Source: a bacterium HR30
GTDB taxonomy: Bacteria; Desulfobacterota; Binatia; HRBIN30
DNA: 46,942 bases
Direction: 5' to 3'
NCBI GenBank assembly: GCA_002898795.1
Contig: BEIG01000014.1
Location: forward strand, 1 to 46,942
The position numbers were made by a program, and so were the translations under genes. Below are positions 1-46,942 of the stretch, one piece after another; positions within the stretch are counted from its first letter, which is position 1; every line of letters begins with the position of its first letter. The notes below the pieces were generated by a model. The model was not told where the DNA came from, did no database searches, and saw only the letters and a list, made by a program, of their open reading frames with translations.

Positions 1-1336
1 TCGGCCAACGATAGGGCGGAAGCTCCATGTAGAAGACCGAGGGCGTGCCGCGCAGCAAGGTCGAGCTCAGAAGAGCGGCTGACGTCAGTGCGGTGACAAC
101 ACCTAAAAGGTAGAGGCCCAACATGACCAAGCCTTGCAGTCCGACCGGGCCCCACACCGAGTTTGGCGGCACGAAGGCTGCGATCAGCAAAGTGTACACT
201 GGCAGGCGCGCAGAACAGGTCATGAACGGTGCCACCAAGATGGTGGCAAGCCGCTCGCGCGGAGAAGCAATCGTGCGCGTGGCCATGATACCAGGCACGG
301 CGCAGGCAAAGCAGGAAAGCAAGGGAACGAAACTTCGCCCTTGAAGGCCAACCCAGCCCATCACGCGATCCAACACGAAGGCGGCGCGCGCCATGTATCC
401 GAGATCGTTCAGCAAGTGGATAAAGGCAAACAAGATTACGATTTGTGGCAAAAACACCAGTACAGACCCAACGCCGGTTACTACCCCGCCTGCCCAAAGT
501 TCCGTGAGCCACCCGCGCGGCAGGACGTCACGACAAAGCGCGGCAAGCCAGGTGAAAAACCCGTCGATGGCGTCCATCGCCGGTGCCGCCCACGTAAAGA
601 TGCTTTGGAAGAAGACGAGCAGCACGAAGGCGAGGGTGATCAATCCGAACAGCGGGTGCAGCAACCAACGATCAATCCGATCCGTGCGGCGGTCGGGCGG
701 GAGTTCGTCGGCACCTACGGCTTTGCAAACCGCATCGACCCACGCAAAGCGCTGCACTGGGTCTTCGTTGGCCGGTGGCCACGTTTTCGGTTGGGGCCAC
801 CGCCACGGCTCCCGGAGCAGGCGGATTACCTGGTCGATCCCAACTCCTCGGTGGCCAACAACGCCGACAACCGGGATGCCCAGTTGGCGCGCCAAGCCGG
901 GAATGTCGATGCGTCCCCCCCGAGCCCGTACCTCGTCGATCATGGTGAGAACTAGAATCATCGGCCGACGGTGGGAGAGTAGCTGCCGTACCAAACCGAG
1001 GCCGCGTCGCAGGGTGGTGGCGTCAGCGACGGCCACGACTCCATCCAATTCCGCTTCCCCGGCTAACTTGCCGTCGAGCACCTTTTCGACGATCCGCTCG
1101 TCGGGCGACTCGCCCCGTAGGGCGTAAGTCCCAGGTAGATCTAAGATCACCACCTGACCATCGCTCCCTCGCAGCGTACCCTCCCGCCGTTCCACGGTCA
1201 CGCCAGCGTAATTTCCCACCCGCGCACTGGAGCCAGTCAGTGCGTTAAAAAGCGTCGTTTTTCCCGCGTTGGGGGAACCCACCAAAGCGAGCCGCACGGG
1301 CCGCGAGGCTGGAATCACCGCAGCAGTTGCGCTCAT
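1..1336 (-). CDS. feoB: Ferrous iron transporter FeoB (partial, C-terminus outside window)
   Basis: FeoB is the inner-membrane Fe(II) permease with an N-terminal GTPase domain. About 445 residues are visible before the window edge; the family is usually 600-800 long. The G1 loop GSPNAGKTT is at residues 20-28, the G3 motif DLPGT at about 66-70, and the G4 position reads TMID at 131-134, where FeoB proteins normally have an Asn as first residue. After the G domain come membrane segments with the typical FeoB gate features, including the GVGSVLVFLPQIVILF stretch and the LGYMARAAF motif. The ATG overlaps the feoA stop (ATGA), so the two are translationally coupled. Identity is certain from motifs; the altered G4 residue is read directly from the sequence and its effect is unknown. 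Confidence 0.95.
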   Translation of the reverse strand, partial: MSATAAVIPASRPVRLALVGSPNAGKTTLFNALTGSSARVGNYAGVTVERREGTLRGSDGQVVILDLPGTYALRGESPDERIVEKVLDGKLAGEAELDGVVAVADATTLRRGLGLVRQLLSHRRPMILVLTMIDEVRARGGRIDIPGLARQLGIPVVGVVGHRGVGIDQVIRLLREPWRWPQPKTWPPANEDPVQRFAWVDAVCKAVGADELPPDRRTDRIDRWLLHPLFGLITLAFVLLVFFQSIFTWAAPAMDAIDGFFTWLAALCRDVLPRGWLTELWAGGVVTGVGSVLVFLPQIVILFAFIHLLNDLGYMARAAFVLDRVMGWVGLQGRSFVPLLSCFACAVPGIMATRTIASPRERLATILVAPFMTCSARLPVYTLLIAAFVPPNSVWGPVGLQGLVMLGLYLLGVVTALTSAALLSSTLLRGTPSVFYMELPPYRWP

Positions 1337-1602
1337 GGTTCCGTCTCGTCTTCCACCACAACCCGCAAACCTCGAAGCTGGCGGCGGCGAAAACATAGCC
1401 TGGTGCCGCGGATTTCGATCTCGATGGGATCACCGAGCGGCGCGCGCCGAACGATCTTAAGACGCGTCCCTGGGACAAACCCCAGATCCAGCAAGCGGTG
1501 CGAGACGTTTCGGGGCACGCTGTCGATTAACCGCGCCCAGCGGCCGACAGGTAACTGTTGCAGTGGGATGCCGAGTTTGTTGCTCTCGCGATGTTGGGAC
1601 AC
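1333..1602 (-). CDS. feoA: Ferrous iron transport protein FeoA
   Basis: Small cytoplasmic SH3-fold protein of 89 residues that works with FeoB in ferrous iron uptake. The sequence has the FeoA pattern: a central RLLDLGFVPGTRLKIVRRAPLGDP segment of the family type followed by the EIRGTRLCFRR beta strands. The start is a GTG at 1602 with only a weak AAGG upstream. The stop overlaps the feoB start by four bases. A 17-bp Fur-box-like palindrome lies about 80 bases upstream, in the gap after the aldo/keto reductase gene, so the pair is probably an iron-regulated unit of its own even though it lies in the same orientation as the genes upstream. Confidence 0.93.
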   Translation of the reverse strand: MSQHRESNKLGIPLQQLPVGRWARLIDSVPRNVSHRLLDLGFVPGTRLKIVRRAPLGDPIEIEIRGTRLCFRRRQLRGLRVVVEDETEP

Positions 1603-1683
1603 CTTCGTTGACCGTGGCGGCTTTCTCGAGCGCTCGCCGACAAAGCACCACCCGCGAGCGCCTGTGACGGCAACCGTAGCGTG

Positions 1684-1700
1684 TTGAAAAGCATTTTCAA
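1684..1700 (-). promoter_or_regulatory. Putative Fur box upstream of feoAB
   Basis: On the minus strand the bases read TTGAAAATGCTTTTCAA, a perfect 7-bp inverted repeat around a 3-base centre. Read as a 7-1-7 element it matches the known Fur consensus (TGATAAT-N-ATTATCA) at 11 of 14 arm positions. It sits in the 99-base gap between the stop of the aldo/keto reductase gene and the feoA start, which is where a ferrous-iron operon would be expected to carry its operator. The palindrome is seen directly; the binding factor is an inference. Confidence 0.6.
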
Positions 1701-1701
1701 A

Positions 1702-3270
1702 TCAGGCCAGCCATAGGTGGGCATCCAACATCTTCTCCCGGATGGGAACCCCCAGCGGGCACTTGCCCGCACAAGGGGCAGCGCACTCCACACAGCGCGA
1801 CGCGTCCCGTTCCAGTTGCGCATAGAGACGGCGCCCTTCGTACTCCCAATGATAGTCCTTCGCGTACATGCGGTAGCGGAGGATGTCGTTGATGGGCAGC
1901 TTGTGCTCACAAGAGTCGAGACAGATCCCGCAATGGGGCTGGCAGTAATCGCCGGCGATCAATTGGTCATACCGCCGCAACAAGGCCACATCGCTGGAAG
2001 TCAGTTGTGTCCCCGAGGCGTAAAGATATTCGTCGACCTGACGCCGCTCGTAAATCGAGATCACGAGGCAAGACACATTGGGATTCGACAATACCCACCG
2101 AAAAGCAGCCTGCGCATAGGAATCCGCCTCGCGACGGAACGCGGCCAAATTGGTGTGTTTGGCCCCTTTGAGCGTCTTCATGGCTACGACGCCAATGTCC
2201 CTGCTCTTCGCCTTCTCTAGAATGTGGTCGAAGTTCGGCCACATTCCGAAATGATAGGCTAACATCAGCACATCGAAGCGCCCGGAGTCGATGGCGGCGT
2301 TGGCGATTTGCTCAAGGTTAGGCGTGTGCGTGCTGACACCCAGAAAGCGCACTTTCCCTTGTTCCTTGAGACGATCGAAAGCCTCGTGAATGTTCGGAGC
2401 AAACAGGCGGTCCAGCCGGTCGCAGGAATGAATGTGAATCAAGTCGACATAGTCGGTTTGTAGGCGGCGTAGACTCCCTTCTACCGCTTCCATGATCTTG
2501 GGCACCGGCGTGTCGTTCGGGAGATGGCCGTCGGCCACGCAGAACTTCGTGGCCACAAAGAGCTTGTCACGATGCCCCTTCATGGCCTCGCCGAGCACGC
2601 GTTCCGAGTTTGTGTCCGCATAGTCGGGCGCGGTGTCAAAGTAATTGATGCCGCGTTCGATCGCGTAGCGCGCAACCTCGACGCTGTTGATGCGACTCGA
2701 ACCGAGCGAGATGTCCGATACCATCGCGCCAGTACGGCCGAGACGGCGGTAACTTCGAACCCGTGCCTCGTTCCACTCCGGCCGAGGTTGCGGGGCGATG
2801 TTTTCTACTTTGGCTCCAAAAAAGTCACGCCCAACGGCAACCCACCCGCGATTGCGAGCCACAGCCACACCGATACCGCCGATCAGTGCCGCCGTCTCGG
2901 TGCCTGCGGCGGCGACCACCCGTAAAGCTTGACGCCGACCGAGTTGGGTCGGTTCAGCCGTGTCGAGCGACCGGGCAATTTCGAACCACACCGCTCGCTT
3001 GCCGAGCCCGCAGGAATCGCAAACGGGCCGCTTCCAGCTCAGGAACTGGAGGACCATCGCGGCGCTAAAAGAGGCAACCGGCAGCGCCAAATGCCACCAC
3101 GGTAGTAGGCTCCGTTGCACCCCTTCCACGAGGTCGTGCAGGAGGTTACCGCCGAGCCACCAAGCCAACAAAAGCCCGAGGGCATAGAGGCTCCATACAT
3201 ACACGCGCTTCACTTGGATGAACCTTGGCCGACACGCGCTGCCGCACTGGGGGCATTGCTCAGAGTTCAC
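1702..3270 (-). CDS. Membrane-anchored aldo/keto reductase with C-terminal Fe-S cluster motifs
   Basis: A 522-residue protein made of three parts. Residues 1-165 hold a split zinc-ribbon-like set of cysteines (CPQCG at 6-10, CDSCG at 84-88) flanking two hydrophobic helices (about 24-43 and 60-78), then a second hydrophobic stretch after an Arg-Arg (about 112-138). Residues 175-410 are an aldo/keto reductase barrel with the catalytic tetrad visible as Asp212, Tyr217, Lys242 and His279. The tail has two cysteine clusters, CQPHCGICLDSC and CVECAAPCAGKCP, of the type that binds a 4Fe-4S cluster in the ferredoxin-like subgroup of this family. The start is GTG with a GAGGAGG ribosome site 7 bases upstream. 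The substrate is unknown. The N-terminal anchor is unusual for this family. It lies directly upstream of feoAB, but the Fur-like box separates them. Confidence 0.85.
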   Translation of the reverse strand: MNSEQCPQCGSACRPRFIQVKRVYVWSLYALGLLLAWWLGGNLLHDLVEGVQRSLLPWWHLALPVASFSAAMVLQFLSWKRPVCDSCGLGKRAVWFEIARSLDTAEPTQLGRRQALRVVAAAGTETAALIGGIGVAVARNRGWVAVGRDFFGAKVENIAPQPRPEWNEARVRSYRRLGRTGAMVSDISLGSSRINSVEVARYAIERGINYFDTAPDYADTNSERVLGEAMKGHRDKLFVATKFCVADGHLPNDTPVPKIMEAVEGSLRRLQTDYVDLIHIHSCDRLDRLFAPNIHEAFDRLKEQGKVRFLGVSTHTPNLEQIANAAIDSGRFDVLMLAYHFGMWPNFDHILEKAKSRDIGVVAMKTLKGAKHTNLAAFRREADSYAQAAFRWVLSNPNVSCLVISIYERRQVDEYLYASGTQLTSSDVALLRRYDQLIAGDYCQPHCGICLDSCEHKLPINDILRYRMYAKDYHWEYEGRRLYAQLERDASRCVECAAPCAGKCPLGVPIREKMLDAHLWLA

Positions 3271-3399
3271 CGCTGCACCTCCTCATGGCTGTTGCAGTGT
3301 ACGGGGAGAACGAAGCCAAGTCCAGCATCCCTGATCTGCGAGAGTCAAACTAGGGCCCGGTAGGAGTCTGGCCGCTGTACCCGCAGCTGCCCGTAGCTC

Positions 3400-4407
3400 C
3401 TAACTCGTGCTTTCGCGGTTGGATCGGGGGTCCGACCAGCGCGTTGCGGCCATGTCGAACCAGCGCTGTACCCGCTCCACCAAGGGAAGGGCGCGATAGA
3501 GCGCATCGCGCAACTCCGGAAGAGCCTGACGTGCGGCCTGGCGCCCCGCATGGATCGCCTCGCGACTACGATGGAAGTCAAACAAACCGAGCCGCAAGGG
3601 CACGTGAATTAAGAAGTTTGGCGGGTCATCGCGTAGCCGAGCCGCGGCAATCCGTGCCTGGACTACCGTACTAGCGCGGGAAAGGATTTCCACTAGTCCG
3701 AGCTCGGTGGCTGGAGTCCCGTTGTCTTGCGGTAAAACGCGGGTGGAACCTGGCAACGAGGTGTGCCAGCGACGGCGCAAGCGCTCGCTCCATTGTTGCG
3801 TGAGGCCCGGCCGCGCCGCGCGGTGCGGGAGCACCGCAGGGTGGACCTGAAGCACGCTGACCGCAATGACAAACTCGGCTCCGAGCGCCCGCGCCACGTC
3901 AGCCGGAATGGGGTTGACCAAGCCCCCATCTACGAGAATTCGCTGCCCAAGGCGCTGCGGAGTGAAGAGACCCGGAATGGCAATGCTGGCGCGGACGGCT
4001 TCCACGACGGAGCCGCTGCGCAACACGACTTCTTCGCCGGTGTCCAAGTCGGCTGCGACCGCCGCAAACGGCATGGCTAGCGACTCGATCGTGCTGCCTA
4101 GGTGTGGACGCACCAGCTCTAACGAACGCCGCCCTTCGAGCAGTCCGCTTTGCGGCCAAATTGGGTCGAACAAGCGGAGCACCCGCGAGCGGGTTAGAGC
4201 ACACATCGTCTCGCGAAAGGGTGCAAGCTGTCCGTTGGCAAAGGCAGCGCCCACCATGGCTCCCGCGCTCGTACCCGCGACGCAAGAAATGATCAGGCCA
4301 GCAGCCATCAGTTCTTCGAGCACGCCAACGTGTGCCATTCCGGCAGCGCCTCCGCCGCTGAGGGCCACGCCGACTTTTATGGGCACGCGCCCGAGTGTTT
4401 CGGCCAT
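3400..4407 (-). CDS. Patatin-like phospholipase (RssA/NTE family)
   Basis: A 335-residue patatin-fold serine hydrolase. The oxyanion loop SGGGAAGMAHVGVL lies at residues 17-30, the nucleophile elbow is GTSAG (Ser47), and the catalytic Asp of the Ser-Asp dyad is in the DGG motif at 160-162. No signal peptide is visible, so it is probably cytoplasmic. The C-terminal 150 residues are rich in Arg and have no recognised domain. It follows bioD by 37 bases in the same direction and is probably co-transcribed with the biotin genes. It hydrolyses acyl esters by family knowledge; the actual substrate is unknown. A role in supplying or trimming an acyl intermediate for biotin synthesis would be speculative. 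Confidence 0.88.
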   Translation of the reverse strand: MAETLGRVPIKVGVALSGGGAAGMAHVGVLEELMAAGLIISCVAGTSAGAMVGAAFANGQLAPFRETMCALTRSRVLRLFDPIWPQSGLLEGRRSLELVRPHLGSTIESLAMPFAAVAADLDTGEEVVLRSGSVVEAVRASIAIPGLFTPQRLGQRILVDGGLVNPIPADVARALGAEFVIAVSVLQVHPAVLPHRAARPGLTQQWSERLRRRWHTSLPGSTRVLPQDNGTPATELGLVEILSRASTVVQARIAAARLRDDPPNFLIHVPLRLGLFDFHRSREAIHAGRQAARQALPELRDALYRALPLVERVQRWFDMAATRWSDPRSNRESTS

Positions 4408-4444
4408 GTCCCGTGCTTATGGCAGAACGCGGAGTGGAAGTCAC

Positions 4445-5173
4445 TCACGCCGCATCGTCTTGCGCCGTCCGAAGTAGCCGCTCCAGATCGAGCAAGTCTC
4501 GCGCGAGCCGCGCGGCACTTGAGGGATCAGACAGTGCTTCGCTTGGCAAATGCGGAACCGTACTGAGTGCGTCTCCGAGCCAGGGGCGCAAAGCGTCGAT
4601 GTTCGTCGTTTGTGCAACATCCCCAGGCGGAGTTGGATGATTCCAAATGTAACCACCCCAACGAGCCCCATGCATCCGAATATTTTGTGCGGTGAGGAGC
4701 GCGTGGTTGAGTGCTCCCAATCGGTTCGCGACCACGACAACCACCGTGCCTCTCAGCGCTACGGCGAGGTCAGCGAAGGTGAGATGCGGCGTCAACGGGA
4801 CTAGCCACCCACCTGCCCCCTCGACGAGGGCCACGTCGTAACCCGTCATGCTTCGGCCAATGTGCTGACAAAGCTCCCGAAAGTCGATGCTTCGACCACT
4901 GCGCTCTGCGGCTACCGCGGGCGCGAGCGGTTCGGCAAAGGCATACGGGCAAACGTCTTCGATGGCTTGCGAGCTTCTCGCGAGCGTTTTTAATCGCACG
5001 GCGTCAGCGGGAATAAGCTTGCCGTCCTCTCCAGGCATGCAACCCGTTTCCACCGGTTTGAACACGGCCACTCGGAGACCCTGAGCAGCTAGACCAGCCG
5101 CTAGCAGGCCGCTCACGGTGGTTTTGCCCACACCAGTGTCGGTTCCAGTGACGAAAATGATTTTACCCTTCAT
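4445..5173 (-). CDS. bioD: ATP-dependent dethiobiotin synthetase BioD
   Basis: Closes the ureido ring of dethiobiotin from 7,8-diaminopelargonate, CO2 and ATP, the penultimate step of biotin synthesis. The 242-residue protein starts with a BioD-type P-loop, FVTGTDTGVGKTT (residues 7-19), has the KPVETGC motif at about 40-46, and the VEGAGGWLVPL motif around 118-128. Length is normal for the family. It lies 29 bases after bioA and belongs to the bioF-bioA-bioD run. Confidence 0.95.
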   Translation of the reverse strand: MKGKIIFVTGTDTGVGKTTVSGLLAAGLAAQGLRVAVFKPVETGCMPGEDGKLIPADAVRLKTLARSSQAIEDVCPYAFAEPLAPAVAAERSGRSIDFRELCQHIGRSMTGYDVALVEGAGGWLVPLTPHLTFADLAVALRGTVVVVVANRLGALNHALLTAQNIRMHGARWGGYIWNHPTPPGDVAQTTNIDALRPWLGDALSTVPHLPSEALSDPSSAARLARDLLDLERLLRTAQDDAA

Positions 5174-5202
5174 GCTTCAATTGCGCCAAAGTGGTTTTTT
5201 CC

Positions 5203-6582
5203 TCACGATCGGGTGGATGTTTTGTTTTCCGTAACCTCGCGGATGCTTTCCCAAGTTACCTGGCACAGTTCATCTAGTTGCTCTTCGGTGATGCAAAGCG
5301 GGGGCATGAGCACGATGACGTTACCGAGTGGTCGCAGAACGACCCCTCGACGCCGTGCTGCGAGGATGACCTTGTGACCAACTCGTTCCCCGGCAGGATA
5401 CGGGGCACGGGAGCTACGGTTGGCAACCAACTCGATACCGGCCATCAAACCCCACTGACGCACATCGCCAACGTGGGCAAGCGGTGCAAATTCCTTTTCG
5501 AGCCGCTCCTCGAGTTGGCGGGCGCGCACGCGCACATTGTCGAGTACTCGCTCCCGTTCGAAAACCTCGAGGCTGGCGATCCCCACAGCGCACGCGAGCG
5601 GGTTTCCGGTGTAGGTGTGACCGTGAAAGAATGCCCGGAAAGCATCGTACGGCCCGAGGAAAGCCGCGAAAATTTCCTCGCGCACCAGCGTGGCTGCGAG
5701 TGGCAAATAGCCCCCGGAAATTCCTTTACCGAGGCACATCATGTCGGGTTCGAGCCCTGCGTGCTCTACAGCGAACAGTTGGCCGGTCCGACCGAAGCCC
5801 GTGGCAACTTCGTCGCAAATGAGGAGCACGCCATGCTCTCGGGTCAAATCTCGCAGCCCCCGCAGGTACGCAACATCGTGCTTCCACATACCGGCAGCTC
5901 CTTGCATAAGTGGCTCGACGATCATGGCTGCCAAGTGTGCCCCATGCTGGCGAAAGAAACTCCGCGCTTCGCTCAGTGCCGCGTCGAGGGCCGCCTCGGC
6001 GCTCAAGCCCCGGTACCAGCGGAACACGTGCGGAGGATCGAGTTTGTGACAGGGGAATAACAGCGGCTTGTGAAATCGGTGAAACATCTCGGAGTAGCCC
6101 ACGCTCATCGCGCCAATCGTGTCACCGTGGTAGGCTTCGGTAAGCGAGACAAATTCGGTCCGCTGGGGCTCGCCAACCAGTTGCCAGTATTGCGCCGCGA
6201 TCTTCAAAGCGATTTCTACTGCCGTAGCACCGGAGTCGGAATAAAATACCCGCGTTAGCGATGCCGGGGTGCGCTGGACCAGCTCCTTCGCCAGGACAAT
6301 GGCGGGAACGTTACTTAAGCCCAGCATCGTGGAGTGCGCGACGCGGTTCGCTTGCTCGTGCAAGGCAGCGTCGAGCACAGGGTGCCGATGCCCGTGCACA
6401 TTGCACCAAAGGGAGGCTACCCCGTCGAGGTAGCGGTTCCCGTGCGCGTCGTAGAGGTAAACACCTTCTCCCCGCTCGATGATGAGCGGAGGTTCGCTGA
6501 GCCACTCGGCCATTTGGGTAAATGGATGCCAGAGGAAACGGTGATCCCACGTCGCCAGCATCTCGGGCTCGATTCCTTTCAT
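5203..6582 (-). CDS. bioA: Adenosylmethionine-8-amino-7-oxononanoate aminotransferase BioA
   Basis: PLP-dependent class III aminotransferase that converts 8-amino-7-oxononanoate to 7,8-diaminononanoate using S-adenosylmethionine as amino donor. The 459-residue protein has the BioA-typical WHPFTQM near the N-terminus (18-24), SDSGATAVEIALK (115-127), the cofactor-binding CDEVATGFGRTG (256-267), and the Schiff-base lysine in GKGISGGYLPL (Lys286). Its ATG overlaps the bioF stop by four bases (ATGA), indicating coupled translation. No bioB or bioC is present in the window. Confidence 0.95.
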   Translation of the reverse strand: MKGIEPEMLATWDHRFLWHPFTQMAEWLSEPPLIIERGEGVYLYDAHGNRYLDGVASLWCNVHGHRHPVLDAALHEQANRVAHSTMLGLSNVPAIVLAKELVQRTPASLTRVFYSDSGATAVEIALKIAAQYWQLVGEPQRTEFVSLTEAYHGDTIGAMSVGYSEMFHRFHKPLLFPCHKLDPPHVFRWYRGLSAEAALDAALSEARSFFRQHGAHLAAMIVEPLMQGAAGMWKHDVAYLRGLRDLTREHGVLLICDEVATGFGRTGQLFAVEHAGLEPDMMCLGKGISGGYLPLAATLVREEIFAAFLGPYDAFRAFFHGHTYTGNPLACAVGIASLEVFERERVLDNVRVRARQLEERLEKEFAPLAHVGDVRQWGLMAGIELVANRSSRAPYPAGERVGHKVILAARRRGVVLRPLGNVIVLMPPLCITEEQLDELCQVTWESIREVTENKTSTRS

Positions 6583-7748
6583 CCCCCTCCCTCACAGAAC
6601 ACTTTTACGAACGCATCGCGCGCAAATTGTAAGTCTTCGTACGTGTGCGTTGCCATGACCGTTACCCGAAGCCGCGACGTACCTTCGGGCACGGTTGGAG
6701 GCCGGATCCCCTGAACCCATACGCCTGCTTCGAGGAGACGGGCCGACACCTGCATGGTGCGCAGCGGGTCGCGCAGCAAAATGGGAAGAATGTGGCTCGG
6801 CCCCCCAAGCAGGGGGATACCACTCTCCTTGAGGATCCGGTGCAAGAAGGTCGCATTGGCCTGGAGCTTCGCCCGTAACTCTGGTTGTGCACGAACCAAC
6901 CGCACCGCGCTCAGTGCTGCCCCAACTACGGGCGGAGGTAGAGCGGTCGTGTAAACCAAAGAGCGAGCGCGATTGATCAAAAGCTGAATGAGGCTTCTCT
7001 TGCCCGCCACGTAAGCTCCGAAGCAGCCTAGTGCCTTGCCCAAAGTTCCCATCTGCACGTCAACTTGATCGTGCAAGTTGAGTTCTTCCACGAGACCTGC
7101 CCCTGTGGGGCCCAAAACGCCGGTCGCGTGGGCCTCGTCGACCATCACCCAAGCATCGTACCGGTGCGCCAAGGCACAAATCTCGCGCAGAGGCGCGACG
7201 TCTCCATCCATGCTGAAAATCGAGTCGGTCACGATCAATCGGTGCCGCGCGGGAGTGTGAGCCAACTTCTCTGCGAGCGCGTCTACATCGGCGTGCGGAT
7301 AAACCACGACACGAGCGCGCGACAGGCGGCAGCCATCGATAATGCTGGCGTGATTGAGCGCGTCACTAAAAACAGCGTCTCCCTCGCCGACCAGGGCGGC
7401 AATGGTACCAATGTTGGCGTGATAGCCGGAGTTGAACAGGACGGCAGCCTCAGTGCGCTTCCACTCGGCCAGTTCCTGCTCCAGTTCGTGATGCAAGGCC
7501 AACGATCCGGAAATGAGACGTGAGGCGCCGGCACCGACACCCCACACTGCTGCGGCTTCAGCGGCCGCGGCAATCAGCGCCGGATGAGTTGCTAACCCAA
7601 GGTAGTTGTTCGAACAGAGAAGAAGGGTGCGCCGCCCGCCGATGTTCACCCAAGGACCTGTCCCGCTTCCGACCACCCGTAAGTCCCGCAGTAGGCCTTG
7701 CGCACGTAACGCTTGTAACCTCTCGCTGGCCAATGGTTCGAGCGGCAT
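6579..7748 (-). CDS. bioF: 8-amino-7-oxononanoate synthase BioF
   Basis: PLP-dependent alpha-oxoamine synthase that condenses pimeloyl-ACP or -CoA with alanine, the first committed step of the biotin ring assembly. From the ATG at 7748 (MPLEPLASERLQ) the protein has 389 residues, the normal family length. The reading frame stays open upstream to 7847, but the extra 33 residues do not look like BioF. Motifs include CSNNYLGLATHP, the DEAHATGVLG stretch that binds PLP, and the Schiff-base lysine in GTLGKALGCFG (Lys238 in this numbering). It heads the bioF-bioA-bioD-patatin run and is transcribed divergently from the M23 peptidase gene. Confidence 0.94.
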   Translation of the reverse strand: MPLEPLASERLQALRAQGLLRDLRVVGSGTGPWVNIGGRRTLLLCSNNYLGLATHPALIAAAAEAAAVWGVGAGASRLISGSLALHHELEQELAEWKRTEAAVLFNSGYHANIGTIAALVGEGDAVFSDALNHASIIDGCRLSRARVVVYPHADVDALAEKLAHTPARHRLIVTDSIFSMDGDVAPLREICALAHRYDAWVMVDEAHATGVLGPTGAGLVEELNLHDQVDVQMGTLGKALGCFGAYVAGKRSLIQLLINRARSLVYTTALPPPVVGAALSAVRLVRAQPELRAKLQANATFLHRILKESGIPLLGGPSHILPILLRDPLRTMQVSARLLEAGVWVQGIRPPTVPEGTSRLRVTVMATHTYEDLQFARDAFVKVFCEGGG

Positions 7749-7803
7749 ACGGACACGAACTCGTAGCGAGGTTGCGAGGTAAATCCAACTGCAACGCTGC
7801 GAC

Positions 7804-7832
7804 TTGACTTTGCGGTGGGCAAACTCCATTAG
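7804..7832 (+). promoter_or_regulatory. Possible sigma70-type promoter for the M23 peptidase gene
   Basis: A TTGACT hexamer (7804-7809) is followed after 17 bases by CATTAG (7827-7832). The -35 element matches five of six consensus bases, the -10 only three. It lies 33 bases before the ATG at 7865, inside the divergent gap with bioF. Spacing and position are right, the -10 is poor. Confidence 0.3.
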
Positions 7833-7864
7833 GCGCTGCTCCCCCACAGGGTGCAGGAAGAACG

Positions 7865-9229
7865 ATGCGCCGCGCTTTCGTTGGAATCTTGCTGGTTGTC
7901 GTCGTTGGGCTCGGAGTAGCGACTTGGGTCCAGTGGGATCCCCTGCCGCTGGTGGAGCCGCACGGCGTGCCGGGTGTTGTCGGACATGCCACCCCGCTGC
8001 GTTTAACGGTGCGAAGCCCAGGGCCCGGGTTGTCGATGCTACGCCTTGTTGCGCGTCGCAATGGGCAGACGTGGGCGTTGTTCGAACAGTTTTTTGCTCG
8101 CACTTCGTGGCGCGGCAGCGGTGTGCAAGTGTTTGATGTAGAGGTTACGCCCGACTGGGCCGCGCTAGCGATTCCTGAAGGTGAGCTTCATCTCGAACTG
8201 TGGGTCTCGACTTATGGTTGGCATATCCGAGGGCACGACCGCGCGCCAGCATGGGAGGGTGGGGTTCGTCTCGACACGACGCCGCCGCATGTGGAGCTGC
8301 TGACGACTCAGCACAACGTGCGTTTGGGGGGAGTCGAGCTTGCCATTTGGCGAGCCGCCGATGCCGTAGAAAGCGGAGTGGAAGTTGGCGGTTACTACTT
8401 TCCAGGGGTGGCAGGCTACTTTGCAGACCCGCAACTCCTACTCGGCTTGTTCGCCATCCCCCAAGATCTCGATACCATGGCACAACCTCGTGTGGTGGCT
8501 ACAGATGCCGCGGGCAATCGCAGCGAACGAAATATCCCCGTGCGCATCCAAGCACGCCGTTTTGCGGAACGGGTGCTGACCATCGACGACAAGTTCCTCG
8601 CTCGGAAGGTCCCGGAGATCGAAGCCGCAAACCAGTTACCAGCCCAAGGCAGCTTGCTCGATCGTTACCTGCGGATCAACCGTGAGTTGCGCCGAGAAAA
8701 CGAGGCGAGGATTCGGGAAATGACCCGGGCAAGCGACCCGAAGCCTTTGTGGCTTGCAAGCTTCCACCGACAATCGAACTCGGCACCCTTGAGTTCGTTT
8801 GCCGATCGACGAACGTATGTCTATCGCGGAGAGGAGGTAGACCGGCAGGTCCATCTAGGCTTCGACTTGGCCTCGATTGCGGCGAGCCCAGTGGAAGCAG
8901 CGCAAGCAGGCAGAGTGGTTTTTGCGGGCAACCTTGGGATCTATGGCAACACCGTGGTGCTCGACCACGGTTTGGGCCTCTTCACCTTGTACGGGCACTT
9001 GCGTTCCCTCGATGTCGCAGTTGGCCAGCGCGTTGAACGCGGGGAAAAACTGGGGCTTACCGGCGAAACTGGATTGGCTGCGGGAGATCATTTGCACTTT
9101 TCCGTGATGCTTTGGGGTGTCCACGTCGATCCGGTAGAGTGGTGGGATGGGGACTGGATTCGTAAACACCTCTTGGCGAAACTCGAGGCATTTCCGCGGG
9201 CAAGCGCGGCGGCGAATGACAACCGATGA
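7865..9229 (+). CDS. Membrane-anchored M23 family metallopeptidase
   Basis: A 454-residue murein hydrolase of the LytM/M23 type. An N-terminal hydrophobic segment (about 4-22) should anchor or export it. The middle holds beta-rich, Ig-like sequence. The peptidase domain occupies roughly residues 310-430, with the zinc-ligand motif HLGFDLAS and the HLHFSV motif, both intact, so it is likely active, cutting peptidoglycan cross-bridges by family knowledge. An AGGAAG ribosome site precedes the ATG. The stop overlaps the start of the next gene by four bases, so the two products are made together. Confidence 0.9.
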   Translation: MRRAFVGILLVVVVGLGVATWVQWDPLPLVEPHGVPGVVGHATPLRLTVRSPGPGLSMLRLVARRNGQTWALFEQFFARTSWRGSGVQVFDVEVTPDWAALAIPEGELHLELWVSTYGWHIRGHDRAPAWEGGVRLDTTPPHVELLTTQHNVRLGGVELAIWRAADAVESGVEVGGYYFPGVAGYFADPQLLLGLFAIPQDLDTMAQPRVVATDAAGNRSERNIPVRIQARRFAERVLTIDDKFLARKVPEIEAANQLPAQGSLLDRYLRINRELRRENEARIREMTRASDPKPLWLASFHRQSNSAPLSSFADRRTYVYRGEEVDRQVHLGFDLASIAASPVEAAQAGRVVFAGNLGIYGNTVVLDHGLGLFTLYGHLRSLDVAVGQRVERGEKLGLTGETGLAAGDHLHFSVMLWGVHVDPVEWWDGDWIRKHLLAKLEAFPRASAAANDNR

Positions 9230-10431
9230 GCAAACAACAGCGTGAGCGCATTTTGGAAGCCGGGGAGGAGTTGTTGCGCTCCTGGGGTTTGACGCCCTCC
9301 TCCCCCTTGGAGGATCTCGCGTCTTGCATTGGGCGCGACCCAGCAGGCGACGCCGTGATCGCGCACTGGTTAGGTGGCCGGCCAGCACCGGAAAGCGTGG
9401 AGCTGCTTAAGCAAATCGAGGCATCGTCGAGCGATAAAATCGTTCGGCGGGAAGCTCGCCGCGCACTGTATCGGCTCGAGCAGCGGGGTGTGGCTTCACG
9501 GCCGCAAGTGGAACAAGTGGTTGCGCGGCCTTTGTGGCAGCCCGAACCGGAGAAGACACAAGCCTTTTTCCTGCCCTACTTGATTGGAGGGTATCGCGAG
9601 TTCGTGCTGCGACGGAAGCACGTTGGTGGGGTGGCGGTCGTGTTTGCGACGACCCGCCAGTACGATCGCTTTCTGGAAGAGGTCGTTCGAGCCGATATCA
9701 GTGGCAAGGAGTGGCGAAGGTTAGTGGCCAGCTTGACGGAACGGGGAAGAGCGCTTGCGGAGGGCGACGCTGCCTACTGCGATAGCTTGCTGTGGCGGGC
9801 GTACGAAAACCTCGCCCCTGCCGAGAGAACACCGGCACGTGACTATCCGGCCATTCGCCGCGAGTTCTTCGATGGATCACCGCCGGCGGCGCAGCCTTCG
9901 CCGCTTCTCCAGCTGTATGCTGCGGAAGAAATGGAGCAGCCGGCGCGAAGTGCGCGAGAGCTTGCGGAACAGTTCTTCGGTGAGCCGGCTCTCCTTGTCC
10001 TCGTTGCTGACGCACGGGAGCAGTTCCGAGCTTATGTCGAACGCATCCGAGATGCCGAGTCGAGTCCTTTGGTTTTGAGCGAGGCACAAAAACAAGAACG
10101 GCGAGGGCAAATTGAAGACCAGGCGATCGACGACGTGTTTGGCGGCGGTCAGCGCGAGGCGTGGGTCCACCGCCTGCGGGAATTAGGGTATTACTTCCAC
10201 TTGACGGGCAAAAAAGAGCTGGCCCGAACGCTTGCCTCAGCGGCTTCTGCCCTGGATGCACCGGGAGCAGATCCGAAACGGATTCCGTTCTGTCGTGCGT
10301 TTGTGACGGTGGGGTTGTTTGCCGAGCTCTACCAGATCGAGCGCGAGGAAGAGGAAAAGGCCCAGGGTTCGTTGATTGTTACGCCGGAGCAGTTACGCCG
10401 GGCACAACGCCGAAGCCCTCAGCCACGGTAA
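9226..10431 (+). CDS. Conserved-looking hypothetical protein coupled to the M23 peptidase
   Basis: A 401-residue protein that I do not recognise. It has no signal peptide or membrane helix and is rich in charged residues. The first 95 residues contain short helical repeats that resemble HEAT-type pairs, including a KIVRREARRALYRLE segment. The last third (from about 285) is highly charged and helical, ending in a Glu-rich stretch and a basic tail. Its ATG overlaps the peptidase stop (ATGA), which is strong evidence that it is a real gene and that its job is linked to that peptidase. It may be a cytoplasmic partner or regulator; nothing in the sequence shows which. Confidence 0.8.
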   Translation: MSKQQRERILEAGEELLRSWGLTPSSPLEDLASCIGRDPAGDAVIAHWLGGRPAPESVELLKQIEASSSDKIVRREARRALYRLEQRGVASRPQVEQVVARPLWQPEPEKTQAFFLPYLIGGYREFVLRRKHVGGVAVVFATTRQYDRFLEEVVRADISGKEWRRLVASLTERGRALAEGDAAYCDSLLWRAYENLAPAERTPARDYPAIRREFFDGSPPAAQPSPLLQLYAAEEMEQPARSARELAEQFFGEPALLVLVADAREQFRAYVERIRDAESSPLVLSEAQKQERRGQIEDQAIDDVFGGGQREAWVHRLRELGYYFHLTGKKELARTLASAASALDAPGADPKRIPFCRAFVTVGLFAELYQIEREEEEKAQGSLIVTPEQLRRAQRRSPQPR

Positions 10432-11150
10432 AACCGCGCGCGTCACGGAGTGGGCGACGATCCAACCGTCGCCGAGCCGAACTCTCTATTGGGTGACGCC
10501 GAATTGATTGTCCGATGTTTTCAGGGGCAAGTTCGGGGCAAATATGCGGCCGGGATGTGGTGTGGATTGTCTTGTGTTGGGGAAGCAAGTTGACCCTTGA
10601 TGCGCTCGCAGAACCCGCCACCAAAACAAACCGGTCTGGAAGCGTGGCGTCGAGGCGATAGGCATCAAACCATCTGCGGGGAGGGCCTGGGAGCGCCGCG
10701 CTCTTTCGAGGCGAGCCCTGAAGAGGCGACGCCCGGGTGATTGTGGATCGCCGCGCTTGGCTCTGTGCGCACAGACGGTTCATGGCCGGCAACGTCGCCT
10801 ACTGACTGTGGGGAGCAAATTAGTTGGTTGCTGGAATCGTGCTGTACGGAAGCACCTGGGTACGCGGGGGTGCTCGAGCGCGGTGGTTGCGGGTACCGAG
10901 ATATTGCCTGCCTTTTAGCCCTGCGCCGAAGCGACGTATGTGTGGGTTGCTCTCGAAGGCGAAAGCGCTGTTGGGCCCCCCTACTAGGGCAGTTTTTCCA
11001 CGAGCCTGCGCGAGTTTCTAAAAATTGCGAACGCGCGCAGTGACGGCTCTAAAATTTGAAAAGGCGCAAAGGGTTCGATGGAAAGGTTTCGCGTTGCTCG
11101 GAAGGGCGCCCGTCTGGCACGGCAATCGCGGCTCCTGTGGTGGAAAGGAC
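10432..11150. other. Intergenic stretch without a recognisable gene
   Basis: About 720 bases. Short frames exist on both strands but none has a ribosome site with gene-like composition. The only structure I see is a perfect 7-bp hairpin at 10453-10473, listed separately. The stretch between 10980 and 11090 is more AT-rich than its surroundings and could hold the promoter of the next gene. Confidence 0.5.
10453..10473 (+). terminator. Hairpin downstream of the peptidase operon, possible terminator
   Basis: Perfect inverted repeat GGCGACG / CGTCGCC with a 7-base loop, 22 bases after the stop of the 401-residue gene. There is no T-run afterwards, so if it ends transcription it would need a factor or act mainly as an RNA-stabilising stem. 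Confidence 0.35.
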
Positions 11151-11159
11151 GTGAACGCC

Positions 11160-11621
11160 GTGCCGTCGTTTTGGGATGAGAGAAAAAGAGTTCTCTTGGT
11201 TGCTCCTCCGTGTCCGGTCACCCGAGCCATTGCTTTACGGCTGCGTGTAGAAGGCTTTGCCGTGGACGAAGCGTTTGCGCCAGAACAGGCATTTGCCCGA
11301 GTCGACTGGGTGGACTACCACGCCGTTATCGCCCATTTGCGCATCGATGCCGGCGGTCAAGGGAGGCTGACGGAGTTTGTAAACTTTACTCGGAAGCATC
11401 GGCCTAATGCGGTTCTGATCAAGATTTCGGGATGTAGAGGACAGGGCCCCGGCGATCGTAGCGAGCCGAGTCCGATTCGGGTGCAGATCGAGCACTTTGG
11501 TGGTTCCGCCGCGGCAGTGGCGCAATCCGTTTGCCGGGTCATCGCAGATGCAATAGCGTCGATCGAGAACGACTCCTCGGCAGTCTCAGGCTCAGGGGGA
11601 ATGCAACCCACTCAAGGATGA
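11160..11621 (+). CDS. Degenerate receiver-domain (pseudo-receiver) protein
   Basis: About 153 residues from a GTG at 11160, preceded by AGGA ten bases upstream (a GTG at 11151 is also possible). Residues 10-95 have the hydrophobic layout of a response-regulator receiver domain: a first strand RVLLVAPP, a helix, GFAVDEAFAPEQAF, a third strand YHAVIAHLRI and a later strand AVLIKISG. The phosphorylation residues are missing: the acidic pair after strand 1 is replaced by Pro-Pro-Cys and the phospho-acceptor Asp position reads His. So it cannot be phosphorylated in the usual way. There is no output domain; the tail is Ser/Gly-rich. No histidine kinase is nearby. The assignment rests on pattern, not on a strong motif. 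Confidence 0.55.
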   Translation: MPSFWDERKRVLLVAPPCPVTRAIALRLRVEGFAVDEAFAPEQAFARVDWVDYHAVIAHLRIDAGGQGRLTEFVNFTRKHRPNAVLIKISGCRGQGPGDRSEPSPIRVQIEHFGGSAAAVAQSVCRVIADAIASIENDSSAVSGSGGMQPTQG

Positions 11622-12069
11622 ACGATATTCGATGGGGTCCGATGTCCGTTCGGCCGAGCACGCGCTCGAATTGATGCGACCGGTGGATGGATCAACCCGT
11701 AGTGGTGTGGAATCGCGTCGGTGTTGTGTAATTTGCCATGGCGGAGCTTTGGTGCCGACGAGCGCGGCCCTGGCTCGATCATGGAAGGCGTTGTGCCAAG
11801 GTGTCGGAGGACTTCCGCTGCGCTAGCGTTGGCCCCTGATGGCCTGCGGGCCGGCCGTACGGTGAAAGAGAAGAGAAAGCGGTTTGCCCACTGGCTGCGA
11901 CGGGACCGACACAATGGCAATCTCCGTGCGGTGATTGGCCCTGTCGTCCATCATGCATCGAGACGGAGGCCACGGGTGCGCTCTTGGTTTTCGCGCAAGG
12001 TGCGCGCCTTGGATCCGTGGATGACTAGAGCATTCCGGGGGGTGCCGAAATGGATCGGGAGACTGGCCG
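11622..12069. other. Intergenic stretch without a recognisable gene
   Basis: About 450 bases between the pseudo-receiver gene and the convergent glycosyltransferase. Frames on both strands are open for stretches, as is common in GC-rich DNA, but they have no credible start region and no family resemblance. No T-tailed hairpin was seen. Confidence 0.45.
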
Positions 12070-13893
12070 TCAGTGTGGCTTGTGAGAGGGCCCTGGGTGA
12101 ATTGACGGCTCGAGCTTCGCCGTAGAAGCCGGTAGCGGGAGCACATTCCGGACAGCCACTCGGGTCGCATCGCGAGCAACGATTTCGTACGGACCTGGTA
12201 AGGCCTGCGATAAGTCTTGTCCCGGCCGAAGAGGGTCGGAAACCCAGATGACGTGCCGTTCCCTCCACCATCGCTCGAAGGTTGGTGGGTCGATAAACAA
12301 ACGCCGTGCGTGTGGGTTCAAATACGTAGGCAGAACGAAGTGGTTCGGAGGAAGAATCTCGATGCGCCCGCGCAGATAATAATTCAGCCCCGCGCAAGTT
12401 TGATATTCGTCTGGGGCCTGGTACACGACTGTGGCACTCCGGTGGCGCAGGTGCTGCTGAATTTGCAGTGCCAGAGAAAAGCTCGAGTTATTCGGAGCCA
12501 TGAGTACGAGCCCTTCGCAAAACAGGGGCACCACGGCGGCGAAGGTTGCCATCACGGGCACTGCGGCCCAACGCCGTGCTCCGACCCACCATACCAGCAA
12601 AGCTGTGACTCCGGCGAGACTCAGACCAAGGAACACCTGTAGGGCGAGTTGTACGAAGGCCTGATTTGGTTCGAGCCATTCTTCCTCACGGATCAGGCGC
12701 GGCACGACCCACAAGCCATTGACGAAAACAAAGGCGAGGAACACCCAGTGCCACCAAGTCACCGTAACCCAACGGCCCGATAGAGCATCCGCGCGCCCAA
12801 AGTGGAAAGCCAGAAGTAACGCCAAAGGTGGCAACGCCGGTAACGAATAATGCTCGAGCCGCGAAGAGGCAGCGGAGAAGAGGGCAAGGACCACGAGTGG
12901 CCAGCTCGAGAGAAGGATTAACCCAATCGGATTCTCTTGTTTTCGTATTTCAACAAGTGCTGCCGTCACGGCCAGTGGCACAAATACGCTCCAAGGGAAC
13001 AGGCGCATGGCAAACGCAGCCCAGAACATGGGCAGCGAGATGGGAACCGAGTCGCGCGGAAACTTCTTGTCGAAAAAGAACAGCAGGTGCTGATTGATCA
13101 CGTAGTCCCAGAGAAACCCTTCGTGGGTGAAACTCATGGCTAGATGCCACGGGGCCACCAGAGCGAACCAAAGCCACCAAGCCCGTGGATGCAAAAATGA
13201 GAGCACGAGGTGCCACCGACCTTGGCTGCCAATCGCGGCAAGCAAGCTCACACCTGGTATGACCAAAGCCAACATTCCTTTGGCGAGCAGCCCCACGGCA
13301 AGGCCGAGTTGCCACAGTGCTAGGGGTGCGGACCAGCGAAATAAATACTCCTCCGGCTGCTCGAGCAGTTCCCTGAGCGCAAACATCGCCAGGGTAAGCC
13401 CGAGCACGAGCCAAAGGTCGGGACGCACCTCGTGGGTTTCGACAAAAAACCCGCCCATCGACGCGAGAATGCCCGCCGCCAAGCAGCCCACAAACGGACC
13501 GAACGCTCGCCACCCCCAAACAAGAACGATCAGCACGGTCAGCCATCCAGCGACCGCGCCCGGCAACCGCGCTGCGGCTTCGTGAATACCCCAGATCTGG
13601 TAGACGAAAGCGATGGCCCAGTAGCTGAGAGGGGGTTTGTTCAAGAAAAGCACGTAGTTGAGTTGAGGGCTAAGCCAGTCGTTGGCTTCCAGCATCTCGC
13701 GGGCCACTTCCGCATACTGGGCTTCGTTCGGATCGTCCAACAACGGAAAACTGCCAAGACGATGTGTAAAGGCCCAGGCAGTCACGAGGAGGACTGCACC
13801 TGCGGCTACGAGTGCCCACCCAGACATTTGTTTTCGTGGTTGCCTGGCCCAAGGTGCAAAAGCCGTCGCACTGGGTTTGTCAGTTTGTGCCAT
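12070..13893 (-). CDS. GT83/ArnT-like polyprenol-phosphate-sugar glycosyltransferase
   Basis: A 607-residue integral membrane protein of the PMT/ArnT superfamily, which moves a sugar from a polyprenyl-phosphate donor to a periplasmic acceptor such as lipid A or protein. A first helix at about 25-43 is followed by the hallmark acidic loop DDPNEAQYAEVAREM, then FLNKPPLSYWAIA, both typical of this family. About ten more helices follow and then a soluble periplasmic C-terminal domain of roughly 150 residues. The ATG has AGGA upstream. It stands alone, with no sugar-nucleotide genes around it, so the acceptor cannot be named. Confidence 0.85.
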   Translation of the reverse strand: MAQTDKPSATAFAPWARQPRKQMSGWALVAAGAVLLVTAWAFTHRLGSFPLLDDPNEAQYAEVAREMLEANDWLSPQLNYVLFLNKPPLSYWAIAFVYQIWGIHEAAARLPGAVAGWLTVLIVLVWGWRAFGPFVGCLAAGILASMGGFFVETHEVRPDLWLVLGLTLAMFALRELLEQPEEYLFRWSAPLALWQLGLAVGLLAKGMLALVIPGVSLLAAIGSQGRWHLVLSFLHPRAWWLWFALVAPWHLAMSFTHEGFLWDYVINQHLLFFFDKKFPRDSVPISLPMFWAAFAMRLFPWSVFVPLAVTAALVEIRKQENPIGLILLSSWPLVVLALFSAASSRLEHYSLPALPPLALLLAFHFGRADALSGRWVTVTWWHWVFLAFVFVNGLWVVPRLIREEEWLEPNQAFVQLALQVFLGLSLAGVTALLVWWVGARRWAAVPVMATFAAVVPLFCEGLVLMAPNNSSFSLALQIQQHLRHRSATVVYQAPDEYQTCAGLNYYLRGRIEILPPNHFVLPTYLNPHARRLFIDPPTFERWWRERHVIWVSDPLRPGQDLSQALPGPYEIVARDATRVAVRNVLPLPASTAKLEPSIHPGPSHKPH

Positions 13894-14443
13894 CGATGTC
13901 CTGAAGCTGAAACGCCGCGTTTAGCGAGAATCGGCGAACTTTCCAAATGCCGCTTGCAGGTGCTCTGAAGAGGTTTGAGATAGCCAACCGCCTCGCGCTC
14001 CGGCGACACGGCTCCGTCGCCGGGGGCCAAGCTGTGCACCTAATGCGAGGCGCAAGCGAGGGTCCGCGCCCTGCCACCGCCGCTTGCGCCCGGTCAAGCA
14101 CATGACGCGATGGCAACGTGTGAGGCCGTACGCTGGGCCGTAGGGAGAGCTGCCTCAGGTTGGCGGAGGTTGCCGGTCCGATGCGGCCCTTGTTTCGCCA
14201 GGCTCAGGGTGACTACGGCAACATCCTCGGGACCGCAGTCTTTTCTTGCGCTTGTGGCAGCCGCTGTGCCGGTGTGAGTTCACCTACGCCTATCGACCCA
14301 GCGCGTGAGGGGCTTGGGGCCAGTTTCGGAAAACCTGTCGCGCTACGATAGACGGAATCACTTCTCATGTGGGAGCACTCGTACCGTATGACTCGAGCAT
14401 TACGCAGCACGAACGCTCGTCAGCACAGTAAACCACAGAGGTG
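13894..14443. other. Intergenic stretch with one strong hairpin, no recognisable gene
   Basis: About 550 bases upstream of the glycosyltransferase and downstream of the sirtuin gene. No frame looks like a gene. It contains the hairpin at 14000-14023. The remainder shows nothing I can name. Confidence 0.45.
14000..14023. repeat. Perfect 8-bp inverted repeat (hairpin)
   Basis: CCGGCGAC and GTCGCCGG flank an 8-base loop, and the stem can be extended by a T-G and a C-G pair. No T-run follows on either strand. It could be a transcript-end stem for the sirtuin transcript or an operator; neither can be decided here. Confidence 0.4.
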
Positions 14444-15220
14444 TCATCTTCCTCGGAGCAAACGCACAGCTTCGACGATCTTAGGGAGTGCTTCTCCTGC
14501 TGGAGCCCGCACGGTGACGGTGCAGTAGGGAGTCAGTTCGGTTTCGTAGGGGTTGATCTCCACCAGGGCGCCGCCACGTTGATGCACGTCCAGTGGAAAA
14601 CCGGCTGCCGGATAAACGGTTGCTGAGGTGCCGACCACGAGCATACAGTCGGCGCGGGCCGTCTCCTCTTGGCAGCGGCGGAGCACATCGGGAGGAATGG
14701 GTTCACCAAACGACACCGTGTCGCTCTTGAGCAATCCCCCACACTCTGGGCAGGTGGGCGGCAACTGACTTAAGTCGACCGCCTCCATGGGCATCCGCCG
14801 TACGCAGGAAAGGCAGCGCACCAACGTGGCGTTCCCGTGGATCTCCGCCAAGAGTTCACTGCCAGCGCGCCGATGCAGGTTATCCACATTTTGGGTGATC
14901 GTGCAACGCAACACACCCAAACGCTCGAGTTCGACAAGCCCGTAGTGTCCGGGGTTGGGTTGCGCTCTCACCAGCGTCTCCCACAGCTCACGCATGGGCC
15001 CGCTTGGGTTGAGCCGTTCTTCCCACGCCTTCTTCGGATCGGCGAGGAAGCGCTGAAAACCGTTCAACGGCGGTTCACCGTACTTCGTCCACAAACCTCC
15101 CGGCCCCCGAAACGGGGGAATTCCGCTTTCTACGGAGAGACCAGCGCCCGTCAAAGCCACGACGTAGCGCGCTCGGTGCACCACTTCTGCCGCTTGTGCG
15201 ATGGTATCTTCCCAGCTCAT
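14444..15220 (-). CDS. NAD-dependent protein deacylase, Sir2 family
   Basis: A 258-residue sirtuin that removes acyl groups from lysines using NAD. The NAD-binding GAGLSVESGIPPFRG lies at residues 25-39, TQNVDNLHRRAG at 109-120, the catalytic His in EIHGN (His128), and a four-Cys zinc site at Cys136, Cys139, Cys157 and Cys160. The ATG at 15220 (MSWEDTI) gives the family length and has AAGG just upstream; the frame is open to 15295 but the extra residues do not look like a sirtuin. The Tyr-x-x-Arg pair that marks desuccinylase-type sirtuins is not evident in the WEERLNPSG region, so deacetylation is more likely. It is divergent from a small exported protein. Confidence 0.93.
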   Translation of the reverse strand: MSWEDTIAQAAEVVHRARYVVALTGAGLSVESGIPPFRGPGGLWTKYGEPPLNGFQRFLADPKKAWEERLNPSGPMRELWETLVRAQPNPGHYGLVELERLGVLRCTITQNVDNLHRRAGSELLAEIHGNATLVRCLSCVRRMPMEAVDLSQLPPTCPECGGLLKSDTVSFGEPIPPDVLRRCQEETARADCMLVVGTSATVYPAAGFPLDVHQRGGALVEINPYETELTPYCTVTVRAPAGEALPKIVEAVRLLRGR

Positions 15221-15238
15221 GCCCTTGCTAGCACTACG

Positions 15239-15267
15239 TTGAGCGATTACCGAATGTCGACTATACG
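15239..15267 (+). promoter_or_regulatory. Putative sigma70-type promoter for the small exported protein
   Basis: TTGAGC (15239-15244) and TATACG (15262-15267) are separated by exactly 17 bases. They lie about 50 bases before the ATG at 15316 in the 95-base divergent gap with the sirtuin gene. Both hexamers match four of six consensus positions and the spacing is ideal. Confidence 0.45.
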
Positions 15268-15315
15268 GGCAAGGCTCTAGAGCAGGAGTCAGCATTGGGG
15301 TTGCGGAGGAAACTT

Positions 15316-15846
15316 ATGTTCGGATGTCGGTGGACCATAGCGGCAAGTGTGTTGGCGAGTTGTGTGGCGGCGAGCGCCTTTGCCCGAGATCCTATCCCGG
15401 TGCGGGACAAAAGCGGAAAGGTCTGGGCGGAGGTGGTGGTCTGTAACGACTGCAAAAACCCGAGCGATTCCGGATGTTACGAGGGTGCCGAAGTTGGTTG
15501 GCTCAATGGCCGGCCGTGTGGCAAATGCTTCGTAGAGAGGAACTACGGCAGACTTGTTCCCATTCCGTACGATGTTCACTACACGGGTACCCTAGTGGAT
15601 GCGAACGGTGCGCCGGTGAAAGACCGATTCGTGAAACTGTTCGTACAAAACGGCTGGGGCCACCGCTCGGCTACGCGACCGGATGGTACCTTTCGCATCA
15701 TTACGGGCGCTACCGGGGAGCGGCAGTCAAATGAGCCGATCGTGGTGGACTTGGGTCGGATCGTCGACCAGCAAAAGGACGCGAACGACCGCTTTTTTGC
15801 TTTGTTTTTGCTCTCGCCGGATCACAAGCCTTGCGAACCGCAGTAA
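15316..15846 (+). CDS. Small exported protein with carboxypeptidase-regulatory-like fold
   Basis: A 176-residue secreted protein. The ATG at 15316 is chosen because GGAGGA lies 5 bases upstream; a TTG at 15295 would put the ribosome site inside the gene. A signal peptide of about 23 residues ends in ASAFA. Four Cys follow in the first part (CNDC, C, CGKC), enough for disulfides or a metal site. The second half, beginning with YTGTLVDANGAPVKDRFV and RPDGTFRI, looks like the small beta-sandwich (transthyretin-like) domain found in carboxypeptidase-regulatory repeats. Function is unknown. A good promoter precedes it. Confidence 0.75.
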   Translation: MFGCRWTIAASVLASCVAASAFARDPIPVRDKSGKVWAEVVVCNDCKNPSDSGCYEGAEVGWLNGRPCGKCFVERNYGRLVPIPYDVHYTGTLVDANGAPVKDRFVKLFVQNGWGHRSATRPDGTFRIITGATGERQSNEPIVVDLGRIVDQQKDANDRFFALFLLSPDHKPCEPQ

Positions 15847-16085
15847 GGACCGGGGCACGCGGCGTGACGCTTCGTAAGCGCTGACGGCCAGTAATCTTAG
15901 CTGGGGGTGGATGGTTTCGGCACCAATTCATCGGCGTCGCGCGCACCTTCGAGGGGATCGGCTTGTTTCCGTGAATTTCGGCCGAGGAAGGCGGGGGCGA
16001 GGTTAGAGTCGGGGAGAAAGCCAAGCTGGCTTCGCCAAGAGGTGCTTTTCTTTCGCTGGTCTCTGGTGCTAGGGAACAAACTACT

Positions 16086-17075
16086 ATGGCTTCGGCCAAG
16101 GAAGCGAGTACCGCGATGGATTCGCACAATGCGGCCGCTCCGGGCCCGCTGTGGCCGCCTTCCGGTGTGCGCTTGCCGGCGGAGGAGTTGCGGCCACTCA
16201 TGCAGATTAGGCCGTCGAGGGCATGGGCGGCCATTGCGTCGACCTGGGGATTGATCGGTGCGAGCCTGACCCTGGCGATCGCGTATCCTCATCCGCTCAC
16301 CTGGTTCGTGGCCTTCCTGATCGTCGGCCGCTGCCAACACGCTTTGGCCGTGCTCATGCACGATGCAGCTCACTACCGCTTGTTCGAAAACCGTGGGTGG
16401 AATGATTTCGTTGGCCACTGGCTTTGCGCTCGCCCCATTGCCAGCCACTTGGTCGCCTACCGGACCGTGCACCTACGGCACCACAAGTACCTCCTGACGG
16501 AGAAGGATCCGGACCTTTCCCTGTCGCTTCCGTTCCCTTGCGGGCGTGCCAGTTGGTGGCGGAAATTACTGCGGGATGCCACGGGCATTTCGGCTTTGAC
16601 CATGCGCGGTTACTTAACTGTGGATCGAGCGAGTGGGCGTGTGCGGCTCGCCCGTGGCAATTTGCTTCGAAGGTGGACCTGGTCCACCGCCATCCAGCGA
16701 GCGCTTGTGGCCCTTGGTGTGGGCGCGTTGTTTTGGTGGGGTTATGGTTGGGCATTTGTGGCCCTGTGGTGGCTGCCGCTGATGACGGTTTACCAGGTTA
16801 TATTGCGCGTGCGCGGAGTGTTGGAGCACGCGGCGGTTCCCGACCGACTCGACCCGCTGCGGAACGCACGGACGATCGTCACGCGAAACCCGATTGCCAA
16901 GTTCTTCCTGAACCCGCATCACGTGGCTTACCACCTCGAGCATCACCTCTATCCGGCCGTGCCGCATTACAATCTGCCGCGGCTGCATCAGGCGTTGCGG
17001 GCAACGGGACGATTCGCGACCGCGTTGGTGGAGGACGGTTACCGCCCGGCTTTGCGGTCTGTCATCGGTGCCTAA
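16086..17075 (+). CDS. Membrane fatty acid desaturase
   Basis: A 329-residue di-iron integral membrane desaturase. Three histidine boxes are intact: HDAAH (92-96), HLRHH (129-133) and HLEHH (283-287), with an extra HH at 278-279. Hydrophobic segments lie around 48-85 and 202-240. Family members insert a double bond in acyl lipids using oxygen and an electron donor, so the organism is at least able to use oxygen. The start is uncertain: ATGs at 16086 and 16116 both have weak ribosome sites. Two small membrane-protein genes follow closely and are probably co-transcribed. Confidence 0.9.
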   Translation: MASAKEASTAMDSHNAAAPGPLWPPSGVRLPAEELRPLMQIRPSRAWAAIASTWGLIGASLTLAIAYPHPLTWFVAFLIVGRCQHALAVLMHDAAHYRLFENRGWNDFVGHWLCARPIASHLVAYRTVHLRHHKYLLTEKDPDLSLSLPFPCGRASWWRKLLRDATGISALTMRGYLTVDRASGRVRLARGNLLRRWTWSTAIQRALVALGVGALFWWGYGWAFVALWWLPLMTVYQVILRVRGVLEHAAVPDRLDPLRNARTIVTRNPIAKFFLNPHHVAYHLEHHLYPAVPHYNLPRLHQALRATGRFATALVEDGYRPALRSVIGA

Positions 17076-17105
17076 CGCCTCCGGGATAAGACGGGGAGTA
17101 AGCGA

Positions 17106-17612
17106 GTGAACGGAAGATTGATTGCAGGAGTGGTTGGGCTCATCGTCTTGGCCTTTGGTTTGTCGGGCTTGTTGTACCCCGAGCGAGTCATGGAATTTGC
17201 TGGCTTCGCCGTGGCACCCACCGCAAGTGCGGCGCAAGCCACGGCGGAGGCACGGGCCGTGTACGGTGGGCTCTTCGTCGTGCTTGGAGCCTGGGTGGTT
17301 TACGCTGCACTGCGGCAGTCGCGCCAGTTGCTCGTGCTCGGGGGCACCTTGTTTCTCGGTGCCGCGAGCGGGCGACTTGGGGGAGCCTACGTGGCTGGTA
17401 GCCCCGGAATATGGGGTTGGATTGGCGCGATCGTCGAGATTGCGCTCGGTGTTGCTTTATTGGCCGCTGCTTGGTCGTTAGGGCGCGACGAGGAATGGCC
17501 AGCGTTGGCTGTTCCGGCACAACCCAGTGAGGGAGGAAGGCCGATTGCAGCGGCTCCGCCTCGGGACGTGCCGCCATCCTCGGGAACGACGGGCGCGCCG
17601 TTTTCGCCATAA
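17106..17612 (+). CDS. DUF4345-like small integral membrane protein
   Basis: A 168-residue protein with four predicted helices: about 5-23, 50-68, 72-90 and 98-122, then a Pro/Arg-rich cytoplasmic-looking tail. The first helix with FGLSGLLYPERVMEF and the EARAVYGGLFVVLGAW stretch resemble the DUF4345 family of unknown function. It starts with GTG and lies 30 bases after the desaturase; the FUN14 gene follows after only 3 bases. The role is unknown; the context suggests membrane lipid physiology. Confidence 0.75.
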   Translation: MNGRLIAGVVGLIVLAFGLSGLLYPERVMEFAGFAVAPTASAAQATAEARAVYGGLFVVLGAWVVYAALRQSRQLLVLGGTLFLGAASGRLGGAYVAGSPGIWGWIGAIVEIALGVALLAAAWSLGRDEEWPALAVPAQPSEGGRPIAAAPPRDVPPSSGTTGAPFSP

Positions 17613-17615
17613 GCT

Positions 17616-17963
17616 ATGGGAGGCCCTGCCCCGAGTTTCGATTGGCAACAACTCCTTTCCGGTTTGCCCGTCGGGCAACTCGGATTTGGGGGGATGGCAG
17701 GGCTGGTCGCTGGCTACGCCGCGAAGAAAATTGCTCGACTAGCCGCCGTGTTGTTGGGCGTATTGTTTTTCTTGTTGCAAATTCTGGCCTACGAGGGTTG
17801 GATCACCATTCACTGGCACGAGGTGCAACGCTCGGCAGACGAGTTTTGGCTTCGGGCGCAGGAGCAAGGCCTGTGGGAACGCGTCTGGGATGTGGTGACC
17901 GGTAATCTTCCGTTTGGTGGAGCATTCACCGCCGGCTTTTTGATCGGGTTTCGGCTGGGCTGA
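17616..17963 (+). CDS. FUN14 family membrane protein
   Basis: A 115-residue protein with a glycine-rich helix (GFGGMAGLVAGYAAKKIAR, about 23-41), a strongly hydrophobic helix (about 42-58) and the C-terminal PFGGAFTAGFLIGFRLG signature of the FUN14 family. In eukaryotes FUNDC1 works at mitochondrial membranes; bacterial members have no settled function. It begins 3 bases after the DUF4345-like gene and ends 10 bases before the convergent phosphofructokinase gene. Confidence 0.85.
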   Translation: MGGPAPSFDWQQLLSGLPVGQLGFGGMAGLVAGYAAKKIARLAAVLLGVLFFLLQILAYEGWITIHWHEVQRSADEFWLRAQEQGLWERVWDVVTGNLPFGGAFTAGFLIGFRLG

Positions 17964-17973
17964 AGGGGGCCGA

Positions 17974-19284
17974 TCAGTGAGGCGCTGCGGTCGCGCTCTC
18001 GCTTCCCCACGTAGGACGGGGGAGCACCAGCGGCGGGGGCTCTAGCTCCACCAGATATTCGAATTGGCGGCGGAATTCTTCGGGGGTGAGGTGCGCCGTG
18101 CGAGCGAAACGGGCGATTTCTTCTTCCCGCTCGAAGTCGTCGCGGCGCAATCGGATCATGTACCGTCGCGCAATGGCGTAGCGTGTGGAGTAAACGTCAA
18201 CCAGACGCACTCGCGTGCGACCCGTGTGCGGGTCGAGCAACTGGTCAAAGGGAATGGGCACGAACTGACCGCCTTGCAACGACACCATCACTCGGTCGCC
18301 GCCTTCGATGAGGAACTTGGCGGCGCAGTAACCGAGGTCGCGCGTGTATTCGAGGTCGTACGGAATGGGGTCGGCGCAACGCAGTTCATACCCGATGTTC
18401 TTGGCAGTGAGAGTGACCTTCACCCCGAGTTCGGCCAAGCGTTGCGCAAGAGCACGTTTGACTGTATCCCCGAGATCGATCTCCGAGAGCCGTACGTGGC
18501 CGTGCTCGTCGCGTTCGACGTGCTCGAGACCTTCGATGTCCTGGGGATCCATGTCGAGCACAACCCCTTCAGCAATGATCGCCACTCCGTCTCGCCGGCC
18601 GTCGGCCAGGCGCTTGATGATGGCCCCTGCCAAGATGTCCACGATGTGCCTGAGACGCACCCGGCGGCCCAGGAATTCCTCTAAGATTAGTGTCAGGGTG
18701 GCACCTGCAGCCTTACCGATGCCGAGCGCGAGATGACCGGCCTTCCGGCCCATGGTCACCACGATATACCAGCGCGAGGTGGTGTAAGCGTCGACCATGA
18801 GATTTTTCACCAGCTCCACGCCGACATGGCGGGCAGTTTGAAACCCAAAGGTGTCGACGTGAGGCGGAAGATCAAGGTCGTTATCGATCGTCTTCGGTAC
18901 GTGTACCACGCGAAGCCGTCCGCCAGCGTGTTCCGCCAACCGCATGGCAGAGTAAGCCGTATCGTCGCCGCCGATGGTGATGAGGCGATCGATTCCGAGG
19001 GCGTCGAGCACTTGAACGCAACGATCGAGGAGTTCCGGGCTTTTTGTGGGGTTTGCTCGCGAGATGCCGATGATCGACCCGCCGCGAAAGTGTACGCGGC
19101 TAACTTTGTCGATGGTTAGGGGCTCGATCTGATCGGTGCGCCCGTTCATGATGTGCTCGAAGCCATCGCGAATGCCAACCACCGGAACGCCCTCGAGCAC
19201 AGCCCGAATGGTTGCGGCACCAATGACACTATTGATCCCCGGTGCTGGCCCACCCCCAACCAGGATGCCCAATTTTTTTTCCAT
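17974..19284 (-). CDS. 6-phosphofructokinase, pyrophosphate-dependent type
   Basis: A 436-residue PfkA-superfamily enzyme phosphorylating fructose 6-phosphate. Two positions decide the donor in this family. The E. coli GGDGS motif reads GGDDT here (105-109), and the GTIDND motif reads PKTIDND (130-136). The Asp and Lys at these places are known to block ATP and favour pyrophosphate, so this is probably a reversible PPi-dependent enzyme. The sugar-phosphate MGR motif (VTMGRKAGHLAL) is present. The N-terminal glycine loop GGGPAPGINSVIG is typical. Length is between the short PfkA and long plant-type PFP. It follows lpdA in the same direction with a 140-base gap, so shared transcription is possible but not shown. 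Confidence 0.9.
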   Translation of the reverse strand: MEKKLGILVGGGPAPGINSVIGAATIRAVLEGVPVVGIRDGFEHIMNGRTDQIEPLTIDKVSRVHFRGGSIIGISRANPTKSPELLDRCVQVLDALGIDRLITIGGDDTAYSAMRLAEHAGGRLRVVHVPKTIDNDLDLPPHVDTFGFQTARHVGVELVKNLMVDAYTTSRWYIVVTMGRKAGHLALGIGKAAGATLTLILEEFLGRRVRLRHIVDILAGAIIKRLADGRRDGVAIIAEGVVLDMDPQDIEGLEHVERDEHGHVRLSEIDLGDTVKRALAQRLAELGVKVTLTAKNIGYELRCADPIPYDLEYTRDLGYCAAKFLIEGGDRVMVSLQGGQFVPIPFDQLLDPHTGRTRVRLVDVYSTRYAIARRYMIRLRRDDFEREEEIARFARTAHLTPEEFRRQFEYLVELEPPPLVLPRPTWGSESATAAPH

Positions 19285-19426
19285 ACTGCCAAATCCTCCG
19301 TCTCCAAGCCACGTATTTTAGTACGCAGCTTCGCAAGCTCGCACGGTCTTTTCCTTGCTACGAAGCTAGGCCAGTCAACCGCACGACGCGCGAGGCCGCA
19401 GGGGAGTCATCCTACAAATCGTGCCC

Positions 19427-20848
19427 CTAGATATTGAGCGGGCGCCCATCGACGGCCAACGCCGCCTCGCGCAAGGCTTCGGGTAACGTGGGGTGAGCGT
19501 GACAGGTCCGGGCCAAGTCCTCTGCACTCGCGCCAAATTCCAGGGCCAACGCCGCTTCGGCAATTAAGTCAGAGGCCCGGGGACCTAAGATGTGCACCCC
19601 CAAAACGCGATCCGTTTTCGCGTCGGCAATGACTTTCACTTGCCCGTCCGTTTCTCCCAGGCAGCGAGCGCGGCCATTCGCCAAAAAGGGGAAGGTGCCA
19701 ATGCGCACTTCAATCCCGCGGTCACGAGCTGCTTCCTCGGTGAGGCCAACTGCAGCCAGTTCCGGTGCGGTGTACACCACATTGGGTACAGCGTCGTAGT
19801 TCACATGAGAGGCAATACCGCACATGCGTTCCACCGCAGCAATCCCTTCTTCTTCGGCTTTGTGGGCGAGCATGGGTCCGGGGATGACGTCGCCAATGGC
19901 GTAAATTCCCTTGACGCTGGTTTGGTACTCCTGGTCGACCAAAATGAATCCCCGCGGATTCCGCTCGATCCCGAGTTCCTCCACGCCCAAGCCTTCCGTG
20001 TACGGCTTGCGGCCTACGGCAACCAACACGATGTCAACGTCGACCGTTGTGGTCTTGCCCCCTTGGTCGAGCGTGACCCGTACCCCGTTGGAGATCGGTT
20101 CCGCCGAGCGTGCCGTTGTTTGGAGTTCGATGCGAAGCCCCTGGCGCTGCAAGCTTTTTTGCAACATGTCGGCCAGTTTACGGTCCATGCCGGGCAAAAT
20201 GCGGTCGAGGAATTCCACCACCAGGACTTCCGATCCTAATCGCGACCATACCGAGCCCAACTCCAAGCCAACAGCACCGGCACCGATCACCAGCATCTTC
20301 TGCGGCACTCGCGGCAGGGACAGTGCTTCGGTGGAAGAGACGATCCGCTCGCCATCGAACGGCAAACCAGGCAACGCTGCCGGTACACTGCCCGTTGCAA
20401 TGAGAATCCGTTCTGCGGCTAGCTCCCGTTCGCTCGTGTTGTTTCGCACGAGCACCCGCCCTGGCCCGAGGATGCGTGCAGTACCGTGCACCCGCTCGAT
20501 GCCATGTTTTTTGAAGAGGCCGGCAATTCCTTGGGTCAGAACCTTCACCACACGATCTTTGCGCGCCATGAGGGCGGCCAGGTCGAGCTCCACTTCTCGC
20601 ACGCGAATCCCATGCGAGGGCAAGTGCTGTCGCGTCTGGGCATAGAGTTCACTCGAGTCGAGCAGCGCTTTGCTCGGGATACAGCCAATGTTCAAGCACG
20701 TGCCCCCCAGCGTGGGCTCTTTTTCCACGCAGGCCACGCGTAGCCCCAACTGTGCTGCCCGGATGGCGGCGATATACCCACCTGGTCCGGCTCCGATGAT
20801 CACGAGGTCGAACGACTGCGCCCCTTTTCCTTGTTCGCTGTGCGACAT
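19427..20848 (-). CDS. lpdA: Dihydrolipoyl dehydrogenase (E3)
   Basis: FAD-dependent enzyme that reoxidises the dihydrolipoyl group of 2-oxo acid dehydrogenase complexes and passes electrons to NAD. From ATG 20848 (GAGGAGG 5 bases upstream) the protein is 473 residues, the usual length; the frame runs to 20911 but the added residues are not family-like. Visible features: FAD-binding IGAGPGGYIAAIRAAQLG, the redox disulfide in GGTCLNIGCIPSK, the NAD-binding IGAGAVGLELGSVW, the second FAD site YAIGDVIPGPMLAHKAEEEG, and the C-terminal His-Glu pair in CHAHPTLPEALREA. It completes the sucA-sucB-lpdA unit. Confidence 0.95.
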   Translation of the reverse strand: MSHSEQGKGAQSFDLVIIGAGPGGYIAAIRAAQLGLRVACVEKEPTLGGTCLNIGCIPSKALLDSSELYAQTRQHLPSHGIRVREVELDLAALMARKDRVVKVLTQGIAGLFKKHGIERVHGTARILGPGRVLVRNNTSERELAAERILIATGSVPAALPGLPFDGERIVSSTEALSLPRVPQKMLVIGAGAVGLELGSVWSRLGSEVLVVEFLDRILPGMDRKLADMLQKSLQRQGLRIELQTTARSAEPISNGVRVTLDQGGKTTTVDVDIVLVAVGRKPYTEGLGVEELGIERNPRGFILVDQEYQTSVKGIYAIGDVIPGPMLAHKAEEEGIAAVERMCGIASHVNYDAVPNVVYTAPELAAVGLTEEAARDRGIEVRIGTFPFLANGRARCLGETDGQVKVIADAKTDRVLGVHILGPRASDLIAEAALALEFGASAEDLARTCHAHPTLPEALREAALAVDGRPLNI

Positions 20849-20929
20849 AAGTTCCTCCTCGTAGATTGATCTCGACCAGCGCAGTTCGCGCAGGGGTTCA
20901 ATGTTCGGCAACCCGCGGATCGTGGCGGC

Positions 20930-22267
20930 TCAAACCCCTAAGAGTAAGCGACTCGGGTCTTCGATCCGTTCCTTCACCCGCACCAAAAAGGTTACCGCTT
21001 GCTCTCCATCGACGAGCCGGTGATCGTACGAGAGGGCAACGTACATCATCGGGCGGATCACGATTTGGTCGTCGACGACGACTGGTCGCTTTTCGATCTT
21101 GTGCATCCCGAGAATGCCGCTTTGCGGTGGGTTCAAGATCGGCGTCGACAGCAGAGATCCGAACACTCCACCGTTGGTGATGGTAAACGTTCCGCCACTG
21201 ATGTCGTGGATACCCAGCTTGCCTTGGCGAGCCAAGCCAGCCAGGCGCTCGATCTCGCTTTCGATTTCGGCAAAGGAGCGCTGGTCGGCGTAGTGAATGA
21301 CAGGCACGACTAAGCCTCGCTCCGTAGCCACGGCGATGCCAAGGTGAACGTGCTTGTGGTACACGATTTCGTCGCCATCGATGAAGGCATTGACCACGGG
21401 GATTTCTTGCAAAGCGGCGACACACGCCTTGGCGAAGAACGACATGAACCCGAGGCTGACCCCGTAACGTTTTTGGAATCGCTCGCGGTACTGAGCTCGC
21501 AATGCGATCACGGCGCTCATGTCGATTTCGTTGAAGGTGGTCAGAATTGCCGCTGTGTGCTGAGCTTGTACCAAGCGTTCGGCGATGCGCTTGCGCAAAT
21601 GGGTCATCGGCACGCGCTCTTCTTCTTGGGCGCGGTCAAGCCGGGGCGGCGATGGTGGCGGCGGCGGTGGGGCTTCGGCACGTTCCGCTTGAGGTACAGC
21701 CTCTGGCGTACCGGGCGCAGGCCCTGGGGATTCCTGGGTTGGCGTGGGTGGGGCGGTTTCGCGCTCCCGTTCAAGATACGCCAGCACGTCGGCCTTGGTG
21801 AGTCGCCCGCCCTTACCCGTGCCACGAATGCGTGTGGCATCGAGCTTGTGTTCTTCGACGAGGCGGCGTACCGCCGGACTCAGCAGCGGGCTCTGAGCGG
21901 TGACAGGTGGCGCTTCCTTTGCCTGTGGCGGCGAAACGCTCGTCGGACCTGGCGGCGGGGGCACTGGAGCTTCAGCGGCTCGCGTGCCGGATGGCGTCTG
22001 GTCTGGGCTCGAGGTGGTGCGGACTTCGGCTGGGAGAGGCTCGATGGTGGCAACCACAGCGCCAACTTCCACAGTGGCCCCTTCTGGTTGCACAATGTGC
22101 AAGATGCCCGTGGCTGTTGCGGGAATTTCCACACTGGCCTTGTCCGTCTCGAGTTCGAGAATCGGCTCGTCGGTCTCGACTCGTTCTCCCTCCCTTTTCA
22201 TCCAACGGATGATCACCCCTTGCGTGATCGATTCGCCGAGCGATGGAATGCGTACTTCAACGGGCAT
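20930..22267 (-). CDS. sucB: Dihydrolipoyl succinyltransferase, E2 of 2-oxoglutarate dehydrogenase
   Basis: A 445-residue E2 core of the 2-oxoglutarate dehydrogenase complex. It has one lipoyl domain (1-80) with the lipoylated lysine in [10 protein letters not shown] (Lys43), a Pro/Ala-rich linker, a peripheral subunit-binding domain (about 125-165, [16 protein letters not shown]), a second Pro-rich linker, and the catalytic acyltransferase domain ending in the active-site [11 protein letters not shown]. The start overlaps the end of sucA by 11 bases and has GGAGGA within sucA, so expression is coupled. Its pairing with a 2-oxoglutarate-type E1 supports SucB rather than another E2. Confidence 0.95.
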
Positions 22268-24998
22268 GGGTCCTCCGCAGTGCAGCGTGAATGAGTTCTT
22301 GCTCCTCGCTCTGATGCACTTTGTACGAGCCAGTGGCCGGGCTTGCGGCCGGACGACGCCCCGCGTAGAGAATTGGCCGGTCCTTCCCCACGAGGCGCAG
22401 CAAGTGACGGAACATCTCGTTCCAGGCGCCCATATTTTGTGGTTCCTCCTGCGCCCACATCACCTCCGCTCGTTCAGGATAAAGGCCCAAGAAGGTACGC
22501 ACTTCGTTCTCGGGAAAGGGGTAGAGCTGCTCGATGCGCACGAAGGCGACATCATCGATGTCCCGCTCGCGGCGAGCCACCAGCAGGTCGTAGAAAACCT
22601 TGCCCGAGCACAGGATGACACGGCGGACTTTCTTCGGATCGATCGGGTCGACGTCGCCCAGCACGGGTTGGAACGTGCCTTCCACGAAGTCCCTTACCGG
22701 GGAAACGCACAGCTTGTGTCGCAACAAACTCTTGGGCGTCATCAAGATCAAGGGTTTGCGAAAATTCCGGTGAATCTGGCGGCGCAATGCATGAAAGTAC
22801 TGCGCTGGGGTGGTGAGGTTGCAGACCTGGATGTTCTTTTCTGCGCATAGCTGCAAAAAGCGCTCGAGCCGGGCGCTCGAGTGTTCCGGACCTTGTCCCT
22901 CGTACCCGTGCGGCAGGAGCAGGACGAGGCCGCTCATCTTTTGCCACTTCGATTCTGCAGCCACGATAAACTGGTCGATAATGACCTGGGCGTTGTTCGC
23001 GAAGTCGCCAAACTGAGCTTCCCACAACACCAAATTGCGGGGGTCGGCAGAGCTGAAGCCGTACTCGAACCCGAGTACGGCAAGCTCGGAAAGCATCGTA
23101 TCGATCACGGTGAAGCGTCCTTGTTTTTCTGCCAGGTGATCGAGAGGAACGTAACGCGCGCCCGTCTGGACGTCGTACCAGATCGCGTGGCGCTGGCTGA
23201 AGGTACCGCGGCCGCTGTCTTGGCCGGCCAGACGCACGGGGGTTCCCTCCAACAAAAGAGAGCCAAAAGCAAGCATTTCTGCCGTGGCCCAGTCTACTTG
23301 ACCCTCACCTTGCAGCATCTCGATGCGCTGTTCGTAAAGCCGGCGAATCTTAGGGTGCACCGCGAACCCTTCCGGCACGCGCGCAGCCTTACGGACAATT
23401 TCCTCGAGGACCTCGCGCGGCACCGCCGTACGAGCACTCCAGTCGTCCCCCGCCCAGCGCATCCCTTTCCACACTCCCCCAAAGACGAACACTTGCTGGC
23501 GGGGCATGAAATCGCGGGCGTAATTTAGGGCGTCTTCAAAGAGCTCGCGCAGTGCGGCAGCTTGTTCCTCGAGTTCTTTTTCCTGCACCACCCCAGCGCG
23601 GAGTAGCCTTTGCGCGTAAAGCTTTCGCACCGTTGGGTGCGCTTCGATTCGGCGGTAGAGGGTGGGCTGGGTGAAGGTGGGGTCGTCGGTTTCGTTGTGG
23701 CCATGTCGGCGGTAGCAAACGAGATCGATAAAGACATCTCTTTTAAATCGTGCCCGGAAAGCGGCCGCGAGGCGCGCGGCTTGAACAGCGGCTTCCGGAT
23801 CGTCGGCGTTCACGTGGAAGATCGGGGGATGCAAAAACTTGGCGAGGTCTGTGGGGTAACGCGTTGGGCGGTAATTTTCCGGCTCCGTGGTAAAGCCGAT
23901 TTGGTTGTTGATGATGATGTGGATGGTGCCACCCGTGCGATAATCGCGCAGTTCCGACAACGCTAGGGTTTCTGCGACAATCCCTTGGCCACAAAAAGCT
24001 GCGTCGCCGTGGATCACGACCGGTTGCACGCGCGAGCCATCGGTATCGCCCAGGTAGTGCTGCTTGCCGCGCACGATGCCCTCTACCACCGGGTCGATAG
24101 CCTCCAGGTGGCTTGGGTTCGAGCAGAGCGAGAGGTGCATCTTGTGGCCGCTTCTCGTCAGGATGTCCTTGGAGTACCCGAGGTGGTATTTCACATCTCC
24201 GTCCCCCGGGATGTGCGCCGGCAAGCGGGTGCCCTCGAACTCCGCGAAAATCATTTCGTACGGCTTGCGCAAGATGTGCGCCAGCACGTTGAGCCGGCCA
24301 CGATGAGCCATCCCCATGACGATTTCTTGCACGCCCTGGCGGCCTGACTCCTCGACCAGTTCGTCCAGAAGAGGAATCAACGCTTCGGCTCCCTCCAGGG
24401 AGAAGCGTTTTTGACCGAGGTATTTGACGTGCAGAAACTGCTCGAAACTTTCAGCCTGAGTGAGGCGATAGAGAATATACTTCCGATCTTCGTCCGTGAG
24501 CTCCGGACGATTCAGCGATGGCTCCATGCGTTCCTGAAGCCAGGTGCGCTGTTCCTTGTCGTCGGTGTGCATGTACTCCACACCGAGCGTTCCGCAGTAA
24601 ATCGCTTTGAGCCGATCGATGACATCTCGCAACCGGCCCCGTGGGAAGCCTTTGAGCATCGGTGTTTCCACAATGCGGTCGAGGTCGGCTTGCGAAAAGC
24701 CGAATTCTTCCGGTTCGAGAAGCGGATGTGACTTCAGGTTGTTCCCTAACGGATCGAGGTTGGCAATTAAGTGACCGATCTCCCGATAAGAGTGCACCAG
24801 GTTATACACGCCGATGTGCGGGCTGAAGGTGGGAGGAGCTTGGACAACTTCTGCTGCCGGCTCCCGGCGTGCTAATTCGTAGCCCGCGAAAAACAGCGCC
24901 CAAGACGGATCCACCGAGTTCGGATCGCTTTGGTAGCGCCGATACATCTCTTCGATGTATTCGGCATTCGCCCGGGAAAGAAAGTCTAGCTTGGTCAC
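22257..24998 (-). CDS. sucA: 2-oxoglutarate dehydrogenase E1 component
   Basis: Thiamine-diphosphate enzyme that decarboxylates 2-oxoglutarate in the TCA cycle. From GTG 24998 the protein is 913 residues, near the E. coli length; the choice rests on a GAGGAGG site six bases upstream and on the N-terminus [18 protein letters not shown], typical of SucA. The frame is open to 25067 but the extra part is not family-like and would overlap the preceding gene. Landmarks: the [10 protein letters not shown] motif, [18 protein letters not shown] with [10 protein letters not shown] of the ThDP site, the [13 protein letters not shown] motif, and the C-terminal [14 protein letters not shown]. It is followed by sucB with an 11-base overlap. 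Confidence 0.96.
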
Positions 24999-25041
24999 CG
25001 CTTGCCTCCTCGCACCCGGAGCATAGCAGGGATCGACGATG

Positions 25042-25521
25042 TCAAAGCAGGGCTCCTCCCTGCCCATCGAAGCTTTGGAGCACAGTGAGCACCTCGGCGG
25101 CGGTGGAAGCGCGCTTCAGCTCGGATCGGCAGCGTTCGGATTGGAGGACCAAGGAGAGCGAGGAGAGAAACTGCAAATGTTCTGTGGCTAGGGTGACCGA
25201 CGAGACCACCAAGGCCACGATGGAAATAGGTAAACCAAAAGCAACTTCGTAAACCGCGCGGGGCGCCACGGCCAAGGCACAGGCAATCCCGTCGATGGCG
25301 TCGGTGCGTACGTGTGGGATGCTGACCCCGATATCCAACATAGCGGTGCTACTTTGGCGTTCCCGCTGACATACTTGTTCGAGCGTGATCGACACAGAAT
25401 CGGCCGGTAGCCGAGAGGCCTGGACTAACACGTCCAAAAGGCCCTGGATCGTGGCTTCGAAGTTCGGCCACGACTGGCCAACGACAACAACGTGTTCGTC
25501 CAAAACCTCTGCTAACCGCAT
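25042..25521 (-). CDS. PTS EIIA domain protein (PtsN/fructose-type)
   Basis: A 159-residue single-domain EIIA protein of the mannitol/fructose/nitrogen class. The phosphorylatable histidine is in GVSIPHVRTDAI (His70), the conserved place, so phosphorylation by HPr or NPr should be possible. No sugar permease (EIIB/EIIC), EI or HPr gene is nearby, which points to a regulatory role like PtsN (EIIA-Ntr) rather than sugar uptake. It lies 43 bases upstream of the sucA GTG in the same direction, so it is probably the first gene of the 2-oxoglutarate dehydrogenase operon. Regulation of that operon or its enzymes is a reasonable guess, not shown. Confidence 0.85.
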   Translation of the reverse strand: MRLAEVLDEHVVVVGQSWPNFEATIQGLLDVLVQASRLPADSVSITLEQVCQRERQSSTAMLDIGVSIPHVRTDAIDGIACALAVAPRAVYEVAFGLPISIVALVVSSVTLATEHLQFLSSLSLVLQSERCRSELKRASTAAEVLTVLQSFDGQGGALL

Positions 25522-25892
25522 TGGCCCAGTGTGCTCGCGTCAGTAAGAGAACGCAATTTTGCCATGCGTTGCAAGGGATCGTTTGGGGCCCGATCGCGGC
25601 GCAAGCTTTGGCCGGGTCCGGAGCGAACCTACCCGGCAGGCGGTGTGGCGTTGTGGCTACAGGGTCCGTAGTAGCGCATTTGTGAACGAGGAGACCCGAG
25701 ACAAGTGGTCCGAGTCGGCGTCTGCAGTGTGTCCACTCAGTTTGCCGAAGGCGGTTTCGAGGTTGTGCGTCGTTTCGGGTGCCGCGCTTGCGCTCGCCCT
25801 TTGGTAGCCGACGGCAACGCGAAACTTACGTCGGCACGTAGAGTGAAGTTCTGCTGTTGACTTATCCGACTCGCGGCCCCAGCATCCATAAG
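25522..25892. other. Divergent intergenic region, no recognisable gene
   Basis: About 370 bases between the EIIA gene (minus) and the dockerin-bearing lipoprotein gene (plus). It must carry promoters for both. I found no well-spaced consensus pair and no clear operator palindrome. A short plus-strand frame around 25560-25800 lacks a credible ribosome site. Confidence 0.45.
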
Positions 25893-27464
25893 ATGCGCAT
25901 ACTTTTGCCTTTGAAACGGTCCGTGGCCGCCATGGTCGGAGGCCAAACGCTAATCGTAGCGGCCATTTTTTCGTGGCTGAGTGCTTGTGCTGCCGGGTCC
26001 TCCTGGGCGAGCCCGGTTACTGGCACGTTGACCAATTTCGATGTCGTCAACGATACGGGCAGACCGACACACGGTTTCGAGATCGAGCTCGAAGGAGTGC
26101 GTCACGAAGACATTTCCTTCACCTTTGGCGATCCTCACAGCCGTTACGGGGATCCGGAGGTCATCGACGTTTCGGGTGCAACCCCAAGGACAGTCGTACG
26201 CTATCGGCGTTGGGATGGATCGGCGTGGGTGTCGACCCCAGTGGCGGGCGAGGCCGTGCGTCCCCGCGGCCATGATTGCTTTCGAAATGGTCCCATCGGG
26301 AATTATGCAACCAGCGGGTGCGAGCATTTTGGGCTGAGTACGGCTTTGGAACCAACGCAGGTAGTCTATCGCTGGCTGGTTGCGGTTAGCCCAGGAGACT
26401 TCAACAGCCTCTTCGAGCCAGTAGCTCTCACTGCCTCGCTACCGGTGCCGGCTTGGAGGGTGCAGCCGCCTCCGATCGAAGGTGGCGGCGGCGTCGCGGT
26501 TAGGGCAGAAGTGGAACCGCCTGAAGAGGAAAGGGAGGGACAGTACGGAGAGCCTCAGTGGGTGAAGGTGTTTAAGGTTACTTCCGAGGAAAAATTAGAG
26601 CCCCAGGACCTCGTGCGGTTGTTACTAGGGGCGCCAGATAGTGTGGTTCCGGGTGAAACGGAAATCGAGACCGAGTGGAAGCTGATTCAGTCCAAGCCTG
26701 GTTTGGCGGAAGGTGACGAAGAAGATGCCGACGTGCGGGAAGAGGTGTTGCCTGCAGGCCGGCGGTCGGTGATTCGGCGCTACGAATTTTACCGGTACAC
26801 TGGACCAAGAGATCCGGAGAACAATGAAGCGCTGCCTTGCGTCGCCGACGATCAAGCGGTGCCGGCAAATGCACCGGTGAACGGCTGTTCAGACCTGGGC
26901 GACTTCATAGGGGCACAAAACGTGGCCATCGATGTTGGGCTTTCCGCCTTAGATGAGCCCCTCCCCGAAGGGGTTCAGGGCGCCAACTATGGCCCAGTGG
27001 AAGTGTTTTACGGTGGGTCTCCCCCGTACGAGATCCGAATTCTTAGCGGCGCGCTCCCGCGTGGCGTTTCGCTCGAAACAACTTCGGGCATCTTGCGTGG
27101 AAAGCCTGAGAGTGCCGGGGAATTTGAGTTCACCCTGGAGGCGACGGACTCCACTGGTGAGCGCTTAATGGCGAGGTTCCGCCTCAGTGTTCGAGGAGAA
27201 CTGTTGCCCACGCCAACGCCGAGCCCCACGGTTGTTGTCGAACCTACTGCTTCGCCCACACCGACCGAGGGTAGCCCTCGGTGCGTCGGCGACTGTAGCG
27301 GAGATGGTGCGGTTACCGTGGATGAAATTGTTACGCTGGTCAACATTGCTCTTGGCCTGTCCGGAGCAACGAGTTGTCCGCTGGGAATCCCCGGAGACAC
27401 GGAGGTGGACATCACCATCATTATCCGCGCGGTTGCATCGGCGTTGAACGGCTGCCCAACGTGA
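25893..27464 (+). CDS. Exported (probable lipo-) protein with Ig-like and dockerin-like domains
   Basis: A 523-residue surface protein of unknown function. From ATG 25893 there is a basic start, a hydrophobic core and LSAC at 29-32, which fits a lipobox (Cys32 lipidated). The body (40-350) contains beta-rich sequence with few Cys and no recognised enzyme motif. Around 360-430 there is a putative Ig-like repeat of the He_PIG type, with GGSPPYEIRILSGALPRGVSLE and GILRGKPESAGEFEFTLEATD. A Pro/Thr linker follows, then a C-terminal dockerin-like pair: the first EF-hand loop, DCSGDGAVTVDE, is complete, the second is degenerate (GDTEVDITIIIRAV). The module ends in NGC. Such modules bind cohesins in known systems; a cohesin-like domain is encoded at about 40.2-40.6 kb. 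Confidence 0.75.
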   Translation: MRILLPLKRSVAAMVGGQTLIVAAIFSWLSACAAGSSWASPVTGTLTNFDVVNDTGRPTHGFEIELEGVRHEDISFTFGDPHSRYGDPEVIDVSGATPRTVVRYRRWDGSAWVSTPVAGEAVRPRGHDCFRNGPIGNYATSGCEHFGLSTALEPTQVVYRWLVAVSPGDFNSLFEPVALTASLPVPAWRVQPPPIEGGGGVAVRAEVEPPEEEREGQYGEPQWVKVFKVTSEEKLEPQDLVRLLLGAPDSVVPGETEIETEWKLIQSKPGLAEGDEEDADVREEVLPAGRRSVIRRYEFYRYTGPRDPENNEALPCVADDQAVPANAPVNGCSDLGDFIGAQNVAIDVGLSALDEPLPEGVQGANYGPVEVFYGGSPPYEIRILSGALPRGVSLETTSGILRGKPESAGEFEFTLEATDSTGERLMARFRLSVRGELLPTPTPSPTVVVEPTASPTPTEGSPRCVGDCSGDGAVTVDEIVTLVNIALGLSGATSCPLGIPGDTEVDITIIIRAVASALNGCPT

Positions 27465-27519
27465 GCATGAACTGGCCTGGCGGTTCGCTTGTTGTCGAGG
27501 CAGCCTCGTCTCCCCGTCC

Positions 27520-27866
27520 TCGACAGAATGAACGCACGGCGATCCGGGAATCGTGCAGTGGTAGCGCCGGCGGTTGGCTAGACGAGCCGTCCGCGTTCCC
27601 AGGGTTGTCCTTGGACCGCGGGCGTCCCTCAATGAACGTTCACTCTGCTGAACGGCGACACCGACGTGGGCGACGCGACCCATGCCAATGGGGTGGTTGC
27701 CTGCCACGCTAACGTTTTTGGCAGCAGCAACTACCAGGTGGTCACCGGGCGAGCTGGATGGACGCGACCGCTTTTGCACGGGTCCTGGGGCATTGGCTTG
27801 CGGGGGTTGTTTTGACCATGCTCGCCCTGCTGGTTCCCCGGAGCCGTTGCCTGCTGGTTGTGGCTG
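27520..27866 (+). pseudogene. Decayed, internally deleted copy of the beta-helix surface protein gene
   Basis: Two stretches match parts of the intact gene at 31201-32925. First, at about 27645-27750, after removing one extra base near 27650, the frame reads like NVTLLNGDTDVGD then HANGVVACHANVFGSSNYQVV, matching the NVTVLSGDIDQND and DANGVVASHTDIVGSNSYQVV segments of the intact protein. Second, at 27772-27866 the frame reads FARVLGHWLAGVVLTMLALL, matching FARVPGYSLAGVVLAIVALV of the intact C-terminus. The roughly 400 residues of repeats between are missing, and the two parts are in different frames. Upstream (about 27520-27640) a weak match to the GGFVGTESA region may remain. It is therefore a pseudogene with a deletion and at least one frameshift. 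Confidence 0.75.
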
Positions 27867-27951
27867 CGGGCCCGCACATTCGAGGCACGGTGGACCGTGC
27901 GTTGGCGAAGAAAGCTCCCCTGACTCAGCTCCCAACCGCGAGCAGCTAAAG

Positions 27952-29292
27952 CTACTCACATCCCACGAGGAGGTCGCTCACCGCCTCGACCAGTTCGTCG
28001 ACCGTGACTTGCCCGTCGCCAGACGTGTCGGCAGGCAGGCAATCCACAAGGCCCGTTGCGCCGAGAGCGATGGTCACGCCTTCGACAACTTCATCCACCG
28101 AAACCACACCATCGGCGTTGCAATCTGCCACACACGGGTCCACGTCAGGGCAGGGTCCCGGCGTCAGTACAGGGTCCCCGCCGAGTGCGAACTCTCCACT
28201 TCCGAGCTGCGATGTCAGCGACGCGTCCCACACCGTCACGTGAGCCACCCCCTGGCGATTGAGGTCGAACCCGAACGCGGCCAACCATTCGTTGTCGGGG
28301 CTGGCGACGAGCCAGACAGTGCCGGCCTTGCATCGCGTGGTTTCGATGAAGCGTTCCTCCGGCAAAGCAAGTAAAGCAACCTCACAACCACGCGGCCCGC
28401 CATAAGCGAGGTAGAAGCTTGTGCCATCCCCGCTGGCCGTCATGGGTGTTGGGATTGCAAGTGTGCCTGGCACCGCAACACGGCCCAACACGCGGAGCCC
28501 ATCCAAGTCCACAACGAGGAGGCTCTTTTCCCAGGGCGAGCCATGAAAAGCGGGTGGCCCGAAGTAACCTCGTTCGAGGCCGAACGGTTTCACGAAAGAC
28601 CATGGATGCCGGTCGTCACTCAGCTGAACGACCCCGCGAATTCGGCCAGTTCCGATGTCGATTGCGGATACAGCCGACGGGATTAGGCCTCTGAACATGC
28701 CCCAAGCCCAATGGGCCGCGTAAAGAGTCGCCCCGTCGTCCGAAAATCGCAAGGCCAGCACGTCTCCCGCGACCTCCGCTGAGCGAACGACTTGCCCGGC
28801 TACCAAGTCGTGGACCACTATTGTTGCACCTCCATCCGCGGTGGCCAATAAGTTGCGGGCAGGGGAATAGGACCAAACGTCGAAGTTGACCGGAAGATTG
28901 CCCTTCACCTTACCCCGCTGGAGATCTACGACGCGTCCAGTGAGCTCATTGCGATCAGTGGGGGACCCCGCGTTAGCTGTCGATGTTGCGAGTTCGATGC
29001 GCTCGAGCACTCTGATGCCAGCGAACGCGAGATCGTCCTGGCCAGCAACTGCGAGGGCCGTGAGATAAAAGTTTTTTCCATCCGCAACTGCGATGCGATG
29101 GCGGAAACGACCGGCTGGAAGGTCGATGGCACTGACCGTGCCACGCGCCGTCAGGTACGCACACGCTTGCCCAGCAAAAGTGGCTTCCGGCTCGACGAGC
29201 GTAAACAGACCCAAAGCAAGCGTGACGCGAACGGTAAGGCCAGGGCGAGCCGAACGAAGCCAAAACTCGAGAAGGTACCGGCAGGTGCTCAT
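27952..29292 (-). CDS. Exported beta-propeller-like protein with C-terminal dockerin-like module
   Basis: About 446 residues from ATG 29292; the frame is open to 29391 and an upstream start cannot be excluded. A hydrophobic stretch (about 16-40) ending in ATFAGQA is a likely signal peptide. The body looks like a WD40/YVTN-type propeller, with repeated blades such as LLATADGGATIVVHDLVAGQV and LRFSDDGATLYAAHW. The C-terminus has two good EF-hand loops, DCNADGVVSVDE and DTSGDGQVTVDE, in a dockerin-like arrangement with flanking Cys pairs, ending in VGC. It may be a ligand-binding or scaffold-bound surface protein; the function is unknown. Confidence 0.75.
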   Translation of the reverse strand: MSTCRYLLEFWLRSARPGLTVRVTLALGLFTLVEPEATFAGQACAYLTARGTVSAIDLPAGRFRHRIAVADGKNFYLTALAVAGQDDLAFAGIRVLERIELATSTANAGSPTDRNELTGRVVDLQRGKVKGNLPVNFDVWSYSPARNLLATADGGATIVVHDLVAGQVVRSAEVAGDVLALRFSDDGATLYAAHWAWGMFRGLIPSAVSAIDIGTGRIRGVVQLSDDRHPWSFVKPFGLERGYFGPPAFHGSPWEKSLLVVDLDGLRVLGRVAVPGTLAIPTPMTASGDGTSFYLAYGGPRGCEVALLALPEERFIETTRCKAGTVWLVASPDNEWLAAFGFDLNRQGVAHVTVWDASLTSQLGSGEFALGGDPVLTPGPCPDVDPCVADCNADGVVSVDEVVEGVTIALGATGLVDCLPADTSGDGQVTVDELVEAVSDLLVGCE

Positions 29293-29403
29293 CACTGCGG
29301 AACCCGTCGGGCAATCATTCTGATCCGGGCACCTGGGTTTTGCAACCCCGCGCTCGGCCGCCCGTTTCATACTTGCAACGCGTGTGGCCATCTTGGCAGA
29401 GCC

Positions 29404-30140
29404 TCAAACATACCCGCTCTCCCCTACAGCGCACCGAAACAGATGTACGTTGGTTGCCGCGACGAGTTCGTCGACGGTTGCTTCCCCATCGCCAGACACG
29501 TCAAAGGCTGGGCACCTGCTGGTTGGCTCCAGCCCCAAATCAATGGCAATCCCCCTTTCTATCTCCCAGACCGACGTCCAGCGGTCGCCATTGCAGTTGC
29601 CGACGGAGTTCGGATACGTCCGTGTAGCGGCATCCAGATCGATGCGAGGAAAGCTGTGGAAGAGGCCCTCGCCGTACTGCCGGAAAACCCGAACCCCGGT
29701 TTTGACGAGTCGTGCCACGATGCATTCTGCCGAATCACCGCTGTATGGGCCCTCGCCCCGCAGGGCCGCAACTGCACCGGTTACATGAGGTGTGGCCCAC
29801 GACGTCCCTCCGCCGAAATTGCGAGACGCAAACTCGATGAAAGCCCCTGGGGCGCCGAAAAGCGGAAGGGACCAGGTGTTGGAGAAGCAAGCGACTGCGG
29901 GGCGGCAGCTTTCCCTTTTTTCTTCGCGCGTACACTGTGGAGGACACAGTTCACTATCCTTCCGTTGTTCAGGACCAGGTCGCCTGCGATGCCCAGCGCG
30001 CCCACGGCTCCGCGCAGCAGAAGCGCGCGCTCCGTTACCGCCGAACAACGAACCCTCGCGAATTCTCTCCCGAGACCACACGGCAAACACGTTCGTGGGA
30101 TCCAGCGATGCGATACCGCGGAGGGTCACACGGATCGGGG
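29404..30140 (-). pseudogene. Decayed subtilase (S8) with C-terminal dockerin-like module
   Basis: The last 190 or so codons read cleanly: the catalytic-serine motif GTSWATPHVTGAVAALRG, then PRIDLDAAT, typical of the end of an S8 domain, then a dockerin-like pair whose second loop is DVSGDGEATVDE. Upstream, a segment with ACFSNTWSLPLFGAPG still resembles the strand before the serine. Before that the frame stays open but loses all resemblance: no catalytic Asp or His motif, no signal peptide and no start codon with a ribosome site. A shifted frame around 29950-30050 gives protein-like sequence, suggesting frameshifts. The first dockerin loop is also damaged (NGDRWTSVWE). I read this as the remains of a secreted protease. 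Confidence 0.7.
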
Positions 30141-30272
30141 CGCAATACAAGCGCACTCCCTCGGACAAAGTTGAGCTGGAGGCTTCCGACCAAAACCGGG
30201 AACGATTGTTGCGCGCAGCGGGTTCGAAGCTCGAGCCGCGAGTCGAGGCTGCAGAAAACAAGCAGAGGTCAC

Positions 30273-30357
30273 GTCTGCCCTGGGGCGAGCGGGGTGGGGG
30301 TGGCCTGACCCCACTCCGCCTGCCGCACGTACCGTCTGCCTTGGGACGAGTGGGGTG
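30273..30357. repeat. Imperfect 24-bp direct repeat, two copies
   Basis: Copies at 30273-30296 and 30334-30357 share 21 of 24 bases, both ending in GGGGTG. They are 37 bases apart, with a GGGGTGGGG / CCCCACTCC complementary pair between them. It looks like intergenic repeat DNA; no function can be assigned. Confidence 0.4.
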
Positions 30358-30771
30358 AGGAGCGCGAGCACCTCGCCGTGGGGCGGGCGACGGCGTGAGA
30401 GTGCGGTTCCAGTTCCGTGTGCCCTTTTTGGGGAAGTCAACTCGGGAACGCCCACGAGGCGCAAATGGCCGAGGGCGAGCCGAGCAGAGGAGCCAACTGC
30501 CCCCTGAAGATTCATAACAGGATTGCTGGGGTCGGTTGTGTGAGTGTAGCGGGAAGGCCTTTTGGAGACCGCCTGGTCCTGTGGCGGCGCTTGGCATCGT
30601 TTGGAAACTCGATGGAACGGAAGTGCACGCCGACCTCCGGCAGAAAGGACGAACACGCCCCGTCCTGGCAGCGAGCGGTTTGCGGTTACTCGCAGCGGAG
30701 CTTGGCTCGGCCTGTTCGGCACGGGTCCTTGGAACTTAGGTCTTAGACCGCACGCGGAAGTGAAATTCCGA

Positions 30772-30823
30772 GCAGTGCGACTACACTGTGGCATTGCAGT
30801 GCGACTACCCTGTGGCATTGCAG
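30772..30823. repeat. 24-bp tandem repeat, 2.2 copies
   Basis: Unit 30772-30795 is repeated at 30796-30819 with one mismatch, followed by the first four bases of a third copy. The unit begins GCAGTGCGACTAC. Probably slippage in non-coding DNA. Confidence 0.6.
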
Positions 30824-31200
30824 GCTACGCTGAGGGTAGGCGGATTAGTGGAAGCTTGCCTTTGCGGTGGAATAGCCGCTTGAAAGGAAGCCGAGAACGC
30901 CGGGGAGGCTTGCTCTACCGGCAGCGGTGCAGGAGTTCTCCGCCGCTCGGGATATTAGCGAACTAGAAGGTCCACGGTGCGAGGGTGCCCGGTAATGCGG
31001 GTGTCCGGTGCGCCGCAGTTGCGGACAAGGAGTAGGCGCGATCCTGTGCTGGGCGGTGGAGGTTTTGCGCTGGCAGGCGAGAATCCGGGTGGTGCCGGCA
31101 AGCGCTATTGTGTTGATGCAAAAAGCTTGTATCCGTTCGCAGAGTGGTGTACGGGAGCGGCCGTGGTAGCGGGGGGTACTAATAGAGAAGGGAGATTCGT

Positions 31201-32925
31201 GTGCGTCTATCGCGGCGCGATCAACATTCGAGTGAGGGTAAAGGGGTTCCGTTGGCTTATGGCAAAAAGGTTTGGCTCGCCCTGGTCGCGCCGATCTGCT
31301 TCTGGTCAAGTCTTGCGGCCCCTTCGTCCGGGCAGGTCATTTTTGTCGACGCTGCTGCGAGCGGAGCGAACGATGGCTCCTCGTGGAGCAACGCTTTTAC
31401 CAAGCTGCAGGATGCGTTAGCCGCTGCTTCGGCAGGACGCCAAATCTGGGTTGCCCGTGGAGTGTATTACCCAGACGAAGGGGGTGGGCAAACAAACGGA
31501 GACCGGGCGGCGACTTTTCAGCTCAAGAACGGGGTGGGGGTTTACGGCGGTTTTGTTGGAACGGAGTCGGCGCTGAGCCAGCGTGCTCCAACAACGAACG
31601 TAACCGTGCTGAGTGGGGACATTGATCAAAATGACACCACCGATGCCAACGGCGTGGTTGCCTCGCATACCGATATTGTGGGCAGTAACAGCTACCAGGT
31701 TGTCAAGGGCAGCGGGACCAATTCGACCGCCGTGCTCGACGGATTCACGATCACTGGGGGACTGGCCAACGGTCCGACAGGTCCATGTGCCAATCAGTGT
31801 GGCGCTGGACTCTTGAACGATGCTGGAAGCCCCACGCTTGGCAACCTGGTTTTTTCGGGAAACTCGAGCGTGAACGCTGGTGGCGGGATGGCAAACACCA
31901 ACTCGAGCAGCCCCACGCTGTTTAACGTGACCTTCGTGCAAAACCGTGCCGGGCAAGGCGGCGGCATGGCCAATCTCGATGGTAGCAGCCCCACGATCGA
32001 GGACGGCCGGTTCATCCGCAACCTTGCTCAGGTTGGGACCGGAGGTAACGGCGGTGGAATGTTCAATCTCAACGGGAGCCAACCGGTGATGGTTGGTGTT
32101 GTCTTTTGGGACAACGAAGCGCTGGTCAACGGTGGCGGTTTGCTGAACCAAGCCAGCAGCAGCCCGGTGCTGCGCAACGTCGCTTTTTTCGGGAACAAGG
32201 CTGCCTTTGGGGGAGGGTTGTACAACCTTGCGAGCAGCAATCCATTGTTGGTGAATGTAGTGTTTTCTGGCAACCTTGCTTTTCGTGTGGGTGGCGGTGC
32301 GGGTGGGGGGATGCTCAACAACGGCAGTAGCCCGACGTTGACCAACGTCACCTTGTCGGGAAACATTGCCGCAGGTTCGATCCAGCAGGCTGGTGGTATT
32401 CTCAACGGGAACAGTCATCCGGTCTTGGTGAACGTGATCCTTTGGGGCAACGTTGCCAGCACGGGTAAAGAGATGGTCAATGTTGGGGGTAGCGTGCCGC
32501 AAATTTCTTTTAGCTTGATCGAGGGTTCTGGGGGGAGCGGCAGCGGTTGGAACACGGCCTTTGGTACCGATGGTGGGAACAATCTCGACACCAATCCGAT
32601 GTTCATCGACCCGGACGGTGGAGACAACGTTCCCGGCACTCTCGATGACAACCTGCGCCTGCAAGGTGGTTCGCCAGCCATTGACGCTGGGAACAACGGT
32701 GCTCCTGGACTCGGTCTCGTTAGCACAGACCTTGATGGCGCGTTGCGGTTCATCGAGGATCCACTCACGCCAGACACCGGGGCGGGATCCCCACCCATTG
32801 TGGATTTAGGCGCTTATGAGTTCAGGCGCCCGTTTTTTGCGCGGGTCCCGGGGTATTCGCTTGCAGGGGTTGTTTTGGCCATTGTCGCCCTGGTGCTTCT
32901 CGGCAGCCGTCGCCTTGCCGTCTAA
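31201..32925 (+). CDS. Right-handed beta-helix surface protein with C-terminal membrane tag
   Basis: A 574-residue exported protein starting with GTG (AGGGAG six bases upstream) and a signal peptide ending near SSGQV. The mature part starts with IFVDAAASGANDGSSWSNAF, typical of pectate-lyase-like beta-helix proteins. Residues 170-430 contain about ten repeats of roughly 27-33 residues, each with a GGG(M/L) turn, a SSPTL-type turn and an NVxFxxN strand, as in polymorphic outer-membrane (choice-of-anchor Q) proteins. The end has NLRLQGGSPAIDAG and DLGAYEF, the usual close of this fold. The last 30 residues are FFARVPGYSLAG, a hydrophobic helix, then SRRLAV: a tripartite tag like those processed by exosortase or rhombosortase systems. 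Nothing suggests an enzyme active site. Confidence 0.82.
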   Translation: MRLSRRDQHSSEGKGVPLAYGKKVWLALVAPICFWSSLAAPSSGQVIFVDAAASGANDGSSWSNAFTKLQDALAAASAGRQIWVARGVYYPDEGGGQTNGDRAATFQLKNGVGVYGGFVGTESALSQRAPTTNVTVLSGDIDQNDTTDANGVVASHTDIVGSNSYQVVKGSGTNSTAVLDGFTITGGLANGPTGPCANQCGAGLLNDAGSPTLGNLVFSGNSSVNAGGGMANTNSSSPTLFNVTFVQNRAGQGGGMANLDGSSPTIEDGRFIRNLAQVGTGGNGGGMFNLNGSQPVMVGVVFWDNEALVNGGGLLNQASSSPVLRNVAFFGNKAAFGGGLYNLASSNPLLVNVVFSGNLAFRVGGGAGGGMLNNGSSPTLTNVTLSGNIAAGSIQQAGGILNGNSHPVLVNVILWGNVASTGKEMVNVGGSVPQISFSLIEGSGGSGSGWNTAFGTDGGNNLDTNPMFIDPDGGDNVPGTLDDNLRLQGGSPAIDAGNNGAPGLGLVSTDLDGALRFIEDPLTPDTGAGSPPIVDLGAYEFRRPFFARVPGYSLAGVVLAIVALVLLGSRRLAV

Positions 32926-32979
32926 GAGACGGCGGAGCCGAGTGCAGTAAAGAGGCTTTAGAGGGGGCGGCTCCGAAGG

Positions 32980-33003
32980 GGCCGAAGCATGGTGCTTTCG
33001 GCC
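32980..33003 (+). terminator. Putative intrinsic terminator after the beta-helix gene
   Basis: GGCCGAAGC and GCTTTCGGCC form a stem with one bulged T and a 5-base loop, followed by TGTTCT. It lies 55 bases after the stop. The T-tract is short, so efficiency is uncertain. A second complementary pair (GGAGCCG / CGGCTCC) occurs just before it. Confidence 0.4.
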
Positions 33004-33050
33004 TGTTCTGAGCCATAACTTGTATCTCCCATTGCCCCCTCTTGCCTGAT

Positions 33051-33069
33051 GGCGAAAATTAGGCGAAAA
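33051..33069 (+). promoter_or_regulatory. Direct repeat GGCGAAAA with 11-bp period before imuA
   Basis: GGCGAAAA occurs at 33051-33058 and 33062-33069, one helical turn apart, ending ten bases before the imuA ATG. It could be a protein-binding site for the damage response or a chance duplication. No LexA-type palindrome was recognised nearby. Confidence 0.25.
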
Positions 33070-33079
33070 GGGCAGGGCT

Positions 33080-33808
33080 ATGCCTACCTTGCCCCACTTT
33101 GCTTCAGCGGAATCGAGGGAAGACTTTCTGCAAGTTGTTCCAGGGGTGCAGCGTGGTTTAGCGGAGGAGCAAATTGTTCGGTTGCCTTGTGAAATTGCGC
33201 CATTTGACGCTCTTCTGGAGGGAGGTTGGCCACGAGGGCGTTTGAGCGAGCTTTACGGCACGCGTTCGTGTGGCAAGACCACGTTGGCCTTACACCTACT
33301 CGCGGCAGTAACGCGTCGGGGAGAAATGGGGGTATGGATTGATGCTGCCAACGCACTTCATCCGTTGTCGCTCGCTGCTGCCGGGGTTGAGTTGCCGCGC
33401 GTCCTCTGGGTGCGGCCGCGTTCTTGGCAGGAAGCGCTACGGAGCGCCGAAATTGTTCTGTCGAGCAAAGGGTTTGCGTTGGTTGTTCTCGACTGCGGAG
33501 AGCAAATCCCGCGCTGGCCAAGTCATGGTGCTTGGGTGCGCTTGCAACGAGCTGCAGCGCGGGCGCACGCCGTGCTGCTTCTTCTCACAGCACAGAGCTT
33601 AACGGGCAGTTTCGCCACATTGCGGATGCGCCTACAGGCCCGAAAGGCGCGTTGGGTGCGCGTGGGTCAGCAGGCGTTCCTGGAGGGGTTGCAGACAGTC
33701 GCTGTGGTGGAGCGCAATCGTACAGGCTCTGAAAGACAACAACGTTGCTGGGAGGTGGGATGGCAACTTGCCGGCAACGCCAATTGGACCGTGCAGGCGT
33801 GCGGTTGA
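33080..33808 (+). CDS. imuA: ImuA-like RecA-fold protein of the translesion mutasome
   Basis: A 242-residue RecA/SulA-type protein. The Walker A loop is at about residues 60-67 (GTRSCGKTT) and a hydrophobic strand VVLDCGEQ takes the Walker B place. The N-terminal VRLPCEIAPFDALLEGGWPRGRLSELYG matches the start of the RecA-like domain in ImuA. Gene order ImuA-ImuB-DnaE2 with short gaps supports the assignment. ImuA is known to be needed with ImuB for DnaE2-dependent mutagenesis, where it contacts ImuB. A GGGCAGGG purine stretch precedes the ATG. Confidence 0.85.
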   Translation: MPTLPHFASAESREDFLQVVPGVQRGLAEEQIVRLPCEIAPFDALLEGGWPRGRLSELYGTRSCGKTTLALHLLAAVTRRGEMGVWIDAANALHPLSLAAAGVELPRVLWVRPRSWQEALRSAEIVLSSKGFALVVLDCGEQIPRWPSHGAWVRLQRAAARAHAVLLLLTAQSLTGSFATLRMRLQARKARWVRVGQQAFLEGLQTVAVVERNRTGSERQQRCWEVGWQLAGNANWTVQACG

Positions 33809-33832
33809 CGCCCTTGTTGGGAGGCCTGGCCC

Positions 33833-35317
33833 GTGCGTATAGCGTGTCTTTACGTTCCTGCATTTCCTTTGGCAGCCTGGCTTCGCGTCGAGCCCGAGCT
33901 TGGCACGCAAGCCGTAGTGATCGTGGAACGCACGGAACCGCAAAGCCCGGTGCTAGCAGCATCGCGTGCGGCATGGCGTTGGGGCATTGGTCCGGGCATG
34001 CGCCTGAGCCAGGCGCAAAACCTTTGCCGCACCTTGATTGTGCGATCTCGGAACCCCCTGTTGTTGGAAAGTGCACGAGCTGCGCTGGTTGATGCGGCTG
34101 CTTCTTGTTCCCCTCTGATCGAGCCGGCAGAAGACGGCGTTGTTTACGTGGGTCTAGAGGGGCTGATTGGCCACTGGTGTATCTCGGAAGCGCAATGGGC
34201 AACTCAGCTTGCCACACGCTGCGAACGTTTGGGCTTACCTGCCCGCGTTGCGGTGGCCAGCACGAAAACGGCCGCGTTGCTGGCAGCCATGCGGCGGGAT
34301 GGGGTTACTGTACTCGCACCGGAAGAAGAAGCAGACTTTCTCGCCCCGCTGCCTGTTGCTGCTCTCCGTCCGAGCGAACCGTTGCTCACCACTTTGGAGC
34401 GTTGGGGAATTCATACGGTTGGCCAACTCGTGCAGCTTCCTCTCAGGGCAGTGGGTACACGCTTAGGGCCGGAAGGTGTTACCCTCATCCGTCGTGCTCG
34501 GGGGGAAGAAAGAGAGCCCCTGCAACCACGCCTGTGCCCCGTGGTGTTCGAGGAAGCCATGGAGTTCGAGTCCGGGATCGACAACCTCGAGCCCTTGGTT
34601 TTTGTGCTTCGCGCCTTGCTCGATCGGCTCGCAGCACGCCTCGAGGCTCGGGGATTCGTGTGTGCTGGCCTGCAACTTCGATTGCACCTGCTGAGTACAG
34701 GTTGGGAAGAACGAACGATTGCCATGGCTTACCCTAACAACGAGGTAAAAGCCCTCTTGGGATTACTTCGGTTGCACCTCGAGCAGCAGCCACCACAAGC
34801 TGCGCTCGACGCCGTACGGCTGCGTGCGTGTCCCGAGGTGTTGCGTCCGAGCCAGCTCGATTTGTTTCTTCCCCATGGCCCTGCCCCGGCTGCGTTCACA
34901 ACCGTGCTTGCTCAACTTTCTTCTTTGTGCGGAAGCGAGCGGGTAGGCAGCCCCGTGGTGCCGAACACGCATCGCCTCGATAGCGAGGGTATGGTGCCTT
35001 TTGGCAGCGCCACGAGGCAAGCAGTGGGGACCACGCCTCCTCCCAGTGTTCTCCCGCCACTGGCGTTGCGCCGTTTTCGCCCCCCACTGGCTGTAGAGGT
35101 GTTTTCCGAGCGCGAGCGGCCAGATTTCGTGCGCGGTCCGGGGCTGGGTGGACGCGTGGTGTCGTGGGCAGGGCCTTGGCGGGTCCGGACCGAATGGTGG
35201 AGCGAAAGACCCTACGCGCGCGACTACTACGACGTTCAACTCAGCGATGGGGGCCTGTACCGCCTTTTCCGTGACGAAGAACAGCACCAGTGGTTCGTGG
35301 ACGGTGTGTATGACTGA
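33833..35317 (+). CDS. imuB: ImuB, catalytically inactive Y-family polymerase homologue
   Basis: A 494-residue Y-family fold protein that acts as the hub of the mutasome. The first strand reads RIACLYVPAFPLAAWLR where active Y-polymerases have a catalytic Asp, so it lacks polymerase chemistry, as known for ImuB. A fingers-type segment (VLAASRAAWRWGIGPGMRLSQA) and little-finger region follow. At 341-345 there is QLDLF, a clean beta-clamp-binding motif, which is how ImuB recruits the complex to the replication clamp. The start is GTG with GGGAGG upstream. It begins 24 bases after imuA and ends 39 bases before dnaE2. Confidence 0.92.
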   Translation: MRIACLYVPAFPLAAWLRVEPELGTQAVVIVERTEPQSPVLAASRAAWRWGIGPGMRLSQAQNLCRTLIVRSRNPLLLESARAALVDAAASCSPLIEPAEDGVVYVGLEGLIGHWCISEAQWATQLATRCERLGLPARVAVASTKTAALLAAMRRDGVTVLAPEEEADFLAPLPVAALRPSEPLLTTLERWGIHTVGQLVQLPLRAVGTRLGPEGVTLIRRARGEEREPLQPRLCPVVFEEAMEFESGIDNLEPLVFVLRALLDRLAARLEARGFVCAGLQLRLHLLSTGWEERTIAMAYPNNEVKALLGLLRLHLEQQPPQAALDAVRLRACPEVLRPSQLDLFLPHGPAPAAFTTVLAQLSSLCGSERVGSPVVPNTHRLDSEGMVPFGSATRQAVGTTPPPSVLPPLALRRFRPPLAVEVFSERERPDFVRGPGLGGRVVSWAGPWRVRTEWWSERPYARDYYDVQLSDGGLYRLFRDEEQHQWFVDGVYD

Positions 35318-35356
35318 ACACTTTCCCCTCGTGAGTTCGCACACCTCGGGGAGGCA

Positions 35357-38300
35357 GTGACTGTGGGCTACGTCGAACTCCGCTGTCACTCAGCTTTTCA
35401 CTTTCTTTCAGCAGCCTCGTTGCCGGAAGACCTTGTGGCTCGTGCGGCTACGCTTGGGTACGACACGTTGGCCCTTGGCGATGCCGATGGGGTGTACGGG
35501 GCGCCGCGGTTTTATCGCGCTGCCCGCGAGGCTGGCATCCGCCCGTTAGTCGGTTGCGAGCTGACCCTGCAGCGATGGGGAAAAGGAGAAAAGCCGCGCG
35601 GCCCTACACCCACGCACCTGTACGTGCTCGTCCTCGATCGCGCTGGTTATCGCAACTTGTGCCGGTTGCTGACTCGCAACAAGCTCCAGTTCCCCAAAGG
35701 CGAAGCAGTGCTTGCGTGGGAAGAGCTGGCGGGAATGACCGATGGACTCGTGTGCCTTGCCCGCGAAGCCCTGTTCCCCGCTCCGTTTTGCTTTGCTCCG
35801 GAGGCTTTGTGCACTCTGAGTCGTTTGTTTCCCGGCCGATTGTACCTCGAACTCCATCGCCACGGCGACCCGACGGAAGAGCGCCACAACCGCATCTTGT
35901 GCGATGCTGCGGCGCATTTTCGGCTGCCACTCGTGGCAACCAATGACGTGCGCTACGCCACGCCCGAGCTGCAGTCGCTGTACGATGTGCTGACCTGCAT
36001 TCGCCACCACACGACTATCGATGCTGCTGGGTGGCTCCTCGAACACAATGCGGAACGGTACCTCAAAGCGCCGGCGGAAATGGAGCAGTTGTTCCGCGAC
36101 CTTCCCATGGCAGTGCAGAATACACGAACCATTGCCGAACAGTGCGAGTTCACCTTGGCCAACTTAGGGTACCGTTTTCCAGACTATCCCTTGCCCCCAG
36201 GGCAAACAGCCCAAGAGTACTTGCGGCACCTCGTGTACGAAGGGGCCCGCGAGCGATATCGCTCCATAACACCAAGGGTACGGCACCAGCTCGAGCACGA
36301 ACTGAACATCATCGGCAAGCTGCAACTTGCTGGTTACTTCCTGATCGTTTGGGACATCGTCCGGTTTTGCCGAGAGCAAGGCATCTTGGCGCAGGGGCGA
36401 GGCTCCGCGGCCAATAGCGCTGTGTGTTACGCCTTGGGCATCACCGCAGTCGACCCTGTGGGGATGGATCTTCTGTTCGAGCGCTTTCTTTCAGAAGAAC
36501 GCGGCGAGTGGCCAGATATCGACATCGATTTGCCAAGTGGCGATCAGCGCGAGCGGGTCTTGCAGTACGTGTATCGCCGTTACGGTCCTCACGGCGCCGC
36601 CATGACTGCCAACGTGATCACATACCGGCTGCGAAGCGCCACACGGGAAGTCGGTAAGGCTTTAGGCTTCTCGCCGGAACACATCGATCGTTTGGCGAAG
36701 TTCCTGCATCGCTTTGAATTCCGCGATCCACGCGATGAAGATCTCTCCGCCCACATCCGTGCTGCTGGACTCGATCCTCATGCCCCTCGTTCCCGTTTGC
36801 TCCAACAACTGGTCGAACGCATCCAACACCTGCCGCGCCACTTGGGTCAGCACTCCGGCGGGATGATCATTGCCGCCGGGCGGCTCGATGAGATCGTTCC
36901 CTTGGAGCCAGCGCGCATGCCGGGCCGGGTGGTGGTGCAATGGGATAAAGACGACTGTGCCGACCTCGGTATCATTAAAGTGGACTTGCTGGGTCTCGGC
37001 ATGATGGCCGTGTTGGAAGAGGCTTTGCCGCTCGTGCGCCAACACGAGGGGGTCGAACTCGACTTGGCGCACCTACCCCCCAACGACCCCAAGACCTACG
37101 CGCAATTGCAACAAGCGGACACCGTGGGTGTCTTTCAAGTAGAAAGCCGCGCACAAATGGCCACCTTACCGCGGATGAAGCCGCAGTGTTTTTACGACCT
37201 GGTGGTGGAAGTGGCTCTCATTCGCCCCGGACCTATCGTGGGCCAAATGGTGCATCCTTACTTGCGCCGCCGGGCCGGGCGCGAACCGATTACGTACCCC
37301 CACCCTTCCCTCGAGCCCATCTTGCGGCGCACTTTAGGAGTGCCGCTGTTCCAAGAGCAGTTGTTGCGCATTGCTATGACCGTTGCGGGCTTTTCCGGGG
37401 GAGAAGCGGAGGAGCTGCGACGGGCAATGGGCTTCAAACGTTCCGTTGAGCGGATGCGTGCCATCGAGGCCAAGCTGCGTGCAGGCATGGCAGCGCGTGG
37501 CATCGTGGGCAAAACAGCCGAGGAAATCGTTCGCAGCATTACCTCGTTTGCCCTTTACGGCTTTCCCGAATCACATGCCGCAAGCTTTGCCTTGTTGGCA
37601 TATGCTTCGGCATACCTCAAAGCACACCATCCGGCGGCGTTTGCCTGTGCTTTGCTGAATAACTGGCCCATGGGTTTTTATCACCCGGCTACTATCGTGA
37701 AAGATGCACAACGACATGGCGTGCGCGTGTTACCGATCGATGTCACTCGCTCTGCCTGGCGATGCACGCTGGAGCGCATGGGCTCTGGCGAGGAAAGCCA
37801 GCTCTGTTTGCGGTTAGGCCTCAAGTATGTGCGTGGATTCCGAGCGGAGGCCGGGGAGCGAATCGTGCGGGAACGGGAAGAGAAGCCGTTTGGGTCGCTC
37901 GAGGATTTTGTGCACCGCTGCGCATTGCGCGAAAGTGAACTTGCCACACTAGCGGAAATTGGTGCCTTGGCCGCATTCGGATACACTCGCCGCAGTGCCC
38001 TTTGGCAAGTTGCTGCCATTCCGCGGGGGCCATTGTTCGCCATCGGTGCAGATAGGCAACCGGAGCCCGAGGCTAAGGCGAGCCCGTTGCCTGAAATGCA
38101 CCCGGTGGAGCGTACGTTGGCGGACTTGCGAGGAAGCAGCTTGACCGTAGGGCCGCATCTCATGGCCCATTACCGTGCGAAGCTCGAAGCCCGCGGCTTT
38201 CTACCGGCCTGTGCTTTGCCCCAGTGTGCCCATGGGCAGCGGGTGAAAGTGGCGGGTCACGTCATCGTGCGCCAGCGCCCAGGTACAGCCAAAGGGTTTT

Positions 38301-38536
38301 GCTTTCTTACTTTGGAAGATGAAACTGGGCTTGCCAACGTCGTGCTCACCCCGGCGTTTTTTGAACGTTACCGCCTGCTCTTGCACACAGCCCCATTGCT
38401 GGAAGTGGAAGGCTACCTTCAAAGCGTCGACGGTGTGATCCACGTGCGCGCTAATCGCCTGCACGCGTTTGAGCTCCACCGAGCGGGCTTGGCCGCACCT
38501 ACAGATTCTGTGCAAGGCACTTTTCTGTCGAACTGA
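35357..38536 (+). CDS. dnaE2: Error-prone DNA polymerase III alpha subunit DnaE2 (ImuC)
   Basis: A 1059-residue C-family polymerase that copies damaged DNA as the catalytic member of the ImuA-ImuB-DnaE2 complex. Domain order: PHP (1-220), polymerase core with the catalytic aspartates in PDIDIDL (Asp387, Asp389; Asp391 adjacent), fingers, helix-hairpin region, and a C-terminal OB domain (about 955-1030). The length is that of DnaE2, shorter than replicative DnaE1. The first PHP metal motif is damaged: ELRCHS where many members have ELHCHS, so the PHP part probably has no exonuclease activity. It starts with GTG after GGGGAGG. Confidence 0.95.
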   Translation: MTVGYVELRCHSAFHFLSAASLPEDLVARAATLGYDTLALGDADGVYGAPRFYRAAREAGIRPLVGCELTLQRWGKGEKPRGPTPTHLYVLVLDRAGYRNLCRLLTRNKLQFPKGEAVLAWEELAGMTDGLVCLAREALFPAPFCFAPEALCTLSRLFPGRLYLELHRHGDPTEERHNRILCDAAAHFRLPLVATNDVRYATPELQSLYDVLTCIRHHTTIDAAGWLLEHNAERYLKAPAEMEQLFRDLPMAVQNTRTIAEQCEFTLANLGYRFPDYPLPPGQTAQEYLRHLVYEGARERYRSITPRVRHQLEHELNIIGKLQLAGYFLIVWDIVRFCREQGILAQGRGSAANSAVCYALGITAVDPVGMDLLFERFLSEERGEWPDIDIDLPSGDQRERVLQYVYRRYGPHGAAMTANVITYRLRSATREVGKALGFSPEHIDRLAKFLHRFEFRDPRDEDLSAHIRAAGLDPHAPRSRLLQQLVERIQHLPRHLGQHSGGMIIAAGRLDEIVPLEPARMPGRVVVQWDKDDCADLGIIKVDLLGLGMMAVLEEALPLVRQHEGVELDLAHLPPNDPKTYAQLQQADTVGVFQVESRAQMATLPRMKPQCFYDLVVEVALIRPGPIVGQMVHPYLRRRAGREPITYPHPSLEPILRRTLGVPLFQEQLLRIAMTVAGFSGGEAEELRRAMGFKRSVERMRAIEAKLRAGMAARGIVGKTAEEIVRSITSFALYGFPESHAASFALLAYASAYLKAHHPAAFACALLNNWPMGFYHPATIVKDAQRHGVRVLPIDVTRSAWRCTLERMGSGEESQLCLRLGLKYVRGFRAEAGERIVREREEKPFGSLEDFVHRCALRESELATLAEIGALAAFGYTRRSALWQVAAIPRGPLFAIGADRQPEPEAKASPLPEMHPVERTLADLRGSSLTVGPHLMAHYRAKLEARGFLPACALPQCAHGQRVKVAGHVIVRQRPGTAKGFCFLTLEDETGLANVVLTPAFFERYRLLLHTAPLLEVEGYLQSVDGVIHVRANRLHAFELHRAGLAAPTDSVQGTFLSN

Positions 38537-38974
38537 TCCCCCACCGCTCTCTTTTTGCCACTTCATCCCCACCCACTTGGCTGACCTATACGTGCAAGCC
38601 CATAGCGTTCTGCAGCGGAACGGTTCCTGCAACACGAATTCCTCGCCATGGCGCTAGCACAAGCACTGAGAAAGCCGCTTTCGAGGATCAGCACGCCGGA
38701 AGCACGCTCGCACGAGACGCTTTGGGTGGGGTTCTTGGTAACGCTTTTGTTCCTGCTCACCTTGTTCGTATCCGTCCCAGCGCTGCCCTAACTCCCCTTC
38801 CAAGCCATACCCGCCCGGACGCCATCGTGCGTTCCGCGGTTCCGGCCCGGTGCGTGGGGTGGGCTGTTTAGGCCCGACGGAAGTTAGCGCTCGTCGCTAC
38901 CCAAATGCTGCTTCCAAGGGCGCCTGGTTGAATACGGGCGGAAACCTCGATCCGTTCGCAGTGTAAGGCACTCA
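38537..38974. other. Short intergenic region between dnaE2 and the Cys-rich protein
   Basis: About 440 bases between convergent genes. It contains one possible small membrane protein frame (listed separately). No convincing terminator hairpin with a T-run was found, and the rest shows nothing I can identify. Confidence 0.45.
38648..38791 (+). CDS. Possible 47-residue single-helix membrane protein
   Basis: A short frame with a basic, Ser-containing N-terminal half (MALAQALRKPLSRISTPEAR) and a C-terminal hydrophobic helix, WVGFLVTLLFLLTLFVSV, ending in PALP. The amino-acid layout is that of a small tail-anchored membrane protein. The ribosome site is weak (CCTCGCC before the ATG), so the case rests on composition only. 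Confidence 0.3.
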   Translation: MALAQALRKPLSRISTPEARSHETLWVGFLVTLLFLLTLFVSVPALP

Positions 38975-41947
38975 CTACTGGGCAACGAGGCGGACCGTTA
39001 CCTCGATATCCCCGAGCGTTTGCTGGCCTAGTGCCGTGAATGCGCCACCCAAGGTAAGGCCGGTAATATTCCCTGCACTCAGGTTCGGGCAACTCACAGG
39101 TTGTCCGGTTACGCACTTGGGCTCCGCTGGGTAGCTCGGATCGTCGTTTTTGCACAGCACTGTGGCGCACGCCTCACCCGTGGTGAACAACAGCGGGTTG
39201 GGTGTTCCCCGGTCTCCTGGAGGGTCGGCATCGGTGCAGAACGTGGGCTGGCACGCGCCAATGGCGGTGCCGATACCGATGGCGTTGACGAGCAGGGCAC
39301 TGCCTGGACCCCCATTGCCAGAGAGGCTCAGTTGCACCGGACCGTTCAAGTCCGGATTGCCTGGGTCGGGGCAACTGTGCTGGGTGACGCTGACATTGAT
39401 TCCGCCCAAGCCCTGACAACCTACGAACCCAGCAGCCGAGTTCCCCGGCCCGAACGCTGCAGCGCATGGACGTTCTGGCGGGCACACTGCCGGTTCCGAT
39501 GCAAAGCCTTCCGTACAGGATTCTGTGAACGACCCGTCGGGCTTGAACACTGCACCGCCGCAAGTCTTGTACTCCGCACCACGGACACAGGCGCAAGCAA
39601 GAGTGGAGATCGGAATTTGCGGGAACTGTACGCTCGCTGCGGGAATGACGGCGGTCATGAGGCCATTGCGCTCCTTGCCGATTTTGAGTTGTTGCGACCC
39701 TTGTAAAGAGAGACCGATGACCAATGGGTCGCCCCAAATCACTGCTCCGCTGGTGCCAGGTTCCAGCGTCTGATCCGGGCGGACCACACCAGGTACCAGG
39801 GAATACGTCACCGTGGTCTCCAGCGTGCAGTTTGCGGCGCATCCATCCCCACCGAAGGTGCGGCAAGCCACACACCGCCCTGGGGCACAATCGCCATCGC
39901 TTTGGCAGAAGGTTTCTGGTTTTGGACCACCGAGGCAGACTCCTTTGTACACATCCGAAGCCGTGAAGCACTCGGCGTCGGCCGTACACGCTTGGCCGGC
40001 ACGGGCCGTCCCCACACAAATACCACCGTCGTCGCAGTCCTCCCCCGCTTCTGTTGTCCCATTGCCGCATCCCTGTGGCTGCGGATCGCCAATTTCGCCG
40101 AAAGTTGGGGTGGGAGTTGGTGTCAATGTTGGAGTGCGCGTGCGGGTTGGAGATTGGGTACCACGCACGCAAATGTTCCCGTCGCGCCCGCTAAACTCCG
40201 GGATGGCCTGGCCGTCAGGATTAAGTCCGCGCGCGTTCGTCACGCTTAACGTTCCACTGCCAACCACGGCTGCGTTGCACCTGTAAAGGACAGCTCCGTC
40301 TGGAATCGGGTCCACGTTGTCCGCTGCAAACACCAGCGCGCGCATCCCAGTACACGCTTCTGTCGTACATGCCGTGGGTAAGAACCCAAACGTACTCGCC
40401 GACTTGTTAATTTCTGGGGGCACTGTGCAGTCGGGGCGGCCATCGAACCGTGGCAGCACCCGCACATTGGCATCGAACACAATGTCGTTCTGCGTGCCGG
40501 CAATCGGACGACCGCCCGTGGCTAACTTTATGACAATCTCGGCGTTGCCGCCCGTGTCGAGGCTTAAGTCCTCAATGTACAGTGCGGGGCCCGTGGGGGC
40601 CGGCCTCGGAGTCGGACAGAAACGAGTCACCATTGGCGTAGGAGTCCGTGTCGGTGTTGCCGTTGATGGACGGGTCGCAGTGGGTGATGGACCCGCCTCG
40701 AGTTGGCACCCGCGGTTACATCCGTCGCCGTCCACGCGGTTTCCATCGTCGCAGCTCTCGTGATCTGTTTCTAGGATGCCGTTGCCGCAGGTGCTTGGTC
40801 GACATTCGAGTTTGATCGCGTCGTGATCGACTTGGCCCCAGGAGCTCAGGGCACTACTGCGCAACGTTTTTGCCCCGCGGCGCCACTGGCCGCTGGCACT
40901 TCTTTTGAGACTCACGCGCAGCATTGCTGGATCGGTGCAGATGTTTGGCATGGTCTGGGGGACGCCTGGGAAAATGGTCGATCCGAAACTCGTTACCTTC
41001 ACGCCAAGCCCATTGGGCCCCGCGAGCAACTGGAGCGCTTGCAAGTTTTGCTGATCCACGATGTCCCGAAGCACACGCAATCCCGACACCCGAAATTCCA
41101 CTTGCCGGACGTCCGTCGCTTGGCAGTGCGGCAAGCGTGCGTCGGTCGTGTTAGCGCAGAGGCGTACGGGAATCGTGCAAGCGCCGTCGGCGACATTCGG
41201 GTCGGCGTCGCACCGCGGGTCTCCCTCGTAGCAAATGATTTTTTGCACTCGGCGCGGATGAAACTCTCCTTGAGCAGGTGCGGGCGCAAGCCATTGGAAC
41301 AAGCAATCAGAACGGATCAAACCACCACCGGGAAGGCAAGCACCATCGGAGAGATCGGTTCCACAAGGTGGTGTTGGCTTCGGTGTCGGAGTGGGCTGCC
41401 AAGGGGGCCACCAACCTGTGTAGACGGAAAATGGCTGAGACACCGTCGGGCCAATCCGGTTCAGTTCTCCAGTCAGAGCCGAGAGCAAAATGGTTTTAGT
41501 TCCGGCCGCTAGCGGGTTTTGCACCTGAGCCAACTGGATAACCAGGTTGGAGCCTGGACCAGCATGAACCGGCGAGCGAAAGACCACTCGCTCCGCATCC
41601 CGTACAACCCAGGCATTCACCGGAACCGCATTGACCGTTGCATCCGTCGACACCGCCTGGCTGCCGGATGGGAGCAAAATGGCGATTTCGGTGTCGGTCG
41701 AAATGCCACATCCGGCTTGCACAGGTAGCCTGGTAGCGATGGTGTAACTGCTGGATTGACCAGCGTACGGGTACGAGAGGGAGACAGTTACGGTTTCAAA
41801 CGAGCGACCCCCGCAAAGGTATGAAAGCGCAGGAGAGGGCAGCAGCAGCGGTAGGGCGGAAAGCGAGAGCAGAAAAACCGCAAGATGCGAACAGGAAAAG
41901 TAGCATCCTATTTGCCCTGCCCGTGCCTGTTGCTCGCCCGTGCTCAT
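38975..41947 (-). CDS. Large secreted Cys-rich protein with DUF4215-type repeats and a cohesin-like domain
   Basis: A 990-residue exported protein. The ATG at 41947 is chosen because GGGAGGAG lies just upstream and a signal peptide follows (hydrophobic stretch about 22-40, ending near SYLCGG). The frame is open to 42082. Regions: an N-terminal beta domain; a Pro/Thr linker at about 180-193; a Cys-containing domain; a DUF4215/Myxococcus-type repeat near 385-415 (CGNGILETDHESCDDG, DGDGCNRGC); a second Pro/Thr linker; a segment at about 455-595 with cohesin-like pattern (AEIVIKLATGGRPIAGTQND, later GAVLYRCN and SGTLSVTNARGLNPDGQ); a third Pro/Thr linker; a second, longer Cys-rich repeat (about 620-705, CGNGTTEAGEDCDD); and a C-terminal domain of about 280 residues with many Cys. 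No enzyme motif is visible. It could be a surface scaffold. Confidence 0.75.
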   Translation of the reverse strand: MSTGEQQARAGQIGCYFSCSHLAVFLLSLSALPLLLPSPALSYLCGGRSFETVTVSLSYPYAGQSSSYTIATRLPVQAGCGISTDTEIAILLPSGSQAVSTDATVNAVPVNAWVVRDAERVVFRSPVHAGPGSNLVIQLAQVQNPLAAGTKTILLSALTGELNRIGPTVSQPFSVYTGWWPPWQPTPTPKPTPPCGTDLSDGACLPGGGLIRSDCLFQWLAPAPAQGEFHPRRVQKIICYEGDPRCDADPNVADGACTIPVRLCANTTDARLPHCQATDVRQVEFRVSGLRVLRDIVDQQNLQALQLLAGPNGLGVKVTSFGSTIFPGVPQTMPNICTDPAMLRVSLKRSASGQWRRGAKTLRSSALSSWGQVDHDAIKLECRPSTCGNGILETDHESCDDGNRVDGDGCNRGCQLEAGPSPTATRPSTATPTRTPTPMVTRFCPTPRPAPTGPALYIEDLSLDTGGNAEIVIKLATGGRPIAGTQNDIVFDANVRVLPRFDGRPDCTVPPEINKSASTFGFLPTACTTEACTGMRALVFAADNVDPIPDGAVLYRCNAAVVGSGTLSVTNARGLNPDGQAIPEFSGRDGNICVRGTQSPTRTRTPTLTPTPTPTFGEIGDPQPQGCGNGTTEAGEDCDDGGICVGTARAGQACTADAECFTASDVYKGVCLGGPKPETFCQSDGDCAPGRCVACRTFGGDGCAANCTLETTVTYSLVPGVVRPDQTLEPGTSGAVIWGDPLVIGLSLQGSQQLKIGKERNGLMTAVIPAASVQFPQIPISTLACACVRGAEYKTCGGAVFKPDGSFTESCTEGFASEPAVCPPERPCAAAFGPGNSAAGFVGCQGLGGINVSVTQHSCPDPGNPDLNGPVQLSLSGNGGPGSALLVNAIGIGTAIGACQPTFCTDADPPGDRGTPNPLLFTTGEACATVLCKNDDPSYPAEPKCVTGQPVSCPNLSAGNITGLTLGGAFTALGQQTLGDIEVTVRLVAQ

Positions 41948-42381
41948 GGCTCCTCCCGTAGTGCTCGGTAGTGACCTGAGCGCGCCATACCCTGCCCCGC
42001 TACGGGCTGTCAACCGGCGCTTGTTTGCTGGTGTGGAAAACGGACGTTGCGCAACGGAAAAATCTGACGCAAGAGACCCCACCTCGAGCCGTTGTCCAGC
42101 GGGGCCACTGCTTCGCGAGGAGGGCGTACCCGAACTCGGCTAGCTTGTCCTGGTACGAAGGACTCGATCCGCCACACACGGAAGCATTGCACCGGGTTTT
42201 TTCTTGCGGGGCCTACGCGCGAGTTCTGCTGCGTACTCTCGACGCCGTTCACCAAGCGTGCGGGGCCGCCCGTGTTAGAGGCCAAGTTGCCGACCGTGGA
42301 TTTGCGAGCGGACTCGACTTCCGAGGGCTTCAAATCAACCTCGGCGCAATTGGGCGGTGTGGAGAGTTGCTTGCCGGCTGC
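41948..42381. other. Upstream region of the Cys-rich protein gene, no recognisable gene
   Basis: About 430 bases. Open frames on both strands look like shadows of GC-rich DNA. It must carry the promoter of the 990-residue secreted protein (minus strand). I see no clear consensus hexamers or palindrome. Confidence 0.4.
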
Positions 42382-42753
42382 TCAGGTGACCATGAACACC
42401 GTGCCTGAGCTGCCGTATCCCTTGCGGCTCCAGAAGGCGTTGCGGGTCTCATCCGCACGATTTGAAGAAAACCAACTCATGGGAACGAAGCTGGTCGGGG
42501 TCTGCTGCCTCCCGTTTTCTCGGGTAAGCTCTGCGGCAATCGCGAGGGTTGCGTCCTCCTCTCCTGAAGCGCGCACACAAGCCCAATCATAACGTCCTGC
42601 GGCTTTGCCGGTCTGCTTCGCGCGAAGCACAGCTTCCCTTCCAAAGATCTTTTTGCCCCAGCAGTGCGAACGCGGTAAAGGTGTCGCTGCCGAACCGTCG
42701 AGGTAAGGCAAGGAGGAACAACTGTGGCGGCTTTCGCCTTGGAAGTGTGGCAC
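42382..42753 (-). CDS. Unrecognised short frame with protein-like C-terminal half
   Basis: Up to 123 residues if started at ATG 42753. The last 90 residues look like a real protein: normal codon choice and a folded-domain composition, for example YDWACVRASGEEDATLAIAA, FVPMSWFSSNRADETRNAF and the ending GYGSSGTVFMVT. The first 30 residues do not look coding and there is no good ribosome site for any in-frame start. It overlaps, antisense, the start and ribosome site of the NTF2-like gene. It may be the surviving 3' part of an older gene, or a true gene with an unusual start. I do not recognise the family. Confidence 0.3.
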   Translation of the reverse strand: MPHFQGESRHSCSSLPYLDGSAATPLPRSHCWGKKIFGREAVLRAKQTGKAAGRYDWACVRASGEEDATLAIAAELTRENGRQQTPTSFVPMSWFSSNRADETRNAFWSRKGYGSSGTVFMVT

Positions 42754-43122
42754 TCCTGTGTCCGCAATCGATCGATCGCAGCACTAGACGCAGTCTTGGC
42801 AGAAGATTCCGTATTCTACTCACCGGTGGTCTTCACGCCCCAGCGCGGGAAAGAACTTGTCAAGCTTTACCTTGCCGGGGCGCTGCAGGTGCTGGGCAAT
42901 GAAAGCTTCCGTTACGTGAAGGAAATCGTTCAAGACGAAACGGCTATGCTGGAGTTCGAGGCTTCCGTCGATGGTATCTACGTGAACGGCGTGGACATCC
43001 TCACATGGAACGAACAGGGCCAGATCCAGGAGGTCAAGGTGATGCTTCGGCCTTTAAAGGCGATCCACGTTTTGCAGCAGCGCATGAGGGAGATGCTCGA
43101 GCTGCTGAGAGAGGGGAGTTGA
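42724..43122 (+). CDS. NTF2-like (SnoaL-type) protein
   Basis: A 132-residue single-domain protein with the cone-shaped NTF2 pattern: an N-terminal helix with HSCVRNRSIAALDAVLAED, then VFYSPVVFTPQRGKELVKLY, and strands ending in GVDILTWNEQGQIQEVKVMLRP. It starts with GTG after an AAGGAGG site. Family members are small-molecule binding proteins or isomerases; the usual catalytic His-Asp pair is not obvious, so its function is open. It stands alone between larger intergenic gaps. Confidence 0.78.
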   Translation: MAAFALEVWHSCVRNRSIAALDAVLAEDSVFYSPVVFTPQRGKELVKLYLAGALQVLGNESFRYVKEIVQDETAMLEFEASVDGIYVNGVDILTWNEQGQIQEVKVMLRPLKAIHVLQQRMREMLELLREGS

Positions 43123-43379
43123 GCCGGTTCGCATTTCCTTGGCTTCTCTGCTCGGCTCCCTTGCTTTGGGAATGAAGGTACCACGCTTCTCCAGTCGGTC
43201 CCGAGGCGAGAGGCAAAAACAACAAGTAGCGTCAGGGGCCCGCTGATTCCGAGGGGAGGAGAATTTCGGGTTGGCGAGTTGTAGCGTCGCGTGGTGTCAG
43301 GATCGGGAAATTCGGGGCAGGCGTCGACGTGCGGCGTCCGGTGTGGTAGCGGATGCAGCGAGGCGAAGGCGAGGTTTCC

Positions 43380-43934
43380 ATGAAGCGTTGGTTTGCGCTG
43401 TCGGCCATTGGTCCGGACCGCCCAGGCATTGTGGCTGATTTGGCGGAACTGATTTACGAGTGTGACTGCAACCTCGAAGACTCGAGCATGACCGTGCTGG
43501 GCAGCGAGTTTGCGGTGTTGCTTTTACTCACCGGCGAGGGCGAGGATTTGGAACGACGCCTGTCTGCTGCGTGTAAACGCCTCGAGTGGGAAAAACGGCT
43601 GACCGTGTTCTTCCGGCCTCTCGAGAGCGAGCCGGTTCCGTACCGAGTGGCAACGGGGGCCCGCCCCTACCTGCTCGAGGCTGTCGGAGTGGACAAAGCG
43701 GGTATCGTCGCCCGCGTTGCCCGTGTGCTAGCCCAGCACGGAGTGAACATTACGAAGATGGAAACCAGCTCGCACCCGGAGCCGGGTACGGGTACGCCGA
43801 TTTACCACATGTCGATCGCCATGGATGTGCCGGCCCGCACCGACGAAGCAAAACTGCGGGCAGACCTCGAGCGGGTAGCAGCCGAACTGCTGATCGACAT
43901 CCACCTAGAGGCCCAAGAGGGTAAACCTGTTTGA
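43380..43934 (+). CDS. GcvR-like protein with two ACT domains
   Basis: A 184-residue cytoplasmic regulator. Two ACT-type ligand-binding domains are visible: [20 protein letters not shown] at about 5-24 and [21 protein letters not shown] at about 100-120, each with the Gly-Ile turn typical for amino-acid sensing. The layout matches the glycine-cleavage repressor-like family (GcvR). The ATG at 43380 is preferred over 43353 because the protein then begins directly with the first ACT strand. No gcv gene or glycine riboswitch is visible in the window, so the target is unknown. Confidence 0.82.
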
Positions 43935-44019
43935 CGCGCCACTGCTTACGTGGAGGCGCCTAAAGTGGTTTCCGCGGCGGGCTCGTGCTGCTAGCAAGGT
44001 TACAAAAGGAGGCCTCCCG

Positions 44020-44214
44020 ATGTTTGGATTAGGTGTTCCCGAACTGATCATCATCCTCGTGGTGGCGCTCATTATCTTCGGTCCGGGCAAACTGCCGGAA
44101 ATCGGCGGTGCACTCGGCAGAGGCATCCGCGACTTCAAGCGGAGTTTCGAGGGGCGCGACGACGAACCAAAGAAAGTGGAAGGCAACGACGAATCGTCAC
44201 GGCCGAGCGCGTAA
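44020..44214 (+). CDS. tatA: Sec-independent translocase subunit TatA/TatE
   Basis: A 64-residue TatA-type protein of the twin-arginine export system. The single membrane helix (about 5-21), the [17 protein letters not shown] hinge with the amphipathic helix, and a charged hydrophilic tail are all present. The absence of a long acidic extension argues against TatB. AAAGGAGG lies upstream of the ATG. No tatC or tatB is nearby, so this is a stand-alone copy. Confidence 0.93.
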
Positions 44215-44245
44215 CCGCACGACGCGGACCCTGCCAGCCAGGGCA

Positions 44246-45421
44246 TTAGCTGCGTGGTAAGCCGAGGAGCCTTTGGGCGATGATGTTGCGTTGGATTTCC
44301 GAAGTGCCCGAGGCAATGGTCATGGCCCGCGCCATGAGCCAAGCGTGCTGCCAAGCTCCGTCGCGCACGACCCGAAGGTCGCCCCGCCAGAGTTGGGCGT
44401 AAGGCCCCTGTGCGGTGACGGCAAAATCCAGAAACCGCTGCGCAAGCTCCGACCCGTACAGCTTCAGCACCGACACGTTTGTCGGTGTGCGGCCATGTTG
44501 CAAGTCGCTGATTAACGCTAGGCCATGCAAGCCCATGATGGTCACTTCTGTCCAGAACTCCGCAAAGCGTTGGCGAACGAGCAAATCGTTGGCTTTCCCG
44601 GTCGCCCGTAACCACCGGTGAAGTTCTTCCAACTCGACCTTGCGGCGCACGTGATCCACCAATAGCAACGTACCCCGTTCGTGCCCGAGCGCGGTGAGAA
44701 TCACTTCCCACCCGCGATTCAACTCGCCGACCAGGTTGGTCGCCGGTACGACGACATTCTCGAGAAACACCTCGTTGAAGTCCGTGTCGCCCGTGATTTC
44801 CCGCAGCGGACGCACCGTAACGCCGGGACTTTCCATGTCCAAGATGAGGCAACTAATCCCCTTGTGCGGAGGAGCGCTGGGGTTGGTGCGCACCAAGAAA
44901 AGGCCATAGTTGGCTTGGTTGGCATACGTGGTCCACACCTTCTGCCCGTTGACCACGAACGTGTCGCCAACTTGCTCCGCGCGGGTGCGAAGGGAGGCCA
45001 AATCCGAGCCGGCGTTTGGCTCGGAAAACCCAAGGCACCAAAGTTCGTCGGCTGCCAAAAGGGGTGGCAGGTAACGCCGCTGTTGTTCCAGTGTACCGAA
45101 AACGAGAAGGGTCGGGGCAAAAATGCTGATTGCCGCACCGTTAATCAGTGGGGGCGCATCTGCGCGGGCTAGCTCTTGCTGAACAACGAGATGCTCCAGC
45201 AACGAGGCGCCGCGTCCGCCAAGGTTCTCGGGAAAATGCACGGCTACCCAGCGGTCGCCCTGCAGTGTGCGTTGCCAGTGGCGAAGAAATTCTACGCGTT
45301 GCGCGGCATCCTCCGTGTGGCGAACGGATGCCCAGGGGGCCCAGGTCGAGCGATGAGCTTGCAACCAAGAGCGAAATTCTTGACGGGTTTGTTCCAAGCT
45401 GGCGATCGGTTCGAAATCCAT
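44246..45421 (-). CDS. Acyl-CoA dehydrogenase
   Basis: A 391-residue FAD enzyme that introduces the alpha,beta double bond in an acyl-CoA. It has the flavin-binding CLGFSEPNAGSDLASLRTRA, FVVNGQKVWTTYA in the middle domain, and the C-terminal IASGTSEIQRNIIAQRLLG, all characteristic of the family. The chain length specificity cannot be read. The ATG at 45421 faces an 89-base gap with the divergent SDR gene, which carries an inverted repeat that could be a shared operator. The 3' end is near the convergent tatA gene. Confidence 0.93.
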   Translation of the reverse strand: MDFEPIASLEQTRQEFRSWLQAHRSTWAPWASVRHTEDAAQRVEFLRHWQRTLQGDRWVAVHFPENLGGRGASLLEHLVVQQELARADAPPLINGAAISIFAPTLLVFGTLEQQRRYLPPLLAADELWCLGFSEPNAGSDLASLRTRAEQVGDTFVVNGQKVWTTYANQANYGLFLVRTNPSAPPHKGISCLILDMESPGVTVRPLREITGDTDFNEVFLENVVVPATNLVGELNRGWEVILTALGHERGTLLLVDHVRRKVELEELHRWLRATGKANDLLVRQRFAEFWTEVTIMGLHGLALISDLQHGRTPTNVSVLKLYGSELAQRFLDFAVTAQGPYAQLWRGDLRVVRDGAWQHAWLMARAMTIASGTSEIQRNIIAQRLLGLPRS

Positions 45422-45432
45422 GCCAACACTGA

Positions 45433-45450
45433 GTCAATCAATCGATTGAC
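45433..45450. promoter_or_regulatory. Inverted repeat between divergent fatty-acid genes, possible operator
   Basis: GTCAATC and GATTGAC flank a 4-base centre (AATC), giving an 18-base element; TCAATCGATTGA inside it is itself a perfect palindrome. It lies in the short divergent gap of the acyl-CoA dehydrogenase and the SDR gene. Operators of TetR-type fatty-acid regulators have this size and symmetry, but no such regulator gene is in the window. Confidence 0.45.
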
Positions 45451-45510
45451 GCGAAATATGCGAAGTGGTAGCCGAAGTCAAATCGTCAGATCCACGTAGG
45501 AGGAACGGAA

Positions 45511-46413
45511 ATGTTGCTGGAAGGCAGGGTTGCAGTCGTGACCGGAGCAGGCCGCGGTGTGGGACGCGGAATTGCCTTAGAGCTCGCGCGAAACGGGGCG
45601 AAGGTGGTGGTCAACGACCTCGGTTGCGGGGTTGACGGGCAGGGCAAGGCAGAGGACCCGGCGCAGCAAGTCGTGGAAGAAATTCGGGCGATGGGCGGTC
45701 AGGCGGTTGCAAACTACGACTCCGTCGCCTCGTTCGAGGGAGCAAAGCGAATTATCGATACTGCCCTGGAAAACTTCGGACGGATCGACATCTTGGTGAA
45801 CAATGCGGGGATTCTGCGCGATCGCACGATTGCGAAAATGACGGAGGAAGACTTCGACGCCGTCATTGCCGTGCACCTCAAGGGCACCTGGAACTGCGGG
45901 CGTCATGCCATCCCCCACATGCGGGAGCAAAATTACGGGCGGATCATCAACATCACGTCGAGCGCCGGGCTGCGGGGCAACTTCGGCCAGAGTAACTACG
46001 GTGCCGCTAAGGCTGGGATCATGGGCCTCACGCTGTGCTGGGCGTTGGAGTTGGCGCGGTACGGGATCACGGTGAACGCCATGGCCCCAGCGGGGCTTAC
46101 CCGAATGGTGGGAACGATCCCCGGCATGGAAAACAAGGAGCCGCCCCATGAGATGCATCCCGACCGGAACGCGCCTATGGTTGCTTTCCTCGCTTCGGAG
46201 AAGGCCGCTCACGTCAATGGCCAGATTTTTGGTCGCCGCGGGTACGGCTTTACGCTGTTTCAACAACTGCGCCCCATTGCCATGATGTACAAGCCGGGCG
46301 GTCTTACGGCTGAGGAGATCGCGGCAAATTTCGACGCGGTGTTTCTCGAACACTTGCAGCCAATTGGGATTCCGCAGATGCGCCGCGACGAGAAAAAGGA
46401 AGAGAAAAAGTAG
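45511..46413 (+). CDS. SDR-family dehydrogenase (3-hydroxyacyl-CoA/3-oxoacyl reductase-like)
   Basis: A 300-residue short-chain dehydrogenase. The cofactor loop is TGAGRGVGRGIA (about 11-22), with an Asp in VVVNDLG just after strand 2 that fits NAD preference. NNAG and the catalytic YGAAK motif (SNYGAAKAGIM) with a preceding Ser (ITSSAG) are present. The length and the C-terminal extension with GRRGYGFTLFQQL are as in the (3R)-hydroxyacyl-CoA dehydrogenase part of bacterial multifunctional beta-oxidation enzymes. GGAGGA precedes the ATG. It is followed after 9 bases by an HMG-CoA-synthase-like gene and is divergent from the acyl-CoA dehydrogenase. Confidence 0.9.
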   Translation: MLLEGRVAVVTGAGRGVGRGIALELARNGAKVVVNDLGCGVDGQGKAEDPAQQVVEEIRAMGGQAVANYDSVASFEGAKRIIDTALENFGRIDILVNNAGILRDRTIAKMTEEDFDAVIAVHLKGTWNCGRHAIPHMREQNYGRIINITSSAGLRGNFGQSNYGAAKAGIMGLTLCWALELARYGITVNAMAPAGLTRMVGTIPGMENKEPPHEMHPDRNAPMVAFLASEKAAHVNGQIFGRRGYGFTLFQQLRPIAMMYKPGGLTAEEIAANFDAVFLEHLQPIGIPQMRRDEKKEEKK

Positions 46414-46422
46414 GGCGCCGCA

Positions 46423-46942
46423 ATGCGCGAGGTAGGCATTCGTTCCCAGGCCGCTTACATTCCCATGTTGCGGCTATCGTTGGCCGCGATCAGTGGGGGC
46501 CGCAAAGCCAGCGGAGGAAGCGGCGAGAGAGCCGTAGCATACTTTGACGAAGATCCCGTGACGATGGCAGTGGCCGCGGGGGCGGCGTGTTTGGAAGGCT
46601 TGGACCGCAGCCAAGTCGATGCGCTGTACTTTGCTTCGACCTCCTATCCGTATCGGGAAAAGCAAGGTGCGGCGCTGATTGCGAAAGCGTTGGACCTGAG
46701 GCGGGAGGTGGTCACCGCTGACGTGAGTGACTCCACGCGTGCTGGCACGGCCGCCTTACGGGCGGCAACCGATGCGGTTCGCGCCGGCACCGCCAGGAAC
46801 GCGCTGGTCGTGGCTGCAGATGCTCGCCCGGCCCCTCCGCGCTCGCCTTTGGAGCGGAACTTTGGCGACGCGGCCGTGGCATTTCTCGTTGGAACCGAGG
46901 ATGTCGCGGCTGTGTTCGAGGAGCAGGTGTTTCTCGCCGAGG
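46423..46942 (+). CDS. HMG-CoA synthase/thiolase-superfamily protein (partial, 3' end outside window)
   Basis: The first 173 residues of a thiolase-fold protein resemble the HMG-CoA-synthase-like group often found next to OB-fold DUF35 proteins. Seen: an N-terminal IRSQAAYIPMLRL strand, the DEDPVTMAVAAGAACLEG helix, LYFASTSYPYREKQGAALIA, and the nucleophile region DVSDSTRAGTAALRAA. In true HMG-CoA synthases and archaeal relatives a Cys stands before the (R/K/Y)xGT of this region; here it is Thr, so Claisen chemistry by the usual cysteine is unlikely. It follows the SDR gene by 9 bases and is probably co-transcribed. The C-terminal part is beyond the window, so a final call needs the rest. Confidence 0.75.
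   Translation, partial: MREVGIRSQAAYIPMLRLSLAAISGGRKASGGSGERAVAYFDEDPVTMAVAAGAACLEGLDRSQVDALYFASTSYPYREKQGAALIAKALDLRREVVTADVSDSTRAGTAALRAATDAVRAGTARNALVVAADARPAPPRSPLERNFGDAAVAFLVGTEDVAAVFEEQVFLAE

Follow-up and report, generated by a model that had tools for sequence, protein, structure and literature searches.

The window analysed here, a stretch of 46,942 nucleotides that makes up all of contig C14 in a MAG of 3.7 Mb (completeness 95.8%), encodes a PTS EIIA protein, here referred to as EIIA2, immediately ahead of the genes for 2-oxoglutarate dehydrogenase (2-OGDH). In our best reading, to which we give a probability of roughly 0.45, EIIA2 would be a second terminal acceptor of the nitrogen PTS (PTSNtr) that heads the 2-OGDH unit and tunes a carbon enzyme by protein contact. 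We infer from the evidence below a second PTSNtr output on carbon metabolism that became attached to 2-OGDH in one lineage. A 2026 review describes PTSNtr action on central metabolism mainly for proteobacteria (PMC13104625), and a distinct EIIA group that is found near carbon-flux genes, and before the 2-OGDH genes in one lineage, would provide defined proteins for a PTS-2-OGDH link in another phylum. Should the 2-OGDH link fail, EIIA2 would still be a documented second PTSNtr-type EIIA in the order.

EIIA2 and the 2-Oxoglutarate Dehydrogenase Genes

EIIA2 was identified from its open reading frame and by Pfam as a single-domain protein of 159 amino acids (25042..25521, minus strand, with the TGA at 25044-25042), and the genome encodes one other EIIA type-2 domain. 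Its score against PF00359 was 56.9 bits (gathering cut-off 27), and this was its sole Pfam match at E up to 0.001. The sequence-only reading had reported an EIIA with an intact phospho-His70, and the alignment agrees: the GVSIPH motif places His70 at the phospho-His position, and this predicted phospho-acceptor (codon 25312..25314, minus strand) was invariant in 14 of 14 orthologues. His115 (codon 25177..25179, minus strand) occupies the position of the second active-site His, a role known from EIIA-Mtl; it was kept in 13 of the 14 sequences and replaced by Tyr in G010. An AF2 model based on the 14 orthologues (pLDDT 92.2, pTM 0.88) found its best solved structural match in PtsN 3urr_A (TMq 0.79), and a profile search with EIIA2 returned 2a0j as the best match. 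The predicted structure has the EIIA fold and is matched best by EIIA-Ntr structures.

The gene that follows on the same strand is sucA (22257..24998, minus strand; GTG start 24998-24996), encoding the E1 component of 2-OGDH (NF006914, 1272 bits, cut-off 764), with a ribosome-binding site, GAGGAGG, at 25005..25011 (minus strand) evident from the sequence and the genus alignment. The intergenic gap of 43 nt (24999..25041, minus strand), noted earlier as 43 bases between two genes of the same direction, has been confirmed, and its length is equal in all three members of the genus, here G000 (the genome of the window), G007 and G008. Downstream, sucB for the dihydrolipoyl succinyltransferase E2 (20930..22267, minus strand; NF004309, 552.8 bits, cut-off 449) overlaps sucA by 11 nt and is followed by lpd for the dihydrolipoyl dehydrogenase E3 (19427..20848, minus strand, with the start placed at an internal ATG; TIGR01350, 568.3 bits, cut-off 408.8). 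The next gene after lpd encodes a pyrophosphate (PPi)-dependent 6-phosphofructokinase (PPi-PFK; 17974..19284, minus strand; NF041103, 636.6 bits, cut-off 550).

EIIA2, PtsN and the Remaining Phosphorelay

PtsN was considered as an identity for EIIA2 and rejected. The rpoN-hpf-ptsN locus lies elsewhere, on contig C56, where the slot is occupied by the other EIIA, and EIIA2 fell below every NCBIfam cut-off, including that of the PtsN equivalog TIGR01419 (23.3 bits vs. 138.7). In a midpoint-rooted tree of 43 EIIA domains, a branch with 100/100 support separated 19 EIIA2 sequences from 17 PtsN and 7 other EIIA domains, with a long-branch warning that concerns the other EIIAs. The tree used 19 of 20 EIIA2 sequences, that of G074 being omitted for a tblastn coverage of only 128 residues. 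Judged by this tree, EIIA2 is a group of its own, distinct from PtsN.

A search for the rest of the relay elsewhere in the genome, suggested by the sequence-only reading, was productive. The gene order on C56 is the canonical lptB-rpoN-hpf-ptsN-HPr (NPr), with ptsN and HPr named by Pfam and lptB, rpoN and hpf by eye from their translations. A GAF-domain EI-Ntr is complete in G007 (815 amino acids) and split between two contig ends in the genome of the window: C173 carries the N-terminal part, which was revealed by PF05524, and C78 carries what is probably the C-terminal part. PF05524 was present in all 15 genomes of the order. Contig C44 was rejected as the carrier of EI, as its frame reads by eye as a PPDK-like enzyme. 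The earlier statement that there are no sugar PTS genes also held for the families searched: PF02378 (EIIC) and PF03610 (EIIA-Man) were each found in 0 of 15 order genomes. Because the rpoN-ptsN-NPr locus and the GAF EI-Ntr are present and EIIC and EIIA-Man are not among these 15 genomes, EIIA2 is the second EIIA of a PTS that appears to serve regulation only. The genome looks like it holds the parts of such a system with two EIIA outputs, and the EI-Ntr and NPr genes could form the upstream relay for EIIA2 phosphorylation.

These results also bear on whether EIIA2 is the EIIA of a sugar-transporting PTS or a non-functional relic. The name of the Pfam family and weak matches to the EIIA of MngA/FruA (38 bits, far below the cut-offs) would fit the former; however, the lack of PF02378 (EIIC) and PF03610 (EIIA-Man) matches in the 15 order genomes led us to reject a sugar PTS EIIA, and a relic is hard to reconcile with the conserved active site and a dN/dS of about 0.1 (dN 0.108, dS 1.13) for G000/G008, the pair with a usable dS among the three. 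Both possibilities are highly improbable.

Distribution and Origin of the EIIA2-sucA Pair

Across 148 genomes of the class, with the best 25 or fewer candidates per genome scored, matches of EIIA2 strength (>130 bits) were recovered from 14 of the 15 order genomes and from 6 of 7 genomes of family f7, and the next match scored 88 bits. No EIIA2 match was found in G002, an assembly of about 1200 contigs. A profile scan of GTDB contigs, which depended on two peptide patterns, recovered at least six EIIA2 loci, apparently those of G003, G004, G005, G008, G009 and G010, and an 82% identical EIIA2 is encoded on CALAMI010000014.1. SucA was above its cut-off in 14 of the 15 order genomes, and both proteins could be located in 13; G014 stands outside this count, its SucA not being above the cut-off and its EIIA2 lying 0.6 kb from a contig end. 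The survey of relatives that had been proposed for the EIIA-sucA neighbourhood gave a divided answer: the two genes are adjacent in 4 of the 13 genomes, namely all three members of the genus and G009 from the sister genus, but apart in the other nine (G001, G003, G004, G005, G006, G010, G011, G012 and G013). Attachment of EIIA2 to sucA is lineage-specific. Since both other members of the genus have the pair with its gap of 43 nt, and the sister genus has the pair, the arrangement goes beyond chance, and chance neighbours are unlikely on this comparison. Since nine genomes lack the adjacency, any conserved role of EIIA2 would be independent of it.

The two proteins give different pictures of how the pair arose. 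In the SucA tree, where G009 is represented by a 768-amino-acid piece, the four adjacent genomes form one side of a branch (support 80/95, 82% of bootstrap trees), so that one origin of the pair is sufficient. In the EIIA2 tree, which has many weak forks, the four adjacent members are not grouped: two changes are required, and none of 200 bootstrap trees unites them, so that two separate joinings are possible. EIIA2 appears to evolve faster than SucA, with identities between G000 and G009 of 43% for EIIA2 and 71% for SucA, the latter from a 767-column piece. The tree may reflect two joinings of EIIA2 to sucA, or a fast evolution of EIIA2 that misplaces G009.

EIIA2 may alternatively have its targets elsewhere and be a positional partner of sucA only, brought there by a deletion or rearrangement in one family and retained by a shared promoter, with no link to 2-OGDH. 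The wide occurrence of EIIA2 in the order, its many contexts and the scattered adjacent members in its tree are all in line with this. Moreover, ribBA is divergent to EIIA2 in four members of the family (G009, G010, G011 and G012), and in G012 sucA lies about 11 kb downstream of EIIA2 on the same strand, from which it follows that the pair possibly came from loss of intervening genes; such a loss may have formed it, or G012 may have gained genes. On the other side, the pair is common to two genera even though, for the DNA to the left of the operon, the window's matches in G009 are spread over five other contigs. The fragmented MAGs weaken this point and make the gene-order comparison of G000 with its relatives, which covers positions 1701-20000 of the window, indicative. 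In the four genomes that carry the pair (G000, G007, G008 and G009), lpd is also followed by PPi-PFK; in G010 a PPi-PFK match was absent from the 3 kb remaining after lpd and a PFK DNA match lies on another contig, while contig ends intervene in G011 and G012. A further objection comes from the recurrence of carbon enzymes near EIIA2 outside the four genomes, in f7 and G012. We regard a purely positional partnership as quite possible, at somewhat less than even odds.

The neighbours in question were taken from mechanical ORFs chosen greedily, and were identified only where Pfam or NCBIfam named them. In f7, tblastn placed a GH57 branching enzyme downstream of EIIA2 in six of six genomes; in G078 and G076 a DUF4912 gene was shown to lie between the two. 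Four of the six genomes have a PFK near EIIA2, which NCBIfam assigns to the ATP type in G077 and which is about 80% identical in three more, and a GlgC-like gene is likewise near EIIA2 in 4/6. The start of malQ follows EIIA2 after 19 nt in G012. Among the genes examined, no carbon-storage or glycolysis neighbour was seen in G001, G003-G006, G010, G011 and G013; EIIA2 adjoins a transglycosylase in G003, has a molybdopterin oxidoreductase downstream in G010 and a sigma-54 response regulator upstream in G013, and in G014 a GH38 alpha-mannosidase lies on the opposite strand. Counted by descent, the carbon contexts number about three and not eleven. Apart from sucA, the surroundings of EIIA2 indicate carbon storage and glycolysis in part of the lineages and offer no recognisable lead in the rest.

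Transcription Signals

The strongest conserved non-coding element in the genus alignment was a block before EIIA2 (25545..25578, minus strand), a candidate promoter or operator of the operon, in which 31 of 34 columns are invariant across the three genus members. Its flanks are far more variable, with 8 invariant columns of 44 ungapped ones before it and 4 of 23 in the stretch between block and ATG, its end being 23 nt from the start of EIIA2. The block is kept in G007, where none of the neighbours matched the divergent gene of G000, and it therefore most likely belongs to EIIA2. In a pattern search of the three genomes, each had the block at the EIIA2 locus. G008 gave one extra match with 3 mismatches, but the reversed control pattern matched once in that genome too, and a regulon of the block within the genus was rejected. 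Further afield, a scan of 23 loci found the block with fewer than 4 substitutions only in L036, which is G008 itself, and its core GGCAAAATTGCG, allowing up to 2 mismatches, was not enriched in the window (8 occurrences vs. 7.04 expected).

With respect to the type of element, the consensus spacing for sigma-54 is 10 nt between GG and GC; the spacing in the block is 7 nt, and sigma-54 control was rejected by eye. The sigma-70 hexamers were also unconvincing, and the block is for these two reasons labelled 'promoter or operator'. No clear ribosome-binding site was visible before the EIIA2 ATG, and no Rfam RNA was found in the window. The conserved block before EIIA2 suggests one operon headed by EIIA2 in the genus, in which EIIA2 and the 2-OGDH genes would be co-transcribed.

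The 43-nt gap raises the alternative that sucA is transcribed separately, with the upstream block serving EIIA2 alone or acting as an operator. Across the three genus members 21 of the 43 gap positions are invariant, chiefly the ribosome-binding site and TGCTA. The latter is part of TGCTATGCT (25020..25028, minus strand), which resembles an extended -10, and a comparable TGCTATTGT occurs in G009. Because the gap holds this conserved motif, an internal sucA promoter is possible, and transcripts from it would begin with a short leader in which the ribosome-binding site is retained. However, a sigma-70 consensus scan of 19000-26000 reported no site, with 2.0 expected by chance, no minus-strand terminator-like site was predicted within the gap, and a spacing of 43 nt is typical within operons. 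Against a single unit, a minus-strand terminator-like site was predicted inside EIIA2 itself (25414-25400), in a region with 12 such sites vs. 7.8 expected. We consider separate transcription of sucA unlikely, and retain a single unit headed by EIIA2 as the working arrangement.

Proposed Role of EIIA2

In the mechanism that we favor, phosphate would pass from PEP to the GAF-domain EI-Ntr, then to NPr, and from NPr to both PtsN and EIIA2. Both in the genus of the window and in the sister genus, EIIA2 would head a transcription unit with the order EIIA2-sucA-sucB-lpd(-PPi-PFK), which in the former would be driven from the conserved upstream block. The phosphorylation state of EIIA2 would be set by the PEP/pyruvate balance and by the GAF ligand of EI-Ntr, and would in turn tune a carbon-metabolism enzyme through protein contact; we infer both the partner, SucA or SucB, and the sign of the contact from systems studied in other bacteria.

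According to PMC2937029, an EIIA-Man-like protein of Brucella binds SucA both in yeast two-hybrid tests and in a DivIVA localisation assay, and its unphosphorylated form was proposed to inhibit 2-OGDH. The 2026 review describes inhibition of pyruvate dehydrogenase by unphosphorylated PtsN in P. putida, and an effect of ManX/PtsN phosphorylation on TCA activity in R. leguminosarum (PMC13104625). Given these precedents, 2-OGDH is a reasonable target here. Since EIIA2 is widespread in the order and the arrangement was found in two genera only, a direct link between EIIA2 and 2-OGDH is plausible but unproven. No EIIA-sucA operon was described in the titles and abstract beginnings among the literature matches listed, and neither 'phosphotransferase' nor 'PTS' occurs in the body text of the paper on Binatota genomes (PMC8262859).

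The sequence-only reading had proposed, with reference to the nitrogen PTS, that the EIIA could link nitrogen/carbon state to 2-oxoglutarate oxidation through the complex or its expression. In its favor are the relay genes, the active-site residues, the adjacency in two genera, the upstream element and the Brucella precedent, but the protein is not PtsN, the adjacency is missing from most of the genomes compared, and EIIA2 has other contexts. A more specific version, a phospho-switch dedicated to 2-OGDH, would have an Ntr-fold paralogue independently take the role proposed for the unrelated alpha-proteobacterial EIIA-Man-like protein. It would share one transcript with E1-E2-E3 and PPi-PFK, with PEP/pyruvate and the GAF ligand of EI-Ntr gating TCA flux, and in f7 the switch would be attached to glycogen synthesis and PFK. 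This version is rather doubtful.

Comparison With Known Systems

EIIA2 shares with EIIA-Ntr (PtsN) the Pfam family, the fold and the region of the phospho-His motif, and probably the same EI-Ntr/NPr donor chain in this genome. It differs in a one-residue insertion before GVSIPH, in its separate tree group and sub-threshold PtsN score, and in its location outside the rpoN locus. The PtsN of P. putida, as described in the review (PMC13104625), is likewise an Ntr-fold EIIA that acts on a 2-oxoacid dehydrogenase complex; in that case, however, the complex is pyruvate dehydrogenase and the protein is the main PtsN, whereas EIIA2 is a paralogue beside the 2-OGDH genes. A functional parallel is offered by the alpha-proteobacterial EIIA-Man-like/ManX proteins, which, in PMC2937029 and PMC13104625, also appear as the second EIIA of a regulation-only PTSNtr with 2-OGDH or the TCA cycle as proposed target. 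They belong to another EIIA class, one with no match in the 15 order genomes, and their link comes from protein interaction or physiology, whereas that of EIIA2 comes from genetic adjacency.

EIIA2 and its gene neighborhoods

A gene for a PPi-type phosphofructokinase (window 17974-19284) directly follows lpd. The same order, lpd followed by this phosphofructokinase, was present in all four genomes that carry the PTS EIIA gene EIIA2 beside sucA, and no PPi-type phosphofructokinase was found in the 3 kb that remain after lpd in the genome G010; this comparison was limited to one family, within which the loci of G011 and G012 were interrupted by contig ends. In another family with EIIA2, f7, the EIIA2 cluster (L112-L117) included a GH57 branching enzyme at all six loci and, at four of the six each, a PFK and a GlgC-like gene. 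DUF4912 was also part of this cluster in the loci scanned for it.

Other genes in the window

Three consecutive genes on the minus strand (4445-7847) read by eye as bioD, bioA and bioF. Two putative exported proteins (25857-27464 and 27952-29391) displayed by eye a paired EF-hand, dockerin-like pattern at their C-termini; the domain matches here were He_PIG and one weak EF-hand match. On the plus strand, domain matches identified consecutive RecA-like, Y-family polymerase and DnaE-type genes (33080-38536), a row that we take to resemble the imuA-imuB-dnaE2 mutagenesis cassette.

EIIA domains joined to other domains

Domain matches showed that the relatives G014 and G011 encode fusions of HTH_17 with a PTS EIIA domain (L024:1273-1968, L028:1432-2151 and also L027), and G013 has an EIIA similar to these fused EIIAs. 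The HTH_17-EIIA fusion could possibly be a direct PTS-to-transcription device. Also by domain matches, a fusion in G004 (L025:1480-3357) joins EIIA to part of a Na/H exchanger and TrkA_N, with a weak CBS match. In E. coli, PtsN reportedly inhibits a K+/H+ antiporter (PMC11808508).
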